In this document: in pieces, positions 1 through 64,000 of the stretch
How positions within the stretch are numbered: the stretch's first letter is position 1
Layout of the letters: each line of letters starts with the position of its first letter
NCBI RefSeq assembly: GCF_000003815.2
Contig: NC_049982.1
Span: 24,166,571-24,230,570, forward strand
DNA length: 64,000 nt
Direction: 5' to 3'
Source: Branchiostoma floridae
Lineage: Eukaryota; Chordata; Leptocardii; Amphioxiformes; Branchiostomatidae
Notes under the pieces: generated by a model
Database searches by the model: none
The model's input: only the letters and a program-made list of their open reading frames with translations
What the model was told of the DNA's origin: nothing
Made by a program: the position numbers and the translations under genes

Positions 1-1010
1 AGTGCAAATTGATATGTATGTCAAAAGAAATAGATCATTAATTCAGTCTAGATGATGGTTATTATCCCCCTATCTCATTAGGGATATCCCTGTACCTCAA
101 CTCTGGTAGCATCCTCACAGTTGAGTACCTTGTTCCTATCAATTGGTGACTTGAGATCTAGATATCTCAGTTCAGTCCTGGGAGGTCATCACTGTTAATG
201 CTACACACACCTTTTGCATGGGAAGTAGAATGGGTTACAATGTTTAAGGAGGTGCCTTGAACACATTAAAGCGCTGCAACTCAAATGCAATACATGTAAG
301 TCTTAGACACTTAGCTACTTTGTTTCATAATTCTTACAAATTGTTTCCCTCTTTACATGTAAACTCCAACTTGTGGACTCATCCAAACTTGAACTACGTA
401 ACTGTCCAACACAACTTGCGTGTGGGCACCTTCTCGCTTTGATCCATTAAACAGGTATGTCAAACTTGCTCTTGGGTTTAGAAGAATGTGTTCTTGGTGT
501 CAGATGAATGGAAAGACAACTATCGGATGTGTGTGTCATGTCACAGAAATGCCATCTAGTGTTTACATTGAGTACTGCAAGTACATGTTTGTGCTATCTT
601 ACTGTACATGTAACTGACTAAGAGAAATGCCATCTGGTGTGTGCCTTGAGTATTGCATGAATGAATAAACAAATTAATGATTGATTTCTTATTGTGTCAT
701 GCATGTGGTGACAACCCAGGCTGTATGTGCTTATGATACACCATACTCATGAATTTTCATGTTACCCCAGTAGATTTATGAATTGGCCAGTTACATGTAA
801 GCCCTATAGCCTAGGCAAAGTAGTGTGCTCTGCAAACATTTATCTGATTAAGGAAATTTTACGATGATTTCCAGTGATTCCATATAAAATTTCCAGAAGA
901 GAAATAATATGATCAATATGTGAAGTCTTTCCTTTATGTAACTGAATGAATTCACAATCCTGGTATAAAACTCTTATAAAAGTGAAAAAAATGCTACAGA
1001 GGGTTTCAAC
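1..1010. other. No gene recognised
   Basis: AT-rich sequence with short chance open frames only. I see no splice-flanked coding block, RNA gene or clear repeat boundary here. Confidence 0.5.
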
Positions 1011-1014
1011 GTTC

Positions 1015-1960
1015 CAGGGGATACAAACACTTCTGATGGTATGAAAACTACTGGGGGTAGGAAACTGCTGGGGGTACAAAATGTACGGACACTACTGGGT
1101 CTCAGACACTACTGGGGGAATGGACACTAGCAGGGGTACTGGCACCTCTGGAGGTACGGACACTTCTGGAGGCACTGACACTACTGGGGGTAGGAATGCT
1201 ACTGGGGATATGGATCCGGACACAACTAGAGATATGGACACTACTGGGGGTACAGACACTACTGGGGATACAGATACTACTGGGAGTACAGCCACTTCTT
1301 GGGCTTGCGGGGGGTATGGACATTTTTGGGGTTATGACATTTCTGGAGTTTTAAGGACATTTCTGGGAATACAGACTGTGTTTACGAACACTACTTGGGG
1401 TACGGACATTTCTGGGGGTATGGACTGTGACTTCTTGGGTACAGACACTTCTGGGGTTTAATGGACACTACTGGGGGTACGGACATTTTTTGGGTACGGA
1501 CACTTCTATGGGTATGGAAATTTCTGGGGGTATGGACATTACTGAGGGTATGGCCACTACTCATGGTACAGACACTACTGGGGGGTATGGACAGTTCTTG
1601 GATTACTGACACTACTGGGGGTACGGAAATTTCTGGGGGTACCGACATTTTGGGGGGTACGGACGTTTTGGGTGTACGGACATTTTTGGGGTAAGGACAT
1701 TCATGGGGTACAGACACTACTAGGGGTACATACACTACTGGGGGCACAGACACTGGGATACGGACACTTCCTGGGATACGGACACTTCCTGTGGTACGGA
1801 CACTTCTGGGGGTACGGACACTTCTGGGGGTATGGACACTTCTGGGGGTATTTACATTACTGGGGTATGGACAGTTCTTGGCTACGGACTCTTCTGAGAG
1901 TATGGAGAGTGCGGAGTCTATGTCTGGGTTCGGACACTACTTGAGGTATGGACAGTACAG
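1015..1960. repeat. 18-bp minisatellite, about 50 units
   Basis: Tandem array of an 18-bp unit of the form CGGACACTTCTGGGGGTA, with many substitutions and some 17- and 19-bp units. Because 18 is a multiple of three, stop-free frames appear on both strands and translate into six-residue repeats (GTDTTG and similar). These are by-products, not genes. The cleanest identical units are at about 1795-1850. A stray pair of related units occurs at 26875-26910 inside a KChIP intron. Confidence 0.93.
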
Positions 1961-2229
1961 TGGATAAGGACACTACTTTTTGGAGAGCAGGTTTTATACT
2001 CTTGGATGTAAAATTTCAATCTAAAGGAGTTGAAGACAATTCTAACATAGTCAAACAAAGGTAAGCCAAAGATGATACAAACTGAGTCATTTTGGTTCTT
2101 TTTGTTTGTACTTACAATGCACTGCTAAAGGATCCGGAGCTAAGTTTTGTCACTTGGGTGGGAGTACTAAATTTTAAATGCCGAAAAGTTCCATATATAG
2201 GCCTCCTTCCCTGTTGAGGGTGAGATAAT

Positions 2230-2770
2230 TTTATATTCTCTTATATTATATATCCTCTCTAACTTCCCATTTGAACCTGTGGCATTTGCAGTCTAGGGTA
2301 CCTGTGGATTGGAGATTGAAGGAGTGTCCCTGGTTGTGTTGGTGGTGGTGGAAAATGATAGTGAAGTAGCCATTAGCATTAGGTTTGCAATGCTTTTTGT
2401 TCCTAATTTCTTTTAGTGACCGGCTGGTCTTGCCGATGTATGTGTTTTGCAGTTGGTTTCTTCACATGTTAGTCTGTAGATTACATTGGCCTTGATACCC
2501 TTCCAAGGTTGCTCTTTTGGATGTACCAGTTTAAGCTGGAAGGTTGAGTGAGGTATGAAGTTAAAGTGGCAATGTTGAGGTTTTGGAATATCCATCTGAA
2601 TATCCGTCTGAGTTTTCCCAAAACTCCTTTGGCATATGGAATGGTAATATTGACCTTGCTTCTGTCGGTCAATGGTTTGCACTGGAGTGTTTTCTTACTC
2701 TTAGATCTAGAGTGGTCCGAGGATCTGAGTGCTTTGTTGAAAGTGCAGTTTGGTGGCTACACTTCCTAGG
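2230..2770 (-). mobile_element. Penelope-like element relic (RT end plus GIY-YIG start)
   Basis: The minus-strand translation contains IPYAKGVLGKL, then LVHPKEQPWKG, then NVIYRLTCEETNC, and after a one-base frame shift TYIGKTSRSLKE. This order, a 'hPYxxG' block, a 'LVHPKD'-like block, then 'VYRIPC..C' joined to a GIY-YIG nuclease motif, is typical of Penelope-like retroelements. The frame change near 2440-2460 and internal stops show it is dead. Boundaries are approximate. Confidence 0.75.
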
Positions 2771-2779
2771 CATCTCTGC

Positions 2780-4680
2780 ATGAGGTGTCATGCCCTGAAA
2801 AGTAGATTCAAATGCCACCCTCTCTTCTGTCACATATGGGCAGAACATAAAGTATATTCCTTAGGTACTCTTAAGATTTCTTCCTACTTAATTTCATTCG
2901 TACCTTCTATCTACTTAACCTACTGTCATCCTATAGATCTATTTCCTCTATAGTTACAAAGATGCATGTTATATTTTTAAGATTGATTATCATTGTAATG
3001 CTTATCATGTATGCCATGTAAACATGCGTATCTCTGTATTTTGGGAGGTTACTGCTGCCGTCACTAGCATGAGCTGCCTAGGCTGACCCGTGTAATGTTT
3101 TTGTGTCACTGCCAATAAAGAAGAGAGAAAGAATTTTAGGCATACCCAGAATGTGGTGAATAATGTAACATTGCGAAGCATGAAGATGCATGGAGAAAGA
3201 TGGCAATAATATGAGGGTTAATATCGTGTTAGGTGCCATAATGCCCATAGGAGATGTAGCTGTCAATTATAACCACTCAAGTCATTGAAGTCACTGAGTG
3301 TACGTGAGGAAAGAAGCAGTCTTCTGTAGTTAGTCTCAGTCTGTACATATTGTACTTACTTGTGGAATCAGGCAATATTGGCAACTACACTGCAGCTCAC
3401 AAATATATACTCTTGAGAATGAAACAGCATAATTATTTCAATTACGTACACTTTGCATTATTCATAATCATGTAATGCTTTGTTTACTTCTCTGCAGTAC
3501 ATTCTTTTAAGAGCTTATAGGTGTTAGGTTTCAGATCATGTTCACTGTGATGGAATTTACATGATCATGAATGATTGATTTTGAAAGCTTTCATACTCAC
3601 TAAGGTTAGAAGGGTGTATATTTTGTATACAATACAACTGTAAATGTCTAACTTCATTGCATAATACATTTGTAGTTAATACTTATTATGGTTGAAAGGA
3701 ATCAGGGACTGTAAGCTGCATCTTAGTGTTATTTCTGGCACAAGCACTTTAACAGTGTCCCCTAATAAGCATTTCGTTATCAAATCATGTTTTGCCTTTT
3801 ACTTTTTTAGAGAGGGATTAGTTATCAATGTCCCTTTTGGGAATTATTGATAACCATTCGGGTAGATTACTGTAAATCCATGTATCTTCACAGGGATTCA
3901 ATTGGTAGAAGGGGGAAGAAGGTTTGTTAAGTTATGGGTGGAAAATGCTGTAATACAGTAAGGTAATCAGTTCAAATGCATATTTGCAGTAACTCGGAGT
4001 CAGGGAACTCACATAAAAAATAAAGCCACTGCCAAACTATCAAGATTTACAGTATACAATAAGGTTTGACCCGAATTACGCACCGTTGTAAGGTACAGCT
4101 TTATCATATTCCCCTTAAAGTCGATGAATGCTATTAATGTGGGGCACTCAAGTCATTAAGCCATAGCGCACGCTAATCTGATGTAGACGGATTGAAATTT
4201 TAATGGTTTCCGTCGCAACGAGTCATGCTCCATCTACCAGACTCTAACACCTCGGAGTTATACGACACAAAGGTTTCTTCCAAACGTATTTCAGGGTCAT
4301 AGGAAGCTTTTTATCACATGTCTATGAATTATTCATAGTATTTCAAACTGTCTAACAATGATTTGTAAAGGTGAGAATCTTGGCAGGATTTCTGAAAAGA
4401 AAAGAAAAAAAATGTCCCCCCCCCCTTTTCAGAAGGCATGAATGGTATGATCTGTTGAAGACTCTTGTGCTTGTCAGTTGACAGGTGTGAGGCTTGGCTT
4501 AAGCACTGCATCATCTCACGTGGAAATTTTGCGCACAGTGCCAAGTTCTTGTCTACATCATTTCCCTCGCACGTCGTGCGGATGAGATTGTCTTCCTGAC
4601 GGTGTCAGCCTGACTTGTTATTTTGCTTGAGCCCCTGATCCTCCATTTTGAGTGCTGTCTGAGTCAACCTTGTGGGGAAG
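2780..4680. other. No gene recognised
   Basis: AT-rich, intron- or intergenic-like sequence. A run of ten or so C residues at about 4417 is the only low-complexity feature. No splice-flanked open frame stands out. Confidence 0.45.
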
Positions 4681-4739
4681 TTAACTACAGAATTACGGGA
4701 TGGATTTCGATGGTCCGGACTTGTACGGTAACGAGATTT

Positions 4740-4980
4740 GTTGTTGTTACCTCCATGAAAAATGGAGTTGTTGTTTGAGTGCCTGTGTGTGCACCTGCCT
4801 GTTTGTATGTCTGTTTGTTTCTTGGGATAGTTGTCATTATAACTTGAGATTGGCTGAATGGATTGTAATGATATTTGGTACATGGCAAAGCCTTGGGAAG
4901 ACGGAAGTCAAGGTCAAGTTTGGGCCTCCTGATGACTGTCCATGGTACAGCAGCATAACTTCTGGTTTTTGTCTTTTGCC
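4740..4980. repeat. Dispersed CCTCCATGAAAAATGGAG repeat
   Basis: Starts with a short hairpin (CTCCATGAAAAATGGAG) and continues with text shared with the repeat at 48685-48870: a GTGTGT-rich stretch, a TGGATNGTAATGATATTTGG-like stretch and GGGAAGACGAAGG. A third diverged copy is at 53400-53520. It is a recurring short interspersed element without coding capacity. Confidence 0.6.
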
Positions 4981-4999
4981 CTGGGCCAGTGTAACATGC

Positions 5000-7140
5000 C
5001 AGAGTATGCAAACATGTACCCCAAATCAGAATTATAATATACACACTGGCAGGTATATTTGGACCAGGGGTATATTCTGGCCAAATTCACTGGCTTTGTA
5101 ATTTCACGTCATATGCCTTCTCTTAATTAAAACATTTTAAAAATATTTCTGTTAACCATTTCTCTTTATTTGCTTTGTGCCATCCCGATGTCATTGTACG
5201 TATCAAACTGTATTTGCTTAGATTAATTCACTCATCCATGTGATTATGTTGCTAATTTTAGAAATTGGATCAGAGTGTCTTCTATCAATATTCATTAGAT
5301 GGAGTGAAATTCGTGTTTCAATTTCAAATCTGGATTAGATGTGTTGAACTAATAATTTGACTTTGAGTCAGAGAAATTTCATCTAGAAATGTAATTTCAT
5401 ACATCATCAATTATGCATGCAAAGCAACTTTTTGTAATTATGATAGTGCCCAAATCGTTAATTTCCGAGACATACAGTATGTATACTGTGCCTAAAATAT
5501 GTGTCAAGTTCCTTAAAAATGAAACTTCAAAGTCAGGGTGCGTATTTGATTTGAGATAACTGTTAAGATCAAAGGGAAAGGGACCCATAACTGCTACAGT
5601 ACAACGTTAATGTTTCTTCTACAAATGAAATGGGATATAAGCACTGCCTCTGCTACACTGCCAAATTTGAGCCACTTGGAAGGTAATTCACAAGACGATG
5701 CCGGGGAAAATAGAGCGGTTTTGCAGACTGAAGCAAAGTCAGGAAAAAGAAGTCCTTGATTTCGGCAGAATTACCCATGGCAAAGAGAAGAAAACACTTT
5801 AAATTTGAATTGATCTGGACATCTGGTACTGTACGTGTAACAATATTTTTTCAAAATTTGTAGAAAAAAGATTAGTTAATTAAGTTTTCCCATAATGATT
5901 TTTCATTTTAGTCCAACAGATTTGTCTATGAGTGGACATATTGTATATACCAAGGTGCATGTATCTAATAATATTTTAATCCAGAAAATAATTAAATCGT
6001 AAATAAATACAATTCTGTACCTACACAAAAAAACAGCAAAGCTTAATATATAATAAATGTTTTAAAGCTTTTATCCTCCTGTTATTTTGACATTTCATCT
6101 TGAGGAACCACTTTTTAAAGTCAGTGATACATGTACTTAATATCAACTTTTCTCAGCCATTCTAGACAGCTTGGAGGTAACGTAATAACCACTGGAATTT
6201 TAGCAATTTTGAGCTCAGGCTTTTAGCCTGCCAGGCATGCGTCATAGTGTCAGTGCCTTTCTGAGACTTAATATAACAAGATATTGGACGCACTAGATGC
6301 CCTTACAGTGGGGAGCAGATCCTCTGATAGGCATAATATTCTGATTGACCAGGGATGCTACTAGGTCATTTGTGGTCATACACAGTCTTCTACTGTGACC
6401 CTCTCTGACAGTAATTTTGGCCCTCAGGATACCTTAGAATGCACTGTTTTAACTTAAGATTCTTGACAACTTGGCGCCATTGAAGGTGAATGCCCCCGGA
6501 TCCCCCCTCAATAGTCGTGCCTTTGTCACTTACCCCAACTTGCCAAGAAATTTGGACAACCTATAACAAAATTTCGCTAAATCTCGTGTGTTCTGACGAA
6601 CTTATATACATTACCTTATACACAGCATTCTTCATACAGAACAAAATGATGACCCTCTGCTGTGAAAACAGTGTCATGTTAACCTTTAGCATACTAAGGT
6701 AGCCACTTGATACTAGATGTGTGTTGGTTAAGGGTTATGCAGCAGGGAGAAGATTGAATCCCCACGACTTGTGATTGCCCTGAGATTGCCAGAAGTTCAC
6801 CCTGACAGATATTATCAGTTCCTGCTGGAATTTTTCAAAATTTCCCAAAATTGCTATGGATTGTAATGAAGTTGTTTGAAATGAATAACTGACTGAATGA
6901 AATTAGCTGAAATTGCGTTGGATTTGGAAATGATTGTTTGGAATTTGCAGAAATTGCTAATAACACTTATATAAGCGCCCCTGCAAGCATTGTTATTCAA
7001 TGTATGGACAATTATTCAACATTCCCACACACAGAAGCAGTTGCTTAGCATTTATGTAAAACACCTAATGTACACAGTTACAATGCAAAGTTTGAAGTGT
7101 TTCTGCATCTCACACAAAATATTCTGCATTTCATCAGATG
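5000..7140. other. No gene recognised
   Basis: AT-rich sequence. Six-frame reading gives only short chance frames. No tRNA, repeat boundary or exon with both splice sites was found. Confidence 0.45.
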
Positions 7141-7146
7141 TTCATG

Positions 7147-7330
7147 CATGTGTGTGGCGCTGTGTTGCGTAACGGTAGGGTTTTAATGTTTGCCTCAATC
7201 CCCAGAGGTCCTGAGTTTCGGTCCCCATTACACATGTATGCTCTGATGTTGTACCCTAAAGCCATTAGGCACTTAACACAAGTTTCCTCACTTCACTCAT
7301 GCAGAAATGAATATTACCTAGCTTCTGTAG
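7147..7330 (+). mobile_element. tRNA-derived SINE head
   Basis: The plus strand carries an A-box-like stretch (TGCGTAACGGTAGGG) followed about 50 bp later by a B-box-like stretch (GGTCCTGAGTTTCGGTCCC), as in an RNA polymerase III promoter. The body does not fold as an intact tRNA. The following text (CACACCTC..AGCA near 7390) recurs at 28320-28345, which suggests a dispersed family. Confidence 0.55.
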
Positions 7331-7394
7331 GCTAAGGGACGTCCCCCGGCTAGGACTTTTAATGGAGGTTACCCGTGTTTGAGGACAGCCACAC

Positions 7395-7845
7395 CTCGAG
7401 CACGTAAGAGAACCCATCACACTTACCAAAAGAGTTGGGGCCCTTCCCGGTGTGAGTGGATTAATTAAATGAGGCTGAAGATGCAGTTTGTAATCTTCAA
7501 TACAAACCTGCGTGTTACACCTTACTGTGTTTTGCCGGGTAATATTTTGTAATTTTATAAACAACGTGAAACAAACAAAAACAAATCACTCTGAAACAAC
7601 TGAAGGATCTATTATGTAGCTGCTGTATTTTACATCTTTCTGTGTAGGAAAGATTGTCTACATACCAAGCTGTATGCTAGAAATTTGACCGCACCGCAAA
7701 ACAATATTCTATTCCAAGACCAAGGGATTTGATAACATCAGAGCTGCTGCAAAAAGGAATGATGGATTGGTTATCTTAGTTGCAGCCTTATCCATTCTAT
7801 TGTAGTTCCAGTTCACTCCTCTGTTTGCTTCTATGCAAATAGCCT
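7395..7845. repeat. Dispersed duplication, copy 1 (empty site)
   Basis: Matches 11211-12010 along its length with scattered substitutions, beginning AACCCATCACACTTACC and ending near TTGCTTCTATGCAAAT. Copy 1 lacks the 355-bp palindromic insert found in copy 2, so it records the pre-insertion state. No coding frame is conserved between the copies. Confidence 0.8.
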
Positions 7846-8606
7846 GGCACTGTCTCCATTGTAATGTTTGGTCCTTAAACTTCCTGCATTATTTTGAGAA
7901 CCGATTGTTTCTTAGAAGCGGTGTATCGAGCATTGAACTCTCAAGTATGAACCTTATTGCCAGTGTGTCATCCCATTCTGAGGGCCATTCAACTTAGAGC
8001 CAATCAGATCTCTTAACTTTATTTTGGTTGAATATTCAAATACCAGTATTTTTTTCTTTTCAGCAAGGAAAACAATCAGATAAAGGGAACGGGAGCTAGA
8101 AAAATATGAAGTTTGTATGGTACTCAGTAAGAAATACAGATTAATAATTTTAATACATATAATTATAGCTATTTTCTCAAGAATTCTCTAAATTACCAGA
8201 AGCTTTTACGTGTTCCAATGAGTACATCATCAGTTAAATTTTGATAAGATACCTTAAGTAATGCCACCAGTATGAAATAACTTATTAGAATTTAAACAGG
8301 TAAAATTTCAAGCCCAGCAGAAGTGAAATATATTAGAATGTTGTAAATGTATATAACAGCTATTGTGTATAGTCAATTTAAAAGAAAAATTGATATAGTT
8401 TAACAGATTACTGTAAATGTCCAAACTTTTGAGATGGTTTAATGCGACAACCCCTTCACCCTTGAAATTGAAGCCACTGGAGAGATGCATTCCTCCTCTG
8501 CCTGCCTACCCCACTGTTGTGACTGCAAGCTCAAATTCACTGCTTGACGTGAGATTAAAGCCCGGCAAACCTAGGGGGATTTACAGTATCCCATGTGGTT
8601 GTTTCT

Positions 8607-9434
8607 TCAAAAAAGACACTCATCCAGGCACTCCAGACAGACCGATCGCCTGCTGATGTTCTTTCTGCACAAGCAAGCCAGCACAATGATGATAATCACC
8701 ACCAGGACAGCCACACCAATACCAATGCCTAATAAGCAACACAAGACAAAGTTTTCAATTTGAATAGTTACGTTGAACTATGTCACTTTCAAGTTTTGAA
8801 TTTGATAGCACAAAAAGTGTTTCCTCAGTCTGTAATTCTAAATACTAAATGTAATACAAAACTTGGGATTTACGATTTGGTAACATAAAAGAATTATGGA
8901 TTAAGTCATCTGAGCATCCACATCACATCAAAATATATACATAAAGTTTGATATAATATTAATATCAGTCATTTGTTTGAATGGATATTGATAATATCTA
9001 AAAAGTTGCAGCAAGACTTATGAAACTGTTGAAAAATAGGCGACAGTTTACATATGATAAACAAATTTTCCCTTTTTACATCTTAGTAAATGCCTCTCAC
9101 CTGCCCCAATCAGGCCAATAGCCTACAAACGCATGTCCTACAAAACTAACTTGAAATAATTTTTGGTAGGGGAGGGGTTAGTCTGGTACATAGCTCCTGA
9201 GTTTTGTAACTGCTGGCATTGAATGATTGAGCCAGCGCTTACTATGATATGGAGGACGTTACCTCGGCTAGTGAGGGGTATAACACATTATACAGTGTAC
9301 AGAAACAACAGAGTGAATTTGTAGTAAGTTCTTGTCTTGTATTTACCTATGCCAGTCCAGTCTGTCCCTGTAGCAGGAGGATCAGTTGGTAGGTAGGTGG
9401 TTACATTGGCCATCAGATTTGAGACTGTCGACAT
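8607..9434 (-). CDS. Small single-pass membrane protein, 69 aa, two coding exons
   Basis: Not a family I recognise. Coding exon 1 is 9434-9347 (88 nt) and exon 2 is 8728-8607 (122 nt, TGA stop); the intron is phase 1. Donor is ATAG|GTAAAT and acceptor TTGCTTATTAG|GC. The start is fixed by an in-frame TAG a few codons upstream in the same exon, itself preceded by a good acceptor (CTTCTTGTTGCAG) at 9458-9460. The protein begins MSTVSNLMANVTTYLP, has an N-glycosylation sequon NVT at 10-12, a Pro/Thr-rich stretch, a transmembrane run of about residues 29-52 (GIGVAVLVVIIIIVLACLC), a basic stop-transfer CRKNISRR and a short Cys-rich tail (VCLECLDECLF). I infer type III topology with the N-terminus outside: no signal peptide, positive charges after the membrane segment. 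Some tail cysteines could be palmitoylated. It lies on the strand opposite KChIP, 11 kb upstream. Confidence 0.6.
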
Positions 9435-9639
9435 TTTTGTTATGTAGCTTTGCTAGACTGCAACAAGAAGAAGAAATTCTGAAACGTCTGTGGTGATTGA
9501 TTAGCTTATTTTAGAATTCTATTATTTGAATTTTATACATTCAAGTACAATTATTGTTGCGCTGTATACGTACAGCAAGGCCACATTGTATGATAAACCT
9601 GTGATAAAGGCAGCAGAATAATGGGGAGCTAACCTATTT

Positions 9640-10420
9640 TTCAGCATATGGACCACTAACTTTTCCTTATGAAACGCTTAATGTAATAACTTTTCAGCAT
9701 ATTGTATGGCAAATTTTGATGGCAGACAAAACTAGATTTAGTAACATACAAATTGTTTTATCTAATAAACTATCAAGGGCAACAGCCCCAAGGGGTGTTG
9801 CCCTCATAATTTTCACCACGAGCTCCGAGTCATTCGGTATATGTAGCTCTGGGGACATCTAAAAATAAGAACCCAGTGAAATGCCATTTCCTGCATTTTG
9901 GGGGTAGATTTTGCTTGCAGACTATTAAAGCTAAATTTAATAACATAACTGAAGGTTAGAGAAAAAGATTTTTGATTGCAACAACTGGCACACGCCCACA
10001 TATTTTCACCATGTCGTCTGGAGTGCCTGAGGCACATTGAGCCATTGTATTAGTGGAGAGCTACTACTGGTCCAGAGAAATTTTGAAATCTGGACCCTCT
10101 GAAAAGTAAAATGCCATCTCCTGCATTTTGAGGGACAAATTTTGCTGGCAGAAGACGCAAAATCTAGTGAGATTTCTATTACAGAAAAAGATTTTTGAGG
10201 GCAATGACCCACGCCCCCAAGATACTTTTACTAGTAATGTTGTCGTGACTGCCTCTAGGCGCTAGTCGTCACAAGGGGAGAGGTCCAGAGAAAGTTTGAA
10301 ATCTGGACCCCCTTACATTCCATTTCCTGCAGTTTCTGGGGCAAATTTTGACAGTATACTAGCTTAAGGTTTAATGAAATTTCTATTAGAAAAGAATACA
10401 CAAGGGTCACAGCTTGATTT
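9640..10420. repeat. Degenerate tandem repeat, about 200-bp unit, 3-4 copies
   Basis: Successive units share the blocks ATGCCATTTCCTGCATTTTG, GCAAATTTTGATGGCAGA, AGAAAAAGATTTTTGA and CACGCCC. Units lie roughly at 9690-9800, 9800-10000, 10000-10205 and 10205-10420. They are diverged, so the array is old. No conserved open frame. Confidence 0.65.
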
Positions 10421-10956
10421 GGGGGGGGGGGGGAGCAGTGATGCTGTAACTGAACCACTGAAAGTTTCAGAGAGCACACTAAAGTTATCAAATTTCCATG
10501 CCAAAAGACGGAATGTTCAAATTTTTTTTTTTAAATTTCATCAGTTCAATACATGTACATTATTTAGATGTACTAGACTGCATGTAACTATTCAACATTA
10601 GTGAAAAATCATTAATTTTTTTTATAAAGTAGATGTCATTAAATAGCTTGGTTTTAAAAACGTACTTAAACTTAAATGACATAATGCATTGGGTGGAAAA
10701 ACGGGATCCTCTTTTAGCAAATATCTTGTATGTGTTTTTGACCAAGCTAATTAACGTTACATTCTTCTCATGAAACTATGTCCTAACTTGCTACATGTAC
10801 GGAACTCTTGTTTGTGATATCAATACAAATCTTATAAATTAAATGTAGTAGTAAACCACAATAAGGCACAGGTAATACTGACTCAGAGGTAATCCACTTG
10901 AATGATATCCTGAAACTTGTGAACAGTCATAAATTAAAGAAGCTGAACTTTCTTAC

Positions 10957-11030
10957 CGTCTGTGGGTGCATACAGTTTTCCACCAGTGTGTGCTTTGAGG
11001 TCACAGGTTGAGTAATTAATAAGGTGTGGT
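10957..11030 (-). other. Possible 5' UTR exon of the small membrane protein gene
   Basis: Minus-strand sequence ends in ACAGACG|GTAAGAAAG, a strong donor at 10957, about 1.5 kb upstream of the acceptor that opens the ATG exon. No start codon is needed here, as the ATG is in the next exon. The 5' boundary is a guess. Confidence 0.3.
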
Positions 11031-11210
11031 GCTATGATAATGTTAAATTTATCCTAAACCTGTTAGACCACCAGTAGTGTTCATTATGGAGGGTTAGGTA
11101 AGAGAATGACCTTTGTTTAGCTGAGTGAAATTATGTACAACCTTATGCTCAGTATGCTTCATAAATCATACAGAACAATATCATGACCCTCTGCTGTGAA
11201 AATAGTGTGA

Positions 11211-12010
11211 CAAAGAACCCATCACACTTACCTAAAAAGAGTAGGGGTCCTTCCTGGTGTGAGTGGATTGATTAAATCAGTCGGGATAATTTTTTTATGC
11301 AGTTTGTAATCTTCAATGCAAACTTGGTGTGTTACACCTTAGGCCACACCAATTTAATTTCTTGGTTCACGGATTCGCTCTCTTCTATTTTTTGGAAATA
11401 AAAATAAAAATTACCACTCAGCAAATTTTCACCATAAATGAAACTATTCACCAACTTTCTGGCGTAGCAAACATAAAAACTGACACTACTTTTGTAATTT
11501 TCAATGAACAGGTGCTGTTACTGTACAGTAATAGTCTTTTGTACTTTTTTCAAGCTGAAAACTTTTTATTCTTTATGTTTTGGATTAGCCCTTACCTTTA
11601 CCCCAACCATTTTACAATTTTTATTTTTATTTCGCCCTCTCGCTCCATATTTTTTATGAAAAAATCCGTGAACCAAGGAATTAAATTGGTGTGGCCTTAC
11701 GGTGGTTTACCAGGTAAATTTTGTAATTTTACAAGCAATGTGAAACAAACAAAAACAACTACTCTGAGATAGGGATCTATTACATGTAGCTGTATTTTAC
11801 ATCTTTCTCTGTAGGAAAGATTGGTTTCATACCAAGTTACATGGTAGAAATTTGACTGCACCGCAAAACAATATATTCTATTCCAAGACCAAGGGATTTG
11901 ATAACATCAGATCTAGAGCAAAAGGAATGATGGATTGGTTATCTTTGTTACAGCCCATCCATTCTCTTCTGGTTCCAGTTCACTCCTCTGATTGCTTCTA
12001 TGCAAATGGC
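11211..12010. repeat. Dispersed duplication, copy 2 (carries an insertion)
   Basis: Second copy of the segment at 7395-7845. Homology runs up to GTTACACCTTA at 11341, is broken by the palindromic element at 11342-11696, and resumes immediately afterwards. Confidence 0.8.
11342..11696. mobile_element. PIF/Harbinger-type MITE with TTA target duplication
   Basis: A 355-bp element with terminal inverted repeats of about 34 bp, starting GGCCACACCAATTTAATT and ending with its complement (AATTGGTGTGGCC). It is flanked by TTA on both sides (11339-11341 and 11697-11699), while the homologous empty site at about 7525 has a single TTA. A 3-bp TTA duplication is the PIF/Harbinger signature. It has no transposase. 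The long open frame through it is incidental. Confidence 0.85.
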
Positions 12011-12029
12011 TACTAGATATCTCCAGAGT

Positions 12030-12440
12030 AATATTCGGTCCTCGTGTTCTGTGTTATGGTCTGTGCACAACTGGCATGTTTATACAAAAAAGCCTACTAG
12101 TAGAGTTTAATTCACTGTTACAGTTGAAAATGGCTATCGGCATTCACGGTGTCTTCCATCCGTGCCAAGTAGCCAGCCCAGCATCTGGATTGGAGTGTGC
12201 TGCGACTGTTAGCTTGCTTATATCCTGCCATTTGATGTCCATGATGGAGCAAAGACTTCACTGATGGAATCGTTCCAAGAGCTTTACTTGTCTCCGCTAT
12301 AGAATCCAATTCTCAGATCCATAGAGAAGGGTGGTGACAATAGCTGCTTTGTAGAGCAGGATTTTGGTAGCCAGACGTAGTTCGTCGTTTTTCCAGACAC
12401 GTTTCTATAGTCTAACAAATGCAGTGCTGGCTTTGGAAAG
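12030..12440 (-). mobile_element. Degraded non-LTR retrotransposon, RT C-terminal region
   Basis: The minus-strand translation gives, across frame shifts, an ALL(Y)GSENWIL-like block, an IKWQD-like block and WAGYLARMEDTVNADS. This order resembles the region after the reverse transcriptase of RTE/I-like LINEs ('LLYGSETW..', 'WQD', 'RWxGHVxRMED'). Frame changes and stops show it is inactive. Confidence 0.6.
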
Positions 12441-12449
12441 AGCACTATA

Positions 12450-13735
12450 CTAAGACCAGTTTAAATAGAAGCTTAGTGGCTGCCGGCGACTAAGTAACAT
12501 GAATGACGACTTAGGCAGTAAAGAGTGCGCTGTCCATCTATGACATAGAGGAGAGAAAGATGTTCAACCCTAAAATTTTTCAGAGTTACAGCGTGCGTGA
12601 TGAGTCCTGAAGTCAGTGTCCCTGCCTCTAGATGTAGATCAAGAGGTTGGAAGTTTGACTCCTGGCTGTTGTCATTCAATGCACGCTACTGGAACTTAAG
12701 ATGGGACGCTAAGCACTGGTCTACTGTTCATTATACTTGCTGAAAAGTCTCAGCTAGGGGAATCTCTGAATTACAATGAACCTATTCTGTACAATCATGT
12801 ACATTATGTCTTCAGTAATATGACCAGTGGAAAAAGCTCTTCAGTGAATTAATTTTGCAAACTGATATTATCATGTTTTCCCCGACAGGGAAAACATTCA
12901 ATGTTTTTGCTGGTGTGAGCTAATATGACTGCCATGACATGTAACTGTTTAAAAACCAAGAAAATGTAGGGTAGACAGAAACCAATAAAGCAATAGAATA
13001 TTTTTTTATAATATATATGAATGTTTAGGGTACTCAAGGTGTACATTGTAGATGAGACATATGTTCTAAAGGTTATGCCATGATCACAAAGGTGAAAGTA
13101 CAAATGATTTGAAACAAGCCCCTTGGGAAAAGGGTGTCCTGAATAATATATGTAAACAGAATGTATGCATGTGGCCTTTAGATCATGTGTTGTGACTCAG
13201 GTCAGGTGACCTTGGTACATTTATATTATAAGATGTTACTGGTAATGACTTTTGTCAAAGAGTTTAAAGAGTTTTATAAAAGTGAAACTCTGAATTATAT
13301 CAGAAATTCGGAAAGGAGATTGGACAAGTCCATCGGCCAAATTGAAAGTGCCAAACTGCTGATCGGGCAATAATTGGATGTTCAGGACTGTGCCCGAGTG
13401 TGTAATTTTCGCACGCATGGGTGTGATTTTTCCACAGATACATGTACAATGTACAAGTGGGAAGACATCGGTCCACTAATTTGAATTAAAGGATTTCCTT
13501 GCTGCAGTAAAGATGCATTTGTATTGTCGGCCTGTGGAAAATTTGATTGTGCTAGTAGATTTGTCCAACCGCAGGAAATATACCACAGGGGTTCCTCATA
13601 TGACACAACCAGATGGCATGCACTTTCATCACTTTTATGCTTCATTGGCGTGTGGCATGTATTTAACTCCCCTGAGAATTGACAGTGACACGTGATGTGT
13701 GTAATTCCTTGCCAAGTGTGATGCTGACACGCAGA
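12450..13735. other. No gene recognised
   Basis: Short chance frames only. A tRNA-like B-box stretch (GGAAGTTTGACTCC) at about 12650 may be part of an old SINE. Confidence 0.4.
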
Positions 13736-13742
13736 GGTTAAC

Positions 13743-13747
13743 ACACA

Positions 13748-13800
<53 letters not shown>

Positions 13801-14130
13801 GCACACGCACACATACACGCAAATACAAACACACACACAAACACACATGTGCGCGCACACACGCATACTAGTACACACACATACACTCAGAAACACACCC
13901 ACTCACACACAGACACATCCACGCACACCCACACAGTCACACACATATACACACACACATACACACACATATGCACGTATACATACACACACAGACAGAC
14001 ATGCACGCACACACACGGACAGACATGCACACACACACACACACACACGCACACACACACATACGTGTGTACACTCACAATCAAGCACTCACAATCAAAC
14101 ACACACAGACACACAGACATACAAACACGT
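13743..14130. repeat. (CT)n followed by (CA)n-rich microsatellite
   Basis: A CT tract at about 13750-13784 is followed by nearly 350 bp of interrupted CA repeats. Frames across it read as His/Thr or Val/Cys runs and are artefacts. Confidence 0.97.
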
Positions 14131-14139
14131 AAGGACTCC

Positions 14140-15385
14140 CTATGGGTTTGCCTGCTTCCCCAGTGTAGCAACCCAGATAATACCCCTGACCTTATTATGT
14201 ACCCTTTGGTCTGGTTTGGGCAGGGGCATGTTCTACCCTGCAATACCTGTTCCATTATGTTATTTGTCCCATAATTTGCAACCTAAAGAGCATGTCACAA
14301 TGCGTCACAATCACAAAATGTTTATTATGATCAGTCTATGGACATGCAGGGAGGTATTGTTTTCTGTCTAATGTGTGTGCGTCCATAATTATTTTAATAT
14401 TTTGGAGTGACAGCTTTGAGACAGAAGAGGAATTAGGAAATGGACAGAATATAGTTAGGAATTCACAATAATGAATAAAGCAAGAAATCGGAGGTATGAA
14501 GTCTTTGATTTCTCATTACAGTATACTCTCCATTATGCAAAGGTCCTACTTTGCACAATCTGTATCCACTGTGAAGAATATTGAACCTTAACATTATGCT
14601 AGATGTTAATAACATTGTCTGTGAAGGCATTATCAGGCACTATGCTCAGCCTAGAATTAAATGTAAGTGTACACAGTGGTTAGTTGAATGTCCAAAAGAG
14701 ACCTCTAGCAGGTAGAGTCGGTGTGACAGGCTCTATTTTTATCTTAAAGCCCAACTGAAGGCCCCAAATATATCTACCCTGTGGAACCCCAGGGTCTTCT
14801 ATCCATTATGCCTGTTGGTAAGTGTGTCACTGCAATAGTCAATCATTCTTTGGATTTTGAATTGCGCTAGCTGCTTTTTACTCAAATGTTGGGTGAAATA
14901 TAGCAAAGATGCAGACAAATTCTCCCATTGTGGTAGCTGCAAAATAGAAGAATTTCGTGTGTTAGCACAGTGGAGTAGTATGCTATTTGTGTGCAATAAT
15001 TGTCCTATTTTTGTGCTCCTAGATGTTTTTTTCTGGAAGTCATTGCAATAAGTCATTGCCTCTTTCAATTTTTGAAATGAATAATTGACCTTTGAACCTC
15101 AGATACCCACCTGAAAATATGATGCTTGTCATCAGTAAAAACATGAAGCCTTTGGGTCAGTTGATATACTGGTGGTCAGTATAATGTTTAATATATAGTT
15201 CTCCAGTTCAGACATGTAGATATGATTCAACTACAATTTAACAAGAGTCTTTTAAAAGCTTTGAAAATATTAGTTGCATAATTCATGAATACTGTTACAG
15301 TTAATGTTTGCTGTGCATAAATTTTGTGGCATGGTTCAATTGAAAAATTTGCAAAATCTTCGAGTTTGCTGTTCAACCAGTTGAC
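14140..15385. other. No gene recognised
   Basis: AT-rich sequence. No exon with matching splice sites and no repeat boundary was identified. Confidence 0.4.
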
Positions 15386-15387
15386 GA

Positions 15388-15598
15388 TAGTTCACCTTTA
15401 TTCGCGGGGTAACCTATATCCATTGTACCTAAAAAAAGGATATTTAGGGATATTACGTAGATGGATGGTGGTTTCAAATTGCATTTTGTTTTCTCAAAAT
15501 AATGTAGTTTGAGACCATCATCCGCCGACTTGATATCCCAAAATAAACTGGTGTTAAATACAACGGATAAAGGTTACCCCGCGAATAAAGGTGAACTA
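15388..15598. mobile_element. MITE, GTTCACCTTTATCCGCGGGG family, copy 1
   Basis: Terminal inverted repeats GTTCACCTTTATTCGCGGGG and the complement ending AATAAAGGTGAAC bound about 210 bp. The interior has a second inverted pair (TGGTGGTTTCAAA / TTTGAGACCATCA). Other copies in this window: 29780-29972, 56095-56290, 57570-58660 (split) and 62752-62960. No coding capacity. Confidence 0.85.
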
Positions 15599-15599
15599 G

Positions 15600-16590
15600 C
15601 GTTATATAAATGTAATGGAATTATGCTTAGTACCTGTTTGCAGGGGTGATAAGTGTGCCATCAAGCCTTGAACTTCATAGATGTTACAGATATTTAGAGA
15701 TTTACAGTAGCCAACAACTGGTATGGGAATGATCCAATTATGGGGGTGTGATTAGTCTACTTAGGCTATTATTGTCAGATGTGAGTTATTTTTAGCCTTA
15801 AGAGTAATTCAGTTAAAGATGTTTGTATAAAATATGATATATAGCCAGATAGAAGAAAAGGTTTCTATCAATAAAACATGTAATATTTGGTGGGACAATG
15901 GTTGGCCATGCTTTATATGAAATGACAGATTATCATAAGCTCGTTGCTCCCAATCTATATGTTAATGCATTATGAATAGCACTGTGTATATGACTCCAAT
16001 ATTCAGTCCATATCTAGGTTCTATTTTAGAACTGTGAAATTTGATTACTCTAGTGCCGTTACATTGAGCCTAGTGATAATTTGTCCCCATTTAGCCATTT
16101 GGCAAGCTGTATTACTTGAAGTGAAGGAAATATCTTTGAAGTAATTGTGGAATTTTTACTGATTATTAGTCATATTCTCTTTACTGCATTCCACTCTGCT
16201 CAGTACAGTCCTTAAATCTATGGGGGCCTGCATCCCCTCTTTCTGTAAGACATAATCACAACGGTCTAATTTGGTATAATTTGTAATCAAACAGTTCTAA
16301 TTCACCATAGAGCACAATCTGTGGTTAGCTGAATGCCTTTGGGATGTTTATGAGTCTACTGTAGTGTGGAATGAGTGCCGATGATTTTGCGCTATTCGTC
16401 AATGCACTTTAATCCCCCACAAAGACCACCATATACATGTGGGTCACACTCAGGTCCCCTCTAGCCATGCAGAATGCCAGAATGTTGTTAAGGCTTTTGT
16501 TAAGTGTTAACAGAACCATTAATTCTTGCAATATAATATGATCCCAGATACAGGGTATGTATATATATTAAAAAAGGGCTTGTCCTTTTG
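15600..16590. other. No gene recognised
   Basis: AT-rich sequence with no supported gene, RNA or repeat. Confidence 0.4.
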
Positions 16591-16951
16591 CAGGGCTCGA
16601 AATTCATTTTGGGGATTAGGTGCACTGGTGCACCCAGCTTTAAAAATTGGGTGCACCAAAAAAATTTTGGGTGCACCACTTAAATGCAAGTAGAATGTCA
16701 GAAAAACCTAATAATAAAACTCAGTTACAAGCTGTTAAATTCTTAAACAAGTAACACGACAGACATTTTATTATCTTTCTAACACTTAGATGTCAAGAAT
16801 ATGATGTATACTAGTATACTTTGATATCTTTACATACATAAGCCTATGAAAATATTTGGGTGCACCCTGTGCACCCACAGAAAATAATTGGGTGCACAGC
16901 TCTAATTTGGGGTGCACCTGGGTGCACATGCACCCAGTATTTCGAGCCCTG
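16591..16951. mobile_element. hAT-like nonautonomous element with GGGTGCACC repeats
   Basis: Ends are CAGGGCTCGAAAT and ATTTCGAGCCCTG. Inside each end, GGGTGCACC or its complement occurs many times (near 16615-16680 and 16858-16935). Short CAGGG termini with clustered subterminal repeats are typical of hAT elements. Flanks share TTTTG but I cannot confirm an 8-bp duplication. Confidence 0.7.
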
Positions 16952-16954
16952 TTT

Positions 16955-19900
16955 TGGAACAAATTACTGAGTTTGTTGATTAGCATTTTGTGACCATTTT
17001 CAGAATCTTTAGATGCAGGGCAATTTCCTTAATGTTATTGTGGTGTGCGACCTAATTTTTGAAAATCTTCATTGTATGTGATACCTGTATTCCTGGTCTT
17101 TCTAATATGTCTCTTACTTGTTTTAGTCTATGTCAAATAAGTGCAGAATGATTGTATGATGACCCTTTGGAGTATCATTATTACCCGGTAGTGTCTGTGA
17201 AACCAGTTTTATGATTCCTGTTGCACTAAAATAGTTGGATGTACAATTTGGCTGTTATGATCATGATTTTGATAATACGTATTTCATTGCACAATAATTG
17301 TAGTGGAAACAATGCATGGCAAATTGCTATACCGCTCTCAACAACAAGTGTGAAATTCCATTTATTTTGACATATGGTATGCTATGCAACAGATTATGCA
17401 GATTTATTGCAACATTATGTTTGACCATAATAAATTCCAATTCTTATTTATGTCATGTTAGATTTAGAGGGATGTTGTGTTAGATTTTGTTGCATACATT
17501 TCTTAATAATGTTGTCTCATTTCATTTTTTATTTTCTATTTAATTAATCTCAATAACTTTACGTTAAAAAAATCTATATTCTATTTGCATTTTGTTATTT
17601 CATAATGTTTGACAGGGATATAATTTTCCTTGATACAGACCATAGCATGGAATCTGATGCATTTCTTAAAGAATGACCTTTTTAAATGAGGGTACATCAA
17701 TGGAATCCTTTGCTTTTCTTTTCTTGAAGCATTTACAATTTAAAGATTGGTGTGCTGGTATGTGGTTACCATACCCGTCTATATTCTGCTTCTCACTATG
17801 GTATATGACAAACTGCTCATCACATTTGGTGCAATGTTTGGAATCACCCCCCTGTCAAGCATGGCCCCCATACTGTATACCCATATGGGTTGATAATGGC
17901 GAGTGAATAAATTATGATGATACCTTCAAATGAACCAATGGGTGGAGAGATTAGGGGAATGTTATTACAGCTAGTGTGTCCCCGGCCTATGTTGCCTTCT
18001 GGTGGTCAGGATTGTGAGGTTTTCTCCTGAACCAGCTAAGGACGGCGTCCATCCTTTTTGTTGTTGTGTAATCGTGTAAGTACGGCTTCATTATAGACAT
18101 CTCAATACGTTCGTGTCTGAAAATAATGACCATGATAGATATAAGATACATTGTTGGTGATCTAGAGTGATTTTTTGGCTCTATTTTGGGTTGTAGGTTG
18201 TCCGTTAACATGAAATCTTCCATATCCTAGCCCCTATGGATGTGTAACGCTTGAGGTACATTTTGCACACTGCTATATCGTGGACCAGTGAACACCATGT
18301 ATGGCTGAAACGGCCTCCATTGAAATACAGGATGTTGTTATGTTACATCACAAATACAGGCATACCTATACTAGTGAGGAATTTCTCACTTTGTGCTCTA
18401 TATGTCAGCATTTTATAGCATGCATTTTTCAGTTGTGGCAGAGAGGTACAAAAAGGGATTGTTGGTTTTTAGATAGTTATGATTTGGACTTCCAATTTTG
18501 ATATCATGTGAAGATACGGTGTTTATGGTCAATCGATAAATGCCGCACTGTATTAGCTCAGTGGGTTTAAGGCACTAAAGATGAGGGGAGTAATTGCATG
18601 CAGCATTTACTAAGGTTATGAATATTTACTCAGCACATAAATAGACAATGTTGACATTTTTTAGAATAATTAATATGGCCATTTCTTAATGTTTAGACAG
18701 AAAATTATACTATGTTTTACCATTCAAAACAATTTTCTAGTGCAAATGTGTAATCTGCAAATGATTATATTACACTGGAATTTACATAATTATCTTTCAC
18801 GTTTTACCAATCAGTTCCTATGGCACAGGTTCCATGATCTATTATATTTTGTGAATAAGCCTTGTTAGGTTTGCAGGTCACAGGTAGATATATGTTTATT
18901 TATGGCCCAACCTATCATGTAGGGGAAGAACCCATTATATTCAGGCCCTGGGGAGTTATCAAAACAAACATTGACCTGGTAAATTTCTTCAAGGTTTTGT
19001 CATGAGAACATTATTTCATAATTTATCACAACTTTTTTTATCATGCTGGCATTTCTGGCTTATGTATTTGTCATGTTAGTGCTCATAAATTGAGCGTGAT
19101 ATTTTGCAGGATGTGAATTCCCCAGACACCGGTTAGCATAGAAAGCAATAGGTTGAATGTAGCATTTTAAAGGTTGCATTTTTGGTCAGTTGGCAGAGAG
19201 CATCAGACAAACTAATAGTGATAGGTTAATGATTTATAAGTTCTAGAAAGATAGGATTTTTTTTACATTCCAGAAGAAATGTTTGGACACCCCAGTTGCT
19301 ATATTTTTTACTGGGTGGCTATGAGTATGAATTTTCAGTTGTAGATTTGAAAAAAAATGATTAAGAATTTATGTTTTAGAGTTAACTCGGATAGCATTAG
19401 CATCAATAAGAGAAAATTTTATATCATTTGAAATAATGTTTCAGAAATACATTCATTTCTTTTTACAATTTTAGTGTTTTTTTTTCATACCATCCTTTAG
19501 TGGTCTGTTTGCTTGGCGTGAAATTTGAACAGCAAATAATATATTGTCAGGAACATAAGTGTAAAAAGGGTGGAAGATCTATCCAGATTTGCTTTGTGTC
19601 ATTTAGCCTACTTTTACCATCCTAATCAGAAGATCAGTCTCTCCAGAGCTTCTTTGGAATTGCCAGATGTAACCGCTGGCCTATGGCCATGCAAGTTCTA
19701 TCTTGTAATACCATGGTATTGGGGATAACATCATTAGCTCTGATCCAATCATTGATCAGCCTTCATCATGGGGCAATGTCCCTATTGTGCCAAGCTATTT
19801 TCTTGCTTTTTTGTTTATGTCTTATGTGTTGCAAGCAGGGATATTTTGCTGTATATGCTCGAGCGTGTGTCTAGGTTATGGTACATGACCACAAGTAAGG

Positions 19901-19955
19901 CTAAATATGGACAAATTCCTATGCGGATAACTCTTGCCAGTATGCAAACAGTGTT
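16955..19955. other. No gene recognised; likely KChIP 5' intron or upstream region
   Basis: AT-rich, no exon with both splice sites. The KChIP fragment begins downstream with a phase-1 acceptor, so its first exon or exons lie here, further upstream, or outside the window. I could not identify one. Confidence 0.4.
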
Positions 19956-19964
19956 TTTTGTTTC

Positions 19965-20640
19965 AGTGCCTGTGATGTGGATAGTTTCAGTACCAAGGAC
20001 AGGCATGTTTGGTTGTGAGTGGACTGTGTTCAGCAACAATGACAGATGTGGTTATCTGTGTGTGGATGGTGTTTAGCAACAGGGATTAGGTATGTTTACC
20101 TGTGTGTGGATGGTGTTCAGCAACAGGGACGGGTATGTTTACCTGTGTGGATGGTGATTAGCAACAGGGATGGGTGTGTTTACCTGTGAGGATGGTGTTT
20201 AGCAATAGGGACAGGTATGTTTACCTGTGTGGATAGTGTTAAGCAATAGGGACAGGTATGTTTACCTGTGTGGATGTGTTTAGCAACAGGGACAGGTATG
20301 TTTACCTGTATGTGGATGGCATTTAGCACCAGGTACAGGTATGTTTACCTATGTATGATGGTATTCAGCACCAAGGACAGGTGGGTTACCTGTGTGTGGA
20401 TTGTGTTCAGCACCAAGGACAGGTATATTTGCCTGTGAGTGGATGGTGTTCAGCAACAATGAGAGGTGTGGTTATCTGTAAGTGGATGGTGTTCAGCACT
20501 AGAAATAGGTGCTTTTACCTGTGTGTGGATGGTGTTCAGCACCAGGAATAGGTGCTTTTACCTGTGTGTGGATGGTGTTCAGCACCAGGAATAGATATTT
20601 TTATCTGTGTGAGGATGGTGTTCAGCACGAAGGACAGGTG
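19965..20640. repeat. 41-45-bp minisatellite next to a KChIP exon
   Basis: About 14 units of the form GGACAGGTATGTTTACCTGT followed by GTGTGGATGGTGTTCAGCAA, with unit lengths of about 41-45 bp. The last unit ends about 150 bp before the acceptor at 20785-20786. Frames across it are repetitive and not genes. Confidence 0.9.
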
Positions 20641-20786
20641 CCTGTCTTTGCACTTCTCATTCGAACAGGTTCTAAAGTGACATGCTGTGTAGAGAAATGG
20701 AAAACTTGAATAAGTGTCTTATCTCTTTTTGCCCAATATACCAGTATTACAAATCTAAACAGTAAACTCTCTTGTTGATTCTACAG

Positions 20787-20911
20787 AAAATGAGATTGAC
20801 GATCTCGAGATGCAGGTGATGCGATATAAGCCAGAGGGCATTGATGAGCTGGTACGCAACACCAAGTTCACCAAGAAGGAGCTCCAGATCATGTACAGGG
20901 GCTTCAAACAG
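20787..20911 (+). CDS. KCNIP: KChIP exon: start of conserved core
   Basis: 125 nt, acceptor CTACAG|AA, donor AAACAG|GTTGGT. Encodes [20 protein letters not shown] and then [17 protein letters not shown], the helix that precedes EF-hand 1. Enters in phase 1, ends in phase 0. Confidence 0.93.
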
Positions 20912-23900
20912 GTTGGTGAAATGATGATCTGGTTTCATTACAGATATTCTACGGCCACGGTTATTTGATTTTTTATCTCTCGGATTTAAAAATAATACAA
21001 TAAAAAAAGATCACAAACGTTCAGCATTCAACCCATTCAAATGACACAAACTGTTGGAACATGTGCTCACATGTTCCAACAATAACAATAACACATAGAT
21101 GTTTCTAAATTGTTCTAAATAAAGAGATATTTGTACCGTTACTTTCCCAATGTTTCCAACATATCCTGATAGGTTCAAACATGTTCAAACTTTCATTTTC
21201 AATTGTTTGAACAATTTAGAACTTTCGTGACTGAAATATTCTTTTACTTAGAATAGTTCAAACTTAATACAAATATTATTTCAAAACCCTCTCGGTGACT
21301 CTGAATCGACTCTAGAAAATATTTAGAACATCACAATGATGTTATAAACAGTTCTAAACAGTTACTTATCACAATTATAAAGATTTCCAAGTTGTTGAAA
21401 CAAAAGGCAAGAAACACCCTCTTGGTAATGTGGAATTGACTCTATCTTCTGTGTCCATTTTTTACAAGTCACTTAAATTATGACTACCATCACTTTAAGT
21501 TTGACTAAATTTTGGACTCATCATCAATTAAACAGAGTCCACGTCTTTCTGCATTAAACCACCTCGTATCTCCCTCCCCAAGATGCCAACACAGTAAAAC
21601 ACCACACACTGTTTAGGGGGAGCCGTCTGCTCCAGGCACGCCACGGTATGGAATTTAATGAAAAACTTAATTTTTTCCTTCCGCTAAATACACAATAGTA
21701 TATCGAAACAAGCAGCAAAGTACAACTTTCAATACAAGAAAACACTCCAAGATTACTGTAATAACAGTCGATACAAATATGAACTCGGAAGAAGTGATCA
21801 AGTCAAACTGACTAAATTGTTTGCCGGCTACGCAACCCCCAAAAAAACCTTCCATGACAAAGGCCAAAAAAATAGGGGACGTACACCAGAGCCCAATGCA
21901 AACAATATCTCCTCTGGGATTTCTTGCTAAAATTAAACAACGATAATCTCGAGAAGTTCTTCCGTAGTAGCTGTCGTGCCTGGAAGCAAGGCCTCGAATG
22001 AAGAATCAACCTTCAGTCCTCCTTTTGTCTTCTCACAGCACCTGCTGTCCACCTGTTCTCATTAATCAACAGTCACCTGTGCATAACTCAAACACACAAT
22101 GTGTTAATGCAGAAAGTGAATTTCACGCTAATGACTTCGTCAAACGCTAGAAATTAGTATTTTCTGAATGTTACAATTTTGCCATTAATCAATGCATCAA
22201 AAGTTGAAAATTCATTGTTCAAAAGACTAAAACATCCTGGTATGTTGGCTTTGAGTTTCCTGTTGTGGCATTCATGCCTGTATCTGAATTTCTGCATCAT
22301 CTTTATTTCTGTTTCATTTGCCCAGGAATAATCTGAGATCAGGGAGAATAGTTTGGCATGGCCTAATTCATGTACTGAAGTTATGCACCGTGTAATATGT
22401 ATATGGCATGGGCCAATTTGCACCTTAACACATTAATCACATATTGATCTGTGAATGTTTTAATGTGAAAACCACTTTGGCTCTGTCGTATTGATCCGAT
22501 GATGATATGCCCACACCAATTTATCGCAAAATTCCATATTTGCAGATCAATATGCGATGGTGATAATCACTATGTTAGATATGCACTAATTGGCAAAATT
22601 TAACAATACCTGCAGTCAAACTAGATGACTGTATTCTTATGAGAAAACATTTATCATTGGATGAAATAGAATTATCGAATCATCAAGCACTATGATGCAA
22701 AAAATAAAGTCTAAAATGTTGTGCAGCTGCAATTCTTGAAGTTGCGGTGGTTTTAGGTTCATTGCATTTTTGTAGTGCTACATGTATATGATTGTGACTG
22801 TAGTGCTACTGCAAACTTAAAACCACTGCAAATACTCCATTTTCACCCTACTGCACAATTCAAACACTGCAATCTTTAAGCCATTTTACAACGCTACTCT
22901 CAATCTTTACTACTATTATTATGATGATAATGTTATAGTTGTTGTGTCTTGTTACGAATATTTTGTTACATTGATTCGTTGTTATCAAAATTATGCACTG
23001 TTATCATATTCCTTAGTGCTGTGTGTGGTCATAAAATGCTTTTGATTTGGTACTTGTATTGAAAATATGTTGACTGAAGAAATGATTTTTTGTTTATGCA
23101 TGTATGTATGTATGTATACTTACTACCCCCTTTAGAATCCAACACACAGGACACTGAGGTGGCTGCACTGGCTGACTCATGAAGATCCATGCTGCAGCTG
23201 TAAATGCACTGTTTTGTTTCCTTTCCTCTCATTCCGTTCCAATCTTTAAAATTTGATCATAATCTTAAGATGATAAGCAAGTTCAATTCAAGCAACTGGG
23301 TAGGTTTTGGAGTTGCTTGAGAAACTATCACCTGGATGTCTAACCTACATTAACTAATCTTAAGAGGACATGTGAAACGTACATGTAGGCAACAAACCAT
23401 TATAGATATAAAAGAACAAAGAAATACTATGGAACCAAAATTTGTGAGCAAACACATGTCCACCATTGTTGCAGAATTCAATTTTGGGTGGTAAATTATA
23501 TCCTTTGAAAGTCACAAAATACTGTTTTATCCATTTTTTTCTTGATCGGAAATCATAATGACTAAAATGGGTATTTGTCAAAAATGACTAGAACACACCT
23601 TTAGAAAACTTCCTTTCCTTTTTTTACAAAACATGTACTGACACGAGGGCTGCTGTTCACTTTTTCAGGAGTGTCCGACGGGCCTGGTAAATGAGGACAC
23701 TTTTAAGAGCATTTATTCCGAGTTCTTTCCCCAAGGAGGTAAGTCCGTCGTCCTTACGTCCCTAAGGGCACCCGCAAGAAGTTCTTATTTCACACCTTTC
23801 ACTTCTTGCAGGAGTGTCCAACAGGCCTGGTTAATGAGGATGCTTTCAAGGAGATTTATGCACAGTTCTTCCCACAAGGAGGTCAGTGGGGTATATGTTG

Positions 23901-26900
23901 GGGTACACATCTGATTTGGGCATCTGAATTTCTGAGCGTGTTTCTTCTTTACCTGGAATCAATCTGTTTTATCTACGTTCCATTCCTCTGGTCGTGTTCC
24001 TGCTGAATTGTATGGCATTTAAATGGTTTGCCTTTACATGTGTCACGGTAACTAACCCAGTAGTTATTCAATTGAGAATTTAATCATAAGTGAATGATTT
24101 TCACCATCCAAAGAAACCCAGACATATGAAAAGACCTGTTGTACACCCAGGAAATGCATTTGGTGTCACACCAATTAAGGTTTCATGCAAAATGGGAATT
24201 TGGTATCACACCAAGGTTTCCTCCAGGATTGGCATTATGTTTTGTTAATGGTGAGATGTTTCGGACAGCATCCATTGTCGTTTATCAGTTTACTAAACTT
24301 ATGCAGCGTTGCTTGTCGAGTAATTCTGTACTGAATATCTCATTACCTGGATGTCTGACATTCATCAACATATACAGTAGTCCAGGTATTGAAGATTTGA
24401 CAGATGCAGTGTAAGTACTGGAATTAAACGACCGAATACTTGTTCTATCTCAGTAATGTATCAGACCAGACTGTTATTGATTTAACCTCTTCAGAATTTC
24501 GAAAATGAAGACACTGTCGACGTTCGTCAAGGATTAAGATAAAATGGTAGTATTACATCAGTACAAATTTGAAATTGGGACTAGGCATTGTGTTCAGTAT
24601 AGATATTCAAGAAATTCAAATACATACCCCAGCATCATTGCAACATTCATAATGCACAATATTCCAATATCTCCAATGAGAGGAATTTATATGGATCAAA
24701 CATGTAGTTTGTTACAATAATGATTGCTCATGAGAATTGATTTTCACATAGTACAGCTTAAATGTATTTGTGCCCATTCATGCACATGAATTAGTTACAA
24801 ATGTACCTTGTTGCACTGCCATAGCAATATATTTAACCAAGACAAAAGAAAAATATTTTCATGTTGCAACATGATTTAAATGAACTTTCATTATAAAAGC
24901 TTAATACTAACTTCAAGTAAGGTACAGTTTCAATTTGAATCATAAAGCCGCCATCAATATTCTCCAATAACCAATTGCAGTAACTGCCTTACTACATTCT
25001 GCTTACTTGACATACACAGTTAAAAGCAAGTCATTCTCCCAGAAAGCTTAAAGTAGATAAAGAAGTGGAAAGAAAGGGAGAGATAAGAAGAGACAGGTCT
25101 GCACAGGGGATGTTTTCTTGTTTTGTCTGGCAAAGGAGCTGTCCTATCCTGGTAGATTTCTTTCATATTTCAAAAACTGAAACAAGCAAATCTGAAATAT
25201 TATAAGACCTTAGTTTGGTTCTGGTGACTGTACTAAGACAACATCACTACGTATTCAGTGAAATTAATGTTAGGACTTTATCCTCTTTCCATGTCAAAGT
25301 CTTACAAAAGGGAGAAATTGTCTGATCTCTCCACACAGACTCGTCAGCATATGCGCACTACGTGTTCAATGTCTTTGATGCAGACCACAATGGCACCATC
25401 AGTTTTGAGGTGAGCACAATCTTACTACTTTTATGTTGAGATTTTTTCTCCTTGTGTCTTGAATTCTTTTGAAACATCTCAGGAGTTTTCAGAAACATCT
25501 CAAGATTTTTCAGAAATTTCTCAAGATTTTCAAAATGATCTCAAGATTTTTGAAAATGATGCCAATAGTCTTTTTGGAAAATATCATGATATTTTGAAAC
25601 AATCCCAAGATTAGTGTGATGACTTTAGCTCAGGTCATGATATAATTGAACGTTTATTGCAAGTTCTTGCCCAAGGGCTAATTGCAAGTGACAAAAAGAG
25701 ACAGACAAACAATGGTAAAGAGTATACAATAGTAAGCAACTAACTTTAGTGATAAATTCAAATATACTAAACAAAGCAAAAAAACTTAGCTATTAGGTTT
25801 GACTTCTTTTTCGGAGGCAATAGAAGACAAAAGATCCCACCTTAAGCTTTTCGATATTATATAGATATAATATGATCTGTAGTTGTCATGTAACATGCAG
25901 AATTTTTTTCATGGGAAGTGCATGTCAGGATAAGTGATATTAATGTTATGCCATGATGTACAGCCGGCTTCTCCAAGTAATCCTGCCCAGTGTCCAGGAC
26001 TGGTGATTTGGTACTTGTTGATGTCAGGTTGGAGATTACAATCTGGCAGAATTGCCAATTCTGCTGGTAGACATTTCAATCAGGTTGCCAGGAATGTGCC
26101 TGGCCCTGTAACCATTCATAAATCCTTTCAAGTCCATCCATTTAGAAACTGAGACTCGGTTAGCAACATCTACCACCAGATTGCCATCCCTACCTTGACT
26201 TTTACATGTGTAATATGTCCTGTAACTTCGGAAGAGCAGAGTCGTCAATGTTCCAGAGACCTTATCTTCAAAGTAGTGAACAGCCTTTTGAATAGTTTCG
26301 TGACAAGGCCCTTTTTTCCCTCAAACAAGACAGATTTGTTTTGTTTTTCTCTAATTTCAGGAGTTTGTCATTGGTTTGTCTGTTTTGTCACGAGGCTCAC
26401 TCAATGAAAAGTTGATGTGGGCGTTCAAGCTGTACGACATCAATGGTGATGGGTACATCACGAAGGAGGTAAGTGTGGGGGAAAATATATATTATAGGGA
26501 ATAGAAAAAATAGTGGGCATGGATCAGTCTCTGTTTTTATAAAGTTTTAATTGCAATCATAGGAATCTTTTTAAAGGACCATGTGCATGTATCTAAGATA
26601 CAAGGGCATCTAGATATAAATTATACATTGTATACTATTACTAATTCAGGTATTATTTGATTCAGATACATGTATACATGTACATTTATTGGAAACTTTG
26701 TCAATCCCTTTGCAAATACACCAAACATGTAGATTCATTTGGTCTCTTCCAGGAAAATATATGGATAATGGATAAACTAAGAGAAGAAATATAGGAAGTT
26801 TAAGAGTGTCTAGCTACAACATTGTCAATGATATGGTATAATGGAAGGTAATATAAACAATGTGATATGCAGACATTACTGGGGGTATGAACACTATTGG

Positions 26901-29900
26901 GGTAGGGATAACACTTATACGGAACCTCAAAATGTGTAAAACAATTATTATATTTTGCAGTTTTCCTGGAAGCATTGCTCTTCAATTTCAGCACTTTCAG
27001 ACTAAGCACTCATCACTGACATTTGCTCAGTTCAATGAGTAATTGGTAAAACAAAAGATAATGTAGACTTGGAGAGAGACTGTGCTTCTTATTAATCTTG
27101 ATTAACATAATTGAATTTTTTCCTTTTTTTGCCCCACAGGAGATGTTAGACATAGTCAAAGCAATATATGACATGATGGGCAAGTATGCTGACCCACCCA
27201 TAAGTGAAAATGCACCAGGGGATCATGTGGAAAGAGTATTCCAGGTAGCCAGACATACCGACAATACTCTTTTCTCAGTGACTCACAACAAAGAGGGGCT
27301 GGAACGAGAGCGTTCGATGCTGTCTCCACAACCAAAAACCTGAGGCTATTCCATTACAAACTTTTTTTTCATTTCCTTCGTTTTTGGTTTACCAGCTCAA
27401 ACTGTTAAACCGTTCTTTCTTTGATTTATTCTCTGGTTCTTTGATGCTTCACGAAAATGACGTTTTTGTTGTTTGCGTCTTTTTTATTTCTTTTTTCATC
27501 AAGATGGAATAGCCCTGATTACATTCCCATTATGTTCACAACCTTAAGATAAAAGACTATACTAGACATATCCTCCAACCTTAAGCATGCTGCCTCCAGT
27601 TGGTGCCTGTCCAGCTATAGAATGTACTGGACTGATGTTTCCACCAACCCAAAAATGGATAATGATACACAGATTCATGCATGCTGAGGGTTCAAGTAGT
27701 ACATTTTGTGAGTGTTCTGGGAATGTATGCAGGTTTGCATATTTTTGGGACAGCAAGTTCTCTCTCTGCCAACCTTCTTTATCTGGTTGTAAGACTCATT
27801 TATGTGTGTGTAATGCACCTGCCAATGGCAGCCGGAAGGGAACCTACACTAGGTGGTCCAAAACCAATTTTACGAGAAACTGGCGATACTGAAGTATGAT
27901 TTGTATGTAACATTACAGCATGATTTATCAAAAAGAGACCCCCCCCCCCAAATCATGTTTATCATACACAATAAAGCTTATGTCACAGAGTAATGGTACT
28001 TGTGATAATTCAATATCAGAAGACTTACCGCACTCAAATTGTGTAGTGCAGTAAAATTAAGAGTTTGCTGGTCATCTTTGTGTTAGTGGTTGTGATCACC
28101 TTGAGTTTTGAGGTCAACACCAAAAACACCAACTTAAAAACATTTAACGCATCAAAAATTTCCTGACTGTAAGTTTTGATCTATTCAAAATCCAATTTTG
28201 TTCCCTTGGGAAGGCATTTTAGATCTATAAAACCATCACCAAATGCAGGTGACATAAATACCTTTGCCTAGGGATGTCCTCTTGGATGTGACATAAAGCC
28301 AGAGGCCCCTTGTTTGAGGAAAGCCACACCTCCAGCAGGCGAGAACTCACCGCACTTATCAAAAAGAGTCAAGGGGTCCATTCTGGTGCGTATTAGGTAT
28401 TTGAACCAAAACCTTTAGATTCTAAGTCCACAACCGAAACCACATTAGGTACTCTTGCCTATTACCTAAAATCTTCAACTTTCTAGAATGTCTTCTGAAG
28501 ATTGAATTGCACAACAACCATGACATTCTGAAATCTTGACCTGCAGCTGTCCTGGGCAGAAGAAATTACTCAGTCTAGTAGATTGTACCATCATGTACAC
28601 TGACAGTTGGGAAGAAATGCCAAATATGTTTTGTAGATGCCTGTGGTCTGCTTTTTCTTGTTTTGGTTTTGTTGCCATCTTGTGTGAAGTCCCCTTCCCC
28701 CAGTGAATGCCATTGATAGGTGTGCACATGTCAAATATTCATGACAATGCACTTACACTTGTAGATAGACAAAGATATGATACTTTGTTAGTAATGCCTG
28801 TGGTCAGGCCTAAGGAAAAATGTTGTGTTTCTGATCAGGGTCCCAAACAAATTACAGTCATAACATTGGAATTTAGCAATGTAAAACTGAGATCCATCCA
28901 AACAATGGCATTTCAACATCATATTGTAATTGTACAGAATGAAAATATACATCATACAAGCACAGGTATATTCTATTAAAGTGAACAATTATCATGATTA
29001 TTATGTTTCGTACACATTTCAGTCTTCTTAGTCTTAGACTTCCTGTCTATTACACCTTGTAAGGAGATTTTAAGAAAATTTGAAAGACTACTTGAAATTT
29101 TCATCCCTCAGGTGTCAAATGGAAAATTTTGTTTCCTTTGCCAGTTGATCCCAAAGAAAGGGTCAGCAAGTTTTTCTAGAGGTCAGTGAGGCAACCAGAA
29201 ACACAATATTTTTCCCTAAAAGCCTCTGTCCTTCTGAATGATGGAGTTTGTGTTTTCAGGTACCAACATTTGGTTTGCAGGTGGTATGGATTGCTCTAGA
29301 TTACATGTATCTGAATTCATTGTATTTTTTGTGATCGTGAGCAAAGTTTTCCCTCCTCCAAAAAGAATGTTAATTTTAGGACAGTTTCAATGCAAAGTAG
29401 GACATTAGGTGCATACTTGAAATTGAATGCTATGCTTTCATTCATTCCTGATACATATTTTGAAACTTTGAAAGGAATCTTTATTGTCTACCTGTTATGC
29501 CTGTAATGTTTAATGTTTCTTATTGATGGGAGGTAACATAAGATGTTTCCAGAAAAGGTGAGCTAAATCTAAGAAGGCAATCAGAGATAGCAGACTTCTC
29601 TTCCTCACATGATGGTAAGAGCCCTCTGGCAGATCATATGGAAACTGCATTGCAGAAACACAGACAAAAGACAAACAGATATTAGCGAAGAACAATTCTC
29701 CACTACCTAAGAGTGAAGTAAATCAGCATAACATGGTATATATAAATATCTTAACATGGAATTATTGGAGTGGTGCATGTAACACCTTTATCCGCCGGGT
29801 AACCTATATCCGTTGCTTTTAGATGCGGGATGTCAAGTCGACAGATAGTGGTTTCAAACTGTGGTAGTTTGAAATATTGTAATTTGAAGCCATGGTCCAC

Positions 29901-31641
29901 CAACTTGATATTTCTGAATACCGTTTTTTTTAAAGGAATGGATATAGTTTACCCCACGGATAAAGGTGAACTGTTACAACCTGCGGTCCTGCCTTGCTTA
30001 ATAGGCTCAAAAAGTTTCAAACTAAGGCAGGGTCACATGTCTGCCCAAATCACTCAATCCAGAAACACGCTTCTCTTGCAGAAAATGGACAAGAACAGGG
30101 ACGGTGTGGTTACCATTGACGAGTTTATGGAAACATGTAAAAATGTAAGTGGATTATCCTAACTTGATGAGACGGGACGTCATCAGATATTCACAAAAGA
30201 CTGCACATAGTGTATATAGTCGTGTATAATGTCATTGTGGACTCAATAGTATTTTGTAGAGTAGATTATTTTCCTAGAATTGACTAGAAATTTTAGAGTA
30301 ATTTTCTTGCAAGACTGGTCTGAAAAAAAATTACCTAATAAATTGCTGGACTAGATTCTGGACTGATTAAGAAAATCAAATAATCTCAGCCAGCTGTGGT
30401 TAGTCACTTCTTTGGGCTAACTGTTCCATGAAAATACTGTAAAAACTTGGGCCAATACAGAACAGATTTAATTAAGCCATTAGACTTTATCAATTTCTCA
30501 TTAGCTTTATGACATGTTAATAAACACAGAAAGGACAAGTGTACAAGCAGTGAGGCGAGTGCTATTGAGCCAAAAGTATGATATCGACTACTACAAAATC
30601 TATTTGAAAGGTTGAGGTCTAGCCTGGGTACCATCCAGGTAGTAGTTGCAGGTTTTGACAAGTTTTCTAAAATTCACTAGTTCTATCGGGCAAGCACATA
30701 AAAAATTTACTTGCCCGAACCAATTTTTCACTTGCCCGAAATTCAAGTAACATATATTTTCTTCCAGCAATGGAATTCTTTTATTATTGGCTCTATCATT
30801 CTGCGTTGAACAATGCTTGATGCCATGACTGAAAAGTAACAAGTAGATCAAAATCTCTCTCATGGAAAAATCTTACTTGCCTGATCGGACAAGTGGGGTA
30901 GGACATTCACTTGCCTAATGAGCACTTTTATTTGTCCGGGACAATCAGGCTAGTGGACTTGTGCAACCCTGAGGTACTCTCCAAGCAGAGGTTAGGCTCA
31001 GGCTGTTTTTTTAACGTTTATTTTAGTCGTTTTTATCGGGCTTTCTATGTTGTATTGTATCTTGCTGTATCAAAACCTAGGCTGGCGTACTTCATGAAAA
31101 ATGACAAAATAGAAAGCCCGATAAAAACGACTAAAAAAACAGCCGGAGCCTAACCTCTGCTTGGAGAGTAACCCTGAGGTGGCTCCTATGTTTGCTTCTG
31201 CTAACTGGAGAACTGTACATTCAAACTTTTGCTGGGGTGACAACAAACAAGCGTTCAGAGGGTGTTTCTGATGTTGGACCGCCTGTTCGAACAAGCACTT
31301 GAACCCGCTCACCAATCAGTGCTCTTGTCCAAAATTTGGACAATTCCAGACATTAAGAGATGTCATGGTTCCCGGACAGAATAGCAGAGAAGCAAATTAA
31401 TATCATGTATAACAAATGCCAGACCAAACTACTATCCAGATGGTACCTAGTTTAGTTCAGGTCTGGACCTGGACCTGATCCTGTGGACCTGAATGTTTAG
31501 TACCAGTAGCTCCAGAAGTCACCAGATGTGGTATGTATAGAATACTGTTGTTACATTGTTATCATTACTAAATGTTTGATTTTCTCCCCTCAGGATGAGA
31601 ACATCACCAAGTCCATGTCAGTGTTTGACACCATCCTGTGA
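20787..31641 (+). CDS. KCNIP: Kv channel-interacting protein (KChIP) homologue, 5' end missing
   Basis: Neuronal calcium sensor family protein; in vertebrates KChIPs bind the Kv4 N-terminus and tune channel gating and trafficking. Coding blocks: 20787-20911, then 23669-23738 or 23812-23881, 25339-25409, 26361-26468, 27140-27244, 30082-30144 and 31594-31641 (TGA). Lengths of 125, 70, 71, 108, 105 and 63 nt and their phases agree with what I recall of vertebrate KCNIP exons. Diagnostic strings are [51 protein letters not shown]-like [11 protein letters not shown], and [15 protein letters not shown] at the C-terminus. EF-hand 1 is degenerate (CPTG) as in all KChIPs. EF2 is [14 protein letters not shown]3 [14 protein letters not shown]4 [12 protein letters not shown]. 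All splice sites are GT-AG. The variable N-terminal exon was not found: the first block enters in phase 1, two bases before an Asn codon. About 195 residues are covered. Assignment to KChIP rather than to NCS-1, hippocalcin or recoverin rests on the N-terminal and C-terminal strings. Confidence 0.95.
21040..21400. repeat. Cluster of GTTCNAAC-type motifs with a palindrome
   Basis: Begins with the near-perfect palindrome TGTTGGAACATGTG..CACATGTTCCAACA (21053-21082). Over the next 320 bp, GTTCAAAC, GTTCTAAA, GTTTCCAAC and their complements recur more than ten times. It lies in the KChIP intron right after exon 20787-20911. It could be the end of a transposon with subterminal repeats. Confidence 0.5.
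22020..23600. other. KChIP intron, nothing else recognised
   Basis: AT-rich intronic sequence between the core-start exon and the alternative pair. A short (TGTA)n tract occurs at 23099-23116. Confidence 0.5.
23669..23738 (+). CDS. KCNIP: KChIP alternative exon 3a (EF-hand 1)
   Basis: 70 nt, acceptor CACTTTTTCAG|GAG, donor GGAG|GTAAGT. Encodes [20 protein letters not shown] and the start of PQG. Same length, same phases (in 0, out 1) and about 80% nucleotide identity with the next exon. Only 4 of 23 residues differ (T/A, S/E, S/A, E/Q). Confidence 0.9.
23812..23881 (+). CDS. KCNIP: KChIP alternative exon 3b (EF-hand 1)
   Basis: 70 nt, acceptor CACTTCTTGCAG|GAG, donor GGAG|GTCAGT. Encodes [20 protein letters not shown] and the start of PQG, the version closer to vertebrate KChIPs. 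It lies 73 nt after exon 3a. Using both exons would add 140 nt and shift the frame, so the two are expected to be mutually exclusive. Confidence 0.9.
25339..25409 (+). CDS. KCNIP: KChIP exon: EF-hand 2 first part
   Basis: 71 nt, acceptor CCACACAG|AC, donor GAG|GTGAGC. The first two bases complete an Asp codon begun by either exon 3 variant. Encodes [12 protein letters not shown] and the loop [11 protein letters not shown], whose last Glu comes from the next exon. Confidence 0.93.
25470..25600. repeat. Degenerate about 22-bp tandem repeat in a KChIP intron
   Basis: Five or so units around AAACATCTCAAGATTTTTCAG, diverging towards AAATGATCTCAAGATTTTTG, start about 60 bp after the donor of exon 25339-25409. 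Confidence 0.6.
26361..26468 (+). CDS. KCNIP: KChIP exon: EF-hand 2 to EF-hand 3
   Basis: 108 nt, phase 0 at both ends, acceptor CTAATTTCAG|GAG, donor GAG|GTAAGT. Encodes [20 protein letters not shown] and [16 protein letters not shown]. The loop of EF-hand 3 is completed by the first codon of the next exon. Confidence 0.95.
27140..27244 (+). CDS. KCNIP: KChIP exon: linker between EF-hands 3 and 4
   Basis: 105 nt, phase 0 at both ends, acceptor GCCCCACAG|GAG, donor CAG|GTAGCC. Encodes [20 protein letters not shown] then [15 protein letters not shown], matching the KChIP linker in length and in the ..MMGK.....HVE.F. spacing. Confidence 0.95.
29780..29972. mobile_element. MITE, GTTCACCTTTATCCGCGGGG family, copy 2
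   Basis: Left end ACACCTTTATCCGCCGGGTA and right end TACCCCACGGATAAAGGTGA, with the shared interior GACAGATAGTGGTTTCAAAC. It lies in the KChIP intron before the EF-hand 4 exon. Confidence 0.8.
30082..30144 (+). CDS. KCNIP: KChIP exon: EF-hand 4
   Basis: 63 nt, phase 0 at both ends, acceptor CTCTTGCAG|AAA, donor AAT|GTAAGT. Encodes [20 protein letters not shown] and N; the loop [12 protein letters not shown] has all canonical calcium ligands. A MITE sits 110 bp upstream in the intron. Confidence 0.95.
30680..30970. mobile_element. hAT-like element end with ACTTGCCCG repeats
   Basis: ACTTGCCCGA or its complement recurs at 30692-30742 and 30875-30960, and the right end reads GTGCAACCCTG. The organisation parallels the element at 16591-16951. 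The left end is not clear. Confidence 0.5.
30976..31169. mobile_element. Palindromic MITE with 11-bp target duplication (Mutator-like)
   Basis: 194 bp, starting ACTCTCCAAGCAGAGGTTAG and ending with the complement CTCTGCTTGGAGAGT. The arms extend about 75 bp with few mismatches. Identical 11-bp flanks AACCCTGAGGT lie at 30965-30975 and 31170-31180. A 9-11 bp duplication with long inverted repeats points to the Mutator superfamily. Related copies: 32514-32642, 38902-39020 and 43160-43278. Confidence 0.8.
31594..31641 (+). CDS. KCNIP: KChIP exon: C-terminus
   Basis: Acceptor TCTCCCCTCAG|GAT, then [15 protein letters not shown] and a TGA stop at 31639-31641. The length and the DENI..SM.LF pattern are KChIP-specific among neuronal calcium sensors. 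Confidence 0.93.
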   Translation, partial: DENITKSMSVFDTIL

Positions 31642-32513
31642 ACTGCACACCAGTGAAACATGTCATTCTATCGTGGTGTAGGACTGGTGAAAGTCTTGTT
31701 TTCATTCCTTGTATGATATGATATAATATATATAATATATATTACCTAGAGAGAGAGATGTATACACTCATTCATAAGTTATGAACCAAAATCATCTGTT
31801 ACAGTGAAACTTAAGTCTAACTTCTTGAAGCAAAGGAATTCTACCTACCATTGACAGTTTCTTTCTACTTAACTAGTAGGAGAGGTCTGTGAACATGTTT
31901 GAGTCTAAGATTTTGTATGTTGAGATTGATGTGTACATGAACTAAATTATTTACACAAGCTTAAACTGAATTTGAGAGGTTACATTAATTTTTCATGGTC
32001 AAGTGTGATTTGTCTCTTGATCAACTTGATCAAACAGTAAAAATGATATTTATGAAGTTTGTTGAAGGACCAGGGCATAGCATTAAAACAGAAATTTAGG
32101 CCAAAGATTTTCCATCATGTCAAAATCGTTGAGAAGGAGATATTGGTAATTTACATGCTAGAGGCAAAGCTCAAGACATGTATACTTGTGGTACGTACAC
32201 AAGTATCTTTTAGTATGACAACCATGTCACAATATTGTGGTTTTTGTACATGAAGGTTTGGTCTGTTGTACAGAAGTGCTACTAGTGGTATTGGGTGCAT
32301 GCAAATCGACATTATGAACATTATGTGAAACTTCGAAGGTGTACAATGTACATTGAGATAAATGTAAACATATTGTTTTTACCATTCTTCTCTGACAACA
32401 TCTGATTCTGGACCAAAGTTGTATTGTAATTTCCAACAAAAAAATTGGGCGTACACAAATTTTTGCTTTTGTCAAGTTCCTTGAGTCTTAGGTTCCACTG
32501 CTCACAGACTCAG

Positions 32514-32642
32514 TATCTTATCCTCTAAGCAGAGGTTGGGTTGCAGAGATACCCATGGATTTTTACTGGCGTGTGAGGGAAGCGAGCCAGTAAAAATCCT
32601 GACTACTACATGTACTTTGATCCAAGCTCTGCTTGGAGTTAA
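32514..32642. mobile_element. Short MITE of the CAAGCAGAGG family
   Basis: Bounded by CTCTAAGCAGAGGTTGGG and AAGCTCTGCTTGGAG, with an internal inverted pair (GGATTTTTACTGGC / GCCAGTAAAAATCC). It sits inside the KChIP 3' UTR. Confidence 0.65.
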
Positions 32643-32833
32643 TTTGTGTTCAATCAGCATAACATGGACAGTCAAAAATTTGGATAAGTCCAGTTGGAAA
32701 TCACTCAGTTAAATTTTGATTCAGAAGGATTTCTATCAACACAGACGAACTTTCAAAGTTAATATCAGATTCTCTAGATATCATCTGTAATAGCTGTATA
32801 ATGCTTGTTTCATGACTGGGAACATTGTTCGAC

Positions 32834-32839
32834 AATAAA
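32834..32839 (+). terminator. Probable KChIP polyadenylation signal
   Basis: Canonical AATAAA about 1.2 kb after the stop codon, followed by a TG-rich stretch (TCTGTGTATT). Confidence 0.5.
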
Positions 32840-32869
32840 ATCTGTGTATTACATTTGAATGAGGAGAAT

Positions 32870-33850
32870 AGAGTGCAGTGTTTACTTACTTGTGGACTGG
32901 AAACTCTCTTGGACTAATCTCCAGGCAGATTTACCAGTGGCATAAAATAGCTAGCCACTTGGTAGCCAAACACACTCCAAGGCTGGCTTCACTTCTATGG
33001 CAGCTTTTGATACTATCTTATGATACCATAGGATCTGCATGGATTATCTTGGATATGCTTTGGGGAAAAGGGCCAGGATGCTGGAGAGCCGCTATTATTC
33101 TAATGGTAGTGAACAAACAGAACATAGGAGCATAGACGGCCGTGTTCTGTAACCTTAAACGTCTCATAACACATCATACGTCAAATCCTTTGGACATTCT
33201 GTGAGATTAAACAAAGTCAGAATTCTCAACATTGAACAGGATTATTTACTAAGGGGAGTGAAAGAGGCCATATGCATTAGGGTTTACCGACCATCCCGAG
33301 ACGGGGGCAGATACAGACTGCTGCACACCTTTGACCCGTTCCTGATGTCACACTTAGTTTACTAGTATCTAGTATCGTTACCGCTCTGAAGACCATTGAT
33401 GCAGTGCATGACGAATCCGCACGGGGAAGTCGTCGCCTTTATAGACAACGTTCCTGCATAGCACAATAAGGCCTGTCGGATTCTTAATGTTGATGGGGCG
33501 CGCACATATGCATCACACGTACACTCATACGCATACATACACATAAACGCTACCGAAAACATAACGAATAGTGTAAATACGTCACTCATCGTACGAAGAA
33601 TATTTACATGACATGGCGAGATAAACTGCGCGTCTCTATAGAAACAAGAAATCTTTTAAAAAAAGCTGTGCCTTGCCGCGTGTTAGGGATATCGTCAGGA
33701 AAAAGTAGGTCAGCACTTCAAGCCCGGCAAGGCAAAATGCTGTGCCTTGGCAAAAACACAATACAATGACTGTTTTTACTGTTTCTGAAAGAGCTAACCA
33801 AGAGGAGTAAAATGCTTTTTAGATGAAGCGAATGGCTTGAACGGTTGCTG
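32870..33850. other. No gene recognised
   Basis: No exon with both splice sites. The GGCAAGGC-type stretches at about 33670-33750 recur at 36290 and may be a small repeat. Confidence 0.35.
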
Positions 33851-33854
33851 AGAT

Positions 33855-33956
33855 ATGGCTCCACAAAGTTGCCAAAACCTACCCTCAGATATGGCCGGCT
33901 GCGCGATAAACGATGAAAATAAAAAAAAAATACCTTTTTTGAGGGGTGATGAAAAG
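33855..33956 (+). CDS. Orphan exon candidate with ATG and strong donor
   Basis: ATG at 33855 opens 34 codons (MAPQSCQNLPSDMAGCAIND, then ENKKKIPFLRGDEK) and ends in phase 0 at GAAAAG|GTAAGTAAAG. The donor is near consensus. Nothing is recognised in the peptide, and a poly-A tract inside weakens the case. It could be the first exon of an unassembled gene or chance. Confidence 0.25.
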
Positions 33957-35199
33957 GTAAGTAAAGGCTGCAAAGCTTGTTTTATCTTATTTCCCCGTAA
34001 TATGTACTACATAGAATCACTCCACAGAGTTCTGAACATTCATGGCATTTTATTATGCTTTTACACAGGGTCGATGTATGCAGCACCCACTGGTGTCCTT
34101 TCACACAATAATTGTCATCTTACCTTATTCTTTAAGAAATAAGTAAATTTGGGTTTAAAAGTTCACATTTTGGGTACAGTCAATGGTGTTTTTTGCACCA
34201 GTTGAGTCGCATGTTAGAAGATTAAATATCATACTTCATATACTTTGGCAATGTACACAACATTATGGTATGTTATATTACCAACAATGTCACATCTATA
34301 GAATATCAGCAATATTAATTGCCTTATAACAAGGTCAACTTGGTCAAGGTGAAAGGTAAGTGTGTGAATATGTCGCATTATTTTCATGTTGAGCCATGAT
34401 GTTACACTGTATCAACAGTACAACTTTACACTTAGATACATTTGTAATAAAATATAGAAGACAGATGTTTGTACTAATAAGAGATAAAATATCAATAGGT
34501 AGACATTGTGTAAACACTAAATTTATTAGGACAAGTTCAACATTTTTCAAGGTCAAAGGCTCAGTCTTCAGGATACATACAATCGACACAGATTTCTTTG
34601 ATGTACTTGCAGGTACATGAACTTCTCCTTATTTAATCAATACTATAAATAGTATAATGCCATGTAAACTACTTTTTACAAAAACAACAGGCTTACTCAT
34701 CATTTTCTGTGGTTACTGGTAGCAACAGTATTCTTTAACAAACTTAATGCTAATAGCACTGGCTGCACAACTTGTCAACATTATGTTTGACCTCTACCAT
34801 TCAATATCTCCGCTCCGCTCTCCAGTCTTATATCAGCTACATCTGGTACTTGGTGCAATCTACACTCCACCTGAAAAACAAAATTATTTGAGTTTCATGA
34901 TTAACATGTCTACCATCATGGTGATAATGTTCTTCCATCTGAGGGGATGACGACCTACTCCAGTACCACGTCTGATGTTCATCTACATCATAATCTTTCT
35001 TATGACTTCTTTCTTTCTTGTGACGAAAGATTCAGAATGATCCAATAATGAAATGAAGAATTCAATAAAGAAAGAAAGGCAAGTTGGGGTAAGGAATAGA
35101 TTAACTTATTATCATTGATTAAGTAGATAAATACCTGCAACAAGATGGAAGGAGGTAAGTGTCACTGTTTCTGAGCCATCTTCTGCGACTGAATCTCAG

Positions 35200-35271
35200 T
35201 ACCAACTGCGACAACCTCGCCCGGTCGGTAGGAACCTGGCTGATAGTAGAGACAAGAGTATAATATTGCAG
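35200..35271 (+). CDS. Orphan 72-nt exon candidate, phase 0
   Basis: A pyrimidine-rich acceptor (CTTCTGCGACTGAATCTCAG) and a consensus donor (TTGCAG|GTAAGTAC) bound 72 nt open in one frame (YQLRQPRPVGRNLADSRDKS, then IILQ). Its phase fits the candidate at 33855-33956. The peptide is not recognised. A separate consensus donor (GGAG|GTAAGT) at 35154 is only 45 nt upstream of the acceptor. Confidence 0.25.
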
Positions 35272-35753
35272 GTAAGTACATATTTATGATTTCTGCTACA
35301 CCAGAAAAACCCTTGGCACAATCTGACAAAGAATACACAATCTGGTTGCACAAATTTTTCACGTTAACAAAAATGCTATTAGTGTTTTGAAAAATTTGGG
35401 CATAGGTTACCCGACTGACCCATATCAGGGGGCACGGTGCCTCAAGTTCAACAAGTGAAAAAAATACAAAATGGTATTTTAGTCTTGGAACGAGGCAAGG
35501 GATGATTCACAACAACAGTAACGATGACATTGAAAATACAATTGAGATTTTCTTAAAAATTGGGCATACCCTGTAGGTACCTCAAGTTACCATGGTGCCT
35601 CAAGTTCAACAAGTAAAAAGAAATACTAGTAGTACACAACAGGCCAATCAATGATCCATATGTAAAATATGCTACAGAAAGCAATATGCTAAAGAAAGCA
35701 ATAAACTAATAAGAAAAAATTACTAAGAAACATTTTACATACATGTAAGTTTC

Positions 35754-35890
35754 ATGACTAAGACGGGCGCCGCCGCCCGGCCAAATCGGGGCGATCGTCG
35801 GGGAAAACAGCGTACGGCAGAGGGTTTTCGTGGTAGCGTTGAAATACCTAGTCAAACGTTCTTGAGACGTTTCGATGACGTCATTGCCTA
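35754..35890 (+). other. Isolated CpG-rich open patch
   Basis: GC- and CpG-rich stretch in AT-rich surroundings. ATG at 35754 opens a basic frame (MTKTGAAARPNRGDRRGKQR..) of 65 codons whose second half runs into AT-rich text. It could be a first exon or a promoter-proximal CpG cluster. No family recognised. Confidence 0.25.
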
Positions 35891-35899
35891 CTTATATAT

Positions 35900-37160
35900 T
35901 CACATGCAATGCATTGGTCTAATTAGGCATTTATTTCATCTTTATGAATAGGTAATGCAAATTATTATGCGAGATAATTCACTTGATTATATATTTACTT
36001 CAATGGATTTGAAATATTACCATACGAACGCTTCATTCATTCGATGTAACCAGATGTTAAGAGGCTTTCAGTACCGACCACAACTGTTATCGAATGCGTA
36101 AAAGGGAGGTATAAAGATTGACGGGGATGTACTGTTAGTCGCCTAAGCCGTAAGTTTGTCCTCGAGAAAGAGAACTGGGAAGGGCCTTTGGAAGGGCCTT
36201 TGGAAGGGCTGGGTTAACATTGTTTGAACCATTGATCCATCCAACCATCCAACCAAGAAAATAGTGGCCACAAGGCCATGCCGCTATCGCGGCAAGGCAA
36301 AAATCTATTTCTGCCGAATGTGAGCAATACATATCGACGTTTCAATTGGAAATGAATAACACATTCTTTCATATAGATTTTTTAACTCCTACGCTAAAGC
36401 TGATTAAAATCAATTGTATGTGGGTGCGTGTGTCTCACGGCGTGTGTACCGAACCGAACCAGTAGTGAGCGTGGGAAGTATCCTAAATTTAGCCGTTCTG
36501 GAGTTTTTTAAAGGATGATTCAACCATTTTCTACTTAAACTAGCAAATGTCCGGTGTTATGATTAAGACAGCTCGAACATTCCCGGGGGGCGTGCCTCCC
36601 AAACCCGACTTGACGTCATATCCGTCACCCTTACACCTCAACAAGGTCGTTGACCTCGCCTATCTCTTGGACTCTTTGTGTGTCGTTGGGGCGTCCAATA
36701 TCCGTCCGGACCCTTTCAACTAAATGTGCGCCATATCCTTCCAAAGGTTTAATACCTAGAAAATGGATAATGAAATCTGTTATGACGTGTATTTGAAACG
36801 GCGCTTCCCACCAAAGTGCTGCCAACAAAATCGCCCATGTTTAGGATGCTCTAAATTCTAATGTCCTGAAATTTACGGTCTACAGTTTGGGGAGATATCA
36901 CATTATTCAACCAAGGATGTGTTTTTTTTTCGTAACATCTTTGATTAGACAAAATAAATCCTTGCTGTCTTTGATCATTGAAACGAACGAACCTGCGCGT
37001 GTCCTTTCCTTACCATAGCCTGTTTTGAAAGCACTGTTAGAACATTATTCTGAAAGTATTAAAGATATCTATTTTATTCTTCATTGGTTTGGCTGTTCAG
37101 CACGCCCAACTATCCTGTGGATATCACAAGATCTTACAAAGGGCATGATATCAGTAACAT
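35900..37160. other. No gene recognised
   Basis: A tandem AAGGGCCTTTGG at 36178-36206 is the only local repeat. A minus-strand frame at 36631-36828 has no splice or homology support. Confidence 0.35.
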
Positions 37161-37164
37161 GATA

Positions 37165-37230
37165 GGATTCGAACCCAGGACCTGTATAGTCTGGGCCACA
37201 AACCATGCTATTACGCCACGCAACCACCAT
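37165..37230 (-). mobile_element. tRNA-derived SINE or tRNA relic
   Basis: On the minus strand TGGCGTAATAGCATGG is followed by GGTCCTGGGTTCGAATCC, matching RNA polymerase III A- and B-box patterns. A complete cloverleaf is not evident, so I call a SINE head or decayed tRNA. Confidence 0.5.
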
Positions 37231-37649
37231 GTAACAAGGACAAAGATCACACAAACTGGATTTGCCATGGGTAGAATAACAATCACTAACGACATTTCAC
37301 ATTACACGTGTATGGTCTACAACAGCGACTTACTACACATATATATATTATATGGTCTACAATAGCGTCTACAGTGTCTATACTAGTATCTCCAGCGAGA
37401 GGCCAAGGTCTGTGCATACACATGGTAAAGGTCGGCTAGTCAGTCTCACTGAGGCTCAGTGCGTGTGACATGTACACTAGCCTAGGTTATCCAGAGTGAC
37501 GTTGCTTGGTACGTAGAAACTTTAATACCATCGATACTTAAACACGTGTATACTTTATACCGCACATCCTTTAATAGCTGTTACAAGACAGCTAGATCTT
37601 GTGAGTAAAGTTTATTGACAATTGATTATATAAGCGCCACAAGTTATGA

Positions 37650-37735
37650 TTGATTGAAATATCTTTATTGTACATTCATGCCTCGGCGGGCTAGGTACAG
37701 GTCACTGATAATAGACATATGCAGAGACAACAAGT
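37650..37735 (-). mobile_element. LINE 3' tail with AATAAA (copy in duplication 1)
   Basis: The minus strand reads TCAGTGACCTGTACCTAGCC, then GGCATGAATGTACAATAAAG, then a short CAAT-type tail. The same 3' end occurs at 41866-41955 (minus) and 52618-52700 (plus). I interpret it as the 5'-truncated 3' terminus of a non-LTR retrotransposon. Confidence 0.6.
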
Positions 37736-38107
37736 TATGGACGAACCCAGACACGCTCCAGAAACCACCTTTAACTTTAGTCCCACCCTACTTTACTGGT
37801 TTACTTTTGTTAAAACGTAATGCAGCGGATAAGTCTGTGTCACACGCCGTTCAAATAGATAAACGCGGCTTTGTATTGGTCTTTAGTACAGGCGGTTGTA
37901 TTGCCTTTAAATATTTCTGGAAATGCCACACCTGCGTTGATATATATTATAGTACCAAAAATCTCTTAAGACCTTAAGACATAAGTAATCCCTGAGATAT
38001 TCACAATTCTGATATCCAGGTGTTCAGTGTTCACTTCAGTTCATATTCTATCCTTTAATCATTCATGTTTTTTATTTACTCCAGTTTGATTGATTGCGTA
38101 TGGTTCA

Positions 38108-38255
38108 TAGTTCATGACTCACTCACCCACTCATTCACTCACTCACCCACCCAACCAACGAACCAACCCACCCACCCACTCACTCACTCACTTAAACACT
38201 CACTTAAACACTCACTCACTCACCCAAACACTCACTCACTCACTCACTCACTAGA
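38108..38255. repeat. (CACT)n tetranucleotide array, copy 1
   Basis: Interrupted CACT/CACC repeats from about 38118. The frame across it reads as Thr-His-Ser runs and is not a gene. Confidence 0.95.
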
Positions 38256-38318
38256 ATTATCACTAAGAGTTTTCTGATTTATTACGTCAAGATAACATTA
38301 GGGTTTTGTTGTACTTAC

Positions 38319-38608
38319 GAAGTCTATGTGCACACGATAGACCTCTGTGTGTGTATATAGAAGATTTTTTTCTGAGAAAGACTTGTGAGCTACCAGTGTT
38401 ATTTTGTTGAACTGCCCCGTACCTGTCCAGCCGAATTGTGTCCGGCCTAATGGATTCTCACGATCGTCGTGGGGCATATAAATGACGTCATACACGAGGT
38501 ACAAGTGGGCGAACGGATATCCAAAAAAAACTGCACCTCTAAAGTGGGGAAAGACGATCGTATTCAATCCCTTTCCGGAACTCTCTTTAACGATTACAAG
38601 AGAAGCCA
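38319..38608 (-). CDS. Exon-like open frame, function unknown (copy 1)
   Basis: A 96-codon open stretch on the minus strand with a possible acceptor (GCGTTTTAG|TGG) and a consensus donor (GACTTC|GTAAGTACAA). It reads FPHFRGAVFFGYPFAHLYLV and later GRTQFGWTGTGQFNKITLVA. No ATG opens it, so it would be an internal exon. The twin at 42577-42866 differs by one Ser/Asn change, but recent duplication alone explains that. No family recognised. Confidence 0.3.
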
Positions 38609-38901
38609 CTAAAACGCATCAAAATCCCTCCACGTTTACAGACAAAAACAAAACTACATTCCCACTTTAAAAATCATATAACCCACGTATCATGTACTTA
38701 TGCTTCTATAAGAGCTTGGATCAGTCAGTCAGTCATGGCAGGGTATTGTCGCTCTCTTCAATTAAGAGCTTGGATACATATTTTAAATCTCAAAACAATC
38801 AGAGTATACTTACGAGTCTCACTTATTTTCAAATGCTGAATTGTTAAAACTGCCATCTTTGAGAGTGGATTTAGATACCTTTTGTCTGCAATGTCTACAA
38901 G

Positions 38902-39178
38902 TACACTCTCCAAACAGAGGTTAGGCTCTGGCTGTTTTTTTTTAAATTTCATTTTAAGGTATTTTATTTAGTCAGGTTTTCTTTCTTCGAAGCCTAACTT
39001 CTGCTTGAAGAGTGTGTAAGAACTAGTATCCTCCCCAAGCAGAGGTTGGTGGGGAATATTTTGACTCTTTTATCATATACTCCGTTTTCTGTCCGTTGGT
39101 GGGGAGTACGGTCAGAAAACGGGCATTTGATTAAAAGGTCACAATACCCCACCTCACCTCACCTCTGCTTGTAGTACA
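38902..39178. mobile_element. Two adjacent palindromic MITEs (copy 1)
   Basis: First: ACTCTCCAAACAGAGGTTAG to CTTCTGCTTGAAGAGTG (38902-39020). Second: CTCCCCAAGCAGAGGTTGG to CACCTCTGCTTG (39029-39178), with the inner pair TACTCCGTTTTCTG / CAGAAAACGG. Both belong to the CAAGCAGAGG group. Confidence 0.7.
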
Positions 39179-39635
39179 GGTGCGCTTACATAGGGCGCGC
39201 TGAAAGTCACCACTCATTGGACAAAACGTAAAAACAATTTGGGAGCTTTCATACAATTCAGCCTACGGCTGCAGGATATTTACTGAATAAGGCATAGGAA
39301 TTATCCACCCTAATCTAATATACTGATAAGGGATGTCAAAGTACCAACTTAAGGGTTGAGTATTTTGGACATGTTGCAAGTTTCGCATGGTTTTGTAGTA
39401 CATTGTACATTACCATAGTAAAATCTTCAGGGGGTATGTACAGGGGGTTCGCATTTAAAAGTGGACCAAATCTTATTATTTTCACATTCAGATGGTCCCT
39501 GTTGAACTTCATATTTCTAGGGACGTATTTCATCAAAAACTGCATTTGTTGCATAGAAGTACCTCCCCCTACTCTGAGTATTGTATTCAACCGGCGGTTG
39601 AGCTGGATGACCTGCGAATATCGACATATATCTAA

Positions 39636-40022
39636 CTAGAGTTCGGCGACCTCATACCTCCATGAAATATTTAGAGCTTTTGTTAATTTTATGCAAATGC
39701 CTTACACATGTACATAATTTATGCATGGTGGTGCTCATCATTGACTAACGTACACATGTCACAAGTATAGAGCACAAGAGCTATCCAACACTCAAAAATG
39801 GTGACCATAGCATGTTCAGAACACGAGATAGCAAAACCGAAAGTTGCGCTGCAGTACCAAGGGAAGCCGCTAGGGTCCCCCAAATCTATTCGTTTTCAGC
39901 ACACCCCACCTACACACCAAGTATGAAACCAATCCGCTCGGCCGTTCTTGAGTTATCTTGTCGAAATACAGACAGACAAACGCTAGTAAAAATATAACCT
40001 CCATGACATTTCATGGAGGTAA
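39636..40022. mobile_element. CCTCCATG-type interspersed element (copy 1)
   Basis: Starts CTAGAGTTCGGCGACCTCAT then ACCTCCATGAAAT, contains CAGTACCAAGGGAAGCCGCT, and ends with the hairpin CCTCCATGACATTTCATGGAGG. Related text is at 40843-41440 and 43604-44003, and end fragments at 49740-49775 and 53620-53645. Confidence 0.65.
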
Positions 40023-40842
40023 AAATCACCCGACGATAGACAGAACGTCGAGCATCCGAGCATTGCTCGTGTTTGACAGGAGTCAAATGACTGAATATTA
40101 TCGCAACGACACGAAATCCAACCCACGGTGGTGTAATCTTCCAGCACACACAAATATAACGTTACATGTAATTTGTTTGCTTTGTAATCATACTTTGTGT
40201 ACATTCCTTTGGCAACTATAGCGATCAGACCCAACTACGTCTATGCAATTCAGCAGCTAAGTTCGCCATGGAAAACAACTTATAATACAGCAAATTGTCT
40301 TCAGTCTGAATTGTCTTACAACGTTTCCTATTGGACACCTGAAATTGTCTTCATTCATAGTTAGAGTATAAAAGACCTGTTTCTTCCAGATCACTTCAGT
40401 GTCACTGACGATAACTGGTGGATTCCAGTTGAAACGTCTGACCGTTTCCAAAACCATATCCAGTTACTTGAGTAACTAGTTTTTGGTGTATCTTGTAATA
40501 CAGTGTCCGGAGAGAAAAAGCCTTGACAATGTCACCTTGTACAAAAACTCCTGGAGACTTAAAGAAACCTTGCCAATTTTGACCGATGGTCATATATAGC
40601 CCTATGAAAACTTGAAATCAAAAGCGAAAGTCTTTTTTCGTGTCTGACAAAACAAGACGACAATAGAAACCTGACTGGCGTATGTAGTGAAACTCCTAAG
40701 GGGTCACATGGTCATATTAGACATGTGCTCACAATGTGCAGGAATAGTTTAGATCAATGTGAAAGATGATTTAAGGGATTTCCAGAATACTTTCACCCTC
40801 TATATTGTTCCTCCTTAGAGGTTTGACTGTATCATTGAACTA

Positions 40843-41440
40843 GAGTTCGGCGACCTCATACCTCCATGAAAATTTAGAGCTTTTGTAAATTTCATGCAAA
40901 TGACTAAGACATTTAACATAATTTATGCATGGTGTTGTTCATCATTGACAAACGTACACATGTCACAATTATAAAATTCCATTATTAATCATAAAGTGGT
41001 TTTGCAATTTTTACATAAATTATGCAAATAATTTCCTCATTACCATATTTAGTATCTGCTTATATTCCACCTATCATAATTAACATGTGTTACATTTATT
41101 GAAGTCCAGTTATTGAAAACAATGGAATTATACAATTTCCTCATTAATTATGCAAATTAAGTCCTCATTTGCATAACATGTATATCATTATGAACATCTT
41201 TGCCTAAGGTACCCGCATGCCTAATATGATGCCAATCCGTCAATCCTTTCTGCAGTTATCCTCTTTGGAATGTCTTGACAAAAACGCCTCTGCAGTTCCT
41301 AAATTAAATGTTAGGGGGCTGAAACTCGCTCCACTTTGTCATGACACTGAAAGCTATCTACCACGGAAATTTCACGTCATATCACGTCCAGGACAAGAGA
41401 TACATAGAAAAAACTGCTATGATTGAATGTTGTCATTAAT
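40843..41440. mobile_element. CCTCCATG-type element, diverged copy between the duplicates
   Basis: Starts with the same GAGTTCGGCGACCTCATACC but diverges inside into AT-rich text with repeated ATTATGCAAAT. It separates the two tandem duplicates. Confidence 0.5.
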
Positions 41441-41865
41441 TATGCAAATTTGCTCCTTTTTTGCATAATTAGTATTTCATCTTGTACAACATTGTCCAAG
41501 GTACCCGCTTGGTACTAAACCTATTACTACACATGTATGGTCTGCAACAGCGCCTTACTACACATATATGGTCTACAATATAGCGTCTACAGTGTCTATA
41601 CTAGTATCTCCAGCGAGAGGCCAGGGTCTGTGCATACACATGTAAAGGTTGGCTACTCAGTCTCACTGAGGCTCAGTGCGTGTGACACTAGCCTAGGTTA
41701 TCCAGAGTGACGTTGCTTGTTAGAAACTTTAATACCATCGATACTTTCAAAACACGTGTATACTTTATACCGCACATCCTTTAATAGCTGTTACAAGACA
41801 GCTAGATCTTGTGAGTAAAGTTTATTGACAGTTGATTATATAAGCGCCACAAGTTATGATTGATT

Positions 41866-41955
41866 GAAATATCTTTATTGTACATTCATGCCTCGGCGGG
41901 CTAGGTACAGGTCACTGATAACAGACATACATGTATGCAGAGACAACGAGTTATG
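41866..41955 (-). mobile_element. LINE 3' tail (copy in duplication 2)
   Basis: Duplicate of the tail at 37650-37735, with a small insertion (ACATGT) in the ATATGCAGAG region. Confidence 0.6.
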
Positions 41956-42329
41956 GACGAACCCAGACACGCTCCAGAAACCACCTTTAACTTTAGTCCC
42001 ACCCTACCTTACTGGTTTACTTTTGTTAAAACGTAATGCAGCGGATAAGTCTGTGTCACACGCCGTTCAAATAGATAAACGCGGCTTTGTATTGGTCTTA
42101 AGTACAGGCGGTTGTATTGCCTTTAAATATTTCTGGAAATGCCACACCTGCGTTGATATATATTATAGTACCAAAAATCTCTTAAGACCTTAAGACATAA
42201 GTAATCCCTGAGATATTCACAATTCTGATATCCAGGTGTTCAGTGTTCACTTCAGTTCATATTCTATCCTTTAATCTTTCATGTTTTTTATTTACTCCAG
42301 TTTGATTGATTGCGTATGGTTCATGGTTC

Positions 42330-42512
42330 ATGACTCACTCACCCACTCATTCACTCACTCACCCACCCAACCAACGAACCAACCCACCCACCCACTCACT
42401 CACTCACTTAAACACTCACTTAAACACTCACTCACTCACCCAAACACTCACTCACTCAAATAAATTCACTCACTCACTCACTCACTCACTCACTCACTCA
42501 CTCACTCACTAG
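42330..42512. repeat. (CACT)n tetranucleotide array, expanded copy 2
   Basis: Same array in the second duplicate, with about 48 bp more of uninterrupted CACT near 42466-42512, so it changed after duplication. Confidence 0.95.
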
Positions 42513-42576
42513 AATTATCACTAAGAGTTTTCTGATTTATTACGCCAAGATAACATTAGGGTTTTGTTGTACTTAC

Positions 42577-42866
42577 GAAGTCTATGTGCACACGATAGAC
42601 CTCTGTGTGTGTATATAGAAGATTTTTTTCTGAGAAAGACTTGTGAGCTACCAGTGTTATTTTGTTGAACTGCCCCGTACCTGTCCAGCCGAATTGTGTC
42701 CGGCCCAATGGATTCTCACGATCGTCGTGGGGCATATAAATGACGTCATACACGAGGTACAAGTGGGCGAACGGATATCCAAAAAAAACTGCACCTCTAA
42801 AGTGGGGAAAGACGATCGTATTCAATCCCTTTCCGGAATTCTCTTTAACGATTACAAGAGAAGCCA
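42577..42866 (-). CDS. Exon-like open frame, function unknown (copy 2)
   Basis: Duplicate of 38319-38608 with the same candidate splice sites and an intact frame. Confidence 0.3.
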
Positions 42867-43159
42867 CTAAAACGCATCAAAATCCCTCCACGTTTACAGA
42901 CAAAAACAAAACTACATTCCCACTTTAAAAATCATATAACCCACGTATCATGTACTTATGTTTCTATAAGAGCTTGGATCAGTCAGTCAGTCATGGCAGG
43001 GTATTGTCGCTCTCTTCAATTAAGAGCTTGGATACATATTTTAAATCTCAAAACAATCAGAGTATACTTACGAGTCTCACTTATTTTCAAATGCTGAATT
43101 GTTAAAACTGCCATCTTTGAGAGGGGATTTAGATACCTTTTGTCTGCAATGTCTACAAG

Positions 43160-43436
43160 TACACTCTCCAAACAGAGGTTAGGCTCTGGCTGTTTTTTTT
43201 TAAATTTCATTTTAAGGTATTTTATTTAGTCAGGTTTTCTTTCTTCGAAGCCTAACTTCTGCTTGAAGAGTGTGTAAGAACTAGTATCCTCCCCAAGCAG
43301 AGGCTGGTGGGGAATATTGTGACCTTTTTTTATCATATACTCCGTTTTCTGTCCGTTGGTGGGGAGTGCGGTCAGAAAACGGAGTATATGATAAAAAGGT
43401 CACAATACCCCCACCCCACCTCTACTTGGAGTACAG
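43160..43436. mobile_element. Two adjacent palindromic MITEs (copy 2)
   Basis: Duplicates of 38902-39178. The second hairpin is better preserved here (TTTTATCATATACTCCG / CGGAGTATATGATAAAA). Confidence 0.7.
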
Positions 43437-43603
43437 GTGGAGTACTGGAAGTCATTCAGATCGACCGTGTTAAACTTCATATTTCTAGGGAAGTATTTAA
43501 TCTAAAACTGCATTTGTTGCATAGAAGTACCTCCCCCTACTCTGAGTATTGTATTCAACCGGCGGTTGAGCTGGATGACCTGCGAATATCGACATATCTC
43601 TAA

Positions 43604-44003
43604 CTAGAGTTCGGCGACCTCATACCTCCATGAAATATTAAGAGCTTTTGTTGATTTTATGCAAATGCCTTACACATGTACATAATTTATGCATGGTGGT
43701 GTTCATCATTGACTAACGTACACATGTCACAAGTATACAGCACAAGAGTTATCCAACACTCAAAAATGGTGACCATAGCATGTTCAGAACACGAGATAGC
43801 AAAGCCGAAAGTTGCGCTGCAGTACCAAGGGAAGCCGCTAGGGGCCCCCAAATCTATTCGTTTCCAGCTTTCATCACACCCCACCTACACACTAAGTATG
43901 AAACCAATCCACTTGGCCGTTCTTGAGTTATCTTGTTGACAGACAGACAGAAAAAATAACCTCCACGTGAAAATATAACCTCCACGACATTTCATGGAGG
44001 TAA
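43604..44003. mobile_element. CCTCCATG-type element (copy 2)
   Basis: Counterpart of 39636-40022 in the second duplicate, with the end hairpin ACCTCCACGACATTTCATGG. Confidence 0.65.
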
Positions 44004-44909
44004 AACTCACCCGACGATAGACAGAACGTCGAGAATCCGAGCATTGCTCGTGTTTGACAGGAGTGAAATGACTGAATATTATCGCAACGACACGAAATCC
44101 AACCCACGGTGGTTTAATCTTCCAGCACACACAAATGTAACGTTACATGTAATTTGTTTGCTTTGTAATCATACTTTGTGTACATTCCTTTGGCAACTAT
44201 AGCGATCAGACCCAACTACGTCTATGCAATTCAGCAGCTAAGTTCGCCATGGAAAACAACTTATAATACAGCAAATTGTCTTCAGTCTGAATTTTCTTAC
44301 AACGCTTCCTATTGGACATCTGAAATTGTCTTTATTCATAGTTAAGAGTATAAAAGACCTGTTTCTTTCAACTCACTTCAGTGTCACTGACAAAAACTGG
44401 TGGATTCCAGTTGAAACGTCTGACCGTTTCCAAAACCATATCCAGTTGCTTGAGTAACTACTTTTTGGTGTATCTTGTAATACAGCGTCTGGAGAGAAAA
44501 AGCCTTGACACGTGTCACCTTGTACAAAAGCTCCTGGAGACCTAAAAAAACCTTGCCAATTTTGACCGATGGCCATATATAGCCCTATGAAAACTTGAAA
44601 TCAAAAGCGAAAGTCTTTTTTTCGTGTCTGACAAAACAAGACGACAATAGAAACCTGACTGGTGTTTGTGGTGAAACTCCTAAGGGGTCACATGGTCATA
44701 TTAGACATGTGCTCACAATGTGCAGGAATAGTTTAGATCAATGTGAAAGATGATTTAAGGGATTTCCATGATACTTTCACCCCCTATATTGTTCCTCCTT
44801 AGAGGTTTGACTGTATCATTGAATAAAGACCCTTATCGGACCTATATACCCGCTGTGTAAACTACATTGACCATATTCATATATAGTATCAATTAAGCCT
44901 GGTAGAAGC

Positions 44910-45330
44910 TAAGTAACTCGTGGTATTTTTGCCCGGGTGGACTTAGGGCGAGGTAGCTGTGGGCAGTAGGCCAAATGACCGGAAGTCGTGGGTCAGTTGA
45001 AAGGCGAAGGTGGTCAGCAGGTTAGAATGGAATCCTTGATATGTGAGAAATGTTATGATTACACATTGGAACCGTTAGGTATAATTGAAAGATTTTCCTA
45101 GAACAGCGGATATATTGAGATATATATATATATACATACTGTGGTCTAGATAGAATAGGAGATATCTAAACATCATTTGTAGTATAAAGCAGCTTGTACG
45201 AGGGTAAGGCGGTCCGATGTGTATCGATTATCGCTATAATGATGTAACCCGAGGCCAGGCCGGGTAGCTTTAGGAAGCGAAAGGCAACAAAACACAAAGA
45301 ACGTAAAGAAAAAATGAAGATGTGTTAAAG
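44910..45330. repeat. Segment shared with 52240-53040
   Basis: GGCCAAATGACCGGAAGTCG, TCGTGGGTCAGTTGAAA and, 250 bp later, GGTAGCTTTAGGAAGCGAAA recur in the same order and strand at 52240-53040. In the second location this text directly precedes the truncated cytokine-gene promoter. Confidence 0.7.
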
Positions 45331-45339
45331 AATGTCTAA

Positions 45340-47090
45340 TACTTAAGAAATTCCTCCATTGATTGAAAAAGTCCACTCTCATCCCATACTACACACTCTT
45401 GTATTAGGTAGGTTTGAGTGAAACTGTGGTTATTGTGCACCAGTAGATACCATACGTATACTTTGTACATTGTCCAATTATTGTGCAATAAAGGTACAAT
45501 GTATTTGTATCCGACCCATACAAGAAGAAGAAGAAGAAAGGAAGAATCAGCTAAAATACAAAATAACTCTTTAAAATGTTGGAATTCTACATACTTAGCA
45601 ACAATGGATGAATCTGGAATGTCTAATGCTACAATCAGGCGGGGCCAGAGGTCAAATATGGCCGGTAGCGATTTGTTATTGACGTCAGCCCGGAAGTGCC
45701 GGCACACCTGAACGCGGGGGATGTCCCTTCTCCGAACCGAAGGAAATCCTACGAAAATGTCGTAAGAACGTTATTTTGGGGGACACATGGGAGCATATAT
45801 AATGGCACACATGTGCAGCAAATGGTATCAAATCCGTACAAGTGTGAGGCAGAGTGTTTTGCTGAGATTTACAGCGATCCCACCCAGACCACCAGCCAAC
45901 CGCCAAGGTATTGTACTGCTTGTATTGTACTACGTAATGTTGCACAGCACTGAGGCGTTACACGCCTGTGATAAGTTATTCTACACGGACTCAAAGTGCT
46001 TCAGCTTTGGTTTGTTTTTAACGTCTTTTTCCACCCTTTTGTCGGGCTCTCTCCTCTGTCAGGTGTTCTTTTCCAAGTTCCAAGTTTCGTTGAAGGACAA
46101 AATCCCAAATCGTCTAAAAAGACGCCCAAAACAAGCTGTGTCTAACCTCATATTGGTAAGAATGCTAAGAAAAATGGTTTTATTTTCGTTTTGACGTCAA
46201 TATCAAGGCACAGTTGAATTAGAGCTCCAATCCTTCGGTTTCGACCGTTATGTTGCCTTATTTGGTCTATGTCGATAGTGCGTCATAACGAAAGGGATAT
46301 CGTGCCATTGTGACTCATGGTATAGTCTTATTATAGTTATAGTCTGGCTTTGAATAGCGTTCACCGGTGTAACGCCTCGGGCCAAGTGTGTCAGAGATAG
46401 AACTGTTGATTCACAAGGTCTTTTCCGACGGCATGTTTGTTATTCTCCGAGCAGAGGTTTCGGTCATGGGACTAATAGTTTCCGAGATTTTTACCACCAT
46501 GAAAACTCAATGTATATATTGTCTACATGTGTGTTTGAGGTTTCGGACATTTTTATTCAGCGTAACCAAGACCCTCTGTTTGGTTTGTGATGATATTTGG
46601 CTCATGACATCACTTCAGCAGAAACCCAGGTTCTTGTATCTTCTGTCCTGGACATGATATTTTTGGTGGCAAATAACTGTTTAACGTTATGTAAGAAAGA
46701 AGCAGTGTAAGTGTGGCCCCCCTATAGCTAGCAGCTTGCACTTGTTTTAGTTTAGACGAAAAAAATCGCGGCTTCCACTACCGACCAAAACCTGAGCTAT
46801 CCTTCTAATCATATATATGCAGCACAAAATTTGTTCGATTGATTTTCTTTCATTTATCTGCTACAAATAGGCATATGTCAGGAAATCTCCAATTAGATAT
46901 TACAGCCAATTGTTTCCTTGCACTCGAAAACACGACATTTTGCCAAGGTTTCTCAACACAGCGCGTGGTTCGGACAACACTATTCGGTACAAATTTGGAC
47001 TAGGCTGTGTTGTGAGACTGTGTTAAGACACGATTTTCATGTCGGCTATGAATGTCACAACTCAATTGGGCGCCATTTTTGGGTACTCTC
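45340..47090. other. No supported gene; several unrecognised frames
   Basis: An (AAG)n stretch follows an AATAAAGGTACAATG-like LINE tail at 45490-45540. ATG at 45787 opens 135 codons with a donor-like GTAAGA at 46155, but the peptide matches nothing I know and lacks a supported partner exon. A CpG-rich patch at 45640-45730 could be promoter-proximal. Confidence 0.3.
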
Positions 47091-47099
47091 GAAGTAGTT

Positions 47100-47276
47100 A
47101 TGATCCGTCTTGTTTTGACGTATTTTCTATTCTACTTTTCTGCTGGCGAGCAAGAAAAAACTAAAAATAGAAAGCCAAACAAGTACGCCATTAAAGACGT
47201 AAAAAAAGCAAAAGAGTATACCCTCTTTTTGGTGCGGTACAGACTAGAGTACTTGAAATATCGTAATCTTTATTGA
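47100..47276 (+). CDS. Possible small secreted or membrane peptide, 58 aa
   Basis: ATG at 47100 opens MIRLVLTYFLFYFSAG, which looks like a signal peptide, followed by a Lys/Tyr-rich stretch (EQEKTKNRKPNKYAIKDVKK and EYTLFLVRYRLEYLKYRNLY) and a TGA. No homology recognised, and it is short enough to be chance. Confidence 0.2.
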   Translation: MIRLVLTYFLFYFSAGEQEKTKNRKPNKYAIKDVKKAKEYTLFLVRYRLEYLKYRNLY

Positions 47277-47279
47277 ACA

Positions 47280-48300
47280 TACCACTTGGCATAATAATTG
47301 AGAATAAACTACACTGGTATTTACACACTAGAGAAGAGTAACATTATTATGTTCAAATCAAGAGGTTCATTTGGTTAAAATATGGTGTATTTATGAAAAA
47401 CCGTGATCGGATAACAATCTATTCACTTTGAAATTGGAATAAATCTTTTGAATGTAAGTAACAAAAACATAGGGAACGAAAAAAGTCGTGTTTCTGCTCA
47501 GCAATGCTACACAGTCAGTCTCACTTAACACAGCCCCAACAGTTTCCAACATATTTCGATTGACAAAACACTACTAGTATCCACGGACAGGGTTGGCCCC
47601 GGATACTGTTTCGGCCCACACTGTACTGCCAATCCAAAGATCTACATGGAATAGGTCCCCTGCTACAAATTCATGAACAACTTTGACTTTGTACCAAATT
47701 GAGTCTCAATCCCTTTCCGTGTTCAGACAACCGTGCGTGATCATGCATATGTCGACCCTGTGTCGTGGTTTCCGGGTGACGGGACTTAAGTTGGGGGTGA
47801 CAGAGGTGGGGTGTGGTCGGTGTTTGTGTGTGTGCCAGTGTGTGTCCGTGCCAGGATCGGGTGATAAAAATCTCGCTGCATGACAATATAACAGTGAGGT
47901 ACAGATAGATATTTCTGGACTCCTCATTATCATATCTGGGAGTGGGAGTGGTGCACCTGTGGGTGTTTCCAACAACGTGTCTGTACTTCCGGGCACTGAT
48001 TCTTCCCATATATTCGCATTGGAAAACTTATTTTGGAGCCACAGAACTTTGGAGCCGAATTTGATGTTTTACCGGTTAGATAAAGTAATGGATAACTTTC
48101 CCTTCGCAAACTTTCCTAAGCCCAAAATGCCAATTTTCAACTCATACGGACGTAACGAGGCACTGCACTTCCTACTTCAAAGTTAATGTTATGTTGCTGT
48201 TTATCTACGCCAGTCCTTGGCAACCTTCTTACTTTAGAATACCAAAAAAAAAAAACATTTCTAGGAAGAGATACAATACTGTTCTACTGTGTCAACGCCA
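47280..48300. other. Upstream region of the cytokine-like gene
   Basis: No supported exon. Opposed open frames at 47671-48186 look like chance. This stretch has no counterpart upstream of the truncated duplicate at 53060. Confidence 0.35.
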
Positions 48301-48452
48301 GTGAAGTTGTAGCGTAACGCGATAGTAGGCTAGGCGCGGATACGGCTCAAAGATCAAACAAACACACCTGCTGTTACCACGGCGCGCTTTGTACGTCATA
48401 GACAGACAGGTGTTATTGAACGTGCTAAATATAGACAGTAACAGTCAGACAA

Positions 48453-48507
48453 TACGTCACTTTTCGGGGAAGCCCTTCCCGTGGGCGAAGTATCTCGCCT
48501 ATAAAAA
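48453..48507 (+). promoter_or_regulatory. Core promoter of the cytokine-like gene
   Basis: TATAAAAA at 48500-48507 (CTCGCCTATAAAAAGAG). Upstream are a CRE-like TACGTCA at 48453-48459 and the dyad GGGGAAGCCCTTCCC at 48466-48480. All three recur with similar spacing in the truncated duplicate (53187-53245), while nearby bases differ. The dyad has GGGAA/TTCCC half-sites like Rel or NF-kappaB sites but with four extra central bases, so factor identity is open. Confidence 0.7.
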
Positions 48508-48529
48508 GAGCAAAGTTCCAACACTGGCC

Positions 48530-48620
48530 GTACACCAACGGCACGGGCGCCTGAAAATTCGTCTGTTTGTGGAGGCTTGTAGATTCGTTGCTGTTAACTT
48601 AGTCCTTAGTCCAATAATAG
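48530..48620 (+). other. 5' untranslated leader exon of the cytokine-like gene
   Basis: Expected start about 25-30 bp after the TATA box. It ends at CAATAATAG|GTTAGT. The duplicate preserves the same junction (ATACAATAG|GTTGGT). No ATG in good context. Confidence 0.5.
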
Positions 48621-48684
48621 GTTAGTTGCGTTGTATCTAGTTTTCGTTTCAGGTAGTAATGTGTCAATGCGTTTATTCTACTAC

Positions 48685-48870
48685 CTCCATAGAAAATGGA
48701 GGTATTGTGTTGGGTGTGTCTATGCGTTTGTATTTGTGGATGTTTGTAGTCAACAGAACTTAATAATCTCTGGATGGATAACAATGCTATTTGGGATGGC
48801 AGTAGAGGTTGGGAAGACGAAGGTTTAGGAACTTTTGGGGTCTCCTAGTTTGTGGTATCAACGAAACGTT
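48685..48870. repeat. CCTCCAT..ATGGAGG repeat in the leader intron
   Basis: ACCTCCATAGAAAATGGAGG hairpin followed by text shared with 4740-4980. The same insertion is in the truncated duplicate (53400-53520), so it predates the duplication. Confidence 0.65.
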
Positions 48871-48968
48871 TTGACTTTGTGTTGCTGGGCTACTTTTTTT
48901 TAAGTAAAAGATCTCACCATGATCCAATTGTGTCTTTTTAACAGGGCCTACAAACTGTCAACAACGAC

Positions 48969-50918
48969 ATGCTGCTACTAGAGAAAATCGTCTTCGTTAC
49001 AATTTTGGGGATGTGTGTCTTCAGTCTTTGCACAGCCGGAAGACGAGAAAAAGGGTGTTCGGAAAGAAATATGAAGAACAATTACCGCAAATTCTCCAAA
49101 ATACACGACAGAGTCAATACCGCCTTGAGGAAAGTGACCACTACGTCCGAAAAGGTGAGAATCTTCTGTACTGTTCCATTGTAAAACACCCGGCAGCAAA
49201 ACGAAAAATTCTTGTAACACAAACTAGATAAATATGAACGTGACTGAACTCTTAGTAACTTTTCCTTCTTCAGGGCCAAAATGGGCACTAATACTCGATA
49301 CCACTTTGTGGCATTGGAGGAAGGATGCGGTTCCAAACGTAACTGAGTCTAAATGATGTTGTTTTATTCTAAATTACAGGTGGAGGAACATGTTTCACGT
49401 GAGGACAGGACCAACCCGGATAGTTTGTTACTGAAAGTTGGAGATCTACTTTTCGAAGACGGTCCGAGCTTCTCGGGACTGAGACTTAAAGGACTGAAGT
49501 TGCCAGACTTGGGTCTCGACGTAAGTGTACTTAAATCGCCTCTTGGAAATGTTTGGTGTTTATTTGTTTGTATCACAACCGTCGTTAAGGTGTAACATAC
49601 CACCTCTGTTAGACCACTTTGATTGGGTCACTCTCTTTTGTAAGTTGATTAAGTTCAAGTCTCGTGTTCTAAAAACCTTTAACCTTAAACCCTGTGTAAC
49701 TAAATTTCAAATCGATAGGAAAGCACAGTCTAGGTTCGTACATTGGCGGAGGTATGAGGTCGTGGAACTCTAGTAATTAGTAACTTTTTTAAAGGGACAT
49801 GACAAATCAAAATCGTCCGTGGTTAGCAAGCGAATGTACTGAGCCTGCGGTCACTACGGAGGATGGTTTTTTGAAGCCGTTTTTATTTCTTGTTCTTGTT
49901 CTTGTTCTGTACATCAACAACTATGCTTTCATTCAAGTGTATGTATACAATTGTATTAAGTATTATATAAAGTACAATAATAATTCTTGCTGTCTACAGG
50001 ATATAGCGAAGTTTCAAATTTACATGGCGGAACTGGGGGTACTCAACAGTGAGCTGGACAGGCTGGAGGATGACGTCATTGAGAATGTACGTCATCTTGA
50101 GGAGGAGGACAAGTTGCTCGTACTGAAAGGCGTGATGGAAGATCTTCCCATCCTCAAGGAATATTTGAAGGAAATCCACAAGGACGCATCTGAGTTGGTG
50201 AGTGTAGCACATTTCTATCATTACTTTAAACATTATTTCTTTGTATTAAATATTATTTTGAAAGTAAACTAGCTTAACATAGTCATTCATAGGTCAAATT
50301 GTAACAAAGGGAAATGTTCATTTAATTCATAAATTCGTTTGTCATTTCTCTTTGTAGACGGAAAAAATTAAGAGATGTGTGCCCAACGCACACGTGGACA
50401 TCCTGGTCGAACAGTACATAACACAAGTCGAGTCTACCAGACAGACGGTAAGTTTATACATCAATTGGCATTGTTTACCTTGCCTGTTTGTGCGCATGTA
50501 GTAATTAAACAATGTATGGATTGTGTACATCTTTGTTATATTGGCAGTTGTTGCAAGCACAACGTCGACTGATCTTGGTACTGCAGCACAGCTTCCGTTT
50601 TTCCTATTGCTAATTGTGTCATTTCATTTTGTTCTCTATCTGCAGGCTCCAAGTAGGACTCGGCGAGATACACAAGAGGCCACGGCAAGCTCCTCGATCT
50701 TGCTTGGGAAGATCAGGCACCACGTCGGCCGCGAACGTCGGGACACGGCCGGAGCAGGGGAGAGCGCCCTCCAGCACAGCTGGTGGGTACTGCAGGACCT
50801 AGAGAATCTCCTCCAACATGACGTCATCTCGACACTCAACAGCATGACGAACAAGAGTAGTGGGGAAGGAGGCAGGAGGAAACGCTCAAAGAAGGGGAAG
50901 AACAGTCAGTCAGACTAA
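48969..50918 (+). CDS. Secreted helical protein, candidate IL-10/IFN-gamma-like class II cytokine (295 aa)
   Basis: Five coding exons: 48969-49154, 49380-49520, 50000-50197, 50358-50447 and 50646-50918 (62, 47, 66, 30 and 90 codons, then TAA). All four introns are GT-AG and phase 0. The first coding exon opens at 48945 after CTTTTTAACAG. Residues 1-23 form a signal peptide (MLLLEKIVFVTILGMCVFSL, CTA). The mature part has only two cysteines, C30 and C182. Predicted amphipathic helices: about 33-58 (NYRKFSKIHDRVNTALRKV), exon 3 (DIAKFQIYMAELGVLNSELD, then HLEEEDKLLVLKGVMEDLPI), exon 4 and late exon 5 (SWWVLQDLENLLQHDVISTL). Class II helical cytokine genes (IL-10 family, type III and fish interferons) have this five-exon, all-phase-0 plan. 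The motif KIKRC....VEQ in exon 4 resembles IL-10 around its LRRC disulfide cysteine. The tail GGRRKRSKKGK recalls interferon-gamma. Longer than IL-10 (about 178 aa) because of an insert at the start of exon 5 with dibasic sites (RTRRD, RERRD). It could be another secreted helical protein; gene model confident, family inferred. Confidence 0.8.
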
Positions 50919-51975
50919 ACCAACTGCCTCACTAGGTGCGGGCGGTTAATGAAATCGTATTTGGGGGAGGTTGAAGACTATGATATGTTGTAAGAGTTTG
51001 CTTCTCTATATTAGGGAGGGTAAACTTCTGACATTTTCAACCTCACTCCTCGCTTAGTACACGCTAAGTGTTTGTTGTTGAACTTCTTTGGAGGTTCATG
51101 TACAGGTTATACCTGACATTAAAGATGTTAAACAGATACGCACCAGTCCTTAAATGTTAGTTTTGCCATTTATCGAATACTAGTATTATCGTGTAAAGAT
51201 TGTATTTGTGTGGGTGTTTGATAAAGTTATTTCAGATTAGAATGATTCTAAATTTATCTATTGTTTTCAATAGCCAAACAGGTACACCGTGCAATTAAGT
51301 ATTGTTAGATATATTGCATATTGTTTATAACTTATTGTGCAGAGGTAATAGATATATCAACAGAAGCGATATGTGCTCATACATATGTATATTTTACACA
51401 GCTATTTATTTTGTACAAAATACATATTATATATTTTTCAAATATAATATATTATATTGTTGCAATTATATGCAGGGGCAGCTACATCTAAACAATGTCG
51501 CAGGCAGTACAGTGTTTCTTGCTTGCTGAACAAAATTTAATGTGGAAGTCGAGTTTATAAGAATGAATTGCCGAACAAATGTTAGATTTGAGCTTGAGAA
51601 TAGAAATGGCTGAACAAATTAAAGGTTAGATTCTCACTTGCGAGAATGAAATGTAGTGCACATTGCACCTTTCGTAACTAGATACAGCTCGAAAAAGTTT
51701 ATTAATGAAAGTGGCAGTAATTAGTCTATGCTAATGAAGTTTTTAATTTACAATTTGCCATTGAACTTTATGTTTCTGTAGTACTGTTATATAGTATAAG
51801 TCGGGTAAAAATAATACTACTTTGAGATAAACTTTATAACAGCAATATTGTTTGTGTTGTTGTCATGAAGTTAAAGTTATTTTTTTGTATTGTTGCAAAA
51901 TTTGTCTGTTAAGTGAATACTTTGTATGACGAATCCCTTCTGCCAACAGAATAAAATGAGTTTGATTTTAAAATG
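50919..51975 (+). other. 3' UTR of the cytokine-like gene, with ATTTA motifs
   Basis: Runs from the TAA to about 20 nt after AATAAA. It holds ATTTA pentamers at 51168-51172, 51252-51256 and 51404-51408 (the last inside TATTTATTT). AU-rich elements of this type destabilise many cytokine mRNAs, but the region is AT-rich, so chance is possible. Confidence 0.55.
51950..51955 (+). terminator. Probable polyadenylation signal of the cytokine-like gene
   Basis: AATAAA in CAACAGAATAAAATGAG, about 1 kb after the stop, followed within 30 nt by a T/G-rich stretch (TTTTTGTAGTGT). Confidence 0.55.
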
Positions 51976-52007
51976 TTTTTGTAGTGTATTATCATGCCTG
52001 AGAAAGC

Positions 52008-52033
52008 TATATATATATATATATATATATATG
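52008..52033. repeat. (AT)n microsatellite
   Basis: About 12 uninterrupted AT dinucleotides. Confidence 0.95.
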
Positions 52034-52239
52034 TTAATCTTTAGATCTTTAAAGATCCTTAGATTCTCCCGTTTTGCGACAGTGTCACACTGATACTACA
52101 TGTATGGTTGGTTGCCCGAGATTTGAAATTGCGGTTCCGTAGCGGAGGTCTACTAGATCACGACACAACTTGAAACAAGATAGAGTGTAAGACCATAGGA
52201 GACTGTTTCAAAATGTTCAAGGCAATCACCGCAAGTTAC

Positions 52240-53040
52240 CCGCTCCACTGCATGTCGGTATTTTTGCCTGGGTGGACAGTAGCTGTGGGCAGTAGGCCAA
52301 ATGACCGGAAGTCGTGGGTCAGTTGAAAAGCGAAAGGTGGTCACCGAGGTAGAATGGAATCCGAAATTTGTGTGGAACGCTGCAAATTTGTGGAACGCTG
52401 TAAGCCATAATTAACCTCATTTCACTTCATAAGAAAATCTAGGTGCGTTCAGGGGGGGGGGGGGCATCTTCACTCAGTTTATACGAGTATTCTTTTCAAG
52501 CTTTGACCCAGATACTAGTATTCTATTTGAATAAAGCCTCCTTGCCTTGACACAGATAACTAGTACTATACTGCCCGCGTGTACCGTCGTTCTGGTTTTG
52601 CTGCTTATAAATACCTTGTTGTCCCTGCATATGTCTGTTATGTCTGTTATCAGTGACCTGTACCTAGCCCATCGAGGCATGAATGTACAATAAAGGTCTT
52701 TCAATTAATTAATTAATAATACAGGTATTAAAGACATCAGTCTGCAGTTGTATTTGCGATGCGAGGATCGAGGTCTAAGAGTCATCGGAAATTTCGGGAG
52801 TGTTGGTGAATTTCGGGAGTCAACTGAAATCTGGGGGGGGGGGCGTTCCACATCACAGGAATAATTGGGGGCGTTCACCTGGCCATGGGGACAAGGACGT
52901 TAAATGAAACGTATTTGATATGGGGCGTAGAAGGATTTTCTCCCAATTCTCAACCCGGGGCCAGACCGGACAGCTTTCGGAAGCGAAAAATATTATATAA
53001 AAGGCAAGAAAACAATAAGAACGTAAAGAAATTGTCCTGA
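52240..53040. repeat. Segment shared with 44910-45330
   Basis: Second copy of the shared segment, interrupted by a LINE tail at 52618-52700 and by G-rich runs near 52453 and 52835. It leads directly into the truncated promoter copy. Confidence 0.65.
52618..52700 (+). mobile_element. LINE 3' tail, plus strand
   Basis: TCAGTGACCTGTACCTAGCC, GGCATGAATGTACAATAAAG and an (ATTA)n tail. Same family as the minus-strand tails at 37650 and 41866. Confidence 0.6.
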
Positions 53041-53059
53041 GCCTAATTTGAGAATATTC

Positions 53060-53640
53060 GTTTGTAACGCGATATAGCACCCTAGGCGTGGATACGGTTC
53101 AGAGATCAAACAAGACACGTTACTATGGCGACCCGTATACGTCACAGAGAGCCAGGTGTTAAATATAGACGGTAACAGGCCGACAATACGTCACGTATTT
53201 TTTTGGGAAGCCCTTCCGCTGGGCGAAATTCCTCGCCTATAAAAAGTGAACAATTCCAACACTGGCCGTATTATTGCAACGGCACGGGCGCTTGAAAAGT
53301 TGTCTGTTTTTGGAGGCTAATGGAGATTCTTTACTGTCAACTTCGTCCTTTATACAATAGGTTGGTGGCGTTGTTTTTAGCTTTCGTTTCATGTAGCATT
53401 GTTACATCGATGAAAAATGGAAGTATAGTGTAGGACGTGTCTGTACGTTTGTATAAGTGGATATCTGAACATTGTCAGCAGAAATTAACAACCTCTCAAT
53501 TGATGTGGCAGTGCTGGGCTGCTGAAAAAATCTTACCATGACCCTATTGTGTGTTTTTTTCTTCAAACAGGTGCTCCAAACTGTCACCAACAACATGCTG
53601 CTACTGGGGAAAATCGGGGCAGTACCAAGGAAAGCCTCTA
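53060..53640 (+). pseudogene. Truncated duplicate of the cytokine-like gene (promoter, leader, first codons)
   Basis: Matches 48308-48990: CRE-like site 53187-53193, dyad 53205-53217, TATAAAAA 53238-53245, leader exon ending ACAATAG|GTTGGT, the intronic CCTCCAT-type repeat, acceptor CTTCAAACAG, then CCAAACTGTCACCAACAACA and an ATG at about 53593. After about six codons (MLLLGKI) similarity stops and the text becomes GGCAGTACCAAGGAAAGCC, which resembles the interior of the CCTCCATG element at 39850. No counterpart of exons 2-5 follows before the SSUH2 gene. Loss was probably by recombination or insertion at that repeat. Promoter elements look intact, so a non-coding transcript is possible. Confidence 0.8.
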
Positions 53641-53649
53641 TGGGATAAC

Positions 53650-54090
53650 ATAAACTCTCATAATAGCTCGACATAAAAAAAAAGTTTGGTCTGGCATGTG
53701 TTAGTATTCATTCAAAAGTCTTTATTTCATCCTCATAAAAGATTGATTTCTTTCATGTATGTATAAACAATAGAACCTATGTATGTTATAACGTTACATA
53801 ACGTTATCTGTATTTAAGAGATGGATTTTAAAAATGCCACTGCTTAACGTTATATCTGAAAGCACAGTATGATTGTTTACAGTGAGTTTGTCACTGCACT
53901 TCAAACATAGGGTTTGTTTGGCGTGGTAATTGTGGAATTGAAGACAATTGTTCAAATATTGTGTTAGTCAATTCAATTTAATTCATTTAAAGCCTGCTAA
54001 ATGACACAAGGAAATGTAACGTTAGTTTACTGTACTGTATTGTGGTGTGGCACTTTGGCAACCTCGCTGTGGTCACCAATCGATTTCACA
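53650..54090. other. No gene recognised
   Basis: AT-rich sequence between the truncated duplicate and the presumed end of SSUH2. Confidence 0.4.
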
Positions 54091-54098
54091 GAACAAAT

Positions 54099-55111
54099 TT
54101 TATTCAAAACAAATCTTTTTATGCTTTGTGTGTTCTGTTGTATTTCTAGCCATACCTGTACGATTTGCATGACATTCCCATTATAAAGTCAAGGTTAACA
54201 TAAATCTAAGGTTAACGCAGCATTTTAGGCTGTCAGTGTACCACAGTCCAGTGAGATACTGGCTTAAGACAAGTATTATCAATAAGTCACAAACTTGTAA
54301 AATCAAACACACAGAAATATAAAACTCTGACATCTGAGTAACGTTACTGTCATATAGAAAGAATGCATTTTGAAGCAAGTCTGACTCATATTTACATCAT
54401 CATACAGTACATGTACAATGCATTTGCTTGCAAAAAACATGATTATAAAGTACTACATTATAGAGAGAGATGGCCAGGTCTTTTGTGAAAAAAAGGTAGA
54501 AAATCTGTAACACACGTATACTTCAACAGTGAGACAGTGTATGTGTACGGTTTGTATGCATTTTATACATATCCTAGACTGCATAACAGTTAACTAAGTG
54601 ACTACATTAATTGTATTTTGACACGATGTCATGTCAAAAGAACTGGCTAAGATATCTTCTGAGAAGTGTCACAAAACCAAATTGGCACAAACTGGAAATG
54701 AACTCATTTCCAATGATACAAATATTTACATGTACATAGGTCTCTGAAGTGGAATTCATTTTCAATCTACCCAGGTATGCAGCTTATATTCTTCAGCACA
54801 AATCCAAGTCAGGTACAAATGTATGTAATGCCACAAAGTGGTTTGATTAATGATGACATATATGCATACCAATATGCATTCCAACAAGCAACCTATTTAC
54901 ATGTAGTAACAGTGCAACTGAGGTATCTCATTTATGATTAATGAGTTAATAACAAAAATAGATAATAAACTAGATAGTGCCAGTGAGTAATTCAGTGAAT
55001 AACAGAGATTCAGTTAAGATTCAAAGTAAGTTTGTTTCCACGTCTCAACGGGATCAAGTTGTTCCCAGTTTCACCGTGTAAACAAAGTCCCTTTCCTGTG
55101 CACCCTCCAGA
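54099..55111 (-). other. SSUH2: Presumed SSUH2 3' UTR
   Basis: Minus-strand sequence after the SSUH2 stop. The first AATAAA I noticed (plus-strand TTTATT) is at 54099-54104, about 1 kb downstream. No coding frame of note. The end is inferred. Confidence 0.35.
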
Positions 55112-55258
55112 TTACAGGATGACACAGCCCCAGCAGCACTGATGCGGGTAATCGGGCGCGTGGACGCGGTGCTCGTTCCCGTACACCCAGTAGCGAGTGT
55201 TGACCTCCTGCCAGTTGTAGTCTATCTCAAACACGGGGACGTTCCTCAGGGTGTGGCG
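55112..55258 (-). CDS. SSUH2: SSUH2 last exon
   Basis: 147 nt including TAA, acceptor GTTTTTCCAG|CGC. Encodes RHTLRNVPVFEIDYNWQEVN and TRYWVYGNEHRVHAPDYPHQ, ending CCWGCVIL. Confidence 0.95.
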   Translation of the reverse strand, partial: RHTLRNVPVFEIDYNWQEVNTRYWVYGNEHRVHAPDYPHQCCWGCVIL

Positions 55259-58200
55259 CTGGAAAAACAAACATATGATTGAAAATCAGAAAACACGTAA
55301 AACACGTACCTCCAAATTTTCCCTGTCTGCAAAGTACACCTTGATCACGGAATGGCCTAGTCTTGCCAGATCACAAAACTAGGCCCTATAATCCACGAAA
55401 GTCTCAGGCCTTAAGTCTTGTGATCTCATGAGACTTAAGGGCCTCTTCGTGATCAATTAGTACTAAGCAGACCAAAAATATTTGGAAGTACATTGTACGT
55501 GTTTTAAGAGTCACCGATTGAAGAATGATTTGCTGTTAAACAAAATGAATTTTTCAGAAGGCCTTTTAACAATTGTAACAGTACTAAATATCTAATACTA
55601 CAATACCACTGGCAGAATTATGAGAGTTGACACTTGATAGCTATTACTATTCACTAAGCAATGAAACACAACTGAACCTAAGTAAGACTAGTACCTGTTG
55701 TAAGATCCTCCCAGCCCTCTCGTAGGTGGAGGTGTGGTACTGCACCAGGCTCTGGGAGTTGGCATTCACGTCCTGGTCGGTGAAGTGAGTGATCGGCCAC
55801 ACCTACAGACAGTCACATGCAACTTGATGACTGGCAAACATCAGCACTTGAAATAATGATGGGATTTAATCTTTTTAACAATATCAGTCAGTTTGAATTT
55901 ACTATATGAGGCTGATGTTAATGACCCACTTTTCTGTCAGTGTCTATACAACACAACATTTAGTGGCCAGTGGACTACCTTATGAATTTGCTTATTTGCT
56001 TTCCTCACTCGGTGGTTCATTTGGTCACTGGCCAGGTGTTATAACACTATAAGCACATCTGCTAAGACAGAATACGGGGTATAATCTGACCAGAGATCAC
56101 CTTTATCTGTGGAGTAACCTATGTTTGTCCTTTCTAAAAACCTGGTATCTTAAGAGATATCAAGTTAACGGACGGTGGTTTCAAACTGCAATATTTTTGA
56201 AAAATTTGCAATTCTAAACCAATTTGACTTGATGTCAATGTTTTTAAAGACAACAGATGTAGGTTACCCCGTTGATAAAGGTGAACTAGTGTTATATTCC
56301 CTGGCCTGTTTTACTGCAGTTTGGGAGAAGGAGTGAACAGTATGAAAGTTGAGGCTTACCCTGATGAGAGTCTGTTGGAAGATGACCAACCCTCCTGCAT
56401 CCTTGATGAGCTCATCAGGCATGTCAGTCCTCTCTGTCACATGATCAGACACCATGTTCTTACTGTGGGGGATACAAACACAGTCTTGCTGTTAGAGGGA
56501 AAGATATGAACAAACAAACAAACAAGTTAAATCAACCAATTGGTCAATCAATAAATTAATCAATCACCAAGTCAATCAATCAAACAATCAATTATTATTT
56601 TGCACATTCCCTACATTATATGCTACAGTATGTAAGCAGTTAATGATAATGCACTGTCCTTGGGAAATGCACCAGACATAAATTTTCTCAATAGACTCCT
56701 TACCACTTAAAGCATTGACAAGGATCATCTTCCATATAAAGTGGAGATCCCATATTTGAGAGGAATTTCATCTCGCAATGTTAAAGAGCCCATAACACTT
56801 ACTGATAAACAAATGGGTTCTGGACGGTCTCGTCTTATGCTGCTTGTAATTATTGATTAACTGGTTACGTAGTAACGTTACATACAAACAAAAAGAAAAG
56901 AAAAGACTTACAAGTTGACAGTAAGCTGAATGTACCACTTCAGATCACGGCAGCCTTGGCACACACCACATGTCACCCTGCCATCTCCTCCACACCTGAT
57001 ACACCTGTAACATTCAAACAGGGCATCTGCAGTTAGAACAATATAAATTGCCATCAAATTATGCAAATTTCATATTCCAAATGTAACAAAACTAATAAAT
57101 TTCAGTGAACATTAATACTGATTATGGAAATCAATATTTTACCTGAACAGTATCATACCTACATGTACACAATGTAAGTACAGGAATATGAAAAACAATA
57201 ATTTGCATAGCAACTTGTTGCTTTTATATTTATGTATGTCACAGGTCACACCTATTAGCCTCCCTGCCTACGTGCCCTCTTTGTATTGCCCATGTTGAAT
57301 GAATGAAGTCAAGGTCAAAACTTATTGCTACAAAAATGGGCAAAATTGCCCTGATGGAGTCATTGAAAATAAAACTGTAAACCTCAAGGTAGCTGCAGTA
57401 GTATCTCTAAGTTTTCTGTTTTTGTGGTAACTTTTCTACTGTGCCTGACATCACTTGTTATTTCCATTGAGTCACTTAACTACAGCGAGGACATCCTTTT
57501 ATTTCAGCCTCAGACTCAAAATGCCTAATTCTTTAATCATGATATTATTGTGCCATGACATTCAACGTTAGTTCTCCTTTATCCGTTGGGTAACCTATTT
57601 CCGTTTTTGTCAAAACAGGGTATGTAACATCTATTATCATAATACCGGTACGTTTACGACGATTTCTCTAGCCATACTGATTTGACAAATTGTCAACGCA
57701 TCATTTTCTCCAGTTACATGTTGCTGTTATAGCTTACCCTTGCCACTTCTTCTGTGTAACTTTTCTGCCACTCTTGTCCTGCTAAAAGCGTAATATTGTA
57801 ATTGTAACACGCCGCGGAATTACACGACGAACGGGCCCGTGGTTGGGAGGGGGTAAAAAATACCGGTAGGAAGAAACACGGCACAATTAACTGCCGCTAT
57901 GTACATTTATACATCCTCTGATGTTCCTTCCTTTTCTGTCAGTAAATGCATAAAACATAAACCTGCATGAGCATACAAAATGTCATGAGAAAACGGACGT
58001 ATACTGTCAAGAATTTTCATTTAACTCCTGTCCGTCACAACCGCTATGACGTAACACTTCACTGCTAGCGTAGATATAAAAATGGCGGGAAAATGGCTGC
58101 GTACGTTCAATTTTGCCCATTCAGTCGTATATCCGGGCTATTATGCAACGGTTCTTCACACTTTTACATGAGTTGTAGGTCACCAACAGAAATTCAAGAT

Positions 58201-61200
58201 TGTTGTTGAATCATGTTCGTCTTGTGCCGTGAGCATGTGTAATTATGATCTATAAATTTGGCAATGAATGTGACAGTGTGTTCGTCCCACGACGAGCTGC
58301 CTACCCCGAAAAAGATACTGAAAACTTTTGGCCTTGTTGTCTTCGAATGCATTGTTATCGATGCTTTGTAAATGATGTATTGGACACCTAGATGTCTGAA
58401 GTGTGCACAGCTCAGAAATAACTATTGTTGCATGTGTAGATCTCTTTAAGTTCCAGTATTTTTAATCTACCGGTATAAGTCTTACTACCGGTATTATGCC
58501 AATGCATGTTACAGATATCAAGTAAACGGAGGTTGGTTTAAAGTTGCAGTATTTTCAGGATAATGCAGCTTGAAACCACCACATGTTGACAAAATATCCC
58601 TACATACCCTGTTTTAAAAACAACGGATAAAGGTTACCCCACAGATAAAAGTGAACTAGCGTTAGGTGTTGTGGACCCAAATAACTCTACAGTACAGATC
58701 AGACTGCATGGAGGATGCCTTACCTTCTCCGTCCTGACCCATGGCACCAGTGACAGGTCTCCCTGCGATGCTGTTTTGTCTGATGGTCATACCTCGTCCT
58801 GTGTCCACTCCCATGGCAAGTGGAACAGCGAACCTAAAGAGGTTGTTATATCTTATGTCACACCTTCAACAAGGATGTTCTGGACCGGTCAGAGTTTTAC
58901 CGTATCTCAGGTACATGTATTTAGTACTTGCATCACTGGGGGTTCCCAAAGGAAGTGGATTACAAAAAATCTCCTAGAACAACGCACTTCATGTACACCA
59001 CTGAACTCCAGATTTGGACATTGGAATCAACGGTCTTCCAATGTTTTCTCACCCTCTGGTGCAATTTGTGTTTTCTCGGGTGAGTTTGACATAAAGAGAA
59101 TACAACATGGTGTATTCTGCAGCAACTCCCCCCCCCCCAGAAAACGATGTAAGATGTAAGTTCACAGGTGTGGGTTGGAATCCCACCTCTGACACCATGT
59201 CATGCTCTGTGGGTTTGTCCTCTCTATGGTGTATTCTCAAATAATTGATAACATTATGCCATCTTTTTTTAAACGAAAAGAATTCATCATTACTCATACG
59301 GAGAATGTGAGATGTATGTGGGTGTGGGTTTGAATCCCACTTCTGACACCATGTTGTGCTCTGTGGGCAAGTCCACCCTCAATTGCAGTGTAATTATTTG
59401 ATTGCTAGCACGAGTCTGACTCACATTAATGATTTTGCAAATAAACAATATTATTAATAGACTTTCCATTCTTAGGACAGATTCAAATGCAAGTTTTCTT
59501 GTCTGGGTGCTCCTTTGAGGCTTACACTTCTACATGTTCATACCTTAGTTCTTTTACATGAACTAGGAATCACAGATGATCAGGAAGGAATACTCACCCT
59601 TCCCCTGCCATGGCATCGAGGGCAGCGCTTGAAGCCACGGCCGTAACAAGAGTGGCAACTCTGGGTAAAGTTGAACAGAAACAAAGAATTTTACTCACGG
59701 ATGGAAGACACCAGGACATGCAAATATATTTTCAAAACTTACTTTGAAACCAACTACTGTACTCTGATATCAAATTGTAGAACTGACATTAAACCAGACC
59801 TATACAGCTAAGGTACTGAAACACTATCCATTAAAACTGACATTAAACCAGACCTATACAACTAAGGTACTGAAATACTATCCATTAAAACTGAAATTAA
59901 AACAGACCTATACAGCTAAGGTACTGAAACGCTGTCCATTAAAACTGACATTAAACCAGACCTATACAGTTAAGGCACTGAAACACTATCCATTAAAACT
60001 GACATTAAACCAGACCTATACAGCTAAGGTACTGAAACACTATCCATTAAAACTGACATTAAACCCAGACCTATACAGCTAAGGTACTGAAACACTATCC
60101 ATTAAAACTGGCATTAAACCAGACCTATACAGCTAAGGTACTGAAACACTATCCATTAAAACTGGCATTAAACCAGACCTATACAGCTAAGGTACTGAAA
60201 CACTATCCATTAAAACTGACATTAAACCCAGACCTATACAGCTAAGGTACTGAAACACTATCCATTAAAACTGACATTAAACCAGACCTATACAGCTAAG
60301 GTACTGAAACACTATCCATTAAAACTGACATTAAACCAGACTTATACAGCTATGGTACTGAATCACTATCCATTAAAACTGGCATTAAACCAGACCTATA
60401 CAGCTAAGGTACTGAAACACTATCCATTAAAACTGACATTAAACCAGACCTATACAGCTAAGGTACTGAAACACTATCCATTAAAACTGACATTAAACCC
60501 AGACCTATACAGCTAAGGTACTGAAACACTATCCATTAAAACTGACATTTAATCAGACTTATACAGCTGAGGTACTGAAACACTATCCATTAAAACTGAC
60601 ATTAAACCAGACCTATACAGCTAAGGTACTGAAACAATATCCATTCAAACTGACATTAAACCAGACCTATACAGCTAAGGTACTGAAACACTATCCATTA
60701 AAACTGACATTTAATCAGACCTATACAGCTAAGGTACTGAAACACTATCCATTCAAACTGACATTAAACCAGACCTATACAGCTATGGTACTGAAACACT
60801 ATCCATTAAAACTACCAAGAAACCTCACCGCCTATCTTCCTTACCTGTACTTTAGCTGTGTGAGGCACTTCAATGAGCCTGACCTCATCATTGAAAAACT
60901 GAGCAGCAGTGCAGGCGATATCCCAGGGGCCGGGTGGGTACCCGTTTTGTGGGCCATCAATGATTTGTCCTGAAAATAAGAATTAAAAATTCATTGTTGC
61001 AACTATGTGTACAGTAATGATATACATGTATTAATATCATCAATATTACAATATTTTTTGCAGAAATGAAAAGTAGGATTTGGTTTCTATAACATGCATT
61101 GGCATAATACCGGTCATAAGCCTTATACCGGTCGATTAAAAATAGTGGAACTTAAAGAGATCTACACATGCAACAATAGTTATTTCTGAGGTATGCACAC

Positions 61201-63345
61201 TTCAGACATCTAGGTGTCCAATACATAATTTACAAAGCATCGATAACAATGCATTCGAAGACAACAAAGCCAAAAGTTTTCAGGTCATTTTCGGGGCAGG
61301 CGAGCTCGTCGTGGGACAAACACACTGTCACGTTCATCGCCAGATTTGTAGATAATAATCACATGTGCTCACGGCACAAGACGAGCATGATTCAACAGCA
61401 ATCTTGAATTTCTTTTGGTGACCTACAACTCGAGTAAAAGTGTGAGGAACCGTTGCATAATAGCCCGCATCTACGGCTGAATGGGTCAAATGGAATGTAC
61501 GCCGCCATTTTCCCGCCATTTTTAATGCTACGGCCAGCAGTAAAGTTTTACGTCATAGCGGTTGTGACGGACCAAAATTAAATGAGAATTCTTGTCAGTA
61601 TACGCCCATTTTCTCATGACTTTTTGTATGCTCATGCAGATTTTTGTTTTGTGCAACTACTAACAGGAAAGAAAGGAACAACAGAGGATGAATAAAGGTA
61701 CATAGCGGCAGTTAATTGTGCCGTGTTTCGTTCGACCGGTATAGTGCAACCCCTTCCAACCACGCGCCCGTTCTCCGTGCAATTCCGCGGTGTGTTCCAA
61801 TTACGATATTATGTTTTTAGCAGGACCAAAGAGACAAAATAATTTACACAGAAGAAGTGGCAAAGGTAAGCTGTAACAGCAACATGTAACTGGAGAAAAT
61901 GATGCGTTGATCATTTGCCAAATTAGCATTGCTTGAGAAATTGCAGTAAACCGACCGGTATTATGCCAATGGATGTTAGATCCATTTTGTTCAAAGCACT
62001 TTCAAGATTTTCAGAAAACACATCATTGAAAGATAGAAAAAACTTTGCAAATATTTATCAAAATTTTCATCATCAAAACTCAGGAAGGGTAAACCAAATC
62101 AAAATGCACTAGATATGCATAACTTTTATTCACCAATTTTCCATCAATGTGAAAATCAGCTTTGTTCTAGCAGAATTCACCATGATTCCTTCCTTCTTAC
62201 TATTACACATAAAATTCATACATGTAGTTAAGTCCATTACAAATGTAACCAGTTCCTCTGGTGTGCATCTACATTTTAAGTGAATGTTATGCCAAGTGGC
62301 AGCCCGATAAAGTAATATGAAAATGCCTAAGGATACTTGAAAAATTGGACGTCTGGTGTGATTATTACATGTCTTATAGTAAATCCCAAAGGTTGAATGG
62401 ACAAACCTCGGTATGGTTCATGCACCCATTTGGTAGATCTGCTCTCAAGGAAGCTTTCCATAGTGTACTAAATAAAACAACAAACAAACATAAACATAAC
62501 ATCAGTTTTAAAACATACTCAGCAAACTTTATGAAATTGGATAAAAAGAAATTAAATCTAATACTTTCACTTCAAAATAAGATCATAAAATGAAGGTGCC
62601 ATTCTAGCGAGCAAATGAAATAATCAACAAACTTTCCACCTATCAAATAGGGCTGTACATTTGCTCTGTGTATCCAGATTGTACCCCTGGGCAGAACATA
62701 CCTGGGTCTCTTCTGGTCAGAGGTTCATGGTATATTCTGAACTGTTAATAATAGTTCACCTTTATCCATGGGGTGACCTATATACTTTCTATGTATATAC
62801 AGGGTATTTGGGCATATTAAGTCGATGGATGGTGGTTTCAATGTGATATTTTACTCGTTAACTTAAAACATTGAGGCTTGAAACCACTAAATGATATCCC
62901 TAGACACCCTGATTTTAGATGAGATGAATATAGGCTACCACGCGGATAAAAGGTAACTAGGGTTAACATCAACTATCATAATTCCACATGGTGTCATTAT
63001 ACCGCCACCTCAAAAAACGTTAGTATAGTCTGAAGTCTTCCCAAGATTTTCTTGAACACTGAATGTTAAATATCTTAAATGTAATACAATTCAGATATTT
63101 ATGTGTTAAAAACAATCTTGAGAAGGCCTCTATGATAACGTTTTTTTGAAGTGACGGTATAGTGGCACCTGGTGGAATTATGAGAATGTATGTTAATTGA
63201 AGAGGATGAACCTACATGGAAGGCAGTAGAGGGCTTGATTGCCTTGATGACATGTTCCTCTGCAGGTTTCTTGCCATAGCAGCAGTGTTCTGCCACAAAC
63301 TGTATCATGGCATCTCTGGCCTCCTGCTCTGTCAGGCCGGCACCC
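55112..63345 (-). CDS. SSUH2: SSUH2 (ssu-2) homologue, eight 3' exons, 5' end outside window
   Basis: Cysteine-rich DnaJ-zinc-finger-like protein; vertebrate SSUH2 is of poorly defined molecular function. Exons in transcript order: 63345-63212, 60969-60845, 59660-59598, 58833-58724, 57004-56912, 56462-56360, 55802-55695 and 55258-55112 (TAA). Phases join exactly. About 293 residues are covered. Order: N-terminal block with AMIQFVAEHCCYGKKPAEEH; the linker YPPGPWDIACTAAQFFNDEV; six CxxC motifs (CHSC, CPRC, CSTC, CHWC, CIRC, CGVC), most followed by the GxG spacing of DnaJ zinc-binding repeats; then WYIQLTVNFKNMVSDHV; TYERAGRILQQRHTLRNVPV; and the C-terminus RYWVYGNEHRVHAPDYPHQC ending CCWGCVIL, which matches the family's HQVYA.DYP..CCGC ending. 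Introns carry three MITEs, a 54-bp minisatellite and two inverted 0.9-kb elements. Confidence 0.93.
55288..55504. mobile_element. Palindromic MITE in the last SSUH2 intron
   Basis: Outer inverted pair CACGTACCTCCAAATTTTCC / TTTGGAAGTACATTGTACGTG and a strong inner hairpin GGCCTTAAGTCT..AGACTTAAGGGCC around 55411-55443. Confidence 0.6.
55695..55802 (-). CDS. SSUH2: SSUH2 penultimate exon
   Basis: 108 nt, phase 0 at both ends, acceptor CTGTAG|GTG, donor CAG|GTACTA. Encodes VWPITHFTDQDVNANSQSLV then QYHTSTYERAGRILQQ. Confidence 0.93.
56095..56290. mobile_element. MITE, GTTCACCTTTATCCGCGGGG family, copy 3
   Basis: Ends ATCACCTTTATCTGTGGAGT and GTTGATAAAGGTGAAC. It lies 70 bp from the SSUH2 exon at 56360-56462. 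Confidence 0.8.
56360..56462 (-). CDS. SSUH2: SSUH2 exon after the zinc-binding block
   Basis: 103 nt, acceptor CCCCACAG|TAAG, donor AGG|GTAAGC. Encodes KNMVSDHVTERTDMPDELIK then DAGGLVIFQQTLIR. The TAA at the exon start is out of frame once joined. Confidence 0.92.
56912..57004 (-). CDS. SSUH2: SSUH2 exon, last CxxC motifs
   Basis: 93 nt, acceptor AATGTTACAG|GTG, donor AACTT|GTAAGT. Encodes CIRCGGDGRVTCGVCQGCRD then LKWYIQLTVN; leaves in phase 2. Confidence 0.93.
57570..58660. mobile_element. MITE, same family, copy 4, split by an insertion
   Basis: Left part 57570-57624 (GTTCTCCTTTATCCGTTGGG to AAACAGGGTATGT) and right part 58515-58660 (GATATCAAGTAAACGGAGG to AAAAGTGAACTAGCGTTA) together make one normal-size copy. 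The 890 bp between them is a different element. Confidence 0.85.
57625..58514 (+). mobile_element. 890-bp TIR element, copy 1, nested in a MITE
   Basis: Ends ATAATACCGGTACG and ACCGGTATTATGCCAATGCA. No transposase frame. It contains AAAATGGCGGGAAAATGGC near 58079. An inverted, similar copy is at 61091-61978. Confidence 0.8.
58724..58833 (-). CDS. SSUH2: SSUH2 exon, third and fourth CxxC motifs
   Basis: 110 nt, acceptor CAACCTCTTTAG|GTT, donor GAGAAG|GTAAGG. Encodes VRCSTCHGSGHRTRYDHQTK then HRRETCHWCHGSGRR. The internal YDHQTKQHRRE insert separates the two motifs. Confidence 0.9.
59165..59385 (+). mobile_element. Two tRNA-like SINE fragments in tandem
   Basis: GGGTTGGAATCCCACCTCTG followed by ACACCATGTCATGCTCTGTG at 59172 recurs as GGGTTTGAATCCCACTTCTG at 59325. 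The shared block resembles a B box (GGTTCGAATCC), and no full tRNA is present. Confidence 0.5.
59598..59660 (-). CDS. SSUH2: SSUH2 exon, first two CxxC motifs
   Basis: 63 nt, phase 0 at both ends, acceptor CTTTACCCAG|AGT, donor AGG|GTGAGT. Encodes SCHSCYGRGFKRCPRCHGRG. Confidence 0.92.
59785..60813. repeat. 54-bp minisatellite, about 19 units, in an SSUH2 intron
   Basis: Unit: CTGACATTAAACCAGACCTA, TACAGCTAAGGTACTGAAAC, ACTATCCATTAAAA. The period is exact for most units, with few substitutions. It ends about 30 bp from the splice donor of exon 60845-60969. Confidence 0.97.
60845..60969 (-). CDS. SSUH2: SSUH2 exon, linker region
   Basis: 125 nt, acceptor TTATTTTCAG|GAC, donor CAG|GTAAGG. Encodes QIIDGPQNGYPPGPWDIACT then AAQFFNDEVRLIEVPHTAKV. 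The 54-bp minisatellite begins about 30 bp beyond its donor. Confidence 0.9.
61091..61978 (-). mobile_element. 890-bp TIR element, copy 2, inverted
   Basis: Starts CATGCATTGGCATAATACCG and ends CCGGTATTATGCCAATGGAT. The interior matches the reverse complement of copy 1 over most of its length (for example CACTTCAGACATCTAGGTGT). Located in the SSUH2 intron between 60969 and 63212. Confidence 0.85.
62752..62960. mobile_element. MITE, GTTCACCTTTATCCGCGGGG family, copy 5
   Basis: Left end TAGTTCACCTTTATCCATGG. The right end GCGGATAAAAGGTAACTAGG is degraded. The interior TCGATGGATGGTGGTTTCAA is shared with the other copies. Confidence 0.8.
63212..63345 (-). CDS. SSUH2: SSUH2 exon with HCCYG motif
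   Basis: 134 nt, acceptor GATTTGCAG|GGG, donor GTAG|GTTCAT. Enters in phase 2, leaves in phase 1. Encodes GAGLTEQEARDAMIQFVAEH then CCYGKKPAEEHVIKAIKPST. Confidence 0.88.
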
Positions 63346-63472
63346 CTGCAAATCAGTGGGATGTTTGTGTCAAAGTTTGGGGTATTATAAGATATTGGAA
63401 AGGAAGATTTACAAAAAAGTTTAGGTCACTAGAGTTCAGCTATTCTTCCACTGGTCATGACAGAGAAGACAA

Positions 63473-63808
63473 ATGCTAATCCATCTCACTAGACTTAGAC
63501 TTAACTTCGGTCAGTTGAATTTCCACCTGTTCCAACATAAATGTGTAAATAGTCCTATGTGTAATTGTGGCCACCCTAACGAATCAACTATACATTATTT
63601 TCTACACTGTCCTCTATACAATGATGCAAGACTTGATATGTTGTCATCTTTAACCACTATCTTACCATTTGACCCAAGACACACCACTGAAAATATTTTA
63701 TGTTCAACCTTACTCAGGGGAAACCCAGTACTATCTACCATTCAGAACTGTCATTTATTTGATGTTGTGTTTAAGTTCATCAAACAGACAGATCGTTTCA
63801 GCTGAACC
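63473..63808 (+). mobile_element. LINE ORF2 C-terminal fragment
   Basis: Open frame beginning MLIHLTRLRLNFGQLNFHLF and containing MCNCGHPNESTIHYFLHCPL. The 'HLTRLRxGxxxLxxHLF' block followed by a CxC..H....C zinc-knuckle is the conserved C-terminus of jockey/CR1/I-like LINE polyproteins. It lacks the reverse transcriptase and is 5'-truncated, 130 bp from an SSUH2 exon. Confidence 0.75.
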
Positions 63809-64000
63809 TTATTTGATTATTATTTCTAAGTTTGTTTATCAGCCATATGTCACTCTGTTATTTGATTCCTTGTTTATTTTCATGTAGTTAAGTCTTGTGT
63901 TCAATAGACAGGTTGTTTAAGTTGATTTATAACCTTATTTGATTACTTCTAAGTTTGTATGCCAGCTACACGTCACTTTGTTATTTGATTCCTTGTTGTT
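63809..64000 (+). repeat. LINE 3' UTR with internal duplication
   Basis: ACCTTATTTGATTA and TGTTATTTGATTCCTTGTT occur twice about 115-120 bp apart (63809-63870 and 63930-64000), a tandem duplication in the element's 3' region, cut by the window end. Confidence 0.6.

Follow-up and report, generated by a model that had tools for sequence, protein, structure and literature searches.

A Branchiostoma gene that may encode a secreted, convertase-processed helical signalling protein

Genes of the class II cytokines have a characteristic layout. According to extracts of three papers, five exons with phase-0 introns are typical of IL-10 and IFN-lambda genes (PMC12652433, PMC2654155, PMC5332411). In the same extracts, IFN-lambda genes have five conserved exons and phase-zero introns, with an additional 5' exon in some of them (PMC2654155), and IFN-gamma is described as a four-exon gene in which the canonical third intron has been lost (PMC5332411). 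With regard to lancelets, one class II receptor has already been named for B. floridae (extract of PMC3210801), and according to an extract of PMC8218723 neither tunicates nor amphioxus have conserved the IFN-mediated antiviral response. In the open-licence PMC literature searched, we found no description of a class II ligand in a lancelet.

The window analysed here is a stretch of 64,000 nt of B. floridae DNA (C4:24166571-24230570 in the genome assembly). It contains, on the forward strand, a gene with five coding exons (48969-49154, 49380-49520, 50000-50197, 50358-50447 and 50646-50918), whose lengths of 186, 141, 198, 90 and 273 nt are all multiples of 3. The four introns have GT-AG borders and lie in phase 0. 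The CDS of 888 nt has a G+C content of 0.50, compared with 0.36-0.41 in the surrounding 4-kb bins, and its conceptual product of 295 amino acids matches B. floridae LOC118414585 with 100% identity across 100% of its length. An earlier note on this DNA had proposed five coding exons with all introns in phase 0, and the lengths, the borders and the identity to LOC118414585 bear this out. The exon borders fall at residues 62, 109, 175 and 205. Cysteines are present at positions 16 and 21, within the signal-like N-terminus, and at 30 and 182; as the note had claimed, translation of the exons gives exactly C30 and C182 in the mature part, with C182 in exon 4, and a polybasic C-terminal tail in exon 5. 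The signal peptide that it proposed corresponds to a hydrophobic, signal-like N-terminus, judged by eye rather than with a predictor. The features of the gene are as follows.

48500..48507, forward strand: TATA box (TATAAAAA), kept in the duplicated 5' fragment
48540..48652, forward strand: probable upstream 5' exon with inferred borders; it is suggested by conservation in the 5' duplicate and by P0004, a relative that extends further upstream
48946..49154, forward strand: coding exon 1, with the CDS from 48969; signal-like N-terminus, C30 and putative helix A (residues 32-66 in the first AlphaFold model)
49380..49520, forward strand: coding exon 2, with the conserved LLLKVGDLLFEDG..FSGLRLKGLKL.DLGLD
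50000..50197, forward strand: coding exon 3, with putative helices C and D, both long
50358..50447, forward strand: coding exon 4, 90 nt and in frame, with C182 and putative helix E; missing from the models of two of the six family proteins
50646..50918, forward strand: coding exon 5, with a furin-type RTRR (209-212), a second RERR (234-237), a conserved helix (240-273), the basic tail and the stop
50919..51966, forward strand: 3' UTR, its end inferred, with AATAAA at 51950
53064..53616, forward strand: truncated duplicate of the promoter, the 5' region and the first codons of exon 1 (72.6% over 481 columns and 79.3% over 92)

The upstream exon is likely because P0004 runs on upstream of the gene's Met, in register with 48942-48968, and the total is probably six exons. 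The gene resembles those of the type III interferons (IFN-lambda) in its five exons with phase-zero introns and in the probable presence of an upstream exon, but there is no sequence match (the IFNL1 sequence scored 13.1 against the query). Interferon-gamma differs in layout, with four exons as against the five coding exons found here, and the Pfam IFN-gamma model did not recover the lancelet gene from the genome. Like the lancelet protein, interferon-gamma ends in a basic C-terminal tail.

A search of the genome (513 Mb, 431 contigs) with the protein gave ten exon matches. Half of these belong to the gene itself, and the other five mark a second copy 958 kb away, at C4:23257238-23259197. The CDS of the second copy comprises the same five exons and 888 nt with no gap, and differs at 27 nucleotides (dN 0.023, dS 0.060, dN/dS 0.39, Fisher P 0.019); it encodes an intact protein of 295 amino acids with 15 replacements, counted by eye. 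The second copy is intact and its silent changes are denser than its replacement changes; this is a functional protein-coding gene. The second copy sits inside a longer copied block, which starts at window position 48278 and was traced to about 63.4 kb. Positions 48278-63419 of the window are duplicated 958 kb upstream (C4:23254001-23274000), with about 82-97% identity in the main pieces, and the duplicated block begins just before the gene's promoter. The block represents a segmental duplication of recent origin or, alternatively, a second allele placed wrongly in the assembly. Within 40 kb on each side of the window, tblastn found no tandem paralogue at E <= 1. In the truncated 5' duplicate at 53064-53616 (forward strand) a stop is reached soon after the ATG, and the block 958 kb away holds a similar fragment.

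A protein search and a profile search together yielded six family proteins, every one from Branchiostoma: the protein itself (P0001), four B. lanceolatum proteins with consecutive numbers (P0002, P0003, P0005 and P0006, which are Hypp2163-2166) and P0004, from a floridae x belcheri assembly. Relatives were found in lancelets only, in at least one other lancelet species, and distant ones may have been missed because both searches need shared five-residue words and the candidates were limited, the second search scoring only the 7994 that shared the most. To judge from the gene numbering, the B. lanceolatum copies are locally multiplied. In the literature searched, no mention of the six identifiers was found. 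The models of P0005 and P0006 are without exon 4, and one of the two is also truncated at its start; the absence of this exon would equal an in-frame skip. The cysteine pair C30/C182 is kept in all four proteins that have exon 4, and P0005 retains the first cysteine only.

A furin-type R-x-[KR]-R motif, which the earlier note did not mention, is present at the start of exon 5 in all six proteins, the query included. A second RxRR (RERR) occurs in two of the six (P0001 and P0002), and P0001 and P0003 have a further R-x-[KR]-R match within the basic tail. The mean identity over all pairs of proteins is 0.83 for residues 240-273 and 0.77 for residues 213-239, both behind the RxRR site; it is 0.74 for the core of exon 2 and 0.68 for the whole of that exon, 0.61 for exon 3, 0.61 for exon 4 (6 pairs), 0.47 for the mature part of exon 1 and 0.41 for the tail. 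The high all-pairs values behind the site lean on the close B. lanceolatum copies. When P0001 is compared with the others, the identities are 0.76 for the exon 2 core, 0.75 for the exon 5 helix and 0.68 for residues 213-239, and for P0004 they are 0.80, 0.75 and 0.74, respectively. By this comparison, the predicted helix behind the RxRR is one of the two best conserved parts of the protein, the exon 2 core being the other.

With a signal-like N-terminus (by eye) and a conserved RxRR site, the precursor is probably processed by a convertase, a reading of the sequence that we prefer mainly because of the conserved motif at the start of exon 5. Secreted precursors that are processed by convertases include TSLP and hormone precursors. 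The lancelet protein resembles these in its signal-like N-terminus, its RxRR site and the conserved part behind it, but no sequence relationship was found. With moderate confidence, we propose that this is a functional lancelet-specific gene, the product of which is a secreted, mostly helical precursor that is cut by a convertase and acts as an extracellular signal. The signal peptide would direct the protein into the secretory pathway, and a bond between C30 and C182 would tie the N-terminus to the end of the exon 3 helices. Furin or a related convertase may then cut after RTRR, at residue 212. The C-terminal part, consisting of the conserved helix and the basic tail, would be freed as a cysteine-free helical factor; alternatively it might stay docked on the N-terminal bundle, giving a two-chain protein. 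In either form the product would serve as a signal outside the cell, much as a helical cytokine or protein hormone does.

The product may instead be a secreted helical protein with no role in signalling, for instance a lipid carrier or a mucus-type component, although we think this rather unlikely. Weak and scattered Pfam hits to helical proteins are consistent with such a role, the commonest being ALMT (in two of five members, best E 0.001) and another being ApoLp-III (E 0.013, in one of five), as are the lineage-specific occurrence of the family and its local multiplication in B. lanceolatum. However, the Pfam hits differ among members, and none exceeded its curated cut-off in the one member tabulated.

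The earlier note had read the gene as a class II cytokine. In its fullest form this reading holds that the product is a divergent class II helical cytokine, similar to IL-10 or IFN-lambda, which binds a CRF2-type receptor and signals through JAK-STAT, with helices A-F distributed over exons 1 (A), 2 (B), 3 (C and D), 4 (E) and 5 (F). We regard true membership of the class II family as possible but improbable. The layout, the cysteine spacing and the presence of receptor domains in the genome have stood in its favor; the motifs, Pfam, the exon-by-exon comparison and the mixed family profile have not. The gene has the five coding exons and four phase-0 introns that the extracts cited above give for IL-10 and IFN-lambda. 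It shares with the IL-10 family a signal-like N-terminus in exon 1, the predicted order of helices, an N-terminal cysteine and a cysteine near the exon 3/4 border. The placement of C30 just before helix A and of C182 at the end of helix D recalls the IL-10 cysteine pair, in which an N-terminal cysteine is bonded to one at the helix D/E junction. On the other hand, the lancelet cysteine is 7 residues into exon 4, whereas in IL-10 the LRRC closes exon 3, and the lancelet protein is about 110 residues longer (a mature form of about 270 aa versus about 160). It also carries a conserved RxRR before its last helix, and such a site between the putative helices E and F is not known from the class II family.

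Two AlphaFold models place helices in the same order, which fits the arrangement A|B|CD|E|F, with low confidence (mean pLDDT 46.5 and 44.1). The exon borders at 62, 109, 175 and 205 lie near helix borders in these models, which at such confidence is only a hint. The helix-rich body that had been claimed is predicted in both models, but both are low-confidence, and the helix map is provisional. The comparison with IL-10-type folds, suggested as a check, gave a helix order that fits A-F and models too weak to decide. Foldseek with the first model (pLDDT 46) returned no match at E <= 0.001; no class II cytokine was among the best 50 of its 415 matches at E <= 10, or among the best 50 of 995 VIA-align chains, and with a model of this pLDDT these two results are uninformative. 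The top rows were designed bundles and ferritin-like enzymes, and many of the alignments take in the signal peptide.

Sequence comparison hardly supports the class II label. IL-10 signature motifs 1 and 2, in the form given in an extract of PMC4338397, are absent from all six lancelet proteins. The best agreement is 5-6 of 10 and 5-6 of 9 positions, which is equalled by 99 to 975 of 1000 shuffles. Among 116 control proteins, 91 and 80, respectively, match the two motifs in full. No Pfam family exceeds its cut-off in the query protein, and in PDB sequence searches similarity to class II cytokines was at chance level. A profile of four human sequences gave P 0.041. The mixed family profile, built from 116 non-viral IL-10/22/26 hits and three human sequences, gave a score of 18.6 (P 0.054) that 13 of 300 shuffles reach and that the reversed query, with 21.4, exceeds. 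When 14 cytokines were compared one by one, human IL-10 scored highest (26.1, P 0.0028), followed by IL-22 (21.5, P 0.017). Run singly with controls, human IL-10 scored 26.5 (P 0.0025), a value reached by none of 150 shuffles and compared with 9.8 for the reversed query; this P value is not independent, because it was this resemblance that had led the earlier note to IL-10. Over its first half the alignment follows the helices in order, A to C; over the second, the end of exon 3 is set against exons 4 and 5 of IL-10. In this alignment, the register of which is not established, the gene's first two introns are displaced by 5 and 8 IL-10 residues from those of IL-10, and the second is 18 alignment columns off. 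When 65 orthologues were added, the IL-10-only profile gave 18.7 (P 0.056, 6 of 60 shuffles); taken singly, these orthologues scored from 25.2 to 15.5, with a median of 19.8.

The IL-22 profile gave 24.4 (P 0.0057, 0 of 60 shuffles), but the registers disagree, since FQIYMAEL is aligned with one stretch in IL-10 and with another in IL-22. For IL-26 the score was reached by 12 of 60 shuffles, and for IL-20, represented by one sequence, by 4 of 60. In an exon-by-exon comparison in register, the sum was reached by 144 of 200 shuffles and the true pairing ranked 39 of 120. The motifs, this comparison and the discordant registers give no support beyond chance to the placing of KIKRC..VEQ and IAKFQIYMAEL at IL-10 positions. 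The profile comparison gave a mixed outcome, with low P values for single human IL-10 and for the IL-22 profile, a family profile near chance and inconsistent registers. Homology to IL-10 was rejected as a conclusion from sequence, the motifs, Pfam, PDB, profile and exon-by-exon results being at chance or inconsistent, apart from the single IL-10 and the out-of-register IL-22 matches. The profile tests cannot rule out homology, because genuine class II members, run as controls against the same profile, gave weak scores as well (P 0.16 for IFN-lambda1; for IFN-gamma 0.0092, over 17 columns). As a guess from the gene's layout, the class II label is reasonable.

It was of interest to look for receptors, as the earlier note had proposed, and this search succeeded: three loci in the same genome have both class II receptor domains. 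PF01108 was found in three places, all above the curated cut-off, and within about 15 kb of each of these PF09294 is also over its cut-off, in open frames chosen by eye (E 2.1e-9, with two halves joined by X, 9.6e-7 and 1.6e-4). The open frames were taken from five of seven loci, and we infer that the nearby PF01108 and PF09294 exons belong to one gene in each case. The nearest solved structure to the D1 exon of the first place is IL-10R beta (E 0.0038). For the third place the matches are weak (IL-22RA2 E 0.061, IL-10R beta 0.17 and Kit also 0.17). For the D2 piece of the first place the closest match is fibronectin (E 0.00039), and IL-10R beta is reached only at E 1.7. The receptor-like locus at C12:20606438-20626437 (minus strand) has D1 and D2 plus two further FN3 domains. 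Inspection by eye adds a transmembrane-like stretch and a long tail in which tyrosines recur in DPYV/DPYL motifs, possibly STAT docking sites. The two other loci with PF01108 and PF09294 are C3:5622471-5632470 and C12:5970560-5990559. There are thus three class II receptor-like loci here, compared with the one named in the extract of PMC3210801. Because the genome holds three such loci, one may expect lancelets to have class II ligands as well. We found none described for these receptors, and the gene offers a concrete candidate. Should it not be their ligand, its product would still be a conserved, uncharacterised helical protein, seen in lancelets alone and probably both secreted and processed.

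We also searched the rest of the genome for a more convincing class II cytokine, and the results were all uninformative or due to chance. PF00726 gave 0 matches, in a search without any control giving a signal; PF00714 gave one, at E 2.4; and the single PF14565 match (E 0.29) falls within an open frame of 366 aa, read in an alternative frame.

A helical cytokine or hormone of the class I type, or one that arose independently, would overlap with the secreted signalling precursor proposed above, and as a distinct origin it too seems improbable. Many genes of helical cytokines have long helices, phase-0 introns and a signal peptide, and such features could arise without descent from class II. The seven class I cytokines compared, however, scored only 10.3-16.9 (P 0.08-0.75), and the Pfam and PDB sequence searches gave no other class I match. 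It is very unlikely that the product is a neuropeptide-type precursor from which an amidated peptide is freed between RTRR and VGRERR, as the spacing RTRR..VG-RERR in P0001 and P0002 and two CRE half-sites in the promoter might suggest. Four of the six proteins lack the second R-x-[KR]-R, the other B. floridae copy has Glu in place of the amidation Gly that precedes it, no Gly-basic-basic signal is conserved after the peptide, and the helix behind the site and exon 2 are conserved at least as highly as the putative peptide.

The half-sites are two TACGTCA motifs upstream of the TATA box, present in the gene and in the 5' duplicate alike. No ISRE or NF-kB consensus occurs in the promoter stretch of 361 bases, and the 3' UTR has no excess of ATTTA (5 observed versus 4.7 expected, a count reached by 257 of 500 shuffles). 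The promoter and 3' UTR features neither favor nor exclude a cytokine. To the left of the gene, at about 20000-30200 (forward strand), are the exons of an EF-hand gene (Pfam EF-hand pair, E 1.9e-17 with hand-joined pieces), which we take to be KChIP-like; it includes two similar, possibly alternative exons. To the right, at about 56000-63500, there are pieces that by eye we presume to be SSUH2-like (CIRCGGDGRVTCGVCQGCRDLKWYIQLTV; AGLTEQEARDAMIQFVAEHCCYGKKPAEEHVIKAIKPSTAFH at 63102-63425, minus strand), and no Pfam hit supports this. We know of no link between such neighbors and the vertebrate IL-10 or IFN-gamma loci. A tandem repeat at 59778-60813 is open in one frame as NQTYTAKVLKHYPLKLT units, of which there are seemingly fewer in the copy block 958 kb away. 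Finally, 37600-44000 consists of two long similar copies, with nearly identical open frames at 37654/41864 and 38301/42559, which are probably a dispersed or tandem repeat.
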